Made by a program: the position numbers and the translations under genes
Shown here: piece by piece, positions 1 to 53,186 of the stretch
How the letters are laid out: the number at the start of each line of letters is the position of its first letter
Numbering within the stretch: position 1 is the stretch's first letter
Assembly: GCA_029834535.1 (NCBI GenBank)
Contig: JAQMWT010000608.1
Span: forward strand, 1 to 53,186
Direction of reading: 5' to 3'
DNA: 53,186 nt
Source of the DNA: Chrysophaeum taylorii
Lineage: Eukaryota > Sar > Pelagophyceae > Pelagomonadales > Pelagomonadaceae
The notes under the pieces: generated by a model
Told to the model about the DNA's origin: nothing
Database searches by the model: none
What the model saw: only the letters and a program-made list of their open reading frames with translations

Positions 1-966
1 GCTAAGGAAGGGGCATTGTCAGCGTCAACCATGGTAACTAAGGGATCAAACTGTCCAGTAGATACATCCTGCGGTAGTCGACCACAGTGGATAGATCAAT
101 TCGATTAGCGGAGACAGTGCGAAGGTGAGCTTCAATGGCATTACCTTTAGGATGGAACCAGAGGCGAAGTGAGCGGTTTTCCGGCTTCTTGAGGTAGCGA
201 AGCAAATGCTCTAGCATTTGGACGTGAACATACGTGGGTGCATGCATACCACGAACATCTGCCCAAGGCTTGCGAGAAGTCAGGTCTGCAGGCAACTTGC
301 ATGACCACAAGCTTGCCAAGGAGGGTGGAAAAGTGCGAATTGATGTACAACTCTGTTTCAGAGCTGGGAGTGCCATCTTATACTTGAAGGACGATGACAT
401 AGGATATTTAAGCGGGGTCAGTTGCTGCAAGACTGGGTGATCAGCGAAGAGTTCATCCAGCTTGGCTTGCACATCCAGAGAAATGGATCCATCAGATGTG
501 CGACACACACGCATGCCTAGGAGGGTATGGACAGGTTCAAAGTGCTCTACAGCATACCGTTTGGAGGGCATCCTGTAATTCAGTACGAAGAGGGTCGTCA
601 TTGGACACAATAACAATGTCGTATACAGACAGACTGCATACGACGAACTTAGCATGTGCGGATACTCGAGCATATAAGCAAGAGTCCGAATGCAGGCGTT
701 TGTAGCGGAGAAGAAGCCGTCTATCTCTTTGTTCCAAAGAGATGGTGATTGCCGAAGTCCATAAAGTGACTTCAGCAGTTTCGGTAGACGTCGGCCCTGT
801 ACTTAGCGTCATCGGGGTCGATAAGCTTGATGCCGTCTGGTAACTGAACATAGACGGCATCAACGTCAGACTGAACGAAGGCGTTCGGGACGTCTGCATG
901 GTAGACAGGCAATTGCTTGTATGCTGCAATCGCCAGTAGTACCCGGATTGCGGTCATTGTGGCCAC
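1..966 (-). pseudogene. copia reverse transcriptase / RNase H, C-terminal part
   Basis: Minus-strand pieces carry copia RT signatures. Near 900 is a run reading YHADVPNAF, the MDVKTAF-like block with its catalytic Asp. Near 600 is SVYDIVIVSND at the place of the usual YVDD box. Then comes HTLLGMRV, like the FLGI motif, and RYLKKPENRSL, like the conserved RVLRYLKGT block. At the very left edge VDADNAP matches the start of copia RNase H (YxDADWAG). The frame changes near 540-670 and 770-930, so this is a pseudogene. The catalytic YVDD box appears altered to VYDI, which would inactivate polymerisation unless the frameshift lies inside the motif. Confidence 0.75.
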
Positions 967-1610
967 GGGGCTGAAGGTGCCAAAGAAATCGGCGCCAAGG
1001 ATGCTAGGAAGCCACGTAGCACGAGGCGAGCCTTGTGCTTAACGTATTTGCCTGCAGAGTCTGTTTTAATCTTCAGCACCATCCTGCTGTCAATAGGACG
1101 AGAGACACCGTCGGGTAAGGAAAGTTTGAAGCAGCCAAAGCGGATAATGTCGTGGAGTTCCTTGGCGATGGCCTTGAGGTAGGCGTGCCTGTTTTCAGGC
1201 GACAAACCGTGGAGGCACTTAAGTTTATATTCGTCAATGGAAACGTCCGCTTCTTGGACCTTATATTCGTCAGGACCAACAGTGGCTGGTGAATTATAGT
1301 TTAGCGACGTTGCGGTCGAGGCAGTGTGCGCAACTTCGGGATAAGCGGAAACAGCGTCAGTAGGAGTAGGAGAGGCTTCGGGAGGGTCGGTGTAAGACCT
1401 GGGTGATAAACTCTGTAGAGACCAGAAGGTATTCCTCCAAGTCAGCCAGAGATGCAGAAGTAGCGCCAAACTCGGAGGAGTTGTGATCAATAAAGCTGGT
1501 CGGCGCCAGGTACGTAAGTGCATATTGTAAGGAAGAAGTGCCGAAGGCAGCAGCGTGTTCAGTGAACGCAGATAAAAGGGGCTGAGGAATGGGGCACGTA
1601 GGTGAACCAT
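954..1610 (-). pseudogene. copia reverse transcriptase, N-terminal part
   Basis: The C-terminal half of this 218-residue frame aligns by eye to the start of copia RT. It has an acidic helix with KAIAKELHDI, then FKLSLPDG, a basic VLKIKTDSAGKYVKHKAR block and LVLRGF, matching the family pattern of KxK-D-G-x-x-x-x-x-KARLVAxGF. The upstream half is a proline/serine-rich linker. It contains TATSLNY at 1296-1317, the same short peptide seen in other linkers of this and the gypsy element. The following RT piece at 772-966 lies in another frame, so at least one frameshift separates them. Confidence 0.7.
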
Positions 1611-2637
1611 CAGCAGTTAAAAAGGTTGCAGCTGGGATGCTGGATGCGCACTTGGCGTGGGCGAAGTAACCATCGACGTGCGGGTAGCGGGCAAGTAAGT
1701 CAGTGCGCAACGGGAGAAGAAGACGAGCTAACAACGCATGTTCCCCTCTGAGCAGATAGCAGACCAGAGGATACCACCATTGAGATGAAGGGCGGAGAGG
1801 GCGGGAGACTTGAACGTAAGAAAGTGGTGGCGAAGATCCCAGCGGAAATCGGCGAGTTTGCCACCAGCGGCTTTGTAAGCACCAATAGTAGACGCTTGCA
1901 GCCGGGCTTGGATAGTTTTCATAGAAGTTGCCTTGCGGGTGTTAGGTTGTTTGGAACCTGGGACAAGAATGAGGTCATCTTGTTCGAAAAGGTCTTTGTA
2001 AGAAGGAAGCAAGGGCGGCGGTGACATAGAGCCAGAATCGTCGGCGAGAGCGTCAGAAGAGGGAGAATAGGCAGGAGTAGGGGACGAAGAAGGAGCTGGA
2101 GCTGGGAGGTGGGAGTGCCCCCTGAGGATGAAGTCCGTGTCCCCTCTGAATGACATGGTCTGGATAGCCGTGGTGTGAGCGAGAAAGGCGCGGAGGAGCG
2201 TGAGGCGGAGGAGCAAGTTCAGGATCAGGAGTAGGATGCTGGAGCATGTAGAGGAATTGCAGCTTGGACGAAACACGAATTTGTCCGTTTTCAGGGTTGA
2301 GACGACGTCAGCGAGATGGTCGACGCGTGGGGAGACGAGCGGTTTTGCGCGTTGGCGCAACAGAGATATAGTATTTGCGGCGGCACGGTTCCCACTTGTG
2401 GTGTTCGTGGGCTCCATAAAAGGTACATTCAGCGCCAAAAATCTTGAGCATGTCATGTTGAGGAGTGTCGAGTTGGTTGTAGAGTGCTGTTGCGGGCTCA
2501 GGATGCATGATAAATGCGCTCGAGCGTGGCGTTCGGGAGAAGGTTGTAGCTTTGGACGGTGTGTATCACCGCCCACGGAAACATGACGGCTGGTTCCACG
2601 ATCTTGGCGCCACGATAGTGAGCATTAAGGAGAGAAC
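1357..2637 (-). pseudogene. copia integrase C-terminal region and linker
   Basis: Several overlapping minus-strand frames together make the part of the polyprotein downstream of the integrase core. Around 2500 is SYNLLPNATLERIYHAS; around 2450 is DMLKIFGAECTFYG, comparable to the copia block in which a conserved LRxFGC segment follows the catalytic Glu. After that come proline- and serine-rich stretches down to 1360. No single frame stays open: shifts near 2510, 2310 and 1740 are needed. It is continuous with the integrase core at 3013-3352 once the SINE at 2646-3012 and one copy of its target duplication are taken out. Confidence 0.6.
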
Positions 2638-2645
2638 GAAGGCGA

Positions 2646-3012
2646 TCGCTAACCGTTGGTTGCGATGGAGGACGGCGCCTAACACGCTTGCTCCCTGCGG
2701 CGGCCCCGGCCGTCCCGGAGTGAGACGGTGCCTGCTCGCCTCCTGGCTGGCTGGCTAGCACCCGATGTGTGGACGGGTTCGCTCGGTTGGGCAGAACGCG
2801 ACGACAGGTCGATTGTTCGTGGACCAACACGTTTGCGGCCTGCGATGTTGCACGATCGCATCAAGACGCGCAGTGGCGGTCCGTCATCAACGAGTCCTCG
2901 TCCTTCGCCTCTGCCCCAACTGCGTGATTTTCCTCTGTGATTCTGGATCGGCTCCTGCCTGTCCGGCCTGGCTCCCATGCTCGGGAGAGGTCTGAAGTTA
3001 GTTAGTTAGTTA
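2646..3012 (+). mobile_element. SINE family B copy 1, with 8-bp target duplication
   Basis: A 367-bp non-coding unit running from a GGTTGCGATGGAGG 5' block to a GGTCTGAAGTTAGTTAG tail. It is flanked by GAAGGCGA at 2638-2645 and 3013-3020, which is the target duplication. It splits the copia integrase in two. The 3' 150 bases resemble the last coding bases and 3' UTR of the LINE fragment at 39355-39519. It is somewhat more diverged than the other B copies, with local deletions near 2755-2790. Confidence 0.85.
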
Positions 3013-4442
3013 GAAGGCGAGTTGAGGAGGCGGAGGCAATGAAACCGATGGCGGACTCAACTTCAAAGTTAAAGTGGTGCATGTACGGCGGCAAAGCGAT
3101 GAGTTGAATGCCCTTATCGACGCGGTACGGGGAGGTAATGTGCTGGCTAAAGTAGGGCTTGAAGGCATCGGAGTAGAGGGTGCGCATGTGCACGTTGAGT
3201 TGTGTACGACAGAAGTCATACACAAAATCCAGAGCTGTAGTGAACTCCGTGGCGTTGGAGGCGCGTGTAAAGTACACCAAGAGAAATTTCGAAATGAGTT
3301 CCTTGAAGACAATGATATGTGTGAAGCCACCCCATTCGGATGGGATGGTCACATAGCCGCCGTCGCACGCCCAGACTTCGCCGGCTTTGTGAGTTTGCTC
3401 AAAAGAAGGCTTGGTCGCATTGAAATGCTTGTGCGGGTGGCGCTAACAGTGTGCGATGCAGTCGGTGCATAAGTCGCGATATGGTATGTCAGAAGCAGAG
3501 AATCCAGGGCGAGCAAGTACGTTGGGGGCCTTGGCAGCGACGTTGTTTGGCAGTGATGCACCCATGGAGCATTCAGCACGTTCTTTGGCATAGATATTCG
3601 TGGATCCGTGTGCCAGGGACTTACGAGGAATTGGATGAGCGGGAATGTGCCGTTTGCGCCGAACATCGAACTTGAGTTCGGTGTCTAAGGCAGGAAGGCG
3701 GTGCGTCGTCATCCTGGTGCACAGCAGGGTCACTTGAGGTGCATCCTCATTATCACGAGTAGCGAGAGTATCTTCGTAGGACGACGATATATAGTTTAAC
3801 GACATTTCGGTCAAGCAGTTGCTGGAAATAGACATCATAAAAGATTGTACCAAAGGCGAGGTATCTGTGCTGCACGTGGTGGAAGCTTGGTCGACGGTCA
3901 TGAAATTGGATACATTGGACTTCTTCGTCACGGCAGCAGTATGTTGGAATGTAGGGTCCAACATAAGGGATTTAATATCGGCAACGAGGAGCGAAAGGTG
4001 CTTGTACAGAGTGCTGTACGTACCGGCAGGCAGAGCATTGCTGACCATGTCACAGCAAAGGTCATGGCGTAGAGACAAGAAGAAAGATTCCTGTTGTTTG
4101 GTGGGGTTGTTAGCACGAATCAACTCCGGTCGAGTGGGGTAGCGTAATTTCCCGTTGCGGGGGTCAAGTAAAATAATATTGGCGTACCCTCGGACGGTGG
4201 GCAATGGAGCATGCATGGAGTGGATTTTAGAGCCGAGTCTGCGGTCACTTCCACGAAGGTACCCTATATAGCGACTATGAGATAAGTGATGATCTTCCAG
4301 AGCAAAATGAAAATCCTTGTAGTCGAAATAGTTGTCGGTGGCCTTGTAGGTAAGGCAGCCAGGCGTCACAAGAGAGCATCTGGACAAGAGCTTTTGTATG
4401 GCGGTGCCATAGGTGGCAGCGGAGCCAACTTGAGGGAGGGCT
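3002..4442 (-). pseudogene. copia integrase: zinc-binding and catalytic core
   Basis: On the minus strand, 4387-3443 ends in a Cys/His-containing segment (LCTDCIAHC) followed by an in-frame TAG and then RHPHKHFNATKP, consistent with a copia pre-integrase zinc-binding domain broken by one nonsense codon. Next comes the core: ACDGGY with the first Asp, a stretch containing GGFTHIIVF and SKFLLVYF, LYSDAF with the second Asp, and NFEVESAIGF with the Glu. All three acidic residues of the DDE triad are visible. TEMSLNY at 3791-3812 lies in the linker ahead of the zinc-binding region. The frame is broken, so the enzyme is not made. Confidence 0.75.
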
Positions 4443-4449
4443 TGGACTA

Positions 4450-4815
4450 ACTAACTAACTAACTTCAGACCTCTCCCGAGCATGGGAGCCAGGCCGGACC
4501 GACAGGTGCCAGTCCGGAATCACGGGCCTGTAGACGAGGAGCGCCGAAAGGTCGGTCGGCGGAGAGTGACCATCAAGCTTGTCGCCATGCGACGAGGAGA
4601 CCGCGATGTGACTGACAACCAACTCGTTGATAACCTTCCGTCTTCGCCCCCCGGCCATACCCCGTCCCACTGCGAACGTTCCGGCTGCCAACCGGCCCGC
4701 CCGGGAGGCGAATAGGTTCCAACCTACGCCGGGAGGGCGGATGCCCTCGCAAGGCTCAGGATTCATGAGGCACCGTCCTCCATCGCAACCGCAGTCGGCG
4801 ATTAGGGTACGGGTA
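4450..4815 (-). mobile_element. SINE family A copy 1 (reverse), first of a tandem pair
   Basis: Read on the minus strand this is family A: a 5' TACCC-TAATCGCCGAC block, GCGATGGAGGACGG, an internal region unlike family B, and the shared 3' end GGTCTGAAGTTAGTTAG. It is flanked by TGGACTA at 4443-4449 and 4816-4822. The second flank is also the left flank of the next SINE. Confidence 0.85.
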
Positions 4816-4822
4816 TGGACTA

Positions 4823-5150
4823 ACTAACTAACTTCAGACCTCTCCCGAGCATGGGAGCCAGGCCGGACCGGCAGGAGCCGGTGCGGAATCACAGAGGAAA
4901 ATCACGCAGTTGGGGCAGAGGCGAGGGACGAGGACGGACTTGTTGATGGTGTACCGCCACCGCGCGCGGTCTTATGCGAGGTCGTGCAAAAGCGTCGCAG
5001 GCCGCGGACGTGTTGGTCCACGAACAATCGACCTGTCCGTCGCGTTCTGCCCAACCGAGCGAACCCCATCCCAGCGCGGACTTTCCGGATGCTAACCGGC
5101 CAGCCCGGGAGGCGAGCAGGCACCGTCTCACTCCGGGACCCGGGAGGGTC
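4823..5150 (-). mobile_element. SINE family B copy 2 (reverse), second of a tandem pair
   Basis: Family B in the same orientation as its neighbour, 5'-truncated at its right end. It is flanked by TGGACTA at 4816-4822 and 5151-5157. Together with the SINE at 4450-4815 there are two insertions and three copies of the same 7-bp site. The copia reading frame resumes beyond 5158. The long reading frame at 4889-6268 is a fusion of copia sequence with this SINE. Confidence 0.85.
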
Positions 5151-5157
5151 TGGACTA

Positions 5158-6268
5158 TCCACAAGTAACCCATAAACGGCTCCAAATATATGGACCTATC
5201 CCGGTCGCGGGGAATGTCGGAAGCAGTGAATGTATACGTGCTTCCATACGCGTCAATATAAGCATGATATTTGGTGGTGGCGTTCTCTATGGTGAGGTTA
5301 CCGTCAGAGTGGTGGCCACCAGTTAAGAAGTGGGCGTTGTGTGATGTTGATGAAGTTATAAGTAGTAACCTGCGTGACGGTTGGTTAGTTTCGAAAACGG
5401 TTATGTAATAGGACACAGGAGTGGGTGAGTTAGTGTGTAAGCTGGCAAACAAGTTATAGAGGATCGTAAAAACCTTGACGCGTATAGGGTAGGTTGCATT
5501 GGGTAGCGGCTCCATAGAGGAGCGTTTAAAGCACAGCTGATGATAAGTACACTCGGATTGAACAGAGTGAGTACGTTGCTCGTGAGCTTGTTGTGAGTGA
5601 AGGCGAAGCAGTAACATATTGAGGGATTCAAGGCCAGCCATAGTAAGCTGAACAGAACCCGTGCGAGAGTAAGGTGCAAACATTTTAGAAACGGGGATAT
5701 ATGGAGGATCGGGGAACACCCGGATCCAGTCTTTGGATACGTGTTTAGGTAGCCAAAGGCGCTTGGGAATAGCTTGTAGATCATCCACGATCTTCAGGAA
5801 GGGGCGTGGATGGAGGATAGGCCACGACAATAGTTTAATTGGTCCAGTAGAATACCTGCGTGCGATGCATATCCATCTTTCTCTAGATTGGTAGTCGCCA
5901 CAGAGGTAGGTCGGGAACCTATCAACAACATCGACACAGTAATCGAGTGTAGAATGGATGAGATTGGCCACTGTGATGTGGTCTTGATGACAGTATTTAT
6001 GCGGAGGCGTCATCTCAGCCAGTAGTACCAAGGGCTGGAGTAACTTGATGACAGACAGCATGCTGTCGAAAAGAGAATCGTCCAGCAGGCTGTGTAAGTC
6101 TTCTGTCTTATGCTGCTTTAGTAGATTCCTGTTCGTGCAGGGAGGAGTAATCTCAATTATATCACAATAGAATTTGCGCCTTTCCTCTGGTGAAATTAGG
6201 TGAAGATGGTTAATAAAGGCGGGGAGAGATTCAAATAATAATACAGTAGGGAAACGGTGGCGTAACAT
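5158..6268 (-). pseudogene. copia polyprotein, region between gag/protease-like and integrase
   Basis: About 370 residues of open minus-strand frame that belong to the same polyprotein. Near 5340 the run LLLITSSTSHNAHF sits where a copia protease would show an LDSGATSH-type active site; the catalytic Asp and Gly are not there, so if this is the protease it is degenerate. The rest I do not recognise. A stop near 6318 separates it from the upstream ORF. After the SINE pair is removed the frame continues towards the integrase near 4440. Confidence 0.45.
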
Positions 6269-6439
6269 ACGAACAAGCGTATCATCAGACTCAACAACAA
6301 CTTTTACATTGATATTTTAGCCTAAGTCATTAGTGGCTTGAGACAGGAACGCCGGAGTTGACAAACCAGAACAAAGTAACATAACAGAGGGTTTGCGGAG
6401 ATTGGACTCTTGTGAGAGAAACACTGGGCGTGAGAGTAG

Positions 6440-8698
6440 TCAGGTTAATGGCTGCGCGTTTTGCTGAACAAACTTGTTCTGTTTCCGAAGATTGAGAACC
6501 AAAGGGCGAATCCACGGGCGATCTGGTAAAGCTCTTTGGAGTATGTAGTTGTAGTATGCCAGTAGATCCCTGTTTTCATGGTATCGCTTGAGCGGAAATG
6601 CGAGGGAACGAAGTTCGAGTTGTTTGTCGCGAGCGATGTTGTAGGTGAGACAAGGGAGTGGAGGTAAATTAGCTGCTATGTAGTGTATGGGAATACGTAC
6701 ATCTTTGTCTATGCGGCTCGTGACAGCGCTGAGCTTTGGCTCAGCTCGATCATTGAACACAGTGGTCAGGTTCGTCCGGTTCCACTCGAGCATGCTCAGG
6801 ATAGCGAGATGTCGGTCGTGCACTGGCTGAAGACATAAAGCGAAGTCGATCTTAACATAGCCAACTTGCGGATGATCTGGTAGGGGAACAGCGATGTTAC
6901 GCGTTAACTTCATGTGTGAGGCACGTTGTTGTCCAGTGGCAGTTTGAATAACAATCGGCGCGTATTTGGAGTCCAGTGGAATAATATGATTTGGTATTGC
7001 AAAGTCGTACGTGGACATCAATGAGATGGTAGCACAAGAGTCAAAATATAGAAAGGAACAATGTTGAGGGACACTGTTTACCTTCATGTAGTTAGTGAGA
7101 AAGGCGTTTTCCGAATGCGGGCAAGTAGTGGAGAGGCTGGCTGTGAAGAAGTTCTCCAGCAATAACAGATGAGTTGGAATGATAATCGGTTGAACAGGTG
7201 GTGATGGTTCGTCAGCCTCATCAGCCATACCGTGCTTTTCATCAAATGACGATAGCGAAGTATGATCGGCATCACGTTTGGTTTCGGCTTGTGGTGGTTG
7301 GTAGAGGGCAGATTGGACCTGTGAAGATAGCGAGGACAGTAACGCTGGTGGTAAAGCCGAGATGGCGGAAGCAGTAAAGAAGTTAGGCACAATATTGGAG
7401 GGATTACCCTGTGTGTTGGGGGCATTCTTCGTGTCTGTAGTAGGAGGAGTTGCCTTTGGGGTGGGAGCAGTAGCAACAGTATGATGTTGTGGCTCCACGT
7501 AGTTTAACGACTTTTCGGTCGAGGATAGATGAACGTCTACATCATATATGATGTCTTCTGCGATCATGAGTTGTTCGTTTATACGAAGTAAGTTACTGTT
7601 GTCCTCAGTATATGTCGTTGACAGAATGTCAGCTGATTGCAATAGAGTCTCAAAAAACTTGTTGATGTTCTGTTGTAGCTGAGCCGTGGTATCATTATCT
7701 CTCACATGCTTCGTAAGTTCGCTACACTGCTCTCGCAGGGTGTTTAAGGTGTGATTTGTTCGATCTAATAATTTCATGTTAGATCGAGAGGACCTGTCAA
7801 AAGTGCGGGGGTAAATTGGGCGATCATGGGACTGTCCTGTAGTTTTCTTGGTGACATAAGAATCACCAGAACGATAATATGACAAATCGCTGCGAGAGAA
7901 AGGCTGGCGAGCATCATTAGAGTTACGCAAGCGTCTAGCATTGAACGTGGAAGATGTACCAGGTTGAGACGCAGTAATGAAGGCGAGTGTGTTAGCAGTT
8001 TGAGTCAGACTTTTGTCTGCTAAATCCAGCGTGTTTGTAAGCAGTAACTTTGGCTTTGGTTGATATGATAAACCTTCGACATAGGGTTGCCAAGAAACAG
8101 GGCGTTCTAAGCGTCTTTTGTTCGACCCATTTGATACTACATTATACAAGTCTAATGCGCATTCTAAAATGTAGCTAGGGTTGGTAGGGTGACACAATCG
8201 TTCAGCTTCTGGCACAGGCCGATATGAAGATCGGGTTTCATACAAATAACACCAATCTACCCAACCACGATCGTAACGATTGTTGCTGGTATTATCGGCA
8301 TAATGCCGATGTATCTCTTCATAAATTTTTATACAAAGAGTACCAGAGTCGAATTGAAGGTCAGTCTCTTCCTGGTTAAGTTGGTAAGAGATTTGCCTAG
8401 ATGCTAGGACAGCTTCGATAAATACATGGACATACCAGCCAGGATTATAAACAACAGAGTTAAACTGCTGTTTCAAATAGGACACATCAGTAGTCGTAAC
8501 AGACTCGTTGTGACTAAAGGCGATGAGCATAATGGCTCGAGCCTTGTTGGGTAAATAACTTTTGTTATATACCTCATTGATGGCGGGCCAGGCCGCAAGT
8601 GCTGGTTTTCCAACACTTTCAAGATTGAAGTAAGTATGCAAGAATGTAGCATACGTGTTCTGATAAGTGTGCCAGTCAGCAGCAGTTAACGAAAACAT
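6440..8698 (-). CDS. copia Gag-like ORF with retropepsin-like C-terminal region
   Basis: An uninterrupted 752-residue frame. Residues 1-270 are helical and aromatic-rich and could be a capsid; I see no CCHC zinc knuckle. Residues 320-400 look like coiled coil. TEKSLNY (7499-7520) follows, then a Pro/Thr/Ser-rich linker. Near residue 550 is FLYFDSCATISLM, which resembles the retropepsin FxDSGAxxSxI active site except that Gly is replaced by Cys. About 80 residues later HLAILSMLEWN stands where ILGxDxL would be. It is either a protease with an unusual active site or a decayed one. The next pieces downstream are broken. Confidence 0.6.
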   Translation of the reverse strand: MFSLTAADWHTYQNTYATFLHTYFNLESVGKPALAAWPAINEVYNKSYLPNKARAIMLIAFSHNESVTTTDVSYLKQQFNSVVYNPGWYVHVFIEAVLASRQISYQLNQEETDLQFDSGTLCIKIYEEIHRHYADNTSNNRYDRGWVDWCYLYETRSSYRPVPEAERLCHPTNPSYILECALDLYNVVSNGSNKRRLERPVSWQPYVEGLSYQPKPKLLLTNTLDLADKSLTQTANTLAFITASQPGTSSTFNARRLRNSNDARQPFSRSDLSYYRSGDSYVTKKTTGQSHDRPIYPRTFDRSSRSNMKLLDRTNHTLNTLREQCSELTKHVRDNDTTAQLQQNINKFFETLLQSADILSTTYTEDNSNLLRINEQLMIAEDIIYDVDVHLSSTEKSLNYVEPQHHTVATAPTPKATPPTTDTKNAPNTQGNPSNIVPNFFTASAISALPPALLSSLSSQVQSALYQPPQAETKRDADHTSLSSFDEKHGMADEADEPSPPVQPIIIPTHLLLLENFFTASLSTTCPHSENAFLTNYMKVNSVPQHCSFLYFDSCATISLMSTYDFAIPNHIIPLDSKYAPIVIQTATGQQRASHMKLTRNIAVPLPDHPQVGYVKIDFALCLQPVHDRHLAILSMLEWNRTNLTTVFNDRAEPKLSAVTSRIDKDVRIPIHYIAANLPPLPCLTYNIARDKQLELRSLAFPLKRYHENRDLLAYYNYILQRALPDRPWIRPLVLNLRKQNKFVQQNAQPLT

Positions 8699-8772
8699 AG
8701 TAACAGGGGCACGAACACGGGTGTCGAAAGCTAATGCTTTCGGGTGCGCGCGATTTAAGATTCGTTCCTCTT

Positions 8773-9318
8773 CTAAGAAACATTGATTCCAGGACGTAAT
8801 GCCTTGACTTCATAGTCGTAACAGACAGTAGCTAGCCGAGCTACTTCTGCATCAGGTAAGTTGGGGAAAGCTTCGTTGGTGAAATGCCATTCCTGATACT
8901 CAGGGGGCAATTCATCAACAGCTAAACGGAGATCAGCAGCCCTATCGGTCTTCCATTCCAGGAAAACGCGATCGAGAATTTGATTCCGGAGGATCTCGTA
9001 GTCCTTGCATGACCGAGTATATGCTTCGTACGAGTCGTACTCGAGGAAGGCATCGGCATGACTGGACCGTAACAATTGCCTAATATGCTTGATTTGCAAG
9101 GATACCTTGCGAGTCTGAAGCTGAAATCGATTTCCATCGTTAAGAAACTCAACTACAGGAGCTTCGAGCTGCAATATATCCGCACCTGTGATCGCCTTGG
9201 GTGTGGCTCGTGCTGCGTGTTCTGCCATCGCAGTTGTCGGGGAACCTGTGGGTTCAGTCACGCAGTTGACACTGTCTAGACATTCCAAGGGGGTCTGTCT
9301 ATCGGTGTCTATGTACAC
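8773..9318 (-). CDS. Small upstream ORF of the copia element, probably Gag N-terminus
   Basis: A 181-residue frame directly upstream of the 752-residue ORF and ending at a TAG 75 bases before it. A second Met near residue 31 (MAEHAARA) may be the true start. The protein is acidic and helical with two central helices (VSLQIKHIRQLL and RNQILDRVFLEW), compatible with a Gag N-terminal segment, but I do not recognise a named domain. Position and strand make it part of the copia element. Confidence 0.5.
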   Translation of the reverse strand: MYIDTDRQTPLECLDSVNCVTEPTGSPTTAMAEHAARATPKAITGADILQLEAPVVEFLNDGNRFQLQTRKVSLQIKHIRQLLRSSHADAFLEYDSYEAYTRSCKDYEILRNQILDRVFLEWKTDRAADLRLAVDELPPEYQEWHFTNEAFPNLPDAEVARLATVCYDYEVKALRPGINVS

Positions 9319-9618
9319 TCATCGTTTTCGATGGGGAAATGTATATTTGACGACTGTGCAAGCTGTGAGTCCAGAGTAGTGTCGCTAAGCGTAGTCACTC
9401 AGGCAGCTGGTTAGTTTTGGTGCTCTCAATGAGCTTGTTAAGCGCATTGCCATGGAATGTACAAGTGGACGTACCCAAAATATTCCACAACATGTGTGCA
9501 AGAGTACAGGTTAGCCAACTTACACACACATCAACATTGACATGACAATACGATACTATGAACAAGTGCACACAAGGTTACACGATCACGTGTGCAAAAA
9601 TGTTATATACAGCCCAAT
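9319..9618. other. Non-coding stretch upstream of copia gag, possible leader/5' LTR
   Basis: No convincing gene. It is AT-richer, with runs of CACACA and a TATATAC near 9604. By position it should hold the copia leader and perhaps part of the 5' LTR, but without the other LTR no boundary can be defined. Confidence 0.35.
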
Positions 9619-9631
9619 GGTAATGGCGTTA

Positions 9632-10036
9632 TACCCTAACCCTGCGATCGCTAACCGGCGGTTGCGATGGAGGACGGCGCCTAACACGCTTGCTCCCTGC
9701 GGCGGCCCCGGCCGTCCCGGAGTGAGACGGTGCCTGCTCGCCCCCCGGGCTGGCCGGTTAGCACCCGGAAAGTCCGCGCTGGGATGGGGTTCGCTCGGTT
9801 GGGCAGAACGCGACGGACAGGTCGATTGTTCGTGGACCAACACGTCCGCGGCCTGCGACGCTTTCGCACGACCTCGCACAAGACCGCGCGCAGTGGCGGT
9901 CCACCATCAACAAGTCCGTCCTCGTCCCTCGCCTCTGCCCCAACTGCGTGATTTTCCTCTGTGATACCGTACCGGCTCCTGCCGGTCCGGCCTGGCTCCC
10001 ATGCTCGGGAGAGGTCTGAAGTTAGTTAGTTAGTTA
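9632..10036 (+). mobile_element. SINE family B copy 3, first of a second tandem pair
   Basis: The most complete B copy, 405 bp, with the shared 3' end and four TTAG units. It is flanked by GGTAATGGCGTTA at 9619-9631 and 10037-10049. Its 3' 165 bases parallel the LINE 3' end at 39355-39519, including the block GCGCGCAGTGGCGGTCC that encodes the end of the LINE protein. Confidence 0.9.
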
Positions 10037-10049
10037 GGTAATGGCGTTA

Positions 10050-10403
10050 CTGATCGCCGACTGCGGTTGCGATGGAGGACGGTGCCTCATGAATCCTGAG
10101 CCTTGCGAGGGCATTCGCCCTCCCGGCGTAGGTTGGCACCTATTCGCCTCCCGGGCGGGCCGGTTGGCAGCCGGAACGTTCGCAGTGGGACGGGGTATGG
10201 CCGGGGGGCGAAGGCGGAAGGTTATCGACGAGTTGGTTGTCAGTCACAACGCGGTCTCCTCGTCGCATGGCGACAAGCTTGATGGTCACTCTCCGCCGAC
10301 CGACCTTTCGGCGCTCCTCGTCTACAGGCCCGTGATTCCGGACTGGCTCCTGTCGGTCCGGCCTGGCTCCCATGCTCGGGAGAGGTCTGAAGTTAGTTAG
10401 TTT
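10050..10403 (+). mobile_element. SINE family A copy 2, second of a second tandem pair
   Basis: A 354-bp A copy, plus orientation, beginning CTGATCGCCGAC and ending GTTAGTTAGTTT. It is flanked by GGTAATGGCGTTA (10037-10049) and GGTAATCGCGTTA (10404-10416, one mismatch). The 13-bp flank between the two SINEs is shared by both. Confidence 0.9.
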
Positions 10404-10416
10404 GGTAATCGCGTTA

Positions 10417-10857
10417 TATTGACAAGCGTGTCTACATGTCGAGGCTGAACCGGCGCGGTAACAGTCCAATACCCATAGGTTGCGTGCATGTTGACACATG
10501 GCTTCTTAGGGACCCGCCTGGGCCCATAACCTGCAGAGCATTTAGCATGCAGTGGTAAGTCACCTGGGAAACCATCCCGTCTCATCATGAACGTCTGGAA
10601 GTATTTAATTCCGGGAATGAAAAGGTATGTTCCCTATATCCTCAGAACACGACAGGCGGCATCTAGAACTACACGAGAAAGGTAAGGTGTATAGTGCTAC
10701 ATACCTCGGGACGCGCTAGACCATGATGATGAGCTTAAGCACAAATCAGAGGACTATTTGGTGGTGTAGAAAGGAAGAAGAAGGGTAAGGAAGAGACCAC
10801 GTTCTCAACGGACGGACAAGGGTAAGAGGCAGCAGATTTCTCTGCAGGTTACGCAAA
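10417..10857. other. Unassigned retroelement-like stretch
   Basis: Short frames only on either strand. It sits between the SINE pair and a copia RNase H fragment on the plus strand and is probably eroded copia sequence. I recognise no motif. Confidence 0.3.
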
Positions 10858-11240
10858 TTGTTAACGGAAATGGCGTTTGCTATAAATCCATACTACTATC
10901 TTCGCCAACCTCCAGGGAAAGATTTGTTTTTAGATTATGATGCTCATGACAACCCTCTCCCATCAGACATGTCATTTATGCGTAACAGTCCTATACTTGG
11001 AGACTCTGCTTCTGCTATCCATCTATCAAATAATCCGGACTAACTAACTAAAGCCAAAGCTATTAGCACACGCTGGTTTCGTATTCGTGACTACGTACAC
11101 CTAAAACGTATTCCCTTACATCATGTTTCTGGCACTCAGAATATCGCCGATGGGTTCACTAAACCCTTTGGTGCTCCGCTTTTCACTAGATTTCGCACGT
11201 TACTTGGTTTACAACAACCCACAGCCCAGCAAGATGCTTA
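10858..11240 (+). pseudogene. copia RNase H C-terminal fragment
   Basis: Plus-strand translation gives ILGDSASAIHLSNNPD, then a TAA, then KAKAISTRWFRIRDYV, IPLHHVSGTQNIADGFTKPF. This follows the copia RNase H end (D-SxSAIxLxxNP, then H-x-RxxxIRDxV, then adIxTKP). The stop falls inside CTAACTAACTAA at 11041-11052. It is on the opposite strand from the large copia element and therefore a second, separate insertion. The frame ends near 11241. Confidence 0.75.
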
Positions 11241-11321
11241 ATCCGGATACCCTCATGAAAAAACGGTATCGTGGTTCGCCAAAATGTAAAATAAAATACG
11301 CAATGTGAGGACTTCTATAAA

Positions 11322-11852
11322 ATGAATCCTGCCAAGACCAAGGACGCTGCGAACCGACGTTACTCTGTATTAAACCGTGGACGTGGCGGCATATCTTCGT
11401 TATCTTCTCCGTTTAGTGCTATAAATCCAGGAATTACCCCTACTGGTTCTCCCAAACGCAAGCACCTAACGTATCTTTCTGCTGCTCAAGGATACTTCTC
11501 ATACCCTTACCCTGATCGCCGACTACGGTTGCGATGGAGGACGGTGCCTCATGAATCCTGAGCCTTGCGAGGGCATCCGCCCTCCCGGCGTAGGTTGGCA
11601 CCTATTCGCCTCTCGGGTGGGCCGGTTGGCAGCCAGAACGTTCGCAGTGGGACGGGGTATGGCCGGGGGGCGAAGACGGAAGGTTATCGACGAGTTGGTT
11701 GTCAGTCACATCGCGGTCTCCTCGTCGCATGGCGACAAGCTTGATGGTCACTCTCCGCCGACCGACCTTTCGGCGCTCCTCGTCTACAGGCCCGTGATTC
11801 CGGACTGGCACCTGTCGGTCCGGCCTGGCTCCCATGCTCGGGAGAGGTCTGA

Positions 11853-11890
<38 letters not shown>

Positions 11891-12078
11891 CTCAAGGAAA
11901 TCAGCCCTCCCCAGTGACTCCCACGTCACAAGCAACACAACATCATACTAAATCTCATGTTGCAAACACAGAATACTTTCTTTTAAAGCACTGTAAATTC
12001 GATGTTATGGCGATGATGTCAGGGGACGTTCTTTCGCTTGGCACACAGCCACCTAATTTCTTACTACCTTCACCTAAG
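11322..12078 (+). pseudogene. Small ORF split by a SINE, probably part of a copia element
   Basis: The frame starting at 11322 (MNPAKTKDAANRR) runs into the SINE at 11493. After the SINE and one copy of its 9-bp target duplication are removed it continues through NQPSPVTPTSQATQ and on to about 12078, where gypsy element 1 begins. The protein is basic at the start and Pro/Ser/Thr-rich. I do not recognise a domain. It follows the copia RNase H fragment on the same strand, so it may belong to that element. Confidence 0.4.
11493..11889 (+). mobile_element. SINE family A copy 3
   Basis: Flanked by GCTCAAGGA at 11484-11492 and 11890-11898. It has the longest 5' end of the A copies (an extra CATACCCTTACCCTGAT before GCCGAC) and nine or so TTAG units at the 3' end, suggesting a relatively recent copy. 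Confidence 0.9.
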
Positions 12079-12080
12079 AA

Positions 12081-12732
12081 TCCTCAAGCAAGTAGCATCA
12101 GATTCTTGCTCACGTGCGATTTCGGCGAGCGTCATATTATCGGGTATCTTGTCGATATAATCTTTGTAAACGGTCGCGTCCTTGAAGACCCGTGGCTCAT
12201 CGCGCGCACGATTCTTCCGACGTTGTCTCGTAGCGTGAGACGTAGCCAATCTCATCGGATCCTTATCAGGATCTTCTTCCTCGTCTTCCGGCAGTTCGGT
12301 CGTAACAAACGACAGTATGACGTGGCATTTTGAGGCGGGAATTCCTCGGTCATCAACAGGTCGGGAAAGCTCTTGGAACACTAAATAAGCGTGGTTCAAA
12401 GGTTCTCCAGACTCGTCAGTCTCGATGACATGATCTATCGGATTGCGGAAGAGACAGTCAGGGATACTCATTCCCGGTGACTTTCCCGGCTTGTAACCAA
12501 GTTCAGGGTCAAAATTGGCGAGGCGCATCGCCCAACGAGCAAGCTGCCCAGACGAGTGCGTCGCCTTACGTAAAAACGCCAAGTTTCGGTGATCGGCCTC
12601 CAAAACAGTCCGGTGCCCTTCAATGTAGGCTCGAAAGTGCTCTAGAGAAAGGATAACTGCCAATAGCTCCAGCCGACGGGGCTCATAATTGCGCATCTCA
12701 TTCGGCACAGCTCGGCTCCAGTATTCAATCAC
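12081..12732 (-). pseudogene. gypsy RNase H and beginning of integrase leader
   Basis: Starts with RVIEYWSRAVP-like residues and contains the gypsy RNase H block YEPRRLELLAVILSLEHF, then a Tyr/His-rich strand HRTVLEADHRNLAF. A linker follows, ending TLAEIAREQESDATC where the sequence breaks. Element 3 has the same protein with about 95% identity by eye and carries on into the integrase. The upstream in-frame stop at 12733-12735 (GAA to TAA compared with element 3) splits RNase H. Confidence 0.8.
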
Positions 12733-12735
12733 TCG

Positions 12736-13212
12736 TTATTCTAGAGTCACTCTGCCGGCATCGTCATTGACTTCGACAATCTGGAAGAGATATGCTCCAA
12801 GTCCATCCATGGAAGCATCGGATCGGATCTGAAAAGGCAGATCATAATCGGGGTGGTAGACTCCTCTGGAGCCAACCAAAGCCTCAATAATCGTATCCCA
12901 AGCCTTTTGACACTCGGGCGTCCATTTGAACTTTACGCCTTCGAGGCATAATCGTCTCAGCGGTTCCACGATCTTCGAGTAGCCCTTCACATATCGCCGG
13001 CAGTAATTACTCATGCCGATGAAAGAGCGTAGCTGGGTCTTCGGGGAAGTATTCGGCAAAGTACCTGGAATCGGCATCTTCTGCAGTGCTTCCAGCGTCT
13101 TCGGATTCGGCTTCAAGCCTTCTAGGGTCGAAATGTGTCCCAGAAATTCTATATCATCCTTGAGAAGGAGGAACTTCGCGGTTCGACCGCTGTACCCTCT
13201 CTGTGCCAGATG
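12736..13212 (-). pseudogene. gypsy RT thumb/connection and RNase H start
   Basis: Contains LRSFIGMSNYCRRYVKGYS, the usual gypsy block just after the RT palm (a FLGxxxYYRRFI-type motif), then WTPECQKAWD and FQIRSDASMDGLGAYL, the RNase H DAS motif with its catalytic Asp. The upstream end runs into a stop near 13213 that is not present in element 3 at 53103. Confidence 0.8.
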
Positions 13213-13935
13213 TCACATCACTTCGATCGAAACTTGTAAATGTCGATGAAGATCGTCGGATCCCATCATAATATCGTCAACAAACGCAACCAAGACTCGA
13301 TACATCCATTTCGAAAGGTCGCTCGCCATTTGCTTGCAGAATTGCTTGCAGAAAAGAGCTCCGGCCGTCTTCACACCGAGAGGTAATCGCAAGAAACTAT
13401 GAGCGCCAAGTGGGCTAACCATCGTGACAGCGTCTTGCGCTGCCGGATCCAGACGAAGGTTGTGGTATCCCCATCTAATATCAATGCATGTGCGCCATCG
13501 TCGCATGGCGAGAAAAGCCAAAGCACCATCTTGTCGAATGTTCGGCCAACTGTCATTGACCAATTGATCGTCGAGCTGACGTAAGTCAACTGCAGCACGG
13601 AACGCGTTTGACGTTCCAATCTCAGCTCCTTTCTTCGGAAGCATCAACACAGGAAAGCCCCAAGGTGAGTTGGCCGGACGAATGACTCCCTCCCGGCACC
13701 ACTCGCTGATCTGCTTGCGAAGACAATCGAGCTTCGCAGGCGTCAATCGGTAGGGCGTCATCTTAATCGGTCGCGGATTCGCGTGTTTGAATCGTAGAGA
13801 CACATGAGGCGAGTCCACAGGTCTCATAATCGGGTCGAAAAGGGCCCAAGAGTATTGCACACAGTGACAGAGCATCAGTTTCGCATCGTCATCTAAGTGC
13901 GGATTGTCAGAAATTCCCAGCTCCTGAACAACCTT
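13213..13935 (-). pseudogene. gypsy reverse transcriptase fingers and palm
   Basis: Motifs in order: PWGFPVLMLPKK (fingers), AAVDLRQLDDQL, CIDIRWGYHNLRLDP with the first catalytic Asp, FLRLPLGVKTAGALF, and LVAFVDDIMMGSDD with the FVDD form of the YxDD box. All catalytic Asp residues are present. Length and motif spacing fit the Ty3/gypsy type. The upstream linker is conserved with element 2 (APLPQ..EH(V/L)K). Confidence 0.85.
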
Positions 13936-14068
13936 GTCAACTTATTACTTCGTAGGAGTTTTTCACTTTCATCACTTCGTTATCCTTGACATGCTCGGGA
14001 GTTTGCGGCAGCGGTGCACCCTCAGCATCGCGCGGCGCATCTTTCCATGGCACATCAGACTTCTTCTC

Positions 14069-15522
14069 CTATTTTATTCTCACTTCCGGGTGGCTTTTGT
14101 TGATCCTCTCGCCTTTGACACGAACACCCGGCTCGCTCTTAATCTTCGGTTCCCGATCTCGCTCAGGATCTGGCGGAACGTCCAATTTTGGTTGTCGGGG
14201 GGGGGCAGCAGAAGAAGCGTGAGACGTCCCCGGCTCATCTGTTGCAGGCGGAATCAACGGCACCTCTGGTGGTTTCCATTTGGTGCGATCTTGGAGATCA
14301 TCAGTCGACACCCATCTTACGACACGTGTGCGCGTGTTTAACAGCGGAACTTGTACGCGACGAAGGGTGGTTTCATCGATTTGCAAATAGTAATCAAACG
14401 GTCGGTCTGCAGGACTCAACGCGGACGGTAATGTCTCACCGCTCAGGTGAGAATCTTTGGTCATAGAGTTGTGCAGATCGAGAACTAATAAGGTCATCGT
14501 GTCTGGGGGCACGACGGACGCCAAGTGTTTCAACGAGGTCGTCCTGGAGAAGCCGGCCCAATCAAAATCAAGAGGCATAGTCAGCAACTCCGAAGTCATT
14601 TTCAGATTCAGAGATCTGGAATCGGAACGGTGCGGTCCTACGCGAAGCGGGACACGCGTAGCGGTATAAGCTGCGTCTGTCGCGGCTCGTGATGATCCTA
14701 AATTGTTCATCTGAAGTAAATGTCGTTCGTCGGCGTAGCCAAGCGCGGCGGCGAACTCTTGCTGCATATTCTTTGAAGTCTTTTGAACTGCACGCAAATG
14801 GAGCGGATGGCTGGAAACCAACAAACGCACGCGACACCTCATCAAACTGGGCGTTATGTCGTAAAAATTGACGACGTACACGTAAGGGTGCAAACGTGCA
14901 ACTTAAGAATAATCGAGGCCTCCTGCTCTATCAGCCACACGAAGAAGCCAGCCATCTTGCATAATTTCATCGTCCAGTGGGTAGCGGTGACTCCCTTCCC
15001 AACATCTCTGGAAGTCAAGTTGCACAGAGCGGAGTGTACGCAGGGTGGCGACGCGATACACATCGACGACGACCATTCCGCGTAAGGTAAATAAGATTCG
15101 ATCAACCGTAAGGTTGTAACATAGCGACCACACAGTGTGTGCTGCACCACAGGAATATTCGGAAAATTCTCGCGGTGGATCTGGTTGGCGGTGTCCGACG
15201 CATCGAGTGCTAGCACGACTCGAAACGACGTCCCACACATTTCGTTGGCTCGTTGGAGACCTAAAGTACTGCCTCCGGCTCCACTGAACAGCATCACCAC
15301 CTTGCGATAAGTGATTGGAAGCCATTGAACCTTTTCATATCGGCGGCGGATCTCTGCTTCGGTGATCTCGCGGCACTTCTTTTCATCTTCTTCCGACCGT
15401 CGAGCGAAATCGTCGTCTCTTTTGGGTCGTTTGAGGGAGGACTTGTCCACAGCAGCGGCTGTAGCGTCCTTCTGCGCCGTGCTCAGCAACATCGGCGAGG
15501 GAGAATCGTCGCAGTGCGTCAA
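14069..15522 (-). pseudogene. C5-cytosine DNA methyltransferase domain inside gypsy element 1
   Basis: Frame 15522-14854 gives motif I VVMLFSGAGGSTLGL (residues 75-89), an NFPNIPVVQH block, motif IV ASPPC with the catalytic Cys (residues 158-161) and motif VI LIEQEAS with its Glu. After a frameshift near 14890 the frame 14893-14069 continues with motif VIII RCRVRLLV, a roughly 70-residue target-recognition-like segment with AAYTATR, and motif X HLASVVPPDTM. A Lys/Pro/Glu-rich tail then leads to the RT. The known family reaction is methyl transfer from AdoMet to cytosine C5 in DNA. It is shifted and therefore inactive here, but the catalytic residues survive. Confidence 0.82.
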
Positions 15523-15725
15523 GTGACTAGCGACGGAAACGGTGAAAGAAAGGCCCCCCTTGTCGTACCCTTCTTCACATTCTTTCGCAAGCTCGTTGAT
15601 CGTAGAACGTTCAACTCATCTTCGTACCGAACGATGTCGCCAATTGCGAGAACCTCGCCTTGTGTGACGACCGTCTGCACTTCTTCCGTGGAAGTAACGG
15701 CCACGCGAGCAGCTTGTCTGTCGTG

Positions 15726-16429
15726 CTATTCGTAAGAAGAGCACATCCCTTCGACGACTCCCAGCTGCTCGTTTTCAGCAAACGTAGCGACGAAAACCTG
15801 TCCTTTTTCCATAGGCTTCGACAAAATAACTGGTAAATTGTAATGTCGACCGGGCTCGATTTGAAGCGTGCGCGCAGCGTAAGCAACTACTTCTCGCGCG
15901 GCTTCTCCCGGAGCTGGGGAGAATTTGGTCGTAGAATGTCCCCGCGTAGCCAAGGCCACCGCTCGTTCCGGCAGCAGGCTGCGGAGATCTTTAATCGTGC
16001 TCAAACGAGCGTAAACTCGAGTCTTGACCAGGTCGAGACTCTGCCGAAAGGCATCGTGTCGAGGATTGTAAATCGGCACGGTTATCGGGTATCGATCGTA
16101 AGCAGATCGAAAGGTCGCAATGGTGCGTCGACTCGTTCACCCTTGACTTTAATCTTCTTGCGCCCGTAGACGACTTGGGTTCGATAAAAATAGATCCGAT
16201 CGTGGGGGTAGTCCACGACGGCTCCTAAAACTCGGATATCGCGCCCTCCCAACAGGAACAGATAGTTGGTGTCGGCCACAATAGCGACAATGGGGGCGGC
16301 GATGTTGTCGGCGAGAGCGACCCGGATCGCGATCCAACGATAAATCGTCGTCGTATTCAACCCCGATCCGTACAGCTTGCGCTTAATCGGAAGCTCGCCT
16401 TCATCGAAAATCAGCTTATCTTTGGCCAA
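15726..16429 (-). pseudogene. gypsy protease-like domain, C-terminal part, and following beta-rich region
   Basis: 16429-16082 continues the protease-like fold after an in-frame TAG: KRKLYGSGLNTTTIYRWIA, then LLGGRDIRVLGAVVDY, corresponding to the retropepsin ILGxDxL-xxxxAxIDY end. 16079-15726, in another frame, contains LQIEPGRHYNLPVIL and GQVFVATF and LGVVEGMCSS. A matching region in element 2 reads RIDPGRTNNIPVKL, FVATAPSVEHLGVV. This second module is conserved between elements but I cannot name it. Confidence 0.65.
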
Positions 16430-18394
16430 CTATCTGACCATTTCGCGGCAAATACAAGAAACATCTGCCATTCCATCGACACCGATGGTCGTCGAGAATT
16501 CCGGTCCGTCACGATTCCTGTAAATGTGACCGGCCATAAACGTAAGAGTGCCCGTGTCCAAACAACGGAGGGTAACCAAATCATCTTCGATCGTCTTGCC
16601 ATCTCGCGGCGTCGACGAAGTGTGAGAACATTGGGCTCTGACTCGCTCGTCGCCGGGGTTGGGCCTCGGCATCGCGGCTTGAGCTCTCGTATCATCTATT
16701 GTCGGCGTCATCGACGCAGCGCTCGCGGTAGCCTCTTTATCTGGTGGCTTCCGCTCTTCCTCCATGACAATTTCGGCGGGAATCAGTGCTGGTAGGGGAT
16801 CCCGATCTTCGTTGTTCTCGGAAGCAAAGGACCTCTCCCATAACTCATTCATTTCGTCGTTCCAGAATGCATCCGTTGATTCATTCGTCATCGGTTGATC
16901 ATCACCGTCGTCGGCGATCGTGTCCGCGTCGGCTGCGGCTTCGAATCCGCAGCTGAGCGGTTGTTCTGGTGGCTTCTTTAGCAAGAAGTTCCGAGTTCTC
17001 GTCCACCAATCCTGCAGATTCCACGTCGGTTCAACTTCGTCCAAATTGAGAACGCTGCTAATCTTCTTCTTACATCCATCTTCTTTGGTCGGGTTCGGCT
17101 CGACTCCGGCAACGCTGTCACTGCTCTCTTCTTCTGGCGGTGACAAATCCGGGCGTTGCTCAATCGGAGTAGCGACCCTTTCGTCTTCGGATCGTACACG
17201 TAGCCTCTCGTCCGACGCACTATGCGATTTAATATCCTGTTCTTCCGGCGGCGTATCCGTGGCTCGGTCCGTCGTAACCGAAACCGTTTCGGGGGGGTCC
17301 GCAGGAAAAGACGGCGTCGTCCCCGACGTCAACTCTATCGTAGGATCGTCGTCTGCAACACTCGCGATGGTCATCGTCTCGTCCGTCGAATGATCATCCG
17401 AGCTAAAACTGCAGAAATCCATGTCTGGCTCACAGACAGTTCGGTCGCTAAAGGTCGTCCCTGGAGGTTCCACGGATAAGCCGATAGCGTCGAGGGCTTC
17501 CTCGTCAAAAACAAACGGTGGGTCGTCCGTGGACGACTCGTCAAGTAACGTAATCGCGGACACTGGTTCACAAGGTGTAGCTTCTTCGTCTTCCGAGTCT
17601 GAATCGCCTTCCCAGTATCGTGGAGCTTCGAGTTCATCGCTCGACATCTGTTCACAAATCTGTGCCAATGACCGACGATCGGTCAGCACGTCGTGGGGTG
17701 GCTCGTCCATCAGCGGGCGAGCAAGATCGTCGAATGCGGCCGCGGCAAGGGCGTCGGCTGCGTCGTCGGGGCGGGTGTCCGTGTTCGGGAACACCATCAC
17801 TCCTAATGGTAGCTGTTGACCGCAAGGGGTCGTAAACGCGAGCGTAGCGCTCAAAAAACCCAAATTATATTGGTGTCGGCCTCCGTCGTATTCGTCGTCG
17901 CGCGATCGGCGTCGTCTGTGCCGGCGCGAACTTCGACTGGGGCTCTTGTTATCTTTGTCTCTCTCTGGCGTCAGTTCGGCAGGTCCTAGTACCTCGGGAT
18001 AGTCCCTGTTGGCGACTGGTGCTCCCAAGCCTATCCGAATTGTCTCAATCGTCTCGTATATCGAAACATCGACACATGCGCCGTCTTCTTGCCAAAACTC
18101 CGACCAAACGTAAATTAACTCTCCGTTGGCGAATAAATCCATGCCTCGGGGTCGGAATCGCACTTCTTTCCGCTCTGGCGGTTTCTTCCTCAGGAAACAG
18201 TGAGCTCGTATCCATATCGTCGGAACGCTCATCTTCCTCTTATCCATGCTGATCGTCCCATCCAAATTCGATTCCGGGCGGCAGCTATACTCATCCCTCA
18301 TAGTATGTTCGGGATCTTTCTTTATCACATAACCATCATCGTGTGCAGGCTGAAAATCTTTGAACTCGTCGTTCGTGAGTAATACGCCCGGCAT
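16430..18394 (-). CDS. gypsy Gag/linker and protease-like N-terminal region
   Basis: A 654-residue frame, strongly acidic (many DDD/EEE and SSDD runs), ending with the N-terminal half of the protease-like domain: RCLDTGTLTFMAGHIY, then IGVDGMADVSCICREMV, then a TAG. The Asp of DGMA lines up with retropepsin D(T/S)GA, but Gly-Met replaces Thr/Ser-Gly. No zinc knuckle or capsid block like that of element 2 is visible, so the Gag part may have been lost or be very diverged. A basic SR-rich patch lies near residue 155. Confidence 0.55.
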   Translation of the reverse strand: MPGVLLTNDEFKDFQPAHDDGYVIKKDPEHTMRDEYSCRPESNLDGTISMDKRKMSVPTIWIRAHCFLRKKPPERKEVRFRPRGMDLFANGELIYVWSEFWQEDGACVDVSIYETIETIRIGLGAPVANRDYPEVLGPAELTPERDKDNKSPSRSSRRHRRRRSRDDEYDGGRHQYNLGFLSATLAFTTPCGQQLPLGVMVFPNTDTRPDDAADALAAAAFDDLARPLMDEPPHDVLTDRRSLAQICEQMSSDELEAPRYWEGDSDSEDEEATPCEPVSAITLLDESSTDDPPFVFDEEALDAIGLSVEPPGTTFSDRTVCEPDMDFCSFSSDDHSTDETMTIASVADDDPTIELTSGTTPSFPADPPETVSVTTDRATDTPPEEQDIKSHSASDERLRVRSEDERVATPIEQRPDLSPPEEESSDSVAGVEPNPTKEDGCKKKISSVLNLDEVEPTWNLQDWWTRTRNFLLKKPPEQPLSCGFEAAADADTIADDGDDQPMTNESTDAFWNDEMNELWERSFASENNEDRDPLPALIPAEIVMEEERKPPDKEATASAASMTPTIDDTRAQAAMPRPNPGDERVRAQCSHTSSTPRDGKTIEDDLVTLRCLDTGTLTFMAGHIYRNRDGPEFSTTIGVDGMADVSCICREMVR

Positions 18395-18924
18395 TCACAG
18401 AGCTCCAAAGGCAGTTCATGCGTTATAAGGTTCTTCACCTCTTCCGCTTTCGTATTCATTTTCTCGGCCGTTTCACTCGGCCTATCATCCACTCCATCGC
18501 TTAGAATATCGGCAATCGCCTCGTCACTAAAAATGTCGGCACGCGAAATGTCTGCCATCGTCAAAAAGAACAAAACATATGCAAAAACGTCTGCAAAACC
18601 ATCTGCAATCGGTTCGTCGGGGGGGGCTGCAAAAGAAGAAGGCGTCGTCCCCGACGTCATATCTGTCAAGAAATGGCCACCAAAGGGCACGTGACGTTCG
18701 ATGGGCGTGTAAACAGGTGCGCGGTTATCATTCGAGGTAATCCTCTGCGACGCATCGTCGATCGATCGTGGAGACGAAGTGTCATCCACTTGAATGTCCG
18801 GAGGTAGACTCATAGCATCGAGCGTAGCAGCGGCGGGTCCATTCCTTTGGGCGTCATCGGCTGCGCGGGGCTCGTAAATCGGATTCACACATAACTCCGG
18901 CGCGTCGTCGAAACGAAGGGTTGT
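18325..18924 (-). pseudogene. Acidic linker of gypsy element 1 polyprotein
   Basis: A 187-residue frame, Asp/Ala/Pro-rich, without recognisable domains. TSGTTPS near 18650 recurs in the downstream frame near 17320, so part of the linker may be an internal duplication. A stop near 18935 and a frame change near 18390 bound it. Confidence 0.4.
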
Positions 18925-18933
18925 GTTGGCTGA

Positions 18934-19640
18934 CTACAAATCATATCGTGCCACCAACGGTGACACCGGGTCAGAAGCGGTTGTTGGCTTCGGCCCGTAG
19001 TTTAACGACGCTTCGGTCAGATTCTCCGATCCGGTGGGGATTTTGGTTTGGGTGAGCTCCTTCGACTTGGTTTGCTCTTGCTCGTAGTTTAACGACGTTT
19101 CGGTCATCTCGGACGACTCGTCGTCGTCGTCGCGCGGCTTCCTAACTTTCGCTCGCGTTCGCGTGGGCGGCGGTACCTCCGAGGGTCGGAATTCTCCCTC
19201 AAGACTGCTCGCTCGCCTCGAGCGACTCGGCGTACGCAATTCGTCCATCTCGCGGGTCAACCATCGTACTTGCTCGTGTATCTTATCTAATCGAGCGTGT
19301 GCGTGCCGCAGTTGCTCTTGCATTATCTTTATCTTCTTCTGGTGTAGCCATTCACGCCGTATCTCTTCTTCTTCTATCAGCTGAAGGAGGGTTTCTTGTG
19401 CGCGCTTATTTTCTCGGCGTATCTCGCGTAAATGGGCTTTGTGAATCTCTGCAACGTTCGGTGGTTCATCATCTCGCGCACGTTCCTGATGGTCTGCCGG
19501 TTGTCTCGCCGGCGGCGCCCTCGGCGGTTCATCGCCGTTGTAGTTCAGCTCTTCTTCCTCATCATCATCATCATCATTCCATATCGGCTCTGGCTCGTTC
19601 TAATCGGCCGAGATCAGAGCGGGTCCAAAATGGTTGAGTC
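18934..19640 (-). pseudogene. gypsy element 1 N-terminal coiled-coil region with two TExSLNY motifs
   Basis: Frame 19323-18934 begins with a heptad-like helix (MQEQLRHAHARLDKIHEQV), a basic SR-rich patch, and an acidic DDDDESSE run. It then has TETSLNY (19084-19105) and TEASLNY (18997-19018) about 29 residues apart. Upstream to 19640 the minus strand continues Glu/Arg-rich. Element 2 has a comparable coiled coil at its N-terminus (31606-31370), so this is the equivalent of its Gag N-terminal part. Confidence 0.5.
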
Positions 19641-19675
19641 GTCGTTGTTCTCGTGCTCCTTCGACTCTGGGACTT

Positions 19676-20054
19676 CTACTCGTCCACGACACGCGTAATA
19701 TCGTCGTCGCGTGCGTCTTCCACCGACCGATCTATCAGTCCGGTGGGCGGCAGAATTCGTCTCTGCCCGGCAATCAATGCCTCAGTGAGTTGCGATCTCA
19801 CTCCGCTCGCCTGCGGCAGCGGTACCCGGGTTGCGCGTCGGCTAGAACCGAATCGCGCGTCGTCACCTCCGACGACTAACGTATCCGGCCGGGCAACTTT
19901 CCCACGGCAATGGTCCTTCTGGAACTCTTCGTCGGCGCGCTTGATCAGGGCGCGCACGGCTTGTCCGGACCGTGTAGAGAATGCAAGATGCACTCGTCCG
20001 CTGCGACCGACATGGTCGCTCGAATCTCGTATTCCTCCACCACCTGTGGCTTTA
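19676..20054 (-). other. gypsy element 1 leader / 5' end of gag region
   Basis: One minus-strand frame (20134-19676) crosses from the LTR into the interior and is Arg/Ala/Asp-rich. I recognise nothing. It is probably the leader and start of gag. Directly inside the LTR there is no clear TGG primer-binding site, so the exact LTR edge is uncertain. Confidence 0.35.
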
Positions 20055-20694
20055 GGACAAATTAGGCCTACCTGGCGCGCCTTCGAATCTAGGCTCGCCG
20101 CTCGCGTCCGTGCCCTTGCCCTTGATGGAGTCACTGGACGAGGAAGGCCGTTCTAACTAACTAACTAACTTCAGACCTCTCCCGAGCATGGGAGCCAGGC
20201 CGGACCGACAGGAGCCAGTCCGGAATCACGGGCCTGTAGACGAGGAGCGCCGAAAGGTCGGTCGGCGGAGAGTGACCATCAAGCTTGTCGCCATGCGACG
20301 AGGAGACCGCGATGTGACTGACAACCAACTCGTCGATAACCTCCCGTCTTCGCCCCCCGGCCATACCCCGCCCCACTGCGAACGTTCCGGCTGCCAACCG
20401 GCCCGCCCGGGAGGCGAATAGGTGCCAACCTACGCCGGGAGGGCGGATGCCCTCGCAAGGCTCAGGATTCATGAGGCACCGTTCTCTCGCCACACAACCA
20501 CAAACAACTTCCGTGCCTGGTCCTCACAACTTGAGGATCGGCTGTTGCTTTATGATTAATAACACTTGAATCACAGAAATCAGGGAAGATTATGTCATAG
20601 AGAAAATTGACATCATCAGAACGGAGTAGGGTGCCCCTGATAAGGGGGGCCCTAGAAGAGGGGTAAGCCTTAGGAGGCGGGAGTCCCCGCCACA
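20055..20694 (-). repeat. 5' LTR of gypsy element 1, split by a SINE
   Basis: Without the SINE (20155-20478) and one 7-bp target copy, about 309 bp match the LTR at 49572-49897, including CTTGAGGATCGGCTGTTGC and CAGAACGGAGTAGGGTGCC. Read on the minus strand it starts TGTGGCGG. The edges are taken from where the two copies stop matching. A GGCGxGCC-TTCGAAT-GGCTCGCC hairpin lies near the inner edge in both copies. Confidence 0.75.
20155..20478 (-). mobile_element. SINE family A copy 4 (reverse), inside a gypsy LTR
   Basis: A 5'-truncated A copy in reverse orientation. CCGTTCT flanks it at 20148-20154 and 20479-20485. The uninterrupted LTR at 49660-49680 shows the empty site (GGCCGTTCTCCCGCC), which confirms both the insertion and the duplication. 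Confidence 0.9.
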
Positions 20695-20733
20695 AGCCCG
20701 TCACCTGACACTGTCAAGTGCTGTCCCTGCGTC

Positions 20734-20960
20734 GAAAATTTCATTTTCGCCATGACCCCCCCCCCACCACCACACCACCCCCTCTCTCTCTCTCTCTCTC
20801 TCTCTCGCTAAAACACACTACGTACACGCTCAAGAAGCCCGTCACCTGACACTGTCAAGTGCTGTCCGTGCGTCGAAGGAGACAGGACGCACAGAGGACA
20901 ATCACTTCTACCACTGCAACAAAGGACTCCGCCCAGGTGACAATACATTTTCTCTCTCTA
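20734..20960 (+). repeat. Left direct repeat (LTR candidate)
   Basis: Matches 23364-23572 closely except for the length of the C and CT runs. It is followed by TCTCTCTAG and a leader that reaches the ORF at 21127. Confidence 0.6.
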
Positions 20961-21126
20961 GGTTTGGGCCCTTGTCACAGTCGCGGAGTCCTTTCACCTC
21001 GCGTTACTCGGAGACAATCGCTCGCTCGACGTCCCGACCTCGACAGGCTATCGAAGTTCCCTTCGACGCCACCCGCCCAACTCAAGTCAAGCCAAGATCC
21101 CCACCAAGTCATCATCCTCGCCCAAG

Positions 21127-22887
21127 ATGTCTCGCGGCAACCAAGATATGCGACGAGAACTCGAACAACTGAAACAAGAGCGTGATGACTTGAAGAAAGA
21201 TCACACTCAAGATATCACTGACCTGAAGCAAGAGCACGCTCGAACTATCGCTCAACTCAAGCAAGATCAAGCCGCACGCGACAACGCACGCGACCAGCAA
21301 TTCCAGCAGCTGCAGAACCAGCTCGCCACTTTTACCGGCGGAACCCCTCCCGCACCCGCTCCAGCGAGTACACCTTCACCCACCACCCCGGACCCCACCC
21401 CCAGCACGTTCACAAGTCAAGACCCACAGACCCCAACCACGTCCCGCGACTCGCAGCACAAGATGTCGCGCACGCAAGACCACGACCAAGACCCGCACCA
21501 AGCGATCGCACCAGTAGCAGGCGGTTTCGCCGCCGACCATGCCGCCGACCATGCCGCCGACCATGCCGCCAACGACGCGGATCTCGACGACGACGACGAA
21601 GAAGATATCGACGACGATCAACTCGACGCACTCGCCGCGGACTCCGCCGCCCACCGTGCCCGAGTAGCCGCCCACCTCGATCTGTCTCGGTAGCTGTTCA
21701 AGCAGCTACATACCCCACTGCAGTTCGCCGCTGCCTCAGCCGCCAGCAGCGCCATGCTTAACCAGCTCCACCTGCAGCGGGCCAAACGGCTCGACGCCAT
21801 TTACAGCCGAACCTCCCCTTCAGCCGCCGCAGCTCCTCCCGATGTTGCCGCCGCTCCCGCTTCACCACCACAAGCCCCGACCACTCCGGTCACAACACCA
21901 CGAGCCCCGACCACTCCGGTCACAACACCACAAGCCCCGACCACTCCGGTCACAACACCACAAGCCCCGACGACCCCGGTCACCGCACCGACCGTCCCGC
22001 CAGCTCCTCCAACTATAGCCGCCGCTTCTGCACCATCCACACCTCTGACCACTCCAGTAACACCACCCAAAGCCACGACCACCCCGGTCACCGCACCGAC
22101 CGTCCCGATCGTCCCACCGATCATCCCGGTCGTCACCCCAACCACAATCCCACCTTCCTCTGCCTCTCCAGGCACCACCCCATCACCATCACCCTGTTCG
22201 CTTTCCTCGCCACCGATGTCGAACACACCACCACCACTCCACACTCAAGTCCCCATCTCCGACACCACTGCCATTATTACCCCGGTACATGGCACACTCC
22301 TCTCCGAAGACCAACGCCTCCACCCGCGCAACTACGCCACCTATGGTTGTGACGGCCCTGGCAACTTCTCCGACACCACCACCCTTCCTCCCTCCTCTAT
22401 GAACCCCGAATTTCCCTACCACGCATTGATCGCCACTCAAACCGCACTCGCCAGCGCCAACGCCCGCCTTGACGCCGAAGCCCGCGCTCACAACGAAACC
22501 AAATCCGATCTCGCCCAAGCAAAAGCTCATCTTTCCGCCCAAGAAGCCTCCTTCGCGATTATCCACGACACCCACCGAGCCCAGGATGCTGTTCTTCAGC
22601 AAATCCCCAACTCCCGTCAACTGCGTATCCACCCGGATGCTCCTCGTATCACCCCGCACACCTACCCCATCTACGGTTACGACCCTGGTACACCCCCATG
22701 CACCGACACCATATCCCCACCGACACCACAGCCGCAAGTTGTTCCTTCATCGCCGACCCCTTTCGCTCCAACACCCACTGTCGCTCCGACTCTCCATTCC
22801 GACCCACGTTCCTCTTCCGAGGGCGTCAGCCCGCTCACCCTCTCTCACGACCCACCCCTCTTCCACTTTCCCGGCCCCGGACCCTGA
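21127..22887 (+). CDS. Coiled-coil, acidic, proline-rich protein (two frames in register around a TAG)
   Basis: 21127-21693 gives MSRGNQDMRRELEQLKQERD, a clear coiled coil over residues 5-70, then Pro/Ser/Thr-rich sequence, a tandem AADH repeat (about 21530-21570), an acidic DDDDEE run and DQLDALAADSAAHRAR. A TAG at 21691-21693 interrupts; the same frame continues through LFKQLHTPLQ to 22887. The continuation has tandem TTPVTTPQAP repeats at about 21880-21980 and two diverged copies of a HP-x-x-x-x-Y-x-YG block near 22320 and 22630 around a second helix. It looks like a Gag-like structural protein. Whether the TAG is read through or is a mutation is unknown. Confidence 0.5.
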
Positions 22888-23363
22888 ACCCCGGACTCCT
22901 CATACCATCTCATTCCTCCCACACACGACTCTCCTTCCCCAAAGTCCCCTCCCGACCGCATTCCGTCGCCTCCAACATGTCACCCACCTCCATCTTACGC
23001 CGACTCCCCACTCAAACATACCCTCTTCCCACACAACGGACCCGGCCCCCTTACCACCTACACCCCTCCAGGCCTTCTTCTAGCCGAATCCACCCTCCAA
23101 CACCTCACCACCCGCATCACCCACCCCCCATGATTCGAACTTTCGGCCTCATACAGCCTCTACGACGAAGACCACAACTACTACAACGCACCTTCCCCGA
23201 CCCTCCCCCTGATTCCATGGACGACTCCGTCGCCCGCCACCAAACCCACTTCTCACGACCACACCCTCTTCGGCTACTTCCCCGCCGTCCGCTCTTTTCC
23301 TTCTTCGACCTTTTTTTTTGGTCCAGAGCTCCCCCGAGTTCGCTCTGTGAGGGCGTAGAGGTA
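22888..23363 (+). other. 3' part of the non-autonomous element, no clear gene
   Basis: Pro/His/Ser-coding low-complexity sequence in all plus frames. Probably decayed continuation of the upstream ORF plus the 3' untranslated part. A (T)10 run lies near 23310. Confidence 0.35.
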
Positions 23364-23572
23364 GAAAATTTCATTTTCGCCATGACCCCCCCCCCACCAC
23401 CCTCCCCCTCTCCCTCTCGCGCTAAAACACACTACGTACACGCTCAAGAAGCCCGTCACCTGACACTGTAAAGTGCTGTCCCTGCGTCGAAGGAGACAGG
23501 ACGCACAGAGGACAAGCACTTCTACCACTGCCACAAGGACTCCGCCAAGGTGACAACAAATTTTATGTCTCT
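23364..23572 (+). repeat. Right direct repeat (LTR candidate)
   Basis: The partner of 20734-20960. The 194 bases between its end and the gypsy LTR at 23767 contain nothing recognisable. Confidence 0.6.
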
Positions 23573-23766
23573 ATGTATATAGTTTCTGCGGCAGGAAGGA
23601 TTATGCGCGCCGACTTCTTACCTGCTTCGACTGTGCCCTCGACGTCTCGAGGGTGCCGAGCGGGTTGAGGAGCGCTTCCTTCTTGTCGATCAACCTTCAA
23701 ACTGCCCACGAGCCTCAATCCGAAGACTCGTGAAATGATTTATGGTTGAGATTAGTCGATTTGAAA

Positions 23767-23895
23767 GGAGAAAACGCCTGGTGGCGTTACAAATACGTAC
23801 GTCAGGGGTTGAAGTAGAGTCCAGTAAACGGGACGTGGGGTAGAGAGCTCGATAGAACTTGGGGTAAGGATGGCGGTGCAAGGGTTACTGCCACA
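23767..23895 (-). repeat. 3' LTR of gypsy element 2
   Basis: 129 bp. Read on the minus strand it starts TGTGGCAG and ends GCGTTTTCTCC. Directly upstream (plus 23896-23908) is the polypurine tract, minus-strand GCAGGGGGGTCC. Confidence 0.8.
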
Positions 23896-23924
23896 GGACC
23901 CCCCTGCTTTGATAGGAGCTGTCC

Positions 23925-24240
23925 TCAGCGACGGCGGTGGTGCGACCGACGAGAGTTTCGGCGCGGACCGTCGGTGCACGGGACTTGAGTGCGCGTCTGA
24001 TGAGCGCGCTGTTGAGCTTGGAGTTGTTCTTGTTCTTGGCGCGCGCGATGCGCGAGAATATCTTTGACTCGCTGGACGATCGGAGGAGGAACTGATATCC
24101 CCTGGAGCTTGAACCGGGGAACCAGGACGTCGATCTCGTCCGGAGCGAAGTCGGTCACGCAAGGGGTGCACTGAGGTGTTAGTTTCTCGGTGCGGGTTAA
24201 GCTGCGACCGAGTGCCGACTTGATTTCCGGGCTCAGCGTG
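23925..24240 (-). pseudogene. gypsy post-integrase C-terminal tail, element 2
   Basis: Contains CVTDFAPDEIDVLVPRF and VPPPIVQRVKDIL, then a Gln/Arg-rich end. The same block occurs in element 3 (near 50080) and in the deletion derivative (near 43780). It is separated from the integrase frame by a frame change near 24240-24270. Confidence 0.65.
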
Positions 24241-24272
24241 CGACCTTCAAGCGGTGAGGTCGGGTCGAAATA

Positions 24273-25394
24273 TTATGGGTCGTCGCGCGGGCCCAGGTCG
24301 GAGTAAAAATGGAGGGCTTCTCGGTCTTGAAGATCATCATAATCCTCGAAAACCTCGGCGACGTAGAGCTTCTTGCGCCAATCGGGGTCTCGGGCCGACG
24401 GGATTCGGAAGATTGCGAACTTGCCGCGCTCGTACTCGTCGCGGGATCCGGGGCTCGGACGACGGATCGTGGCATCGAGTGCGGGAGGCATCGACACTGG
24501 GGTGATCTGTTGGACCGACACGATTCGCTCTTCGGCGGCTCCGTAAACCGATCGGATCTTGTACGAGACAGGCGACAGACGCCCGGTGATGAGTAAGGGG
24601 CCGTGCCACTCCGGTCGCAACTTGTTTTGGGACAGCGGAATGTACAGTAATACGTGCGAATTGACATTGTATTCGACATCCACGTACTCGGCGTCGTAAG
24701 CGAGTTTCTGCGTCTTCTTGGCATGATCCTGCGCTTCGGCGACTACTTTCGAGTAGTACTGGAAGCTCTGCTTGACTTTCAGTAACGCGTCGGATCGTGG
24801 TCGCGGCAAAACGGGGTCAGGCCGAACCAACAAGGTGTAGTCCGTGGGCAACATCGGCTGCCGGTTCAGGCGCAACATGAATGGCGAGATTTGCGTGCCG
24901 GGTATGAACTTTCGGTTGTAGCAAAACGACACGTACCGGACGAGGGCCGGCCAGTCGGTGATGCTGCGACTCTCGAGGCGGCGGGCCCGGAGGAACGCCT
25001 TGAGGAGTCGATTGACTTGCTCCGCGGGGTTCGCTTGGGCGTGGTATGGTCTCGGCGTCCTGTGCTTTCGGCCGGCCCGGAACGCTATGGCGTCCTCCTG
25101 CGGCGGGTTCGGCCCTCTGTCTGCAACCAACTGATCGTTGAGCGGACGTAAGTCGACGGCCGCGCGGAGAGCGTTAGATGTCCCGAGCTCTGCCCCTTTC
25201 TTCGGAAGCATGAAGATCGGGAACCCCCGAGGGGAGTTGGCGGGTCTTACGACTCCGTCTCGGCGCCATTCGGAAATCTGCTTGCGAAGATATTCGATCT
25301 TGGCTGGAGCGAGGCGGTACGGCGACGTCTCGATGGGCTTTGGGTTCGCGTCTTTGAATCGGAGGGACACCGGTCGAGGGTCTACGGTCCTCAT
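24273..25394 (-). pseudogene. In-frame fusion of gypsy RT N-terminus to integrase C-terminus
   Basis: Residues 1-90 are the RT fingers region (SLRFKDANPKPIETSPYRL, GFPIFMLPKK, AAVDLRPLNDQL). Then, across a junction at about 25065-25115, the sequence becomes integrase: PYHAQANPAEQVNRLLKAF with the third catalytic acid (Glu), LNRQPMLPTDYTL, and the GPY/F-like module WHGPLLITGRLSPVSYKI. RT palm, RNase H, the integrase zinc finger and both integrase Asp residues are missing. The frame stays open across the deletion. A stop at 25417 separates it from the upstream part. Confidence 0.75.
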
Positions 25395-26018
25395 AATGGG
25401 ATCGATGGAGGCCCAAGATTATCGAACGCAGTGCGCCAACATGAGTTTGGCATCCTCGTCCAAGTGCGAGTTGTTCGGGATGCCTAGCTCGCCGACTACC
25501 TTGTCCACTTCTTCCTTCGTGGGGTTCTTGACGACCATGGCCTCGTCCCCTTTCAGATGGTTAGGCTGTTGCGGTAGCGGCGCGCCGTTTTTGTCCCTTG
25601 GTGCGTTTTTTTATGGTACGTCAAACCGTTCCTCGTACTTGAACCGGACGGGCTCTTGGTCTTGTCTCCCGTTGGTTTCTTAGTTCGTTTTTCGTCCGCC
25701 TTTCGAGGTCGCGTCGTTTTGGCTCGCGCGGGTACCCCCTCGGGAAGATGAGTGCATCGTCCCCGATGCAGCGTGCTTCGGAGGGGTTAGAGGAAGATCC
25801 GGTGGTTAACATTTCGCTTTGTCCTGGAGGTCGCGGTTGGGCACCCTGCGGATTACGCGAGTCGAAACGCTCACGAGGGCGCTCCGAGGCTCGGGTGCGG
25901 TGACTCCGGTGCGGGTGCGGTCGGAGGGGGCGCGCTCGATGATGTATGTTTCGGAAGGTGCGTCGGTGGGTGCGACAACGTTCGGGCGCGCGATTCCGAT
26001 GTTGCGGAGCGTGGGCGG
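25395..26018 (-). pseudogene. Methyltransferase-to-RT linker of gypsy element 2
   Basis: The minus strand encodes a region matching element 1 between methyltransferase and RT (near 25560 the equivalent of APLPQQPNHLKGDEAM, then a LGIPNNSHLDEDAKLM block). Stops near 25417 and a frame change near 25620 break it. Confidence 0.55.
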
Positions 26019-29000
26019 CTACGCGTTGTGGGCGTCGAGGACTATGTGCGCCATGGCGGACGGGGGTATCACGGCTGCTATATGCTTCATTCGGTCCGTG
26101 ACTGCGAGTTTACCCCATGCGAGATCGCGCGGCATCGTGAGAGCCTCCGCGAGCATCTGTAGTCTGAGCGCTTTGGTGTCCGAAGGCGTGGGTCCTGTTC
26201 GCACCCCGTTCCGCGTGATGGTGTATATCGGTGCCGTGGCATCTCGCGCGCATCCAAAGTTGTTGCGCTGGATGAGAGGCTGCGACGGGTCGAGTCCGAG
26301 TTTGGCGGCGAAGGTATCCTGAATAGTGCCGCACGTCTTGGGACGTCGGATGAGCTGAAGAGGCCAGCGCGTGATGATCATGCGCCGACGGGTACGCACG
26401 AGGTCCGGCGTCGTCGTCCATAGATCGACGACGGTGATGAAACCTTGCCGCCGCGTGATTTTCGAGCGGAAGGAAGGTTCCTGCTCGATGATCCAGCGTC
26501 CGACTCCGGAGAGCTGGAAGAGCTTGATAGTCCAGTTGGTCGCGGAGACTCCTTTCCCGGCGTCGCGGGCCGTAAGGTTGCACAAGGCGGAATCTACGCA
26601 TGGTGGCGTGCCAACGAAAAGTGCTGTGGGCCATAGGCTTTCATGCAGGTAACCTTTGACCAGAGATAAGACCCTGTCGTACCGACCGCCGAGGGTGTGC
26701 TGGACGACAGGTACTCCTGGAAAGTTCCTCTCGTGGACTTCTTTGGCGGTGTTGGGTGCGTCGATGACGAGCGCGACCTTGTACGCGGTTCCGAACCATT
26801 CATTGCTCCGGTAGATACCCTGTGTGCCACCTCCAATCCCGCCGAAGAACATCACGACGGGCGTCACGTTCTGAGGGATCCAGGAGAGCGCCTGGTGCTT
26901 GTCGATGATCGCTTGTTCGGCGGCCCGGGATTTCGGCGGTTCTTGCGACTGCGCCTTCGGGGCTTGCAGACGCGGCTTGATTGAAGACGTTCGAAATGCT
27001 TGGCCGTCTAGTTTACCGGGGTCTGGAGTTGGGTAACTGGTGACCGAGACCGTGAAGGAGGCCGTGCCCCCGGGCTCGCTCTCGTGCGCGTTTCCAGGGT
27101 CGGCGCTTGGCAATGGGGTTGTCACCTGAACTTCTTCTTGGCAGTTGACGATTCCCCCCCGTGCGAGCACTTGATCTGGGATGATCGACCTCGGTGTGTC
27201 GTCCATCGACGACATGGCCACTGCGGCCGCGGTCGGGTCGGAGCGGTCGCACGTCGAGCAGGTCCCGGCGACGACGCCGAGGTGCTCCACGCTTGGCGCG
27301 GTGGCGACGAAGGCTTCTCCGGGCTTGGGCGCTTGACTCAGCTTGACCGGGATGTTGTTGGTTCGACCGGGGTCGATGCGCTGGGAGCCGGTCGCGAACG
27401 CTCGGATCTCGGGCGCGGGCGTTTTCGGGTCGTTGCTCGGCATAGACGGGTCCTCGGCTAAGGTTACGGCGGATGAAGCTCGCCGAGGAGGTGGCGAGAG
27501 GAGATCCTCTTCAGTGAGCAGTGGTGGCAGAGCTCTCTTGCCACCTTGACGCCGACTCTGCGGCATCGCTTGCCATCGAAAACCGCAAATCGGCGCTACG
27601 ACGGGGTGTGTTTCGTCTGCTGCCCGATAAAGGATGGCGGGAGACCGAACGATTTCTCCAGCGTATGGGAGCTTCCTCATCTGGAAGACTGTTTGGGTTC
27701 GCGAGAAGGAAATTCGGTATCGGGGATAATCCACGACGGCGCCCACGGCTCGAATGTCGCGGGCTCCCAGCAGAAGTTGTTTCTTGGTGTCTGCTATGAT
27801 TGCGACTACCGGTACGGCCATTTCGTCCGAAACGGATACTCGCAGGGCGATCCACTCTGAAGTCGAGGTCGTGTTCTTTCCCGATCCGAAGAGCGTTCGC
27901 TCGAAAGGCAGCTTGCCGCTGTCCAGCAACATCCCTCGCCTTCGCATTAGGCGGGCGGGGTCGTGACAGACGTAGGTGACGTCGGCCATTCCGCCTACAC
28001 CGATCACCTTGGCATACGATGAGTCGCCCGGCTTATTGAACACGTGGATGGGCATGAACTTCAGGCTACCGGCTTCCCAGCAGCTAAGGACGCGCAGGTC
28101 TCTGCCGATCGTTTCGGCGTTGATCGAGGCGAAAGAGGAGTGCATGCACATGGCTTCGTCCTCCGTCCCTGCCATCGGCATCGATACGTGCGCGCGTCCC
28201 GCGAAGAATCGGTGGGCTCTCGACCACCAGCTCTGTCGGCTCGCTCGCGGATCGGCGGGCAGCTCTTGGATTCTCCGCTGCAACCGACGGCCTCTTTCTT
28301 CGCGCTCTCGAGCCGGGAAGTCGGGAAATCTTCGTTCCTCGTCTTTCCGAGGCTCTTTTCGTTCTTCGGGAGGCTCGGGCTCCTTGTCGATTACCTTCTC
28401 TTCGTTTTGGAGAGGGAGGGCCCCTGCCACCGTCTGGGGTCTTATTTCGGTTTCGTGCGGGGGGTCGGTTCGCTCGGGACTCTTCTTGTTCCAGAGCCGC
28501 TTGACTCTCGTCCCCCTCCTCGACCCTCGGCGCGGAGGTCTTAATCTGGCGCTTCTTAACTGCGTGCGGGATGCTTTCGATCCGTGAACTTCCTCGAGGC
28601 TTCTCTCTTCCCGAGCTTCGCGCGGGGGTCCCCTGTCGGTTTCGGCTGTTTGTTCCGATCTTTCGCGCGGGGGTCCACTGTCGGTTTCGGCTGTTTGTTC
28701 CGATCCTTCCGGTTCCGGCGTGTTCGGTTTCTGGGCGGGTTCCTCGACTGGTGGCGACTCGCTGTTTCCGCTGCCGATATCGCGGCCGGGTCCGCGGCGG
28801 GTACCCCATTGGGGAGAGTGCGGTGTCGCCCTCGACGTTGAATCGAAGTTGATATCGTTCTCGGGCGGGCTGCCGGCGGCGTCATGGTCGTTTCGGTCGG
28901 GCGCGTAGCCGTCCGCATCCGTGGGGTTTTGTCGGCGCGGGTGCGCGAATGCGTTGAGAAGGGCATCTGGTATTGCTGTGGCGGTTGCGGGTCCGCTCGG

Positions 29001-31307
29001 ATGACTGAATAGGGCGGGGAACAATTCTCCGGGTTGACTCTCCCGTTCTTCCGAACTGCCGCCGTCCGAATCGGTGTCATGGTCGATGAGGGCGGTGAGT
29101 TCGTTATCGACGGCGAGCGGATTTGCCTCCGGTGATCCCGTTCGGTTAGCGTCGGGGTCGGAATCGTCGTTGCTGTCATCATCGCTGTCGGAGTCAGACG
29201 GGTGCTCACTGGTCGCTTCCGTTCCCGAGTCGGCGTCGTCATCACTGTCGGACGTGTCATCGATGAGGTCGGGGCCGTCGGCGTCCGAGTCGTGCGGGAC
29301 TTCCGCAGTTGCGCCGCTGATGCGACTGGCCACATCTTCCTCCTGAGCGCGCGAACTCGAGTCTTCGGCGTCGTCGTTGACGTCGGAGGGTGTTGCGTCC
29401 GACTCGTGCGGTCTCCACTGGATGTCCTCGATGTTTCGGCGTCCTGGCTTAGCCAGAGACGATAGCGCGTTCTCATCTTGACCGGGCCGACCGTCATCAG
29501 GCGCCTGGGCGGTGAGTGATCGAGGGTCGACCCCCGGCTCGGAGTCGACGTCGGTCTCGGGGAGCCCGGCGTTCTCTTCGTTCCGGAGCGGGGCTCCTAG
29601 CAAGGCGAGCTTTGCCTGTGCGATAGCGGTCTCCGCTTGCGTTTTGTCCAGCTCGTCCTCAGGGACCACGTCGAGAGCCGTCATGGAGTCGAACGTCGGG
29701 TCAGCCGGGGCGGCCAGCGCGCATGGTTTCGGCGGCGGGTCGCTCGATGGTGTCGCTGGGGGCACGGAGGACGGCCGCAAGGCTCCGAAAAACTCGCCGT
29801 CGGTGCTGCTGGCCGATCCGAGGAGCGTGGCGTCGGAGACGGAACATCCGGATGCTCCGCCGCTCGATTGAGGTCCAAAGAAAGATCCTGCGTAATCCAT
29901 CGACGATTGCGTACTCGAGCTCGAGGAGTGTCGAGCTGCGAGTATGCGCTCGACGATCGCTTCAACCTGGTTGGCCTGAACGGCGCCAGCATCCGACGAA
30001 GCGGGGGCGTCCGCATTCGCTGGCGGCCGTCGGTCGCCGTTGGCTCGTGCTGCTTTCTGTTCTCTCTTCCAGGCTCCGTAAGGGATGGGTTCTTGTCCCT
30101 GCCGTCGTCGCGCTTTCATCGCTTGCTTATACGCGTTCGGGTGAGGGCATCGGAGGGAGCCATCGGCATTTCGTGTATGGTCGATCTTGTAGTTTCCGCA
30201 GTCGCACATCTTCTGCATCCAGGCGTCCTTGTTTCGCATACTGGGCCTCGGGTCCTCGTCCACCTCGGGCTCTTCCTGTTGCGTCGCGTATGCGCCGGGT
30301 TTCCTGCGGTCGCGCGGGTCGCGCGGCGGCGGGTTGGTGGTCTTGCCGGGGTGCGCCTTCTGCCACGCGTCGAGCTGGATCTCGTGCCGGAGGATCAGGC
30401 TTTGTACCTCGGCGAAGGTGTTGTACTGACTGGGGTGATCGCATCGCGCCATATGCATCTTTTGCTGCAGCTTCGTCGATGCCAGTCCGGCGATCATTTG
30501 GTGAATCATCTCGATGCTATCCACCGACGTACCCGTCAGCGCTGTATAGGCCGTAGCCTCCTTCTGCAGCGACTTGAGATAGGTCAGGACCCAAGATTCG
30601 CCCTCCTTCTTCGGCGTGGTGGCTTGCGTGATGTTCCGGACCTTGTGGAAGGCATCCTCCGGTCGAGGCGCGGGTCGGCAGGCTTGGCGGAGCTGCTGGA
30701 GGATACGCTTGACGTGGGAGAGGCTCAGGTCGCGAAGCTGTCGGATCTGCTCCTTGTACGGCGTCTGGCTGTAGGCGTGGAATTGCAGATAGAACGACTC
30801 GGGGTGGCCGAACGAAGTACACAGTACATCCGCCGCCATTCGCCCTTCCTCCAACGTCGGTAGCACGGCCTGGCGCACGTCGTCCGCGAGGCCAAACGAA
30901 AGCGAGCTGATGGAATAGTGGTCCTTCGACAACTCTCCGACGATGAGGGCGGCCTCGTGATCGAACTGCCGCTGGTCTTTGCCCTCGATGTCCAGCTTGA
31001 TCATCTCCAGCTTGAGCCGTCGGTGCCTCGGGGCAGCCGCGTCCTCGTATCTTCGGGAAGCCAGGGCGGCGGATGGCCCTTGGCCCGTTGCGGCTCTCAC
31101 CAGTGCGGCGACGATCTTGTCGGCTTCCGTGGGTTCCTTCTTTTCCTCGTGTGCTCGCGGACGATTCGCCTGCTCCGTGCGTCGGACCGGCGGTTCGCTG
31201 CTCGGCGGTTCGGAGTCGGATTCGTCGAGATCCGATCCGCGAGGCGATTCGGGCCGCGGTGGTCGCGCTCGCTGCTCTCGACGTGTCTTGAGCGAGCGCA
31301 TTTCCAC
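26019..31307 (-). CDS. gypsy Gag-protease-like-DNA methyltransferase polyprotein
   Basis: A 1762-residue frame. Residues about 70-320: retrotransposon Gag capsid-like helices (SFYLQFHAYSQTPYKEQIRQ, ESWVLTYLKSLQKEA). Residues 360-400: a Cys/His cluster CDCGNYKIDHTRNADG..CP. Residues about 460-1000: acidic and Pro/Ser-rich linker. Residues about 1090-1230: protease-like, with IGVGGMADVTYV and LLLGARDIRAVGAVVDY. Residues 1484-1762: C5-cytosine methyltransferase, with motif I VVMFFGGIGGGTQGI, NFPGVPVVQH, motif IV GTPPCVDSA with the catalytic Cys, motif VI IIEQEPS, motif VIII RTRRRMII, a TRD with PIYTITR, and motif X HIAAVIPPSAM. Product: virus-like particle protein plus an enzyme that may methylate cytosines in DNA. 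The N-terminal coiled coil lies in another frame upstream (31606-31310). Confidence 0.82.
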   Translation of the reverse strand: MEMRSLKTRREQRARPPRPESPRGSDLDESDSEPPSSEPPVRRTEQANRPRAHEEKKEPTEADKIVAALVRAATGQGPSAALASRRYEDAAAPRHRRLKLEMIKLDIEGKDQRQFDHEAALIVGELSKDHYSISSLSFGLADDVRQAVLPTLEEGRMAADVLCTSFGHPESFYLQFHAYSQTPYKEQIRQLRDLSLSHVKRILQQLRQACRPAPRPEDAFHKVRNITQATTPKKEGESWVLTYLKSLQKEATAYTALTGTSVDSIEMIHQMIAGLASTKLQQKMHMARCDHPSQYNTFAEVQSLILRHEIQLDAWQKAHPGKTTNPPPRDPRDRRKPGAYATQQEEPEVDEDPRPSMRNKDAWMQKMCDCGNYKIDHTRNADGSLRCPHPNAYKQAMKARRRQGQEPIPYGAWKREQKAARANGDRRPPANADAPASSDAGAVQANQVEAIVERILAARHSSSSSTQSSMDYAGSFFGPQSSGGASGCSVSDATLLGSASSTDGEFFGALRPSSVPPATPSSDPPPKPCALAAPADPTFDSMTALDVVPEDELDKTQAETAIAQAKLALLGAPLRNEENAGLPETDVDSEPGVDPRSLTAQAPDDGRPGQDENALSSLAKPGRRNIEDIQWRPHESDATPSDVNDDAEDSSSRAQEEDVASRISGATAEVPHDSDADGPDLIDDTSDSDDDADSGTEATSEHPSDSDSDDDSNDDSDPDANRTGSPEANPLAVDNELTALIDHDTDSDGGSSEERESQPGELFPALFSHPSGPATATAIPDALLNAFAHPRRQNPTDADGYAPDRNDHDAAGSPPENDINFDSTSRATPHSPQWGTRRGPGRDIGSGNSESPPVEEPAQKPNTPEPEGSEQTAETDSGPPRERSEQTAETDRGPPREAREERSLEEVHGSKASRTQLRSARLRPPRRGSRRGTRVKRLWNKKSPERTDPPHETEIRPQTVAGALPLQNEEKVIDKEPEPPEERKEPRKDEERRFPDFPAREREERGRRLQRRIQELPADPRASRQSWWSRAHRFFAGRAHVSMPMAGTEDEAMCMHSSFASINAETIGRDLRVLSCWEAGSLKFMPIHVFNKPGDSSYAKVIGVGGMADVTYVCHDPARLMRRRGMLLDSGKLPFERTLFGSGKNTTSTSEWIALRVSVSDEMAVPVVAIIADTKKQLLLGARDIRAVGAVVDYPRYRISFSRTQTVFQMRKLPYAGEIVRSPAILYRAADETHPVVAPICGFRWQAMPQSRRQGGKRALPPLLTEEDLLSPPPRRASSAVTLAEDPSMPSNDPKTPAPEIRAFATGSQRIDPGRTNNIPVKLSQAPKPGEAFVATAPSVEHLGVVAGTCSTCDRSDPTAAAVAMSSMDDTPRSIIPDQVLARGGIVNCQEEVQVTTPLPSADPGNAHESEPGGTASFTVSVTSYPTPDPGKLDGQAFRTSSIKPRLQAPKAQSQEPPKSRAAEQAIIDKHQALSWIPQNVTPVVMFFGGIGGGTQGIYRSNEWFGTAYKVALVIDAPNTAKEVHERNFPGVPVVQHTLGGRYDRVLSLVKGYLHESLWPTALFVGTPPCVDSALCNLTARDAGKGVSATNWTIKLFQLSGVGRWIIEQEPSFRSKITRRQGFITVVDLWTTTPDLVRTRRRMIITRWPLQLIRRPKTCGTIQDTFAAKLGLDPSQPLIQRNNFGCARDATAPIYTITRNGVRTGPTPSDTKALRLQMLAEALTMPRDLAWGKLAVTDRMKHIAAVIPPSAMAHIVLDAHNA

Positions 31308-31743
31308 CCGGAGATCTTGGATCTCGGTCGCTGCGGCTTCGCGAGCGTGCTCCGCGTCCTCGCGAGCTCGGACTCGTTCTGAAGGGCTTCCTTCTCCTCA
31401 CGGGTAACGGTTTCGAGTCGAGCCGTCGCCGCCTCTTCGATCTGCGCCGCGATTTCTTGGGCAATCAAGCTGCGCTCTTCCTCGCGCTCTTGCGCCTGCT
31501 TCTGTGTCTCTTCAGCTTGTATTCGGATCCGCTCATGCAGCAGGCTTCGCGCTTCTTCGTCTTGCTGGGTGCGCTGCTGTAGCTGGTCTTGGAGCAACGA
31601 TACCATCTCCTGCAGCTCGCGAACGGCTCGGGGCCTTTCGGCGGCGCGCTCGTCGGCGGGTTCGGTTCGAGTCGTGGTCGGGGCGCTTGGCTGCTCGCTC
31701 GTCGACTCTTCATCTTTTCTCTCTTCGGCTTCAGCCGGTCTTT
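31308..31743 (-). pseudogene. N-terminal coiled coil of element 2 Gag and leader
   Basis: Frame 31606-31097 begins with MVSLLQDQLQQRTQQDEEA and is a long Glu/Gln/Arg-rich coiled coil. A frame change near 31370 joins it to the 1762-residue frame. Upstream to 31744 is the short leader after the LTR. Confidence 0.55.
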
Positions 31744-31872
31744 GGAGTAAACGCCTGGTGGCGTTACAAATACGTGCGTCAGGGGTTGAATTAGAGTCCA
31801 GTAAACGGGAATTGGGGTAGAGAACTCGATAGAACGGGGGGTAAGGATGGCGGTGTAAGGGTTACCGCCACA
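31744..31872 (-). repeat. 5' LTR of gypsy element 2
   Basis: 129 bp, minus strand from TGTGGCGG to GTTTACTCC. It is an unusually short LTR for an 8-kb element. The right flank is Helitron sequence (CTCCTTTGAGCTCGTCGCTC), which shows the element or its recombinant end landed in a Helitron copy. Confidence 0.8.
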
Positions 31873-32735
31873 ACCCCACTCTCCTTTGAGCTCGTCGCTC
31901 TCACCCCCGCCAATATAAGCTGCTTTGATCCGCACACGCCGCTAACCTTTGAGTTTACTCTAAAACCTCCAGTAAGTTCACCTGGCTGCAGTAAGCTCAC
32001 CTGGTCACTAATTTCATCTAGTCCCAATCTCTAACTCCAGAAAGTTCACCTGGTCCAAGTAAGTTCACCTGGTCCCAGTTAGTTAACCTACAATGCGCGT
32101 GTAGACGCCGGGAGTGGGCTTATCGGTATTGCGCAGCACGTGTGTGGTAGGGTGGAGTCGTCGACCCAGAAGAGGATATCCTCGGGGTTGCCAATCGACA
32201 GAGAGCCACGTAGAGCTGGACGTGACAGAAGACGGGCTTGGGCAAGAGGACGCCGACCTCGCGGGGCGTCTGGCCCTGGCTCTTGTTGATCGTTTGGCGT
32301 AGGCGGGCCTTAAGGGATACAGGTTGGAGGAGCCTCGGTGACACGACACAACATGATCGATGATGTAACGGGTGCCGTTGCAGTGGCCGTGCGACGGGTC
32401 GAGGTTGCGAAGACTTTAAGCTCGCGATCAAAGTCAGCATGCCGTTGGTTGTCAGGGAGTTGAAAACTCGACTGTAAAGAGCGAGGCGTCGTCTTCCGAC
32501 CCAACCTAGTCTGCCGAAAAGAACTCCGATGGCTCGTCTCCGGGAAAGGCCGCGGTCATGCGCGCGTTGTCAGCATCGACAACATCGTTTCGACGGGCGT
32601 GAGAATGGCGCGCTGAAAGAGCCGACGCGGGTCGTGGAAATAGTCCGCGAGGTCGCCGTAGACGGCTTGGAGGAGGATCAATGCTAGGCTCGCGTGCCTA
32701 CCTGAGCCTTACCCTGATTCGGGGGACAGACAATC
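31873..32735 (-). mobile_element. Helitron remnant 1 (helicase C-terminus plus terminal array)
   Basis: Minus orientation. 32100-32690 encodes the end of a Helitron Pif1-type helicase in broken frames: NLDPSHGHCNGTRYII, RQTINKSQGQT, VFCHVQLYVALCR. 31970-32095 is an array of CCAGTAAGTTCACCTGGT-type units. The 5' side ends with the TTACCCTGATTCGGGGGACA word. The outer end of the array has been replaced by gypsy element 2. Confidence 0.75.
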
Positions 32736-32757
32736 GGGGGACAGACAGAATCGCGAT

Positions 32758-35675
32758 GTGAGCTCAGTGTGCACGTCGACACGGGTTGCCATAGCTGACG
32801 CAAGTCCCGCCACCATGGCTTCGGGCAGTCGGGGACTGGCTTTCTCGTGCTTCCGGCGTCTCCTGCTCCTTTCCACCATCTTCGCCATTTTTCTCATTGT
32901 CAGCTCGCCATCAGCCCCCGCGAGTCATCCATTCCGTGTTTGGCCTTCGCTCTCGGTGCAGGTCTCCTGCGGCGTCAAGCGGCTCGATGTCTTCCCCACC
33001 GACGTCGATTACTTTTGGTCCCAGCGTCTCATGTTCCCCATAGGCTTTACTGTGCTTACGTTAGTGCGGCTCTTGACTCTCCTCCTGGTTAAGAGTTGTA
33101 TGGTCACTATCTCGCAAGCTGCTGCTGCCGGCTCATCTGTAGCCACCGCCTGCAACTCTTTGCCTTGCGCACCCTTCAAGGCCGCTTGCATTGGACCTCT
33201 TACCGCCCTCTGCAACTTGGTAAGCACGCTCGTGCGGATCTCACACGCACGTGCTCGTCACCGCCTCGCCCACCGCAACATTATCATCGTTGCCACCGCC
33301 ATTGCTGCTACTCGCGGGCGGCCCAGCTGCGTCTCATGCGCGGCTTCTGGTCGCTCCGCCGTGCGGTTCAGCGTGATCCTTTGCATCGATCCGCCCGGTG
33401 CCTTGCCGTCTATGGTTGCCTTATTCTCACGCACGCCGAGGCACGCAGAGTCTACGGTCATGTCCCGCGGCCTTTCGCCACCTTCTTCAAACGCGTCGCT
33501 TTTGTTTCGCGCCATGCCACCTCCGTGGCCCTTGGCCTTGCTCTTGACGCGTTTCTCCCTTACGAGCAACATCGCGATCCCCGTGGAGCTGCCTCGGAGT
33601 CCGCCCCTCGTACGGCGTCACCTGCAACCTCGGAGCCACCCCTAGCCACACCCGCTCGTCGGCCTCGCCATCGACGCCGACAGGAGTCCGCCCCCCGTGT
33701 GGAATCACCGGCACCCTCGGTTGCGCCCCCAGCCACGCCTGCTCCTCATCCTCCCCACCGGCACCAACAGGAGTCCGCCCCTCGTGCGGAGTCTCCTGCA
33801 ACCTCGGATACGTCCTCAGGTCCGCATGCTCCGCGTCCTCGTCGTCAGCGCCGACAGGAGCTCACCACTCCACTGTCCACGGACATGGGGCCGGATTCCC
33901 CTCCTCCCGCACCCGGACCAGACCGACACCACTCCCGTCGCCGCAGGTCTCCCCCCACGCCCACTGACACCACACCTCCTGGGCCTGTGGCTATGGACCT
34001 GGAGTCATCGGAGGCAGGGTCCGCTACTCCCCCCCCTCGCCGTCGGGAACCCACCAATGCGACTCCCCCTCCGCCCGCTGCGACACCGGCACCGCGCCGC
34101 CATCGCCCCCGCCGCCGCGCGCCACCATCCGGATCTGTTGCTACGGACATCGCGCCTCCACCGAGCGCGGGGATCGCCAATACCACCGCGCCCCTCCCAA
34201 TACTCACCACGGCGCCAGCCACCCACCCTCCCGGCCCCTCTGCCGAAAACTCTCCTGCATCGCGTCGCCGCCGCCCACACCGCCAGCGGTCCTCCGCCAC
34301 AGTTCATGACCCCGCACCACTCGAGCCTGCGCCTATGGACCTCGAACCGTCCTTCACGTCCACCCACATTGCCGCCGAGAACCTCCCCTCGTCTGGCACA
34401 CACCCTCTTCCCACCACGGACATGGACCTTGAGGTCGACCATCCTTCGCCACCGGTTCCCGCGCACACCGCTGCCCCTGACATCTCTCCGCCATCCCCCG
34501 CACCCACGCCAACGCCTTCGCCCTCTGTCGAGGCTCCTGGCTCGTCGCACGCCCCCCTACCGCGTCTCCACGCCTTGCCTACCGATCGTGCTCGAGCCTG
34601 CACCCATCCCACTTTGCCAGCGGTCGCCCGCGCTGCACGCACCCAACATCTACACGCCCAGGCGCGTGCAGCCCGGCTGAACCTCGTCGCAGCTCGGCGC
34701 CACGATCCTGGTGAGTCTCGCCACCACGCTGCAACTCTTCTCCAGCGCCAGTTTCGCGAACGGACTCAACCCCAGGCAGCTCTCGCTACCGACAGCCCTC
34801 CGTCGTCTGCTGCGGCCACACCGGCTCACTCGCCGCCCGCCTCCGCGACCCAGACCTCGTCAACTCCCCCTCCGCCACCACAGCCGGCTCTGCCTCCGAC
34901 CCCTGCTCCGCACTGTACTTTCTCGTCCACCGCTTGTGCTGCCCGAAGTCGCGCTCAGCATACTCTTGCACGTGCAGCCCGACAGAACCTCGTTGCGGCC
35001 CTGCGCCGCGCTCCTGGTCAGCCACGTCACACCGCCGCGCTCCGTCTTCAGCGCTTTGTTCGCGCTCGGCAGCACCTCCGTGCCCGTCGCTCACCTGCTA
35101 CGCCCACACAGTCCGTCACACCCACTGCCACCAGTACTTCCCCGGCGTCTGCCACCCCCACGCCAAATTCCTCGCCACCCTCGGGCCCGTCACCTACCCC
35201 TCAGCCGCCGCTATCTGCCTCGCCTTCACGCGCATGCTCCAACTCTGCACATCCGGATGTCGCCCGCGTTATACGCAAACGCGCTCAACACGCTCAAGCA
35301 CGTGCTGCCCGGCAGAACCGCGTCGCGGCCTTGCGCCAGACTCCTGGCCCGCCACTCCACTACGCAGCGGCCCTTCTTCAGCACCAATTTCGAGCCTGGA
35401 AGCGATTACGTGCTCGTCGATCCCTGGCAATAACCCGCCGCTTCCTGCGCCACACGGCCGGCCGCTATGTCAGCTACCTCCGGGACCGCGCTTGTCCTAT
35501 ATGCTCCAGCCCTTGCTTTACCCGTTACCAAGTCCGCTGCTGTCGCGTGGTCCTGCACCACGCTGCGTTGGTCAGTGGGCGCTAAGCAACCTCGCCGGCG
35601 ACCAAGGCGACCCTGACGTGGCGCCCACCAACTGCGCGCCTTCCGCCGTGCCCCAACTGCCGCAGTCCTATACGC
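32758..35675 (+). CDS. ORF1-like Arg/Pro-rich protein of an RLE non-LTR retrotransposon
   Basis: The best frame is 33096-35585, 829 residues. Residues about 150-500 are Pro/Arg/Ser/Ala low complexity with repeated ESAPR..SPATS..PP units. Residues about 500-800 hold three copies of a helical block, each like HAQARAARLNLVAARR followed by LQRQFRER or LQRFVRARQHLRARR, which look like loose IQ-type repeats. The C-terminus has RACPICSSPCFTRYQVRCC, a possible zinc finger. Another open frame overlaps at 32758-33645, so the start is unsure. It ends just before the RT ORF at 35676 on the same strand, so I take it as ORF1 of that element. Confidence 0.5.
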
Positions 35676-37137
35676 ATGGTCCGCCCTCATCAACGCTGGG
35701 TGGCTGAGCACTCTCTCCCCCAGGTCCGCGCTGCCGCACCCCATCGCATTTTCCCACTTGCTGCAGCCCTTGCCGCCACCACCGCCCGATATCGCATTCG
35801 AGCGCTTATGCGCGACGCTGCTCTTGCCGCTCGAGCCGCTGCTGCTGCGGAACGCCATCTCGCCGCTATGCACGCTGCTGCTACCGCTGCTGCGGCACTC
35901 CAACTCGACGCGGGACGGGCCGCCGCCGCTGCTGCCAGCGCTGACGCTTACCTCACCCATCGCGCTGCCGCCCACGCTGCTCAAGCTGCCCGTGCCGCCT
36001 GCCTCTCCCACATTGGCTCCCGCACGCGATCCACTGGCACCCGCAACACCCCTACCACCCCTCCCGCTGGCAACCGCCGCACCACTGCGTCTGGCAACCG
36101 CACTGCGAATGCAACAGACAACCGCAACACCCCTGCCGCTGGCACCCGGACCACCCCCACTACTAGCACCCCCTCCACCCCCGCCGCTGCCGCCGGCAAC
36201 CGCCGCGCCCCTGCCCCTGCCACCAGCCACCGCAACACCCCTGTCACGGCTGCAGCCTCCACGAGCGCGTCTCCTGGCATTTCTCCCATTGGGCCACGGT
36301 CACATTCGGCGCCACCGTCTGTCGCCCCCGCCCACCCTCCGTCATCCGGGCCAGCCCCCTCCCTCCCGACACGCCGTCCACGTGACCTGAGCGATTTGCG
36401 CTCTGCGATCGACGAGGTCTCCATCAAAGACCTCATTATATCGCCGTGCTCGTGCATTCGCACCATTCCCGCCCAATTCCGCGAGGCATGGGCGTGCGCA
36501 ATGGCCGAGGTGTGTTCGTGGTTTGAAGACGCCACTTCCGATCACGCTCGTGACCGTGCCCTCCTTTGGTACATGAGCCTTCACAGCCTACTTCTTCGGC
36601 GAGCACCACGAGGCGGCGCCCGTCGGCCCGACGTGCTCACTGACCGCTTTGCAGCCTTCGCCGCTGGGCGTTACGACCTCCTCATTGACGGCTACCTCCA
36701 CGACGTGACTCGCGTGCGCTCCCATGTACGCTCACGGGCGGCCCCCGACGATGACGCGGACGCACTTCGTGCATTGCGACTCGCTGAATCTGGCGACCTC
36801 TCTCGGGCATGCCGTATTCTCACCAGCCTGGGCATCGCCGACCCATGCCACCCAGCCGTCATGCGCCAACTCGTGTCCAAACATCCTGCTCGCAAGGAGG
36901 ACCTTCACACTTTCCCCAACCACCCGCAAGGGCTCGCCACACTCTCGGTCGCCCTGCGTGAAACTTACCGCACGCTCCGGCCGAAGGCTGGTGTGGGCCC
37001 CGACCGGTGCCGCAATGAATTCCTCTCCGTTTTCGCCCAGCCCTTCCCGAGTAACGTCAAGGCACGCTCGGCGATGGACAAAATCGACAACCTCGAGACC
37101 TTGTTCGTTCGTGGAGCTCTTCCTGACTGGTATTACA
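35676..37137 (+). pseudogene. RLE-type non-LTR retrotransposon ORF2, N-terminal part (copy 1)
   Basis: An Ala-rich helix (residues 20-110), Thr/Asn/Pro repeats (residues 115-215), then the RT N-terminal region: RRPRDLSDLRSAIDEVS, AWACAMAEVCSWF, LLLRRAPRGGARRPDVLTDR. It is cut at 37137 after DWYY by Helitron remnant 2. The last 591 bases (36547-37137) are repeated, with about 2% difference by eye, at the start of copy 2 (46753-47342). The reading frame runs a few codons into the Helitron. It lacks the RT catalytic core. Confidence 0.75.
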
Positions 37138-38094
37138 AGTGCAGGCCAGTAAGTTCACCTAGTCCCAATCTCTAACCCCAGTAAGTTCACCTGGTCAGCA
37201 AGTTCACCTAGTCCGAATCTCCAACCCCAGTAAGTTCGGCGTAAACCCACTCGTGCTCACACCACTCCTTCGAGCTCGTCGCTCTCGCCTCCGCCAATCT
37301 AGGCTGCTTTGATCCGCACACGCCGCTAACCTTTGATTTTGAGTTGTCAAAAAACTCCAGTAAGCTCACCTGGTCCCAGTAAGTTCACCTGGTCACTCAG
37401 TCCACCTAGTCCCAATCTCAAACCCCAGTAAGTTCACGTGGTCCCAGTAAGTTCACCTATAGTGCGCGTGTAGACGCCGGGAGGGGGCTTATCGGTATTG
37501 CGCAGCACGTGTGGGGTAGGGTGGAGTCGTCGACCCAGATGAGTATATCTCCTCGGGGATGCCAATCGACAGAGAGCCACGTAGAGCTGGACGTGACAGA
37601 AGACGGGCTTGGGCGAGAGGACGCCGACCTCGCGGGGCGTCTGGCCCTGGCTCTTGTCGATCGTTTGGCGTCGGCGGGCCTTAAGGGGTACAGGTTGGAG
37701 GAGCCTCGGCGACACCACACGATCGATCATATATCTGGTACCGTTGCAGTTGCCGTGCGACGGGTCGAGGTTGCGAAGACTTTAAGCTCGCGATCAAAGT
37801 CAGCATGCCGTTGGTTGTCAGGGAGTCGAAAACTCGACTGCAAAGAGCGAGGCGTCGTCTTCCGACCCAACCTAGTCGGCCGAAAAGAACTCCGACGCCT
37901 CGTCTCCGGGAAAAAAAGGCCGCGGTCATGCGCGCGTTGTCAGCATCGACAACATCGTTTCGACGGGGCGTGAGAATGGCGCGCCGAAAGAGCCGCCGCG
38001 GGTCGTGGAAATAGTCTGCGGGGTCGCCGTAGACGGCTTGGAGGATCACTGTCTGGCTCGCGAGCCAACCTGATCCTTACCCTAAATCGAGGGA
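37138..38094 (-). mobile_element. Helitron remnant 2
   Basis: Minus orientation, about 957 bp. The 3' end at 37138 reads AAGTGCAGGCCAGTAAGTTC on the plus strand. The array occupies 37145-37455. Helicase remnants at 37461-38050 include VVDADNARM, RQTIDKSQGQT and VFCHVQLYVALCR. The 5' end is at 38094, TCCCTCGATTTAGGG on the minus strand. The same extent is seen in remnants 3 and 4, so this is a defined, internally deleted unit rather than random debris. Confidence 0.75.
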
Positions 38095-38175
38095 CAGACA
38101 GACAGACAACCCACAACCCCACCCACATCTTTCATGCTCCCCACACACACCCCCCTCTAAGCAGTCGACATTTAA

Positions 38176-38207
<32 letters not shown>

Positions 38208-38247
38208 TAACAGACAGACAAACATCTGTCGATTAGTAGTAAGGAAT
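38095..38247. repeat. (GACA)n microsatellite and left inverted arm
   Basis: GACAGACA runs at 38092-38108 and 38177-38219, an AC-rich stretch, and ACATCTGTCGATTAGTAGT at 38221-38240. The whole is the reverse complement of 42521-42775. Confidence 0.8.
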
Positions 38248-38765
38248 ATATAATTGCGGAAGGGTAAGGAAGGACAGGAGGGAAAGCCGTATTACGGAGG
38301 GAAAACCCTCGTGTAGAGATAGGTGTGAAATGTTCCTGTGAGGAAGCAATGACACTTACCCCTGCACCACGTCCCCATTATAGTTCTCACATCTCCATTT
38401 CAGTTCTCACATATGGTAGCACGTGTTCGTTTGTGGGGTGATCAGTCCCGATAAGGCCGGCTCCGGAGCATCAAAAACAGACGATATTGGGGCTACGGCC
38501 GAAGATAAACGAGGGTCGTAATAAAAAATCTACTATTGGCAGGCGTGTATATCCATCCTCATTTTCCCTTTTCTTTCTTTTTTTTCCAGCACCTGTGTGA
38601 GGACCTCACTTACCCCTTTTTCCATCTCTTTCTTTTCCAGCACCTGTGTGAGGAAGCAATGACACTTACCCCTGCACCACGTCCCCATTATAGTTCTCAC
38701 ATCTCCATTTCAGTTCTCACAGTTCCAGTGTCGCGCACATAATAGTGTAGCTCTCTGGACAGAGG
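38248..38765. other. Unassigned stretch with a 74-bp direct repeat
   Basis: 38338-38411 and 38647-38720 are near-identical (GTGAGGAAGCAATGACACTT to TTTCAGTTCTCACA). Between them lie poly(T/C) runs and AGCACCTGTGTGAGGA, itself repeated at 38587 and 38637. No coding frame is convincing. The function is unknown, perhaps the end of a small repeat family. Confidence 0.5.
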
Positions 38766-39519
38766 GTGCTGATCCTGATTTCGAAATATGCGCTGCAACG
38801 TCAGAATCTCTCTCTCTCTCCTAGGCATGATGACGTCATGCTGACCCAGTTTTTCTACAAAGCTAGAGGTCACGTTGACGCGTGGATCGAGAAGACGTCT
38901 CAGGCCTTCGGTGCCTTGCGGGACTGCATCTTCGCCTCGAAGTCCGTCTCTGCTCGCGCCAAGCGTCTCGTCTACGTCTCGCTCGTCCTGGCCATCATCC
39001 TTCACGGCGCGGAGTCGTGGTGCCTCACCGAGGTCCTGTTCCGCCGGCTGTGGTGCTTCCACGCGCTGTGCGCCCGCGTCATGTGTCGCGTGACCCGGAA
39101 GCACGCGTGGCTGCACCACATCTCGACGGAGACCTCGCTGCTGCGCCTCGGCCTCGAGTCCATCGACGTCTACGTCACGCGCCGCCAGCTCCACTGAGCC
39201 GGTCACATCGCCCGCATGCCCTTCTCCCGACTCCCTCGCAAGATGCTCTCGTCTTGGGTCCGCTCCAAGCGCCCACCGGGGGCTCCGCAGATGACGTACG
39301 GGGGGACGCTCGCCAAGGCGCTCCGGAAATGCGACATCCCCTTCAACTCGTGGCACAACCTCGCACAAAACCGCGCGCAGTGGCGGTCCGCCATCAACTC
39401 GTACTCGTCCCTCGCACCCTCTACCCCAACTGTCTGATTCCTCCGTGATTCTGGACCGGCTCCTGTCGGCCCGGCCTGGCTATTATGCTCGGGAGAGGTC
39501 TGAAGTTAGTTAGCTAGTT
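38766..39519 (+). mobile_element. 5'-truncated LINE 3' end (RT C-terminal region and TTAG tail)
   Basis: The plus frame 38766-39197, then after a TGA 39201-39437, encodes the region downstream of the RT palm in Jockey/RTE-like LINEs. It has FYKARGHVDAWIEKTS, FASKSVSARAKRLVYVSL, ILHGAESWCLT, then RRQLH, a stop, AGHIARMPFSRLPRKML and NLAQNRAQWRS. This follows the common order GSETW, RR-LRW-GHv-RM, LaqDR-W. The 3' UTR ends GAGGTCTGAAGTTAGTTAG, identical to the SINE ends. 5' truncation is typical of LINE insertion. Confidence 0.75.
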
Positions 39520-39558
39520 CGCCGCCACCGGTCGGTAAGAAGCCCGAGTTCGACCATC

Positions 39559-40107
39559 ATGTCGCCCGCGGGCGTTGTGAAGACCTCCGCCGACTATTTC
39601 AAGGCCAAGTTCGATAAGGCCCAGGCCATCATCGAGTACCAGTCCTCGCGCGAAGTCGACCCCAAGGAGGCCGGCATCCTGCCGGTGACGAAGCCGATTC
39701 GCAAGACCGACGTGTCCAGGATCAAGGTCACCGACGGCCACGGCTCCGCTAAGCTGTTGAACATTCTGGGGAAGCGCAAAGTCCAGGGGGCTGCCCGAGC
39801 TCCGGAGGCCGAGGCCAAGCGCCAGCGCGGAGGAGCGCTCCCAAAAGCGAGCTGCGAGGAACCAATTCTACGTGAATCTCCTGGCCGCCCGGTATCGACG
39901 CAAGGATGGCTGCGTCTGCGAGGGCCTTCCGATCGACGTCGAGGCTTGCGATGCCAGCCGCCTCATCCGGTGCGACACTGGCGGCGACCTGTAGAAGCGA
40001 CGCTGCGAGAGGAAGAAGTGCGTAAAGGAGCGCGAGGCGGCCGCTGACGATGGTGCTGCTGCCGATGATGACGACGAAGGCGACGACGGGCCGACGGATG
40101 CCGACTA
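39559..40107 (+). pseudogene. Unrecognised basic/acidic protein, frameshifted
   Basis: Starts MSPAGVVKTSADYFKAKFDK just after the LINE tail. The first 95 residues are Lys-rich and end in a nuclear-signal-like patch (EAEAKRQRGG). After a frame change near 39838 the other frame reads RSQKRAARNQFYVNLLAARY, CVCEGLPIDVEACDASRLI, then a TAG, KRRCERKKCVKER, and a final acidic run DDDDEGDDGPTDAD ending at a TAG. I do not recognise the family. It may be a retroelement ORF1 or a decayed host gene. Confidence 0.4.
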
Positions 40108-40508
40108 GGTCGAGCACCTCGACTTTCGCGCTGCTCCTGTCGACTTCCTTATCCTACAGACCTCTCTCGACCTAGTGGCGCGTCTGCCGCGCGCTAACTG
40201 CGTCTCCTTCTCATTATTCGCATGTACATGGCCATTTACACGCCGCGTTATTGTTGGTGTTTAGGACCCCGGGCCGTCGAGCCACAGTCCGTCGAAACTC
40301 TCACAGACCAGAGCACTAGCTGCATCGGGAAGTGCGGGGAGACTGTTGGGGCCATCTTTGGTCGCGTCGGCGCCGTCGCTGGTGTCGAGGGCTGTCCGCT
40401 ACGTCCCTCGCAAAAAAAAATGGGGATTTTTGGTAACCAGCCGCCTGTAAAAAACTACTAGAATACGCTAGAGGACATGGTGCATTTCCAAGAAGAGTGG
40501 ACTACAAC
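40108..40508. other. Intergenic stretch, nothing recognised
   Basis: No frame of interest. An A-rich run lies at 40411-40420. The two genes on either side converge here, so it should hold their 3' ends. Confidence 0.4.
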
Positions 40509-41027
40509 CTAGTAGGGACTCCGTGCCCCGCGCTCGATCTCAAGCATGTCGCCGAGGAGGCGCTCGTACCACTGCTGGACGTCCGCCGGGGATTTGCCGG
40601 GAAGGAGGGCTGCGATCTTGTGCCAGCGGTCGGCGTCGCCCTCGTCGAAGTTGGCCAGGGCGTTCTCGAAGACGTCGTTCTCTGCCGCCGACCACGCGGG
40701 CGTCCAGGTCCCTGCGATTATCAGTCGTCTTGATAGTCTTGGTCTTGCCTCACCAGCCATCGACATGACGTCGGGGTTGCGAGACTGGAGGGACATGAGG
40801 TAGTACTGCGCGTGGGCCTTGACTTCCTCGGGCGTTCGCGTTCGCACGTGGCTCGCGATGTCGCGCCAGACGGCTTCACCGCCTGCGACGCGTCTGGCGT
40901 GCGATGTCGTCGACGTACCGTTCATCTTGCAGTAGAGCTCGATGCCCTCCACGAAGAGCTCGTGCTCGTGGGGAGAGAAGCGGGACGACAGGTCGTGGTG
41001 CTCCACATTCATTTTCCGCTTCACCAT
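40509..41027 (-). CDS. Two-repeat MYB/SANT protein, DIVARICATA/RADIALIS-like
   Basis: A 172-residue frame. The first SANT-like repeat is at residues 16-80: RFSPHEHELFVEGIELY, W54-RDIASHV, then EEVKAHAQYYLM, a variant of the SHAQKYF signature. The second repeat is at residues 107-165: WTPAWSAAENDVFENAL, DRWHKIAALL, SPADVQQWYERLLGDM. This strongly resembles plant RADIALIS/DIVARICATA N-terminal repeats, which bind DNA as transcription regulators. Between them, residues 92-106 could be a retained 42-nt intron (40712-40753); without it the protein would be 158 residues. The protein is short and ends soon after the second repeat. Alone among the genes here it shows no decay, so it may be a real host gene, possibly one trapped between elements. 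Confidence 0.72.
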   Translation of the reverse strand: MVKRKMNVEHHDLSSRFSPHEHELFVEGIELYCKMNGTSTTSHARRVAGGEAVWRDIASHVRTRTPEEVKAHAQYYLMSLQSRNPDVMSMAGEARPRLSRRLIIAGTWTPAWSAAENDVFENALANFDEGDADRWHKIAALLPGKSPADVQQWYERLLGDMLEIERGARSPY

Positions 41028-41345
41028 TCTCCAAGTTCCGTTGGAGCCGCTTAGAGTATGACGTCACAAACATGTCTTTTATGCGCGTACAGGCGCTACC
41101 GAACCTAAAGGACCAGTATGAAAGGTCAGGGTTAAGGTTTAGCACTTTAGTACAGGTTAAAACTGGATTTAACTTTGTTTTTGCCGGTTTAAACATCTTC
41201 TGAGACTTCTCGCGTCCGGTTGTCACCGAAACGCTCAGAAAACGTTACCGGACGTCAGTTTGTGGTCAGGGATTAATTTTTCTCCCTTTTTTTCTCTTCT
41301 GTGTCACACGCTCGCTGCCTCCTGTTGAAGTTGCACACGCCGGTT
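41028..41345. promoter_or_regulatory. Divergent intergenic region upstream of the MYB gene
   Basis: About 318 bases between the MYB start and a start codon on the other strand. It is more AT-rich than the surroundings, with TTTAACTTTGTTTTTG near 41167 and a poly(T) at 41278-41294. A shared promoter region by position; I see no defined box. Confidence 0.35.
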
Positions 41346-41490
41346 ATGGTGACGATGTCCAGGGGGGGACGGCCCAGGAGTTCGGTGAGCGGCTACGTGA
41401 TCACAACGCCCAAGGGCGACGGCACGTTCGAATGGAGATGTGCGGTACGCGGCTGCATGCACGCACGCACGGGCAAAAAAATCGAGCTAG
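41346..41490 (+). pseudogene. Truncated small protein start with C-x4-C motif
   Basis: MVTMSRGGRPRSSVSGYVIT, then FEWRCAVRGCMHARTGKK. It has an AT-hook-like GGRPR and a C-x4-C pair with aromatic residues before it, reminiscent of BED/FLYWCH-type fingers found in transposases and transcription factors. After about residue 48 the sequence is gypsy integrase antisense, so it is cut by that fragment. The call is tentative. Confidence 0.35.
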
Positions 41491-42363
41491 CTCAATGGGT
41501 TAAGCACATCGTCCTGGATGGTAGCCCGGTAACGAACATTAAATTGACGGACGAACGTCCGGAACAGCTTATTCACGAACTTATTTCCATTTTCCGTGAC
41601 TATGCACCGTGGGAGACATCCCTCGAGCAGAATCTTGTCAACAAACGCGTTCAAAATCGAGTAATCATGCTTGGTATTAATCGAGGCCAATTTAAGAAAA
41701 TGCGAAGCCGCATCGTGCATAGCGAGGATGTACGTGCGCAAGTCAGCACCTTGCAATGGTCCAATAAGATCCATGCCCAGGACATAGCAATCTCCGATGC
41801 GATTCGGTTGGCAGAGTAAGCCATGGCGCTTAGGCACGGTGGATCGGACCTACTGACAGATAACACACGCGTTGATGAACTCACTGACCGAAGACGGGAC
41901 GTTCGGCCACCAGTACCGTTCCAAGATCTGATTCGCTGTTGAATCTCGTCCTACATGGCCTCCAAACAATCCTCGATGATGCATGGCGATCACACGTTCT
42001 TGCGTCGATCGAGGTACCACAATAAGGCGTCGAGAGTCCGAATCATCAACGTTGTACAAAACGTCGTTGTCGATCTCATACGGTACTGATGACTGCTCGT
42101 TTTGATCCTGATGACTGCTCGTTTTGATCCTTCTGTTCCGAATCGAGTCTTTGACGGATTCGCTTGCAAGTTTCATCCTCAGTCTACTCTCGAGCTATCT
42201 CCTCGAGAGTGACCTCATCTTCAACCTGACCGGCAAAAGGGAGATGTTCTACGTGGCCGACTGGTTCGGATTCGTACGCAAATTGAGGCGGTTGTACGTT
42301 TTGCGCACGAACTGCTGCCAGTGCTGCGGTAGGTTCGCTGTCCGTCGGTACAGGCATCGTCAG
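41487..42363 (-). pseudogene. gypsy integrase fragment of a third family
   Basis: Minus strand: LEEIARE..TEDETCKRIRQRL (as in the element 1/3 linker), then the zinc-binding HHCC domain with MHHRGLFGGHVG and FINACVICQ, then the core with GMDLIGPL, HDAASHFLKL and IVTENGNKFVNKLF, where Glu replaces the usual second Asp (TDNG). It ends at 41487 before the third acid. It is clearly diverged from element 3. A frame change near 41840 breaks it. Confidence 0.75.
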
Positions 42364-42520
42364 TGTGGCGGAAACTTCCTCCTCCTAAGGCTTACCCCTC
42401 CTTTAGGGCCCCGCTTATCAGGGGTACTCTACTCCGATCTGATGATGTCAGTTTTCTCTATGACATCATCTTCCTTTTCTGTGACATGCGTCACAAAGAA
42501 TTCTGTGATTCAAGAGTATC

Positions 42521-42525
<5 letters not shown>
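42364..42525 (+). repeat. Partial LTR of the element 1/3 family, plus orientation
   Basis: Begins TGTGGCGGAAACTTCCTCC and shares CTAAGGCTTACCCCTC, CAGGGGTACTCTACTCCG and GATGATGTCAG with the LTRs at 20055-20694 and 49572-49897, which read on the minus strand. Its second half is missing. It points opposite to the adjacent integrase fragment, so the two are not one element. Confidence 0.7.
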
Positions 42526-42773
<248 letters not shown>

Positions 42774-43177
42774 TGTGGCAGTAATGCCCATTTCCCCCAC
42801 TTGCTTGCCTGCCACCTGACTTACCCTGATTGTTGCCCTGGTATTGATCTTGGATTTATGGGGGGGGTGTCATCTTGACACCTTCACCTGCGCTTCCACT
42901 CGACCCAATGTACCGGGCATTTGAATTGCTTTCTTGCTGTATTCTTGATATTACCCTCTCTTGATTGTTCGATTTCGTGATGGCGTGAGGTATTACGCTG
43001 AGATCGGGCGTGTGTTGGTTTCACCCGTGGTTCGGGTAGGGAGAAAGGGTTGTTGAGGCTTCCGGTCCGGCCAGGAGGTATCGTGTGGTGGTTTCACCCG
43101 TGGTTCGGGTAGGGAGAAAGGGTTGTTGAGGCTTCCGGTCCGGCCAGGAGGGGCGGGTATCGGCGAAAACCGCTACA
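42774..43177 (+). repeat. 5' LTR of the deletion derivative
   Basis: 404 bp. It contains a tandem duplication of about 68 bp (GGTTTCACCCGTGGTTCGGG to CGGCCAGGAGG, at 43017-43079 and 43086-43151) that the 3' LTR lacks. LTRs start identical at insertion, so the duplication arose later, or was lost from the other. Confidence 0.85.
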
Positions 43178-43260
43178 GTGGTCTCAGAAACGGGAAGCGA
43201 TAGTCCAACTCCCGGACTATCGATCTCCTGTTTTTTCGGCGGCGAGTCGGTTCGCAGCGG

Positions 43261-43905
43261 TTGAGTGAGCGCAAAGCCGACGTGTTGGTGGGCGATTTCT
43301 ACGGATCGGAAGAGCGATTGAATGCTCTTTACGTGAATCGGAATAAACGGTCGACGGTTTACTACTCGGACGTTGAGCGGATTTTTGTGGGTCTCAAGAC
43401 AAAAAGCGAGCCCAGGAGACCACCCACAGTCTCCGAAAAGAGGCAGAAAGAAGGCCGGAGAGACAAACGATAGTCGCTGAGACCAACCATAGTCTCTGGC
43501 GAGGCAAAAGGTTTGTGCCGTGTAAGTCCGTCGCACCGGTCAACCGCGCGAGTCGAACAGTAGCGGGCAAATTTTGCTGCTCGACGAGAAGTTTTGGTGT
43601 TCGAGATAGCCGTTGATATCCGAGAGAAACCGCACCATGGAAACTAGAGGAGACTGACGTTTGTTCTGCGACCGCTTCTGCTGAAGAACGACGCTTAAGA
43701 CCAGAAGACAAAGATCCTGACGGAGGTAGCTTCACACGCCTACGACCCAACATGGAGGGCTGTGAACCCTGTGTGACTGATTTTCGCCCGGATGAAATCG
43801 ATGTCCTCGTCAATAACTTCGGTCTCCACAGCAACAAAGTTCCTGCTGATGTAGCTGAACGAGCTTATCGTACCATTCGTGAGCGTGACCTTCGTCACCC
43901 TTGAA
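43261..43905 (+). pseudogene. gypsy polyprotein C-terminal remnant in the deletion derivative
   Basis: 43261-43473 encodes KADVLVGDFYGSEERLNALY and YYSDVERIFV, similar to the YVAEVYEPYDYQNDRVALHF / YSDLG block after the integrase of element 3. 43680-43905, in another frame, has EPCVTDFRPDEIDVLVNNF and VPADVAERAYRTI, the conserved gypsy tail. The region between is decayed. Confidence 0.65.
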
Positions 43906-43939
43906 GTCGAGGACGACTTCATCTCAAGTAGGGGGCTCC

Positions 43940-44274
43940 TGTGGCAGTAATGCCCATTTCCCCCACTTGCTTGCCTGCCACCTACCTGACTTACCCTGAT
44001 TGTTGCCCTGGTATTGATCTTGCATTTATGGGGGGGGTGTCATCTTGACACCTTCACCTGCGCTTCCACTCGACCCAATGTACCGGGCATTTGTATTGCT
44101 TTCTTGCTGTATTCTTGATATTACCCTCTTTTGATTGTTCGATTTCGTGATGGCGTGAGGTATTACGCTGAGACCGGGCGTGTGGTGGTTTCACCCGTGG
44201 TTCGGGTAGGGAGAAAGGGTTGTTGAGGCTTCCGGTCCGGCCAGGAGGGGCGGGTATCGGCGAAAACCGCTACA
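43940..44274 (+). repeat. 3' LTR of the deletion derivative
   Basis: 335 bp, otherwise nearly identical to the 5' LTR. Contains TTACCCTGATTGTTGCCC and a G7 run at 44030-44036. Confidence 0.85.
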
Positions 44275-44422
44275 TGGGTTTGTGGGGTATGAGGGATGTG
44301 CCTGACGGGCGGAGATAAGTACGCGGGACCTAGTCGGGGTCATCGCCGAGGCGTGGGGCAGGCGTTTGTCTGTCTTTAAATGTCGACTGCTAAGAGGGGG
44401 GTGTGTGTGGGGCAGGCGTTTG

Positions 44423-45394
44423 TCCCTCGATTTAGGGTAAGGATCAGGCAGGCCCGCGAGCCAGCCATTGATCCTCGAAGCCGTCTACGGCGACCTCGCA
44501 GACTATTTCCACGACCCGCGGCGGCTCTTTAAGCGCGCCATTCTCACGCCCCGTCGAAGCGATGTTGTCGATGCTGACAACGCGCGCATGACCGCGGCCT
44601 TTTTTTCCCGGAGACGAGGCGTCGGAGTTCTTTTCGGCAGACTAGGTTGGGTCGGAAGACGACGCCTCGCTCTTTACAGTCGAGTTTTCGACTCCCTGAC
44701 AACCAACGGCATGCTGACTTTGATCGCGAGCTTAAAGTCTTCGCAACCTCGACCCGTCGCACGGCCACTGCAACGGTACCAGATACATGATCGATCGTGT
44801 CGTGTCACCGAGGCTCCTCCAACCTGTATCCCTTAAGGCCCGCTGACGCCAAACGATCAACAAGAGCCAGGGCCAGACGCCCCGCGAGGTCGGCGTCCTC
44901 TTGCCCAAGCCCGTCTTCTGTCACGTCCAGCTCAACGTGGCTCTCTGTCGATCGGCAACCCCGAGGATATGCTCTTCTGAGTCGACGACTCCACCCTACC
45001 CCACACGTGCTGCGCAATACCGATAAGCCCCTTCACGGCGTCTACACGCGCACTGTAAGTGAACTTACTGGGACCAGGTGAACTTACTGGGGTTTGAGAC
45101 TGGGACTAGGTGAACTGAGTGACCAGGTGAGCTTACTGGGACCAGGTGAACTTACTGGGGTTTTTAGAGCAAACTCAAGGGCTGGCGGCGCGTGCGGATC
45201 AAAGCAGCTTGGATTGGCGGGGTTGAGAGCGACGAGCTCAAAGGAGTGGGCGTGAGCACGAGTGGGTTTACGCCGAACTTACTGGGGTTAGAGATTTGGA
45301 CTAGGTGAACTTACTGACCAGGTGAGCTTACTGGGACAAGGTGAACTTACTGGGGTTAGAGATTGGGACTAGGTGAACTTACTGGCCTGCACTT
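44423..45394 (+). mobile_element. Helitron remnant 3
   Basis: About 972 bp, plus orientation. The 5' end is TCCCTCGATTTAGGGTAAGG (preceded by TTTG). Helicase C-terminus remnants at 44467-45017 include VYGDLADYFHDPRRLF, AILTPRRSDVVDADNARM, SQGQT-region residues and the SYV-like VALC block, with frame changes. The array of AGGTGAACTTACTGGG-type units runs from 45052 to 45380, and the 3' end reads GGCCTGCACTT followed by GT. It is the most complete of the four copies. Confidence 0.78.
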
Positions 45395-45410
45395 GTCTTT
45401 AAATGTCGAC
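45395..45410. other. 16-bp spacer between head-to-head Helitron ends
   Basis: GTCTTTAAATGTCGAC, the same word found at 42651-42726 and 44370-44388. Both flanking Helitron copies end against it with their 3' termini, forming an inverted repeat of over 20 bp on each side. Confidence 0.7.
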
Positions 45411-46743
45411 AAGTGCAGGCCAGTAAGTTCACCTAGTCCCAATCTCTAACCCCAGTAAGTTCACCTGGTCCCAGTAAGTTTCATATAAGTTCACCTGGTC
45501 AGTAAGTTCACCTAGCTCACACCAACTCCTTTGAGCTCGTCGCTCTCGCCTCCGCCAACCTAGGCTGCTTTGATCCGCACGCGCCGCCAACCTTTTAGTT
45601 TACTCTAAAAACCCTTTACTCTAAAAACCCCAGTATGCTCACCTGGTCCCAGTTTCACCTGGTCACTCAGCTCACCTAGTCCCAATCTCCAACCCCAGTA
45701 AGTTCACCTGGTCCCAGTAAGTTCACCTACAGTGCGCGTGTAGACGCCGTGAGGGGGCTTATCGGTATTGCGCAGCACGTGTGGGGTAGGGTGGAGTCGT
45801 CGACCCAGATGAGTATATCCTCGGGGATGCCGATCGACAGAGAGCCACGTAGAGCTGGACGTGGCAGAAGACGGGCTTGGGAAAGAGGACGCCGACCTCG
45901 CGGGGCGTCTGGCCCTGGCTCTTGTTGATCGTTTGGCGTAGGCGGGCCTTAAGCGATACAGGTTGGAGGAGCCTCGGTGACAACGACACGATCGATCATG
46001 TATCTGGTACCGTTGCAGTGGCCGTGCGACGGGTCGAGGTTGCGAAGACATTAAGCTCGCGATCAAAGTCAGCATGCCGTTGGTTGTCAGGGAGTTGAAA
46101 ACTCTACTGTAAAGAGCGAGGCGTCGTCTTCCGACCCAGCCTAGTCAGCCGAAAAGAACTCCGACGCCTCGTCTCCGGGAAAAAAAGGCCGCGGTCATGC
46201 GCGCGTTGTCAGCATCGACAACATCGTTTCGACGGGGCGTGAGAATGGCGCGCTGAAAGAGCCGCCGCGGGTCGTGGAAATAGTCTGCGAGGTCGCCGTA
46301 GACGGCTTGGAGGATCACTGTCTGGCTCTCGCGCCTACCTGATCCTTACCCTAACTAACTAACTAACTAACTTCAGACCTCTCCCGAGCATGGGAGCCAG
46401 GCCGGACCGACAGGAGCCAGTCCGGAATCACGGGCCTGTAGACGAGGGGCGCCGAAAGGTGGGTCGGCGGAGAGTGATCATCAAGCTTGTCGCCATGCGA
46501 CGAGGAGACCGCGATGTGACTGACAACCAACTCGTCGATAACCTTCCGTCTGCGCCCCCCGGCCATACCCCGTCCCACTGCGAACGTTCCGGCTGCCAAC
46601 CGGCCCGCCCGAGAGGCGAATAGGTGCCAACCTACGCCGGGAGGGCGGATGCCCTCGCAAGGCTCAGGATTCATGAGGCACCGTCCTCCATCGCAACCAT
46701 GCGGTCGGCGATCAGGGTAAGGACCTTACCCTAAATCGAGGGA
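45411..46743 (-). mobile_element. Helitron remnant 4, containing a SINE
   Basis: Minus orientation. 3' end at 45411, array 45420-45735, helicase remnant 45740-46330 (RQTINKSQGQT, VFCHVQLYVALCR, with a shift), SINE at 46355-46723, and 5' end at 46743. Without the SINE it is about 950 bp, like the other copies. It abuts the start of RLE copy 2. Confidence 0.75.
46355..46723 (-). mobile_element. SINE family A copy 5 (reverse)
   Basis: Flanked by CCTTACCCTAA at 46344-46354 and 46724-46734. The empty site is seen in Helitron remnant 2 at 38074-38088. The 5' end reads TCCTTACCCTGATCGCC on the minus strand. Confidence 0.9.
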
Positions 46744-46752
46744 CAAACACCC

Positions 46753-49571
46753 CTCGTGACCGTGCCATCCTTTGGTACATGAGCCTTCACAGCCTACTTC
46801 TTCGGCGAGCACCACGAGGCGGCGCCCGTCGGCCCGACGTGCTCACTGACCGCTTTACAGCCTTCGCCGCAGGGCGTTACGACCTCCTCATTGACGGCTA
46901 CCTCCACGACGTGACTCGCGTGCGCTCCCATGTACGCTCACGGGCGGCCCCCGACGATGACGCGGACGCACTTCGTGCATTGCGACTCGCTGAATCTGGC
47001 GACCTCTCTCGGGCGTGCCGTATTCTCACCAGCCTGGGCATCGCCGACCCATGCCACCCAGACGTCATGCCCCAACTCGTGTCCAAACATCCTGCTGGCA
47101 AGGAGGAACTTCACACTTTCCCCAACCACCCGCAAGGGCTCGCCACACTCTCGGTCGCCCTGCGTGAAACTTACCGCACGCTCCGGCCGAAGGCTGGTGT
47201 GGGCCCCGACCGGTGCCGCAATGAATTCCTCTCCGTTTTCGCCCAGCCCTTCCCGAGCAACGTCAAGGCACGCTCGGCGATGGACAAAATCGACAACCTT
47301 GAGACCTTGTTCGTTCGTGGAGCTCTTCCTGACTGGTATTACTTCATCACCACCACGGTAACCCTCATTCCGTTGGTAAAACGACGCGCCGCTGACGCTA
47401 ACCAAGCACCTGACGTTCGACCTATCGGCATTGGCACCGTCCGCCGCCGTGCCACTGGACGGTGCCTTGTGCGTAGCCTCCACTCCGAGCTCTCTGAGGC
47501 ACTGTACCCGATCAACGTTGCCGTCGGGGTCAAGGGCGGCCCCTCGCGCCTCGTCTTTGGCGTCCGCACCCACGCGGAGCAGTACCCCGACCAGGTCATC
47601 ATCAAGCTGGACAAACGCAACGCCTTCAACGAGCTCAAGCGCCGGACCGTCGTGGACAAACTCGCAAACCACGCCAACGCTAAGCTGCGTGCCTTTGGCC
47701 ACTTTATGTTCAAGCAATTACGGCCGGCATCCTGGGTGGCCCTCCACGGCCCCACCGGCCTCGATCGCGCCCCCCTCGACTCTCAAGAAGGCGGCCAGCA
47801 AGGCGACCCCACCTATCCACCGGCGTACTGTCTGGCAACGCATGACGCCGCACAGGCCCTTGACACCCGCTTACGTTCATGTGCCGGCTACGCCCGATTT
47901 GGCATGGACGACGGCGTCATCTCTGGTTCCCCTCGTGAGGTTGTCGACGCCCTCCTGCAGTACGCCCGCGACATCCAAGCTAGCGGCGAGGAGCTCCGCC
48001 TCGACAAGTGCGTGGCGTTCTGTCCGGCACTTGGCATGGGTCTTCTCGACCACCCCGATGTTCACGACCACGTCCAAGTTGCGCCTGACGGCACGCGTAC
48101 TCTTGCTGGTATCCCCGTTGTCGCCGACGGCCTCGTAATCTACGGTGTGCCCATCGGCCCCCCCGGCCACGCCGGAGATGCCTATGTCGAAGCTACCTTG
48201 CAACGCGAGGTTGACGCTCAGGTGAGCTACATGAGCCGTATTCGCACCAAGCTCCAGAACGTCTCCCTCCACTGCATGTACTCGTTGGGCCGCTACTGCA
48301 TCGCCCCGCGCATGGACTACATCGCGCAACACTGCCACCCCACCAATGCCTTGAGCGCGCTCCGCCGCTTCGACGTTGCCGTCCTCAGCTTCGTCGCCAC
48401 AGCACTTGGCGCAGATCCACGTCAGGTTTTTGACTCCACCGGCATCGTCCTCCAACGCCTCCGTCTTCCTGCTCGAAGTGGGGGTGGCGGCATTCGCTCC
48501 TGCGCCGACCTCAGCCCCGCCGCCTTTGTTGGCACGGCGGCCCAGGCCCTCCCACACCTCGTCGACCTTCGCGATCCTACGGGTGCCGTGGAGGTCCCTG
48601 GCTACCTCCCCCGCCTCGCCTCGGTCCTGGGTGCCACTTCTTTTCGCACAGGTAACGAGTTGCACCGTTGGCACCACCTCCTCGCATCCGGTTGCCGCCT
48701 GGGGCGAGCACTCGAGACTGCGTGGGACGGACTTCGGGCTGATCTCCGTACCACGCTGGCTTCCCACGGCGGCGCTGGTTCCGGCGACCCCGCCAACGTT
48801 CATCTCGTCGACGGTCCTCTCTCCCACGAATTCGTCTCCATGGGCGTCCTCGTCGACCCCACCATCTCGACACCCGTGCTCATACCCCAACTCCAGCGTG
48901 CTCTAACCTCCCAGCGCGAGACAGCTCGGGCCACTGCACTCCAGCGCCTTGCGGCCACCCTTCCCATCACCGAAGCGCTTCGAGTAGCGGCGTCCTCATG
49001 GGATCGCTTCTCGACCACGTTCATCAGCTCGTGGCCCAGCTCTGGCCTTCAAATCCCCAACCGCTGCTGGGCTGAGATGTGTGCCCAGTACTTTGGCTAC
49101 CCCTCTCCAGCTTGTTTGGGCCTCGTGGGCACTCGCATTCTGGGCACTGACGTCGTTCTCGACGCTCACGGCAAGGTGCTTCTCACGCAGGCCAACCTTG
49201 TCAACCGCGGAGGAGCGCGGACCACCTGGCATGACGGCCAGCTCGACTGCGTCCACTGCAGCGTCAAAGAGGCCGGCATCCCAGCCCTGTCCGAGGTTTT
49301 CGGCATCTTTGCTGACGTCGTCGCCCCTACCATTCGCACGCGCCTCTACGGCCGGTACCGAGGCAATCTCGCCCGACGTCAAGTCGTCCCAGACATCCTC
49401 ACCACGCTCGACAACAAGGAGCAACTCTACGACATCAAAACCCTCGCTTGGGGTTCGTTGTACACCGCCCACGCCCTCCATCCCTCCCACCCGTCGCCTG
49501 TCGATCGGCGCGCAGCGCAAGTCCACTCCGAATACCTCGCTCACGCCCGCGGCATCGACGCTGTGGCGTAA
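46753..49571 (+). CDS. RLE-type non-LTR retrotransposon RT and endonuclease (copy 2, 5'-truncated)
   Basis: A 930-residue open frame counted from the Met at 46779. RT motifs: RPIGIG (214-219), IIKLDKRNAFNEL with the first Asp (275-287), EGGQQGDPTYP (337-347), and FGMDDGVISG (374-383), in which MDD stands for the usual xADD. The C-terminal part has DCVHC (a Cys pair), then VVPDILTTLD and YDIKTLAW (871-889), matching the PD-(D/E)xK signature of restriction-like endonucleases. Reaction: nick the target and copy RNA from the 3'-OH. The frame is intact but the N-terminus is missing: it starts at the Helitron border with the same 590 bp that ends copy 1. The stop is at 49569-49571, one base from the LTR edge. 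Confidence 0.8.
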
Positions 49572-49897
49572 GGAGAATTTTAGGGGCTACCCGGCGTGCC
49601 TTCGAATCCTGGCTCGCCGATCGCGTCCGTGCCTTTGGAGGGATCACTGGACGAGGATGGCCGTTCTCCCGCCACGCGACCACAAACAACTCCTGCGCCT
49701 GGTCCTCTCAACTTGAGGATCGGCTGTTGCTTTATGATCAAGGATAATCGAAATCAGAAATCAGGGTGACACATGTCACGGAAAAGGAAGATGATGTCAG
49801 AGAAAACTCTGACATCATCGGAACGGAGTAGGGTGCCCCTGATAATGGGGGGCCCTAGAAGAGGGGTAAGCCTTAGGAGGCGGGAGTTGCCGCCACA
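49572..49897 (-). repeat. 3' LTR of gypsy element 3
   Basis: 326 bp, minus strand from TGTGGCGGCAACTCC to AAAATTCTCC. It is preceded (plus 49898-49910) by the polypurine tract, minus-strand CCAGGGGAGTCC. It matches the LTR of element 1. The RLE stop codon lies directly at its outer edge. Confidence 0.8.
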
Positions 49898-49937
49898 GGA
49901 CTCCCCTGGTAAGAATTCGAGCTGCCCCAGCGAGGTG

Positions 49938-50807
49938 CTAGCGCGAGGAGCGCGGCTTCGCCTTACGAGCATCTCGTGAACGAATCTTCTGGTAAACGCG
50001 GGTGATGATCGGTTCAGGAACTCGACCACTGCGTAAAATAAACTTGGGGACCAACACGTCAATCTCGTGCGGAGCGAAATCCGTGACACAAGGAGTTGTG
50101 TTGGAGGAAATTCGGGACTTGTCGGTGAAACTTCGACCTTCAACGTCCTTGAATTCGGGCTTGAGCTTGCGGTGCGAAAGGTGAGAGGTCGGCTTGAAAT
50201 AAGCGACATCATCGTTCGGACCCAAATCGGAATAGAAATGTAGAGCAACACGATCATTTTGGTAATCGTAAGGCTCGTAAACTTCGGCAACATAAATCTT
50301 CTTGCGCCAATCAGAGCGCTTCCGGTCAGGAATCCGGAAAACAACAAACTTACCGTGCTGATAATCATCACGGAAGGTTTCTTCGGGTTTGCGGATGGTT
50401 TGATCAACGATCGGAGGTACCATCACCGGCGTGATCTGACTTACATGAACACGTCGTTCTTCGGGCGGAGAGTCGAGAGACTCAATCCTATAGGTGACCG
50501 GGGAGAGGCGTTCCTTGATAATAAACGGCCCTCGCCATTCCGGTCGAAGTTTGTTCTGAAGGAAAGGGATGTAGAGCAAAACGTGCGATCCTTCCTTGTA
50601 TTCAACATCAACATGATCAGCATTGTAAGCCAATCGCTGTTTCTTCAAAGCTTTATCACGAGCCTCGCGGACGATCTTTGTATAATATTTCAATCGTTCG
50701 CGAGTCTCGGCGACTGCATCAGAGCGAGTCTTCGGCAATAATCGTGTATCAAAATCCATGAGCGTGTAGTCAGTCGGTAGCATCGGCTGACGGTTCAGGC
50801 GTAGCAT
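49938..50807 (-). pseudogene. gypsy integrase C-terminal domain and conserved tail, element 3
   Basis: Starts LNRQPMLPTDYTLMDFD, then coiled-coil-like RERLKYYTKIVREARDKAL, then EGSHVLLYIPFLQNKL and WRGPFIIKERLSPVTYRI (GPY/F-type module). Then KIYVAEVYEPYDY, LHFYSDLG, and the tail CVTDFAPHEIDVLVPKF and VPEPIITRVYQKI, ending basic. I see no chromodomain. The frame overlaps the upstream one by 13 bases because of the shift near 50990. Confidence 0.75.
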
Positions 50808-51838
50808 AAAGGGAGAAATCTGCGTGCCTGGAATAAACTTGCGGTTATAGCAAAACGCAATATAATGGGCAAAGTCAGGCCAATCCGTGATGTTCCGGCC
50901 TTGAAGGCAAGCACGGAGGAAGGCCTTGATAAATCGGTTGACGCGCTCAGCCGGGTTCGACTGGGCATGATAAGGAATCGTAGTTTGGTATCGTGGTATC
51001 GTGTGTTAAAGAGATGGCAAAACTCGCGCATCAACTTGTTCACGAACTCTTTACCGTTGTCGGTACGAATCATCTGGGGCAAGTAGCCCTTGAGGAGAAT
51101 GTTAATGACAAAAGACTCAAGGACAGACTCAGCAGTCTTATCGTTCAAAACATCCAGAATCAAGAAATGCGAGAACGGATCAAAAAATACTAGAAGATAC
51201 GTCTCGGGACCAGCGCTGGGCAAGGGTCCAAATAAATCCATGCAAAGAACAGCACCATCACCATCGTAGACGGGCTGCTGCAAGAGTCCAGCTCGTTTCG
51301 GCTCCGGCGTACGAGCTTTCTGGCAAACTAAGCATTCAGCAATGAAGACTCCAACTTCGTTCGACATATGAGGCCACCAAAATCGTTCTTGGATAGCCTG
51401 GACGGTACTGTGACGTCCCATATGACCACCGTTAACCGGAGTGTCATGGTAGAGTCGAATAATGCGCTTGCGCAACGTAGCAGGTGCAACAATCATCGGT
51501 TGCGAATCAGCAGAAATGCGATAAAGAACATCTTTACCGTCTTCGAATCGTTCGTTCGCTCGGGAACGTCGCGGCGTCTGACCTTGGGCCATTCGGTAGC
51601 GAATATCATCGCAAGTAGCATCAGATTCTTGTTCACGTGCGATCTCAGCGAGCGTCATATTATCGGGTATCTTATCGATATAATCTTTGTAAGCGGCTGC
51701 GTCCTTGAAGATCTGTGGCTCATCACGCGCACGGTTCTTCCGACGTTGTATCGTAGCGTGAGACGTAGCCAATTTCATCGGATCCTTTTCAGGGTCTTCG
51801 TCTTCGTCTTCCGGCAGTTCGGTCGTAATAAACGACAT
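50795..51838 (-). pseudogene. gypsy integrase zinc finger and catalytic core, element 3
   Basis: Residues about 110-165 hold the HHCC domain (RLYHDTPVNGGHMGRHST, FIAECLVCQKA). The core has VLCMDLFGPLP with the first Asp and MIRTDNGKEFVNKLM with the second. After RYHDTK the frame shifts; the other frame has the third acid in NPAERVNRFIKAF. All three catalytic acids are thus in the DNA but not in one frame. Confidence 0.8.
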
Positions 51839-51895
51839 TATGAAGTGGCAGCCGGAGACGGGAAATCCTCGGTCATCAACAGGTCGGGGAAGCTC

Positions 51896-53186
51896 TTAGA
51901 ACACTAAATACGCGTGGTTCAAAGGTTCTCCAAACTCGTCAGTCTCGATGACATGATCAATCGGGTTGCGGGAGAGACAGTCAGGGATACTCATTCCCGG
52001 TGACATTCCCGGCTTGTAACCAAGTTCAGGGTCAAAATTGGCGAGGCGCATCGCCCAACGAGCAAGCTGCCCAGACGAGTGCGTCGCCTTACGTAAAAAC
52101 GTCAAATTTCGGTGATCGGTCTCCAAAACAGTACGGTGCCCTTCGATTACCCTGATCGCCGACTACGGTTGCGATGGAGGACGGTGCCTCATGAATCCTG
52201 AGCCTTGCGAGGGCATCCGCCCTCCCGGCGTAGGTTGGCACCTAGTCGCCTCCCGGGCGGGCTGGTTGGCAGCCGGAACGTTCGCAGTGGGACGGGGTAT
52301 GGCCGGGGGGCGCAGACGGAAGGTTATCGACGAGTTGGTTGTCAGTCACATCGCGGTCTCCTCGTCGCATGGCGACAAGCTTGATGGTCACTCTCCGCCG
52401 ACCGACCTTTCGGCGCTCCTCGTCTACAGGCCCGTGATTCCGGACTGGCTCCTGTCGGTCCGGCCTGGCTCCCATGCTCGGGAGAGGTCTGAAGTTAGTT
52501 AAGTTAGCCCTTCGATGTAGGCTCGAAAGTGCTCTAGAGAAAGTATAACTGCCAGCAGCTCTAGCCGACGAGGCTCATAATTCCGCATCTCCTTCGGCAC
52601 AGCTCGGCTCCAGTATTCAATTACTCGTTCTTCTCGAGTCACTCTTCCGGCATCGTCCTTGACTTCGACAATCTGGAAGAGATATGCTCCAAGTCCATCC
52701 TTGGAAGCATCGGATCGGATTTGAAAAGGCAGATCATAATCGGCGTGGTAGACTCCACGGGAATCAACCAAGGCTTCAATAATCGTATCCCAAGCTTTCT
52801 GACACTCGGGCGTCCACTCGAACTTTACACCTTCGGTTCCACAATCTTCGAGTAGCCCTTCACATATCACCGGCAATAATTACTCATGCCGATGAAAGAG
52901 CGTATCTGGGTCTTCGGGGAAGTATTCGGTAAAGTACCTGGAATCGGCATCTTCTGCAGTGCTTCCACCGTCTTTGGATTCGGCTTCAAGCCTTCTGGGG
53001 TAGAAATGTGTTCCAGAAATTCTATATCATCCTTGAGAAGGTGGAACTTCGCGGTTCGACCGCTGTACCCTCTCTGTGCCAAATGACACATCACTTCGAT
53101 CAAAACTTTTAAATGTTTTTTTTTGTAGATCTCTATGAAGATCCGTCGGATCCCCTCATAATATCGTCAACAACCGCAACCAGAGT
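51896..53186 (-). pseudogene. gypsy RT end and RNase H, element 3, split by a SINE
   Basis: 53103-52867 holds AKFHLLKDDIEFLEH and IRSFIGMSNYCR, then a stop. 52876-52507 has WTPECQKAWDTIIEAL, the DAS motif IRSDASKDGLGAYL and RRLELLAVILSLEHF. After the SINE, 52126-51896 continues with HRNLTFLRKATHSS to YLVF and a TAA. Compared with element 1, the block around 52850 lacks about 15 bases. Confidence 0.78.
52150..52506 (+). mobile_element. SINE family A copy 6
   Basis: Flanked by GCCCTTCGAT at 52140-52149 and 52507-52516. The uninterrupted sequence at 12613-12632 in element 1 is the empty site. Its tail is short (GAAGTTAGTTAA). Confidence 0.92.

What the first reader, a model, noticed from the sequence alone, without database searches (positions are those of the whole stretch)
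14069..31307. gypsy retrotransposons carrying a C5-cytosine DNA methyltransferase
Two independent gypsy copies (element 1, 14069-15522; element 2, 26019-26858) have a methyltransferase-like domain at the same place, between protease and RT. Seen directly: motif I (LFSGAGG / FFGGIGG), the NFPxxPVVQH block, motif IV PPC with the catalytic Cys, motif VI Glu in IEQE, the R-x-R motif VIII, and a motif X-like VxPP block. In element 2 it is fused in one 1762-residue frame with Gag and protease. The copies differ clearly in sequence yet conserve the catalytic residues, so the domain has been under selection as part of the element. I recall that methyltransferases have been reported in retrotransposons of a few algae and dinoflagellates; whether this lineage is the same is open. 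A likely role is methylation of the element's own or host DNA to modulate silencing.
Basis: partly seen in the sequence, partly recalled or inferred. Interest (0 to 1): 0.92.

Follow-up and report, generated by a model that had tools for sequence, protein, structure and literature searches.

The report
Jumping genes carrying a DNA methyltransferase
In the marine alga Chrysophaeum taylorii, large families of retrotransposons carry their own highly unusual cytosine methyltransferase, a further and separate example of mobile elements carrying an enzyme of the kind that cells use to mark and silence them.

Summary
Both window elements carry a ~293-residue C5-cytosine-methyltransferase-like domain behind a retropepsin-like domain. 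It is very divergent: Pfam finds it marginally in element 1 and not in element 2, but a profile of 22 copies matches DNMT2 far above shuffled controls, and signature residues persist in nearly all of 60 loci. The host is the pelagophyte Chrysophaeum taylorii. At least 204 places of the genome carry this Ty3/gypsy-borne domain, under purifying selection (median dN/dS 0.055 between two subfamilies). Neither window copy is intact. Element 1 has a frame break inside the MTase, stops in RT/RNase H and no integrase. Element 2 belongs to a replicated deletion form: 13 of 23 loci of its subfamily share one junction removing RT core, RNase H and integrase core while Gag-protease-MTase is kept. An unrelated MTase sits at a like place in Copia elements (128 places, 79 with a Copia RT downstream). 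MTase-bearing retrotransposons are already published (dinoflagellates, Klebsormidium gypsy), so this is a new variant of a known kind. Most likely it methylates the element's own cDNA; activity and substrate are untested, no CpG-deamination scar is seen, and an RNA substrate remains a serious rival.

The parts
14905..15342 (-). element 1, MTase N-half (motifs I-VI)
   Evidence: PF00145 E=3.1e-4 for the ORF 14857-15615
14465..14902 (-). element 1, MTase C-half (motifs VIII-X) in another frame; frame break between the halves
   Evidence: own-genome MTase profile E=3.6e-79 for the ORF 14072-14902
12073..13941 (-). element 1, reverse transcriptase and RNase H, one frame with two in-frame stops
   Evidence: RVT_1 and RT_RNaseH Pfam hits; ORF ends; collinear with L069
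15555..18100 (-). element 1, Gag-side and retropepsin-like part of the polyprotein, upstream of the MTase; broken in frame
   Evidence: tblastn of the L069 frame, 74-83% identity
11986..11988 (-). element 1: point where similarity to the related copy ends; integrase not found behind it
20040..20694 (-). element 1, LTR-like 5' end interrupted by a ~334-bp repeat insertion (20153-20486)
   Evidence: similar to the 3' end of the copy at 49562 and of L069
26022..31397 (-). element 2, single open frame of 1792 codons: Gag-side, retropepsin-like, MTase
   Evidence: Gag by position only, no Pfam hit in the frame
27501..28154 (-). element 2, retropepsin-like region (motif GVGGMADVTYV here; GVDGMADV in nearly all relatives)
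   Evidence: BLASTP to L069, 40% over 218; motif table; no Pfam hit
26022..26900 (-). element 2, C5-MTase-like domain, 293 aa
25056..25325 (-). element 2, remnant of the RT region (about 90 residues)
25056..25067 (-). junction of the internal deletion (RT core, RNase H, integrase core lost), shared by 13 loci
24066..25067 (-). element 2, integrase C-terminal remnant
   Evidence: 61% to L069 residues 2156-2488; weak Integrase_p58_C, E=0.0097
31744..31889 (-). element 2, putative 5' LTR (146-bp direct repeat, 89%)
   Evidence: TG...CA ends not found
23767..23912 (-). element 2, putative 3' LTR
49562..53182 (-). third copy of the element 1 family, RT end to LTR-like end with integrase; runs off the window before its MTase; carries a ~360-bp repeat at 52147-52507
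   Evidence: 93-98% DNA identity to L069; Integrase_H2C2 and rve Pfam hits in the ORF 50798-51895

Best explanation
The domain is a very divergent C5-cytosine methyltransferase that a Ty3/gypsy lineage of the pelagophyte C. taylorii captured long ago and kept as a regular part of its polyprotein, between the retropepsin-like domain and RT. Shown here: presence, position, motif conservation, purifying selection, high copy number, recent spread of the family, and retention in deletion forms that lost RT and integrase core. Inferred: the polyprotein is cut in the particle, the enzyme stays with the element's own nucleic acid and methylates newly made double-stranded cDNA before integration, so that a new insertion arrives already marked, which may hide it as self or tune its silencing; the host DNMT5-like enzyme could then keep the mark. 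Likelihoods: genuine C5-MTase-fold domain 0.95; catalytically active in at least some copies 0.75; own cDNA as main substrate about 0.4.
For: Homology. Signature residues in 60 loci (the 30 best-ranked of each of two searches plus L069, minus L039, which is window element 1; biased to good copies; L057 and L069 are the same place, and L026/L027 lie on near-duplicate contigs): catalytic-type Cys 58 of 59, motif VI Glu 59 of 60, both motif VIII Arg 59 of 59. dN/dS on 35 distinct stop-free domains: 0.055 between subfamilies E1 and E3 (105 pairs, dN 0.110, dS 1.953), 0.18 within E1, 0.23 within E2. With stop-bearing copies included for E2: RT-less 0.251 (77 pairs), RT-bearing 0.213 (21 pairs). One related copy (L069) is open over at least 2506 codons with MTase, RVT_1, RNase H, H2C2 and rve in that order. 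Of 101 RT matches (a capped list), 55 have an MTase place of the equally capped lists 0.3-2.5 kb upstream; 4 of the other 46 were fetched and all 4 have MTase sequence upstream, broken or partial. Eight of the 101 RT rows, L069 itself among them, share the top score and are identical at the protein level, which implies recent spread. The region between motifs VIII and IX is the least conserved part of the MTase between E1 and E3, as expected for a target-recognition region. Host: a DNMT5-like gene (MTase plus SNF2) and DNMT2. Published precedent: SymbioDIRS DNMT domains methylate CG de novo in yeast (PMC5890265, section 10 read).
Against: No biochemical or methylome evidence. CpG observed/expected is 1.31 (E1), 1.22 (E2) and 1.12 (window) (printed before that script failed), and C-to-T difference is not raised at CpG (E1 0.032 against 0.025-0.044 in other contexts, E2 0.045 against 0.038-0.059); fourfold sites are mixed: in E1 CG is above CA but below CC on the opposite strand. 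Motifs VI (EQE in place of ENV) and X (no GN) are unusual. The nearest profile is DNMT2, a tRNA methylase. All 4 RT places fetched because no MTase was listed for them have a broken or partial MTase although their RT is 99-100% identical to L069's, so copies whose RT still reads do not always keep the MTase. The structure model is poor (pLDDT 40) and its fold matches are not significant, although Met1 ranks 2nd and DNMT2 4th. In PMC5890265 the tested KnitGypsy-Dnmt3 domain gave no methylation in yeast, which the authors call inconclusive.
Confidence: 0.5

Rival explanations
1. It is an RNA methyltransferase: like DNMT2 it methylates tRNA, for instance the tRNA primer, or the element's genomic RNA in the particle.
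For: Of 6 PDB sequences matched at E<=10 the best two are DNMT2-type (E 0.094 and 0.11); a 5-cytosine DNA methyltransferase follows at 1.7 and three are unrelated proteins. The profile match to DNMT2 covers motifs I-IV. No CpG scar.
Against: The DNMT2 CFT motif (invariant in 28 DNMT2-type sequences) is not seen in the aligned copies. Only the conserved N-terminal half matches, which does not fix the class; other eukaryotic classes were not compared as profiles.
Confidence: 0.25
2. It works in trans on the host genome: element enzymes add new methylation to host DNA or to competing elements, and the host DNMT5-like enzyme maintains it.
For: Among 57 PF00145 matches over the cut-off, one is DNMT2 and one the DNMT5-like L002; the other 55 carry the MTase found in Copia element L070. 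High copy number. PMC5890265 discusses genome-wide effects in Symbiodinium.
Against: Intron-split host genes can be missed by the search, and only 123 of 474 candidates were scored. No methylome. Expression unknown. Retention in RT-less forms fits a cis need as well.
Confidence: 0.15
3. The domain lost catalysis and serves as a nucleic-acid-binding or structural part.
For: Motifs VI and X deviate; no relatives among the candidates scored from a 5.8-billion-protein collection.
Against: Cys, Glu and both Arg are kept in nearly all loci while identity between subfamilies falls to about 45%; low dN/dS.
Confidence: 0.1
4. Chance motif resemblance; not a methyltransferase.
For: Pfam is marginal or silent for the two window copies.
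Against: Relatives pass Pfam's cut-off; the profile comparison is far above shuffles; a PHROG methyltransferase family matches L031 at 4.7e-8.
Confidence: 0.02

Closest known systems
KnitGypsy-Dnmt3 of Klebsormidium nitens (de Mendoza et al. 2018, PMC5890265; section 9 read)
   Same: LTR gypsy element with a C5-MTase in the Pol polyprotein; several copies; key residues kept; Ka/Ks below 0.2.
   Different: Their MTase is in a Dnmt3-related clade of a charophyte; here the host is a pelagophyte and the domain resembles no class clearly (weakly DNMT2). Their repeat structure is described as DIRS-like; here LTR-like direct ends are seen.
SymbioDIRS-Dnmt3 and SymbioLINE-Dnmt of Symbiodinium (PMC5890265, section 5 part 1 read)
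   Same: Retrotransposon-borne C5-MTases in large numbers.
   Different: DIRS and LINE elements, not gypsy or Copia.
DNMT2 / TRDMT1
   Same: Best profile match, motifs I-IV.
   Different: No CFT motif seen, motif VI EQE; part of a polyprotein.
Non-autonomous LTR-retrotransposon derivatives (BARE-2 and LARD-type elements; recalled, not looked up)
   Same: Replicated deletion forms that depend on relatives.
   Different: Here the MTase is kept while RT and integrase core are lost.

Membership tests
C5-cytosine methyltransferase superfamily (PF00145) | significant family profile match | tested here: met
   Relatives L031 27.4 and L041 25.7 bits over the 22-bit cut-off; window element 1 20.7 bits, below it; window element 2 none at E<=10, but profile-profile probability 96.9% to DNMT2, 29 shuffles at most 6.9%
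C5-cytosine methyltransferase superfamily (PF00145) | motif IV Pro-Cys, motif VI Glu, motif VIII Arg-x-Arg | tested here: met
   Cys 58 of 59, Glu 59 of 60, Arg 59 of 59 loci
C5-cytosine methyltransferase superfamily (PF00145) | canonical ENV (motif VI) and Gly-Asn (motif X) | tested here: not met
   IEQE and ASVVPP/AAVIPP; canonical forms recalled, and ENV and GN visible in the DNMT2 alignment
C5-cytosine methyltransferase superfamily (PF00145) | methyl transfer to cytosine | not testable with these tools
   needs an assay
Ty3/gypsy LTR retrotransposon | domain order RT - RNase H - integrase | tested here: met
   L069 frame; the third window copy has RNase H-side sequence and integrase
Ty3/gypsy LTR retrotransposon | LTRs with TG...CA ends and target-site duplication | tested here: inconclusive
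   direct repeats and a shared 5'/3' terminal sequence found; ends and TSD not established
KnitGypsy-Dnmt3 type element | MTase falls in the Dnmt3 clade | tested here: inconclusive
   no DNMT3 chain among the 6 PDB sequences matched at E<=10, DNMT2 was; no class tree built
DNMT2 | CFT motif in the target-recognition region | tested here: not met
   C, F, T invariant in A4; no CFT seen in A1 rows

The most novel reading that the evidence does not exclude
In one genome two retrotransposon superfamilies, gypsy and Copia, have independently captured unrelated C5-MTases at the same spot behind the protease. In the gypsy family a mobile form has lost RT and integrase core yet keeps Gag-protease-MTase, so the MTase behaves as a cis-required function of the particle rather than as cargo. 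In a host whose only other detected DNA-type C5-MTase is DNMT5-like, these enzymes may be the source of new cytosine methylation.
Probability: 0.2. Interest if true: 0.85.

Novelty: new variant of a known kind. Interest (0 to 1): 0.62.

Why it matters
It adds a stramenopile to the lineages with MTase-bearing retrotransposons, with a separate, unusual enzyme, and suggests that two superfamilies in one genome took up different MTases at the same place. Repeated capture at one place, and retention in forms that dropped RT and integrase core, make it testable what a retrotransposon gains from carrying a methyltransferase. The alga has a 71-Mb assembly made from laboratory cultures (PMC10366177, listing and passages seen), so methylome and cDNA tests are realistic.

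Tried and rejected
Structure: AlphaFold2 with only three window-own rows gave pLDDT 40. The strand-helix order looks MTase-like, but the fold search had no match at E<=0.001; I do not rest on it. Homologues: none among long polyproteins at E<=0.001 (1985 candidates) or with the profile at E<=0.01 (the 8000 candidates sharing most words scored); none confirmed in IMG/VR for either MTase type. The Copia domain as a single sequence had no PDB hit at E<=0.1; as a 4-row profile it had bacterial cytosine methylases, HhaI among them, at E 0.03 to 0.33. CpG scar: not found. A recombination break between MTase and RT of subfamilies E1 and E3 was considered, because RT is far more alike; the sliding identity shows no sharp break. 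Monophyly of RT-less copies: not supported on the MTase tree (RT-less and RT-bearing copies mixed) although the junction is shared; exchange between the two forms is my inference. A DNMT class tree was not built, for want of reference sequences and because of the divergence.

Full report
What was checked. The finding names two gypsy copies with a methyltransferase-like domain. Pfam gives DNA_methylase E=3.1e-4 (20.7 bits, cut-off 22) for the ORF with the first half of element 1's domain and nothing for element 2. Copies elsewhere in the genome do better: L031 27.4 bits and L041 25.7 bits, though L013, of element 2's subfamily, has no methylase hit; PHROG methyltransferase families 4.7e-8 (L031) and 9.3e-7 (L041); dcm TIGR00675 about 1e-3, far below its cut-off. 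A 22-row profile led by element 2 matched a 28-row DNMT2-type profile over motifs I to IV with score 77 and probability 96.9%. The same profile with its columns shuffled reached at most 27.5 in 29 trials, and reversed 19.9. The domain is a real but very divergent member of the C5-MTase superfamily.

Where it is. The window is contig C608 of a 70.8-Mb, 697-contig genome. A host DNMT2 gene of that genome is 100% identical to CTAYLR_008533 of Chrysophaeum taylorii, on a contig of the same length, 102313 bases. The published assembly is 71 Mb on 702 contigs, and a term search of its main text finds no 'repeat', 'transposon' or 'gypsy' (PMC10366177, passages seen). It is a pelagophyte alga.

Anatomy. 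A related copy in contig C5 (locus L069, 9 kb) has one open frame of at least 2506 codons; the genome search reports 3063 for the whole frame. It carries the MTase (residues 873-1165), RVT_1 (1440-1604), RNase H, H2C2 and rve integrase domains. Element 1 is collinear with it from 18100 to 11986 at 74-92% protein identity, but it has a frame break inside the MTase, two in-frame stops in RT/RNase H (ORF ends) and no integrase was found behind it. The domain upstream of the MTase looks like a retropepsin by position and by motif GVDGMADV, with an LLG-RD block behind it; no Pfam protease was found. In the window's element 2 the Asp of that motif is Gly; in its subfamily 19 of 20 readable rows keep Asp, the exception being this copy.

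Element 2 is a deletion form. Behind its MTase only about 90 residues of the RT region remain; the frame then jumps to the integrase C-terminus. Of 23 loci of this subfamily examined, 13 share this junction at the same place, 8 continue into RT (L026 and L027 among them lie on near-duplicate contigs), and L011 and L030 could not be judged because the alignment ends early (junction alignment of 20 of these loci). A form without RT core, RNase H and integrase core has thus multiplied, presumably using enzymes of intact relatives, while keeping a Gag-protease-MTase frame (1792 codons here, 1885 in L015). MTase sequences of the two forms are mixed on a FastTree tree, which suggests exchange between them; that step is inferred.

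Numbers. Protein searches of the own genome gave 150 matches for element 1's half-domain and 135 for element 2's domain, both capped (150 of 888 and 134 of 902 candidates scored). Together they mark 204 separate places, a lower bound that includes some near-duplicate contigs; none of the 23 element 2-type places is in the list. Of 101 RT matches (101 of 1298 candidates scored) 55 have one of these MTase places 0.3-2.5 kb upstream on the same strand. Four of the other 46 were fetched: 4 of 4 have MTase sequence upstream, in each case broken over frames, partly inverted or partial. The other 42 were not looked at.

Selection. On 35 distinct stop-free domains (38 of 61 fetched loci passed the filter; the rest had stops, frame breaks or partial cover and were dropped), Nei-Gojobori dN/dS had medians 0.055 between subfamilies E1 and E3 (105 pairs), 0.179 within E1 (210), 0.228 within E2 (36) and 0.071 within E3 (10). 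For E1 against E2, synonymous change is saturated (173 of 189 pairs unusable; the rest 0.179). For E2 with stop-bearing copies included: 0.251 among RT-less (77 pairs), 0.213 among RT-bearing (21), 0.230 between them (91). Pairs are not independent, and the filter for open frames favours low ratios. RT is more conserved than the MTase, and the stretch between motifs VIII and IX is the least conserved part of the MTase between E1 and E3.

A second MTase. Of 57 PF00145 matches over the cut-off in the genome (123 of 474 candidates scored), one is DNMT2 (L001) and one a DNMT5-like gene with an SNF2 domain (L002/L072). 54 overlap places found with another MTase domain, and the last, C216, matches its profile in two pieces. 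That domain sits in a Copia element in L070: a 1952-codon frame has a DGGAS protease-like motif, the MTase at residues 303-603, an integrase trace (rve, below cut-off) and then RVT_2 (1.6e-38). The domain occurs at 128 places, a lower bound, and 79 of these have a match to L070's RVT_2 region 2-6 kb downstream on the same strand; for that tally I used 116 rows of the listed RT matches (of 153 found), so it too is a lower bound. Its profile is nearest to bacterial cytosine methylases such as HhaI (E about 0.03), and it shows no similarity to the gypsy-borne domain (hhalign probability 0.3%). Two captures of different enzymes at the same position behind the protease is the simplest reading; very deep divergence of one capture is not formally excluded.

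Does methylation show? CpG is not depleted (observed/expected 1.31 and 1.22 in the two families, 1.12 in the window). Differences C-to-T at CG are 3.2% of sites against 2.5, 2.8 and 4.4% at CA, CC and CT in E1, and 4.5% against 3.8, 4.1 and 5.9% in E2. At fourfold sites of the MTase, CG is 3.1% against 3.5-9.9% on the coding strand in E1; on the other strand it is 4.2%, above CA (1.1%) and below CC (16.9%); E2 is likewise unremarkable. This speaks against a long-lived, deaminating CG mark on these copies; it does not exclude methylation of short-lived cDNA, other contexts, good repair, or an RNA substrate.

What is known. MTase-bearing retrotransposons were reported for Symbiodinium (LINE, DIRS) and for a gypsy family of Klebsormidium nitens (PMC5890265; abstract, sections 9, 10, 11 and part 1 of section 5 read). 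PMC12344493 (passages seen) speaks of DNMT3 members within Copia and DIRS elements. In my searches (open-licence PMC only, listings seen) I found no report for pelagophytes. The diatom paper PMC9998398 (passages seen) reports DNMT5 and DNMT6 in pelagophytes, with no mention of element-borne enzymes in the passages shown.

Verdict. Real, abundant, selected, and a new variant of a published kind. Mechanism is the open part: I favour methylation of the element's own cDNA, with RNA methylation as the main rival.

Noticed in passing
L070 (G000:C96:60501-69000) and 128 places genome-wide: A second, unrelated C5-MTase, in Copia elements, between a protease-like motif and integrase/RVT_2; Copia RT found downstream at 79 of the 128 places.
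   Followed up: yes
window 4446-4817, 10050-10402, 11500-11871, 20153-20486, 46354-46719, 52147-52507: A ~330-370-bp repeat in six copies, about 97-98% alike, with an (AACT)n-type end and, at three copies looked at, what look like 7-9-bp target duplications; it sits inside element 1's LTR-like end and inside the RNase H/RT part of the third copy. SINE-like or MITE-like.
   Followed up: partly
window 31881-32732, 37135-38100, 44418-45396, 45409-46354: Another repeat of about 850-970 bp, four copies in both orientations, 89-93% alike.
   Followed up: no
window 41-3553, minus strand: A Copia remnant (RVT_2 trace, integrase similarity) only distantly related to the MTase-bearing Copia; no MTase was recognised in it.
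   Followed up: partly
L072 (G000:C621:12500-22499): Host gene with C5-MTase and SNF2 domain, DNMT5-like, open over at least 2011 codons.
   Followed up: partly
G000 contigs C10/C297 and C25/C521: Pairs of contigs give nearly the same match coordinates and scores, probably haplotypes or duplicates; counts are inflated slightly.
   Followed up: no
E1 family, MTase fourfold sites: On the coding strand, C-to-T difference is highest before T in E1 (9.9% against 3.1-3.9% for other next bases) and in E2 (6.0% against 3.0-3.2%); on the other strand it is highest in CC context (16.9% and 12.4%); unexplained.
   Followed up: no
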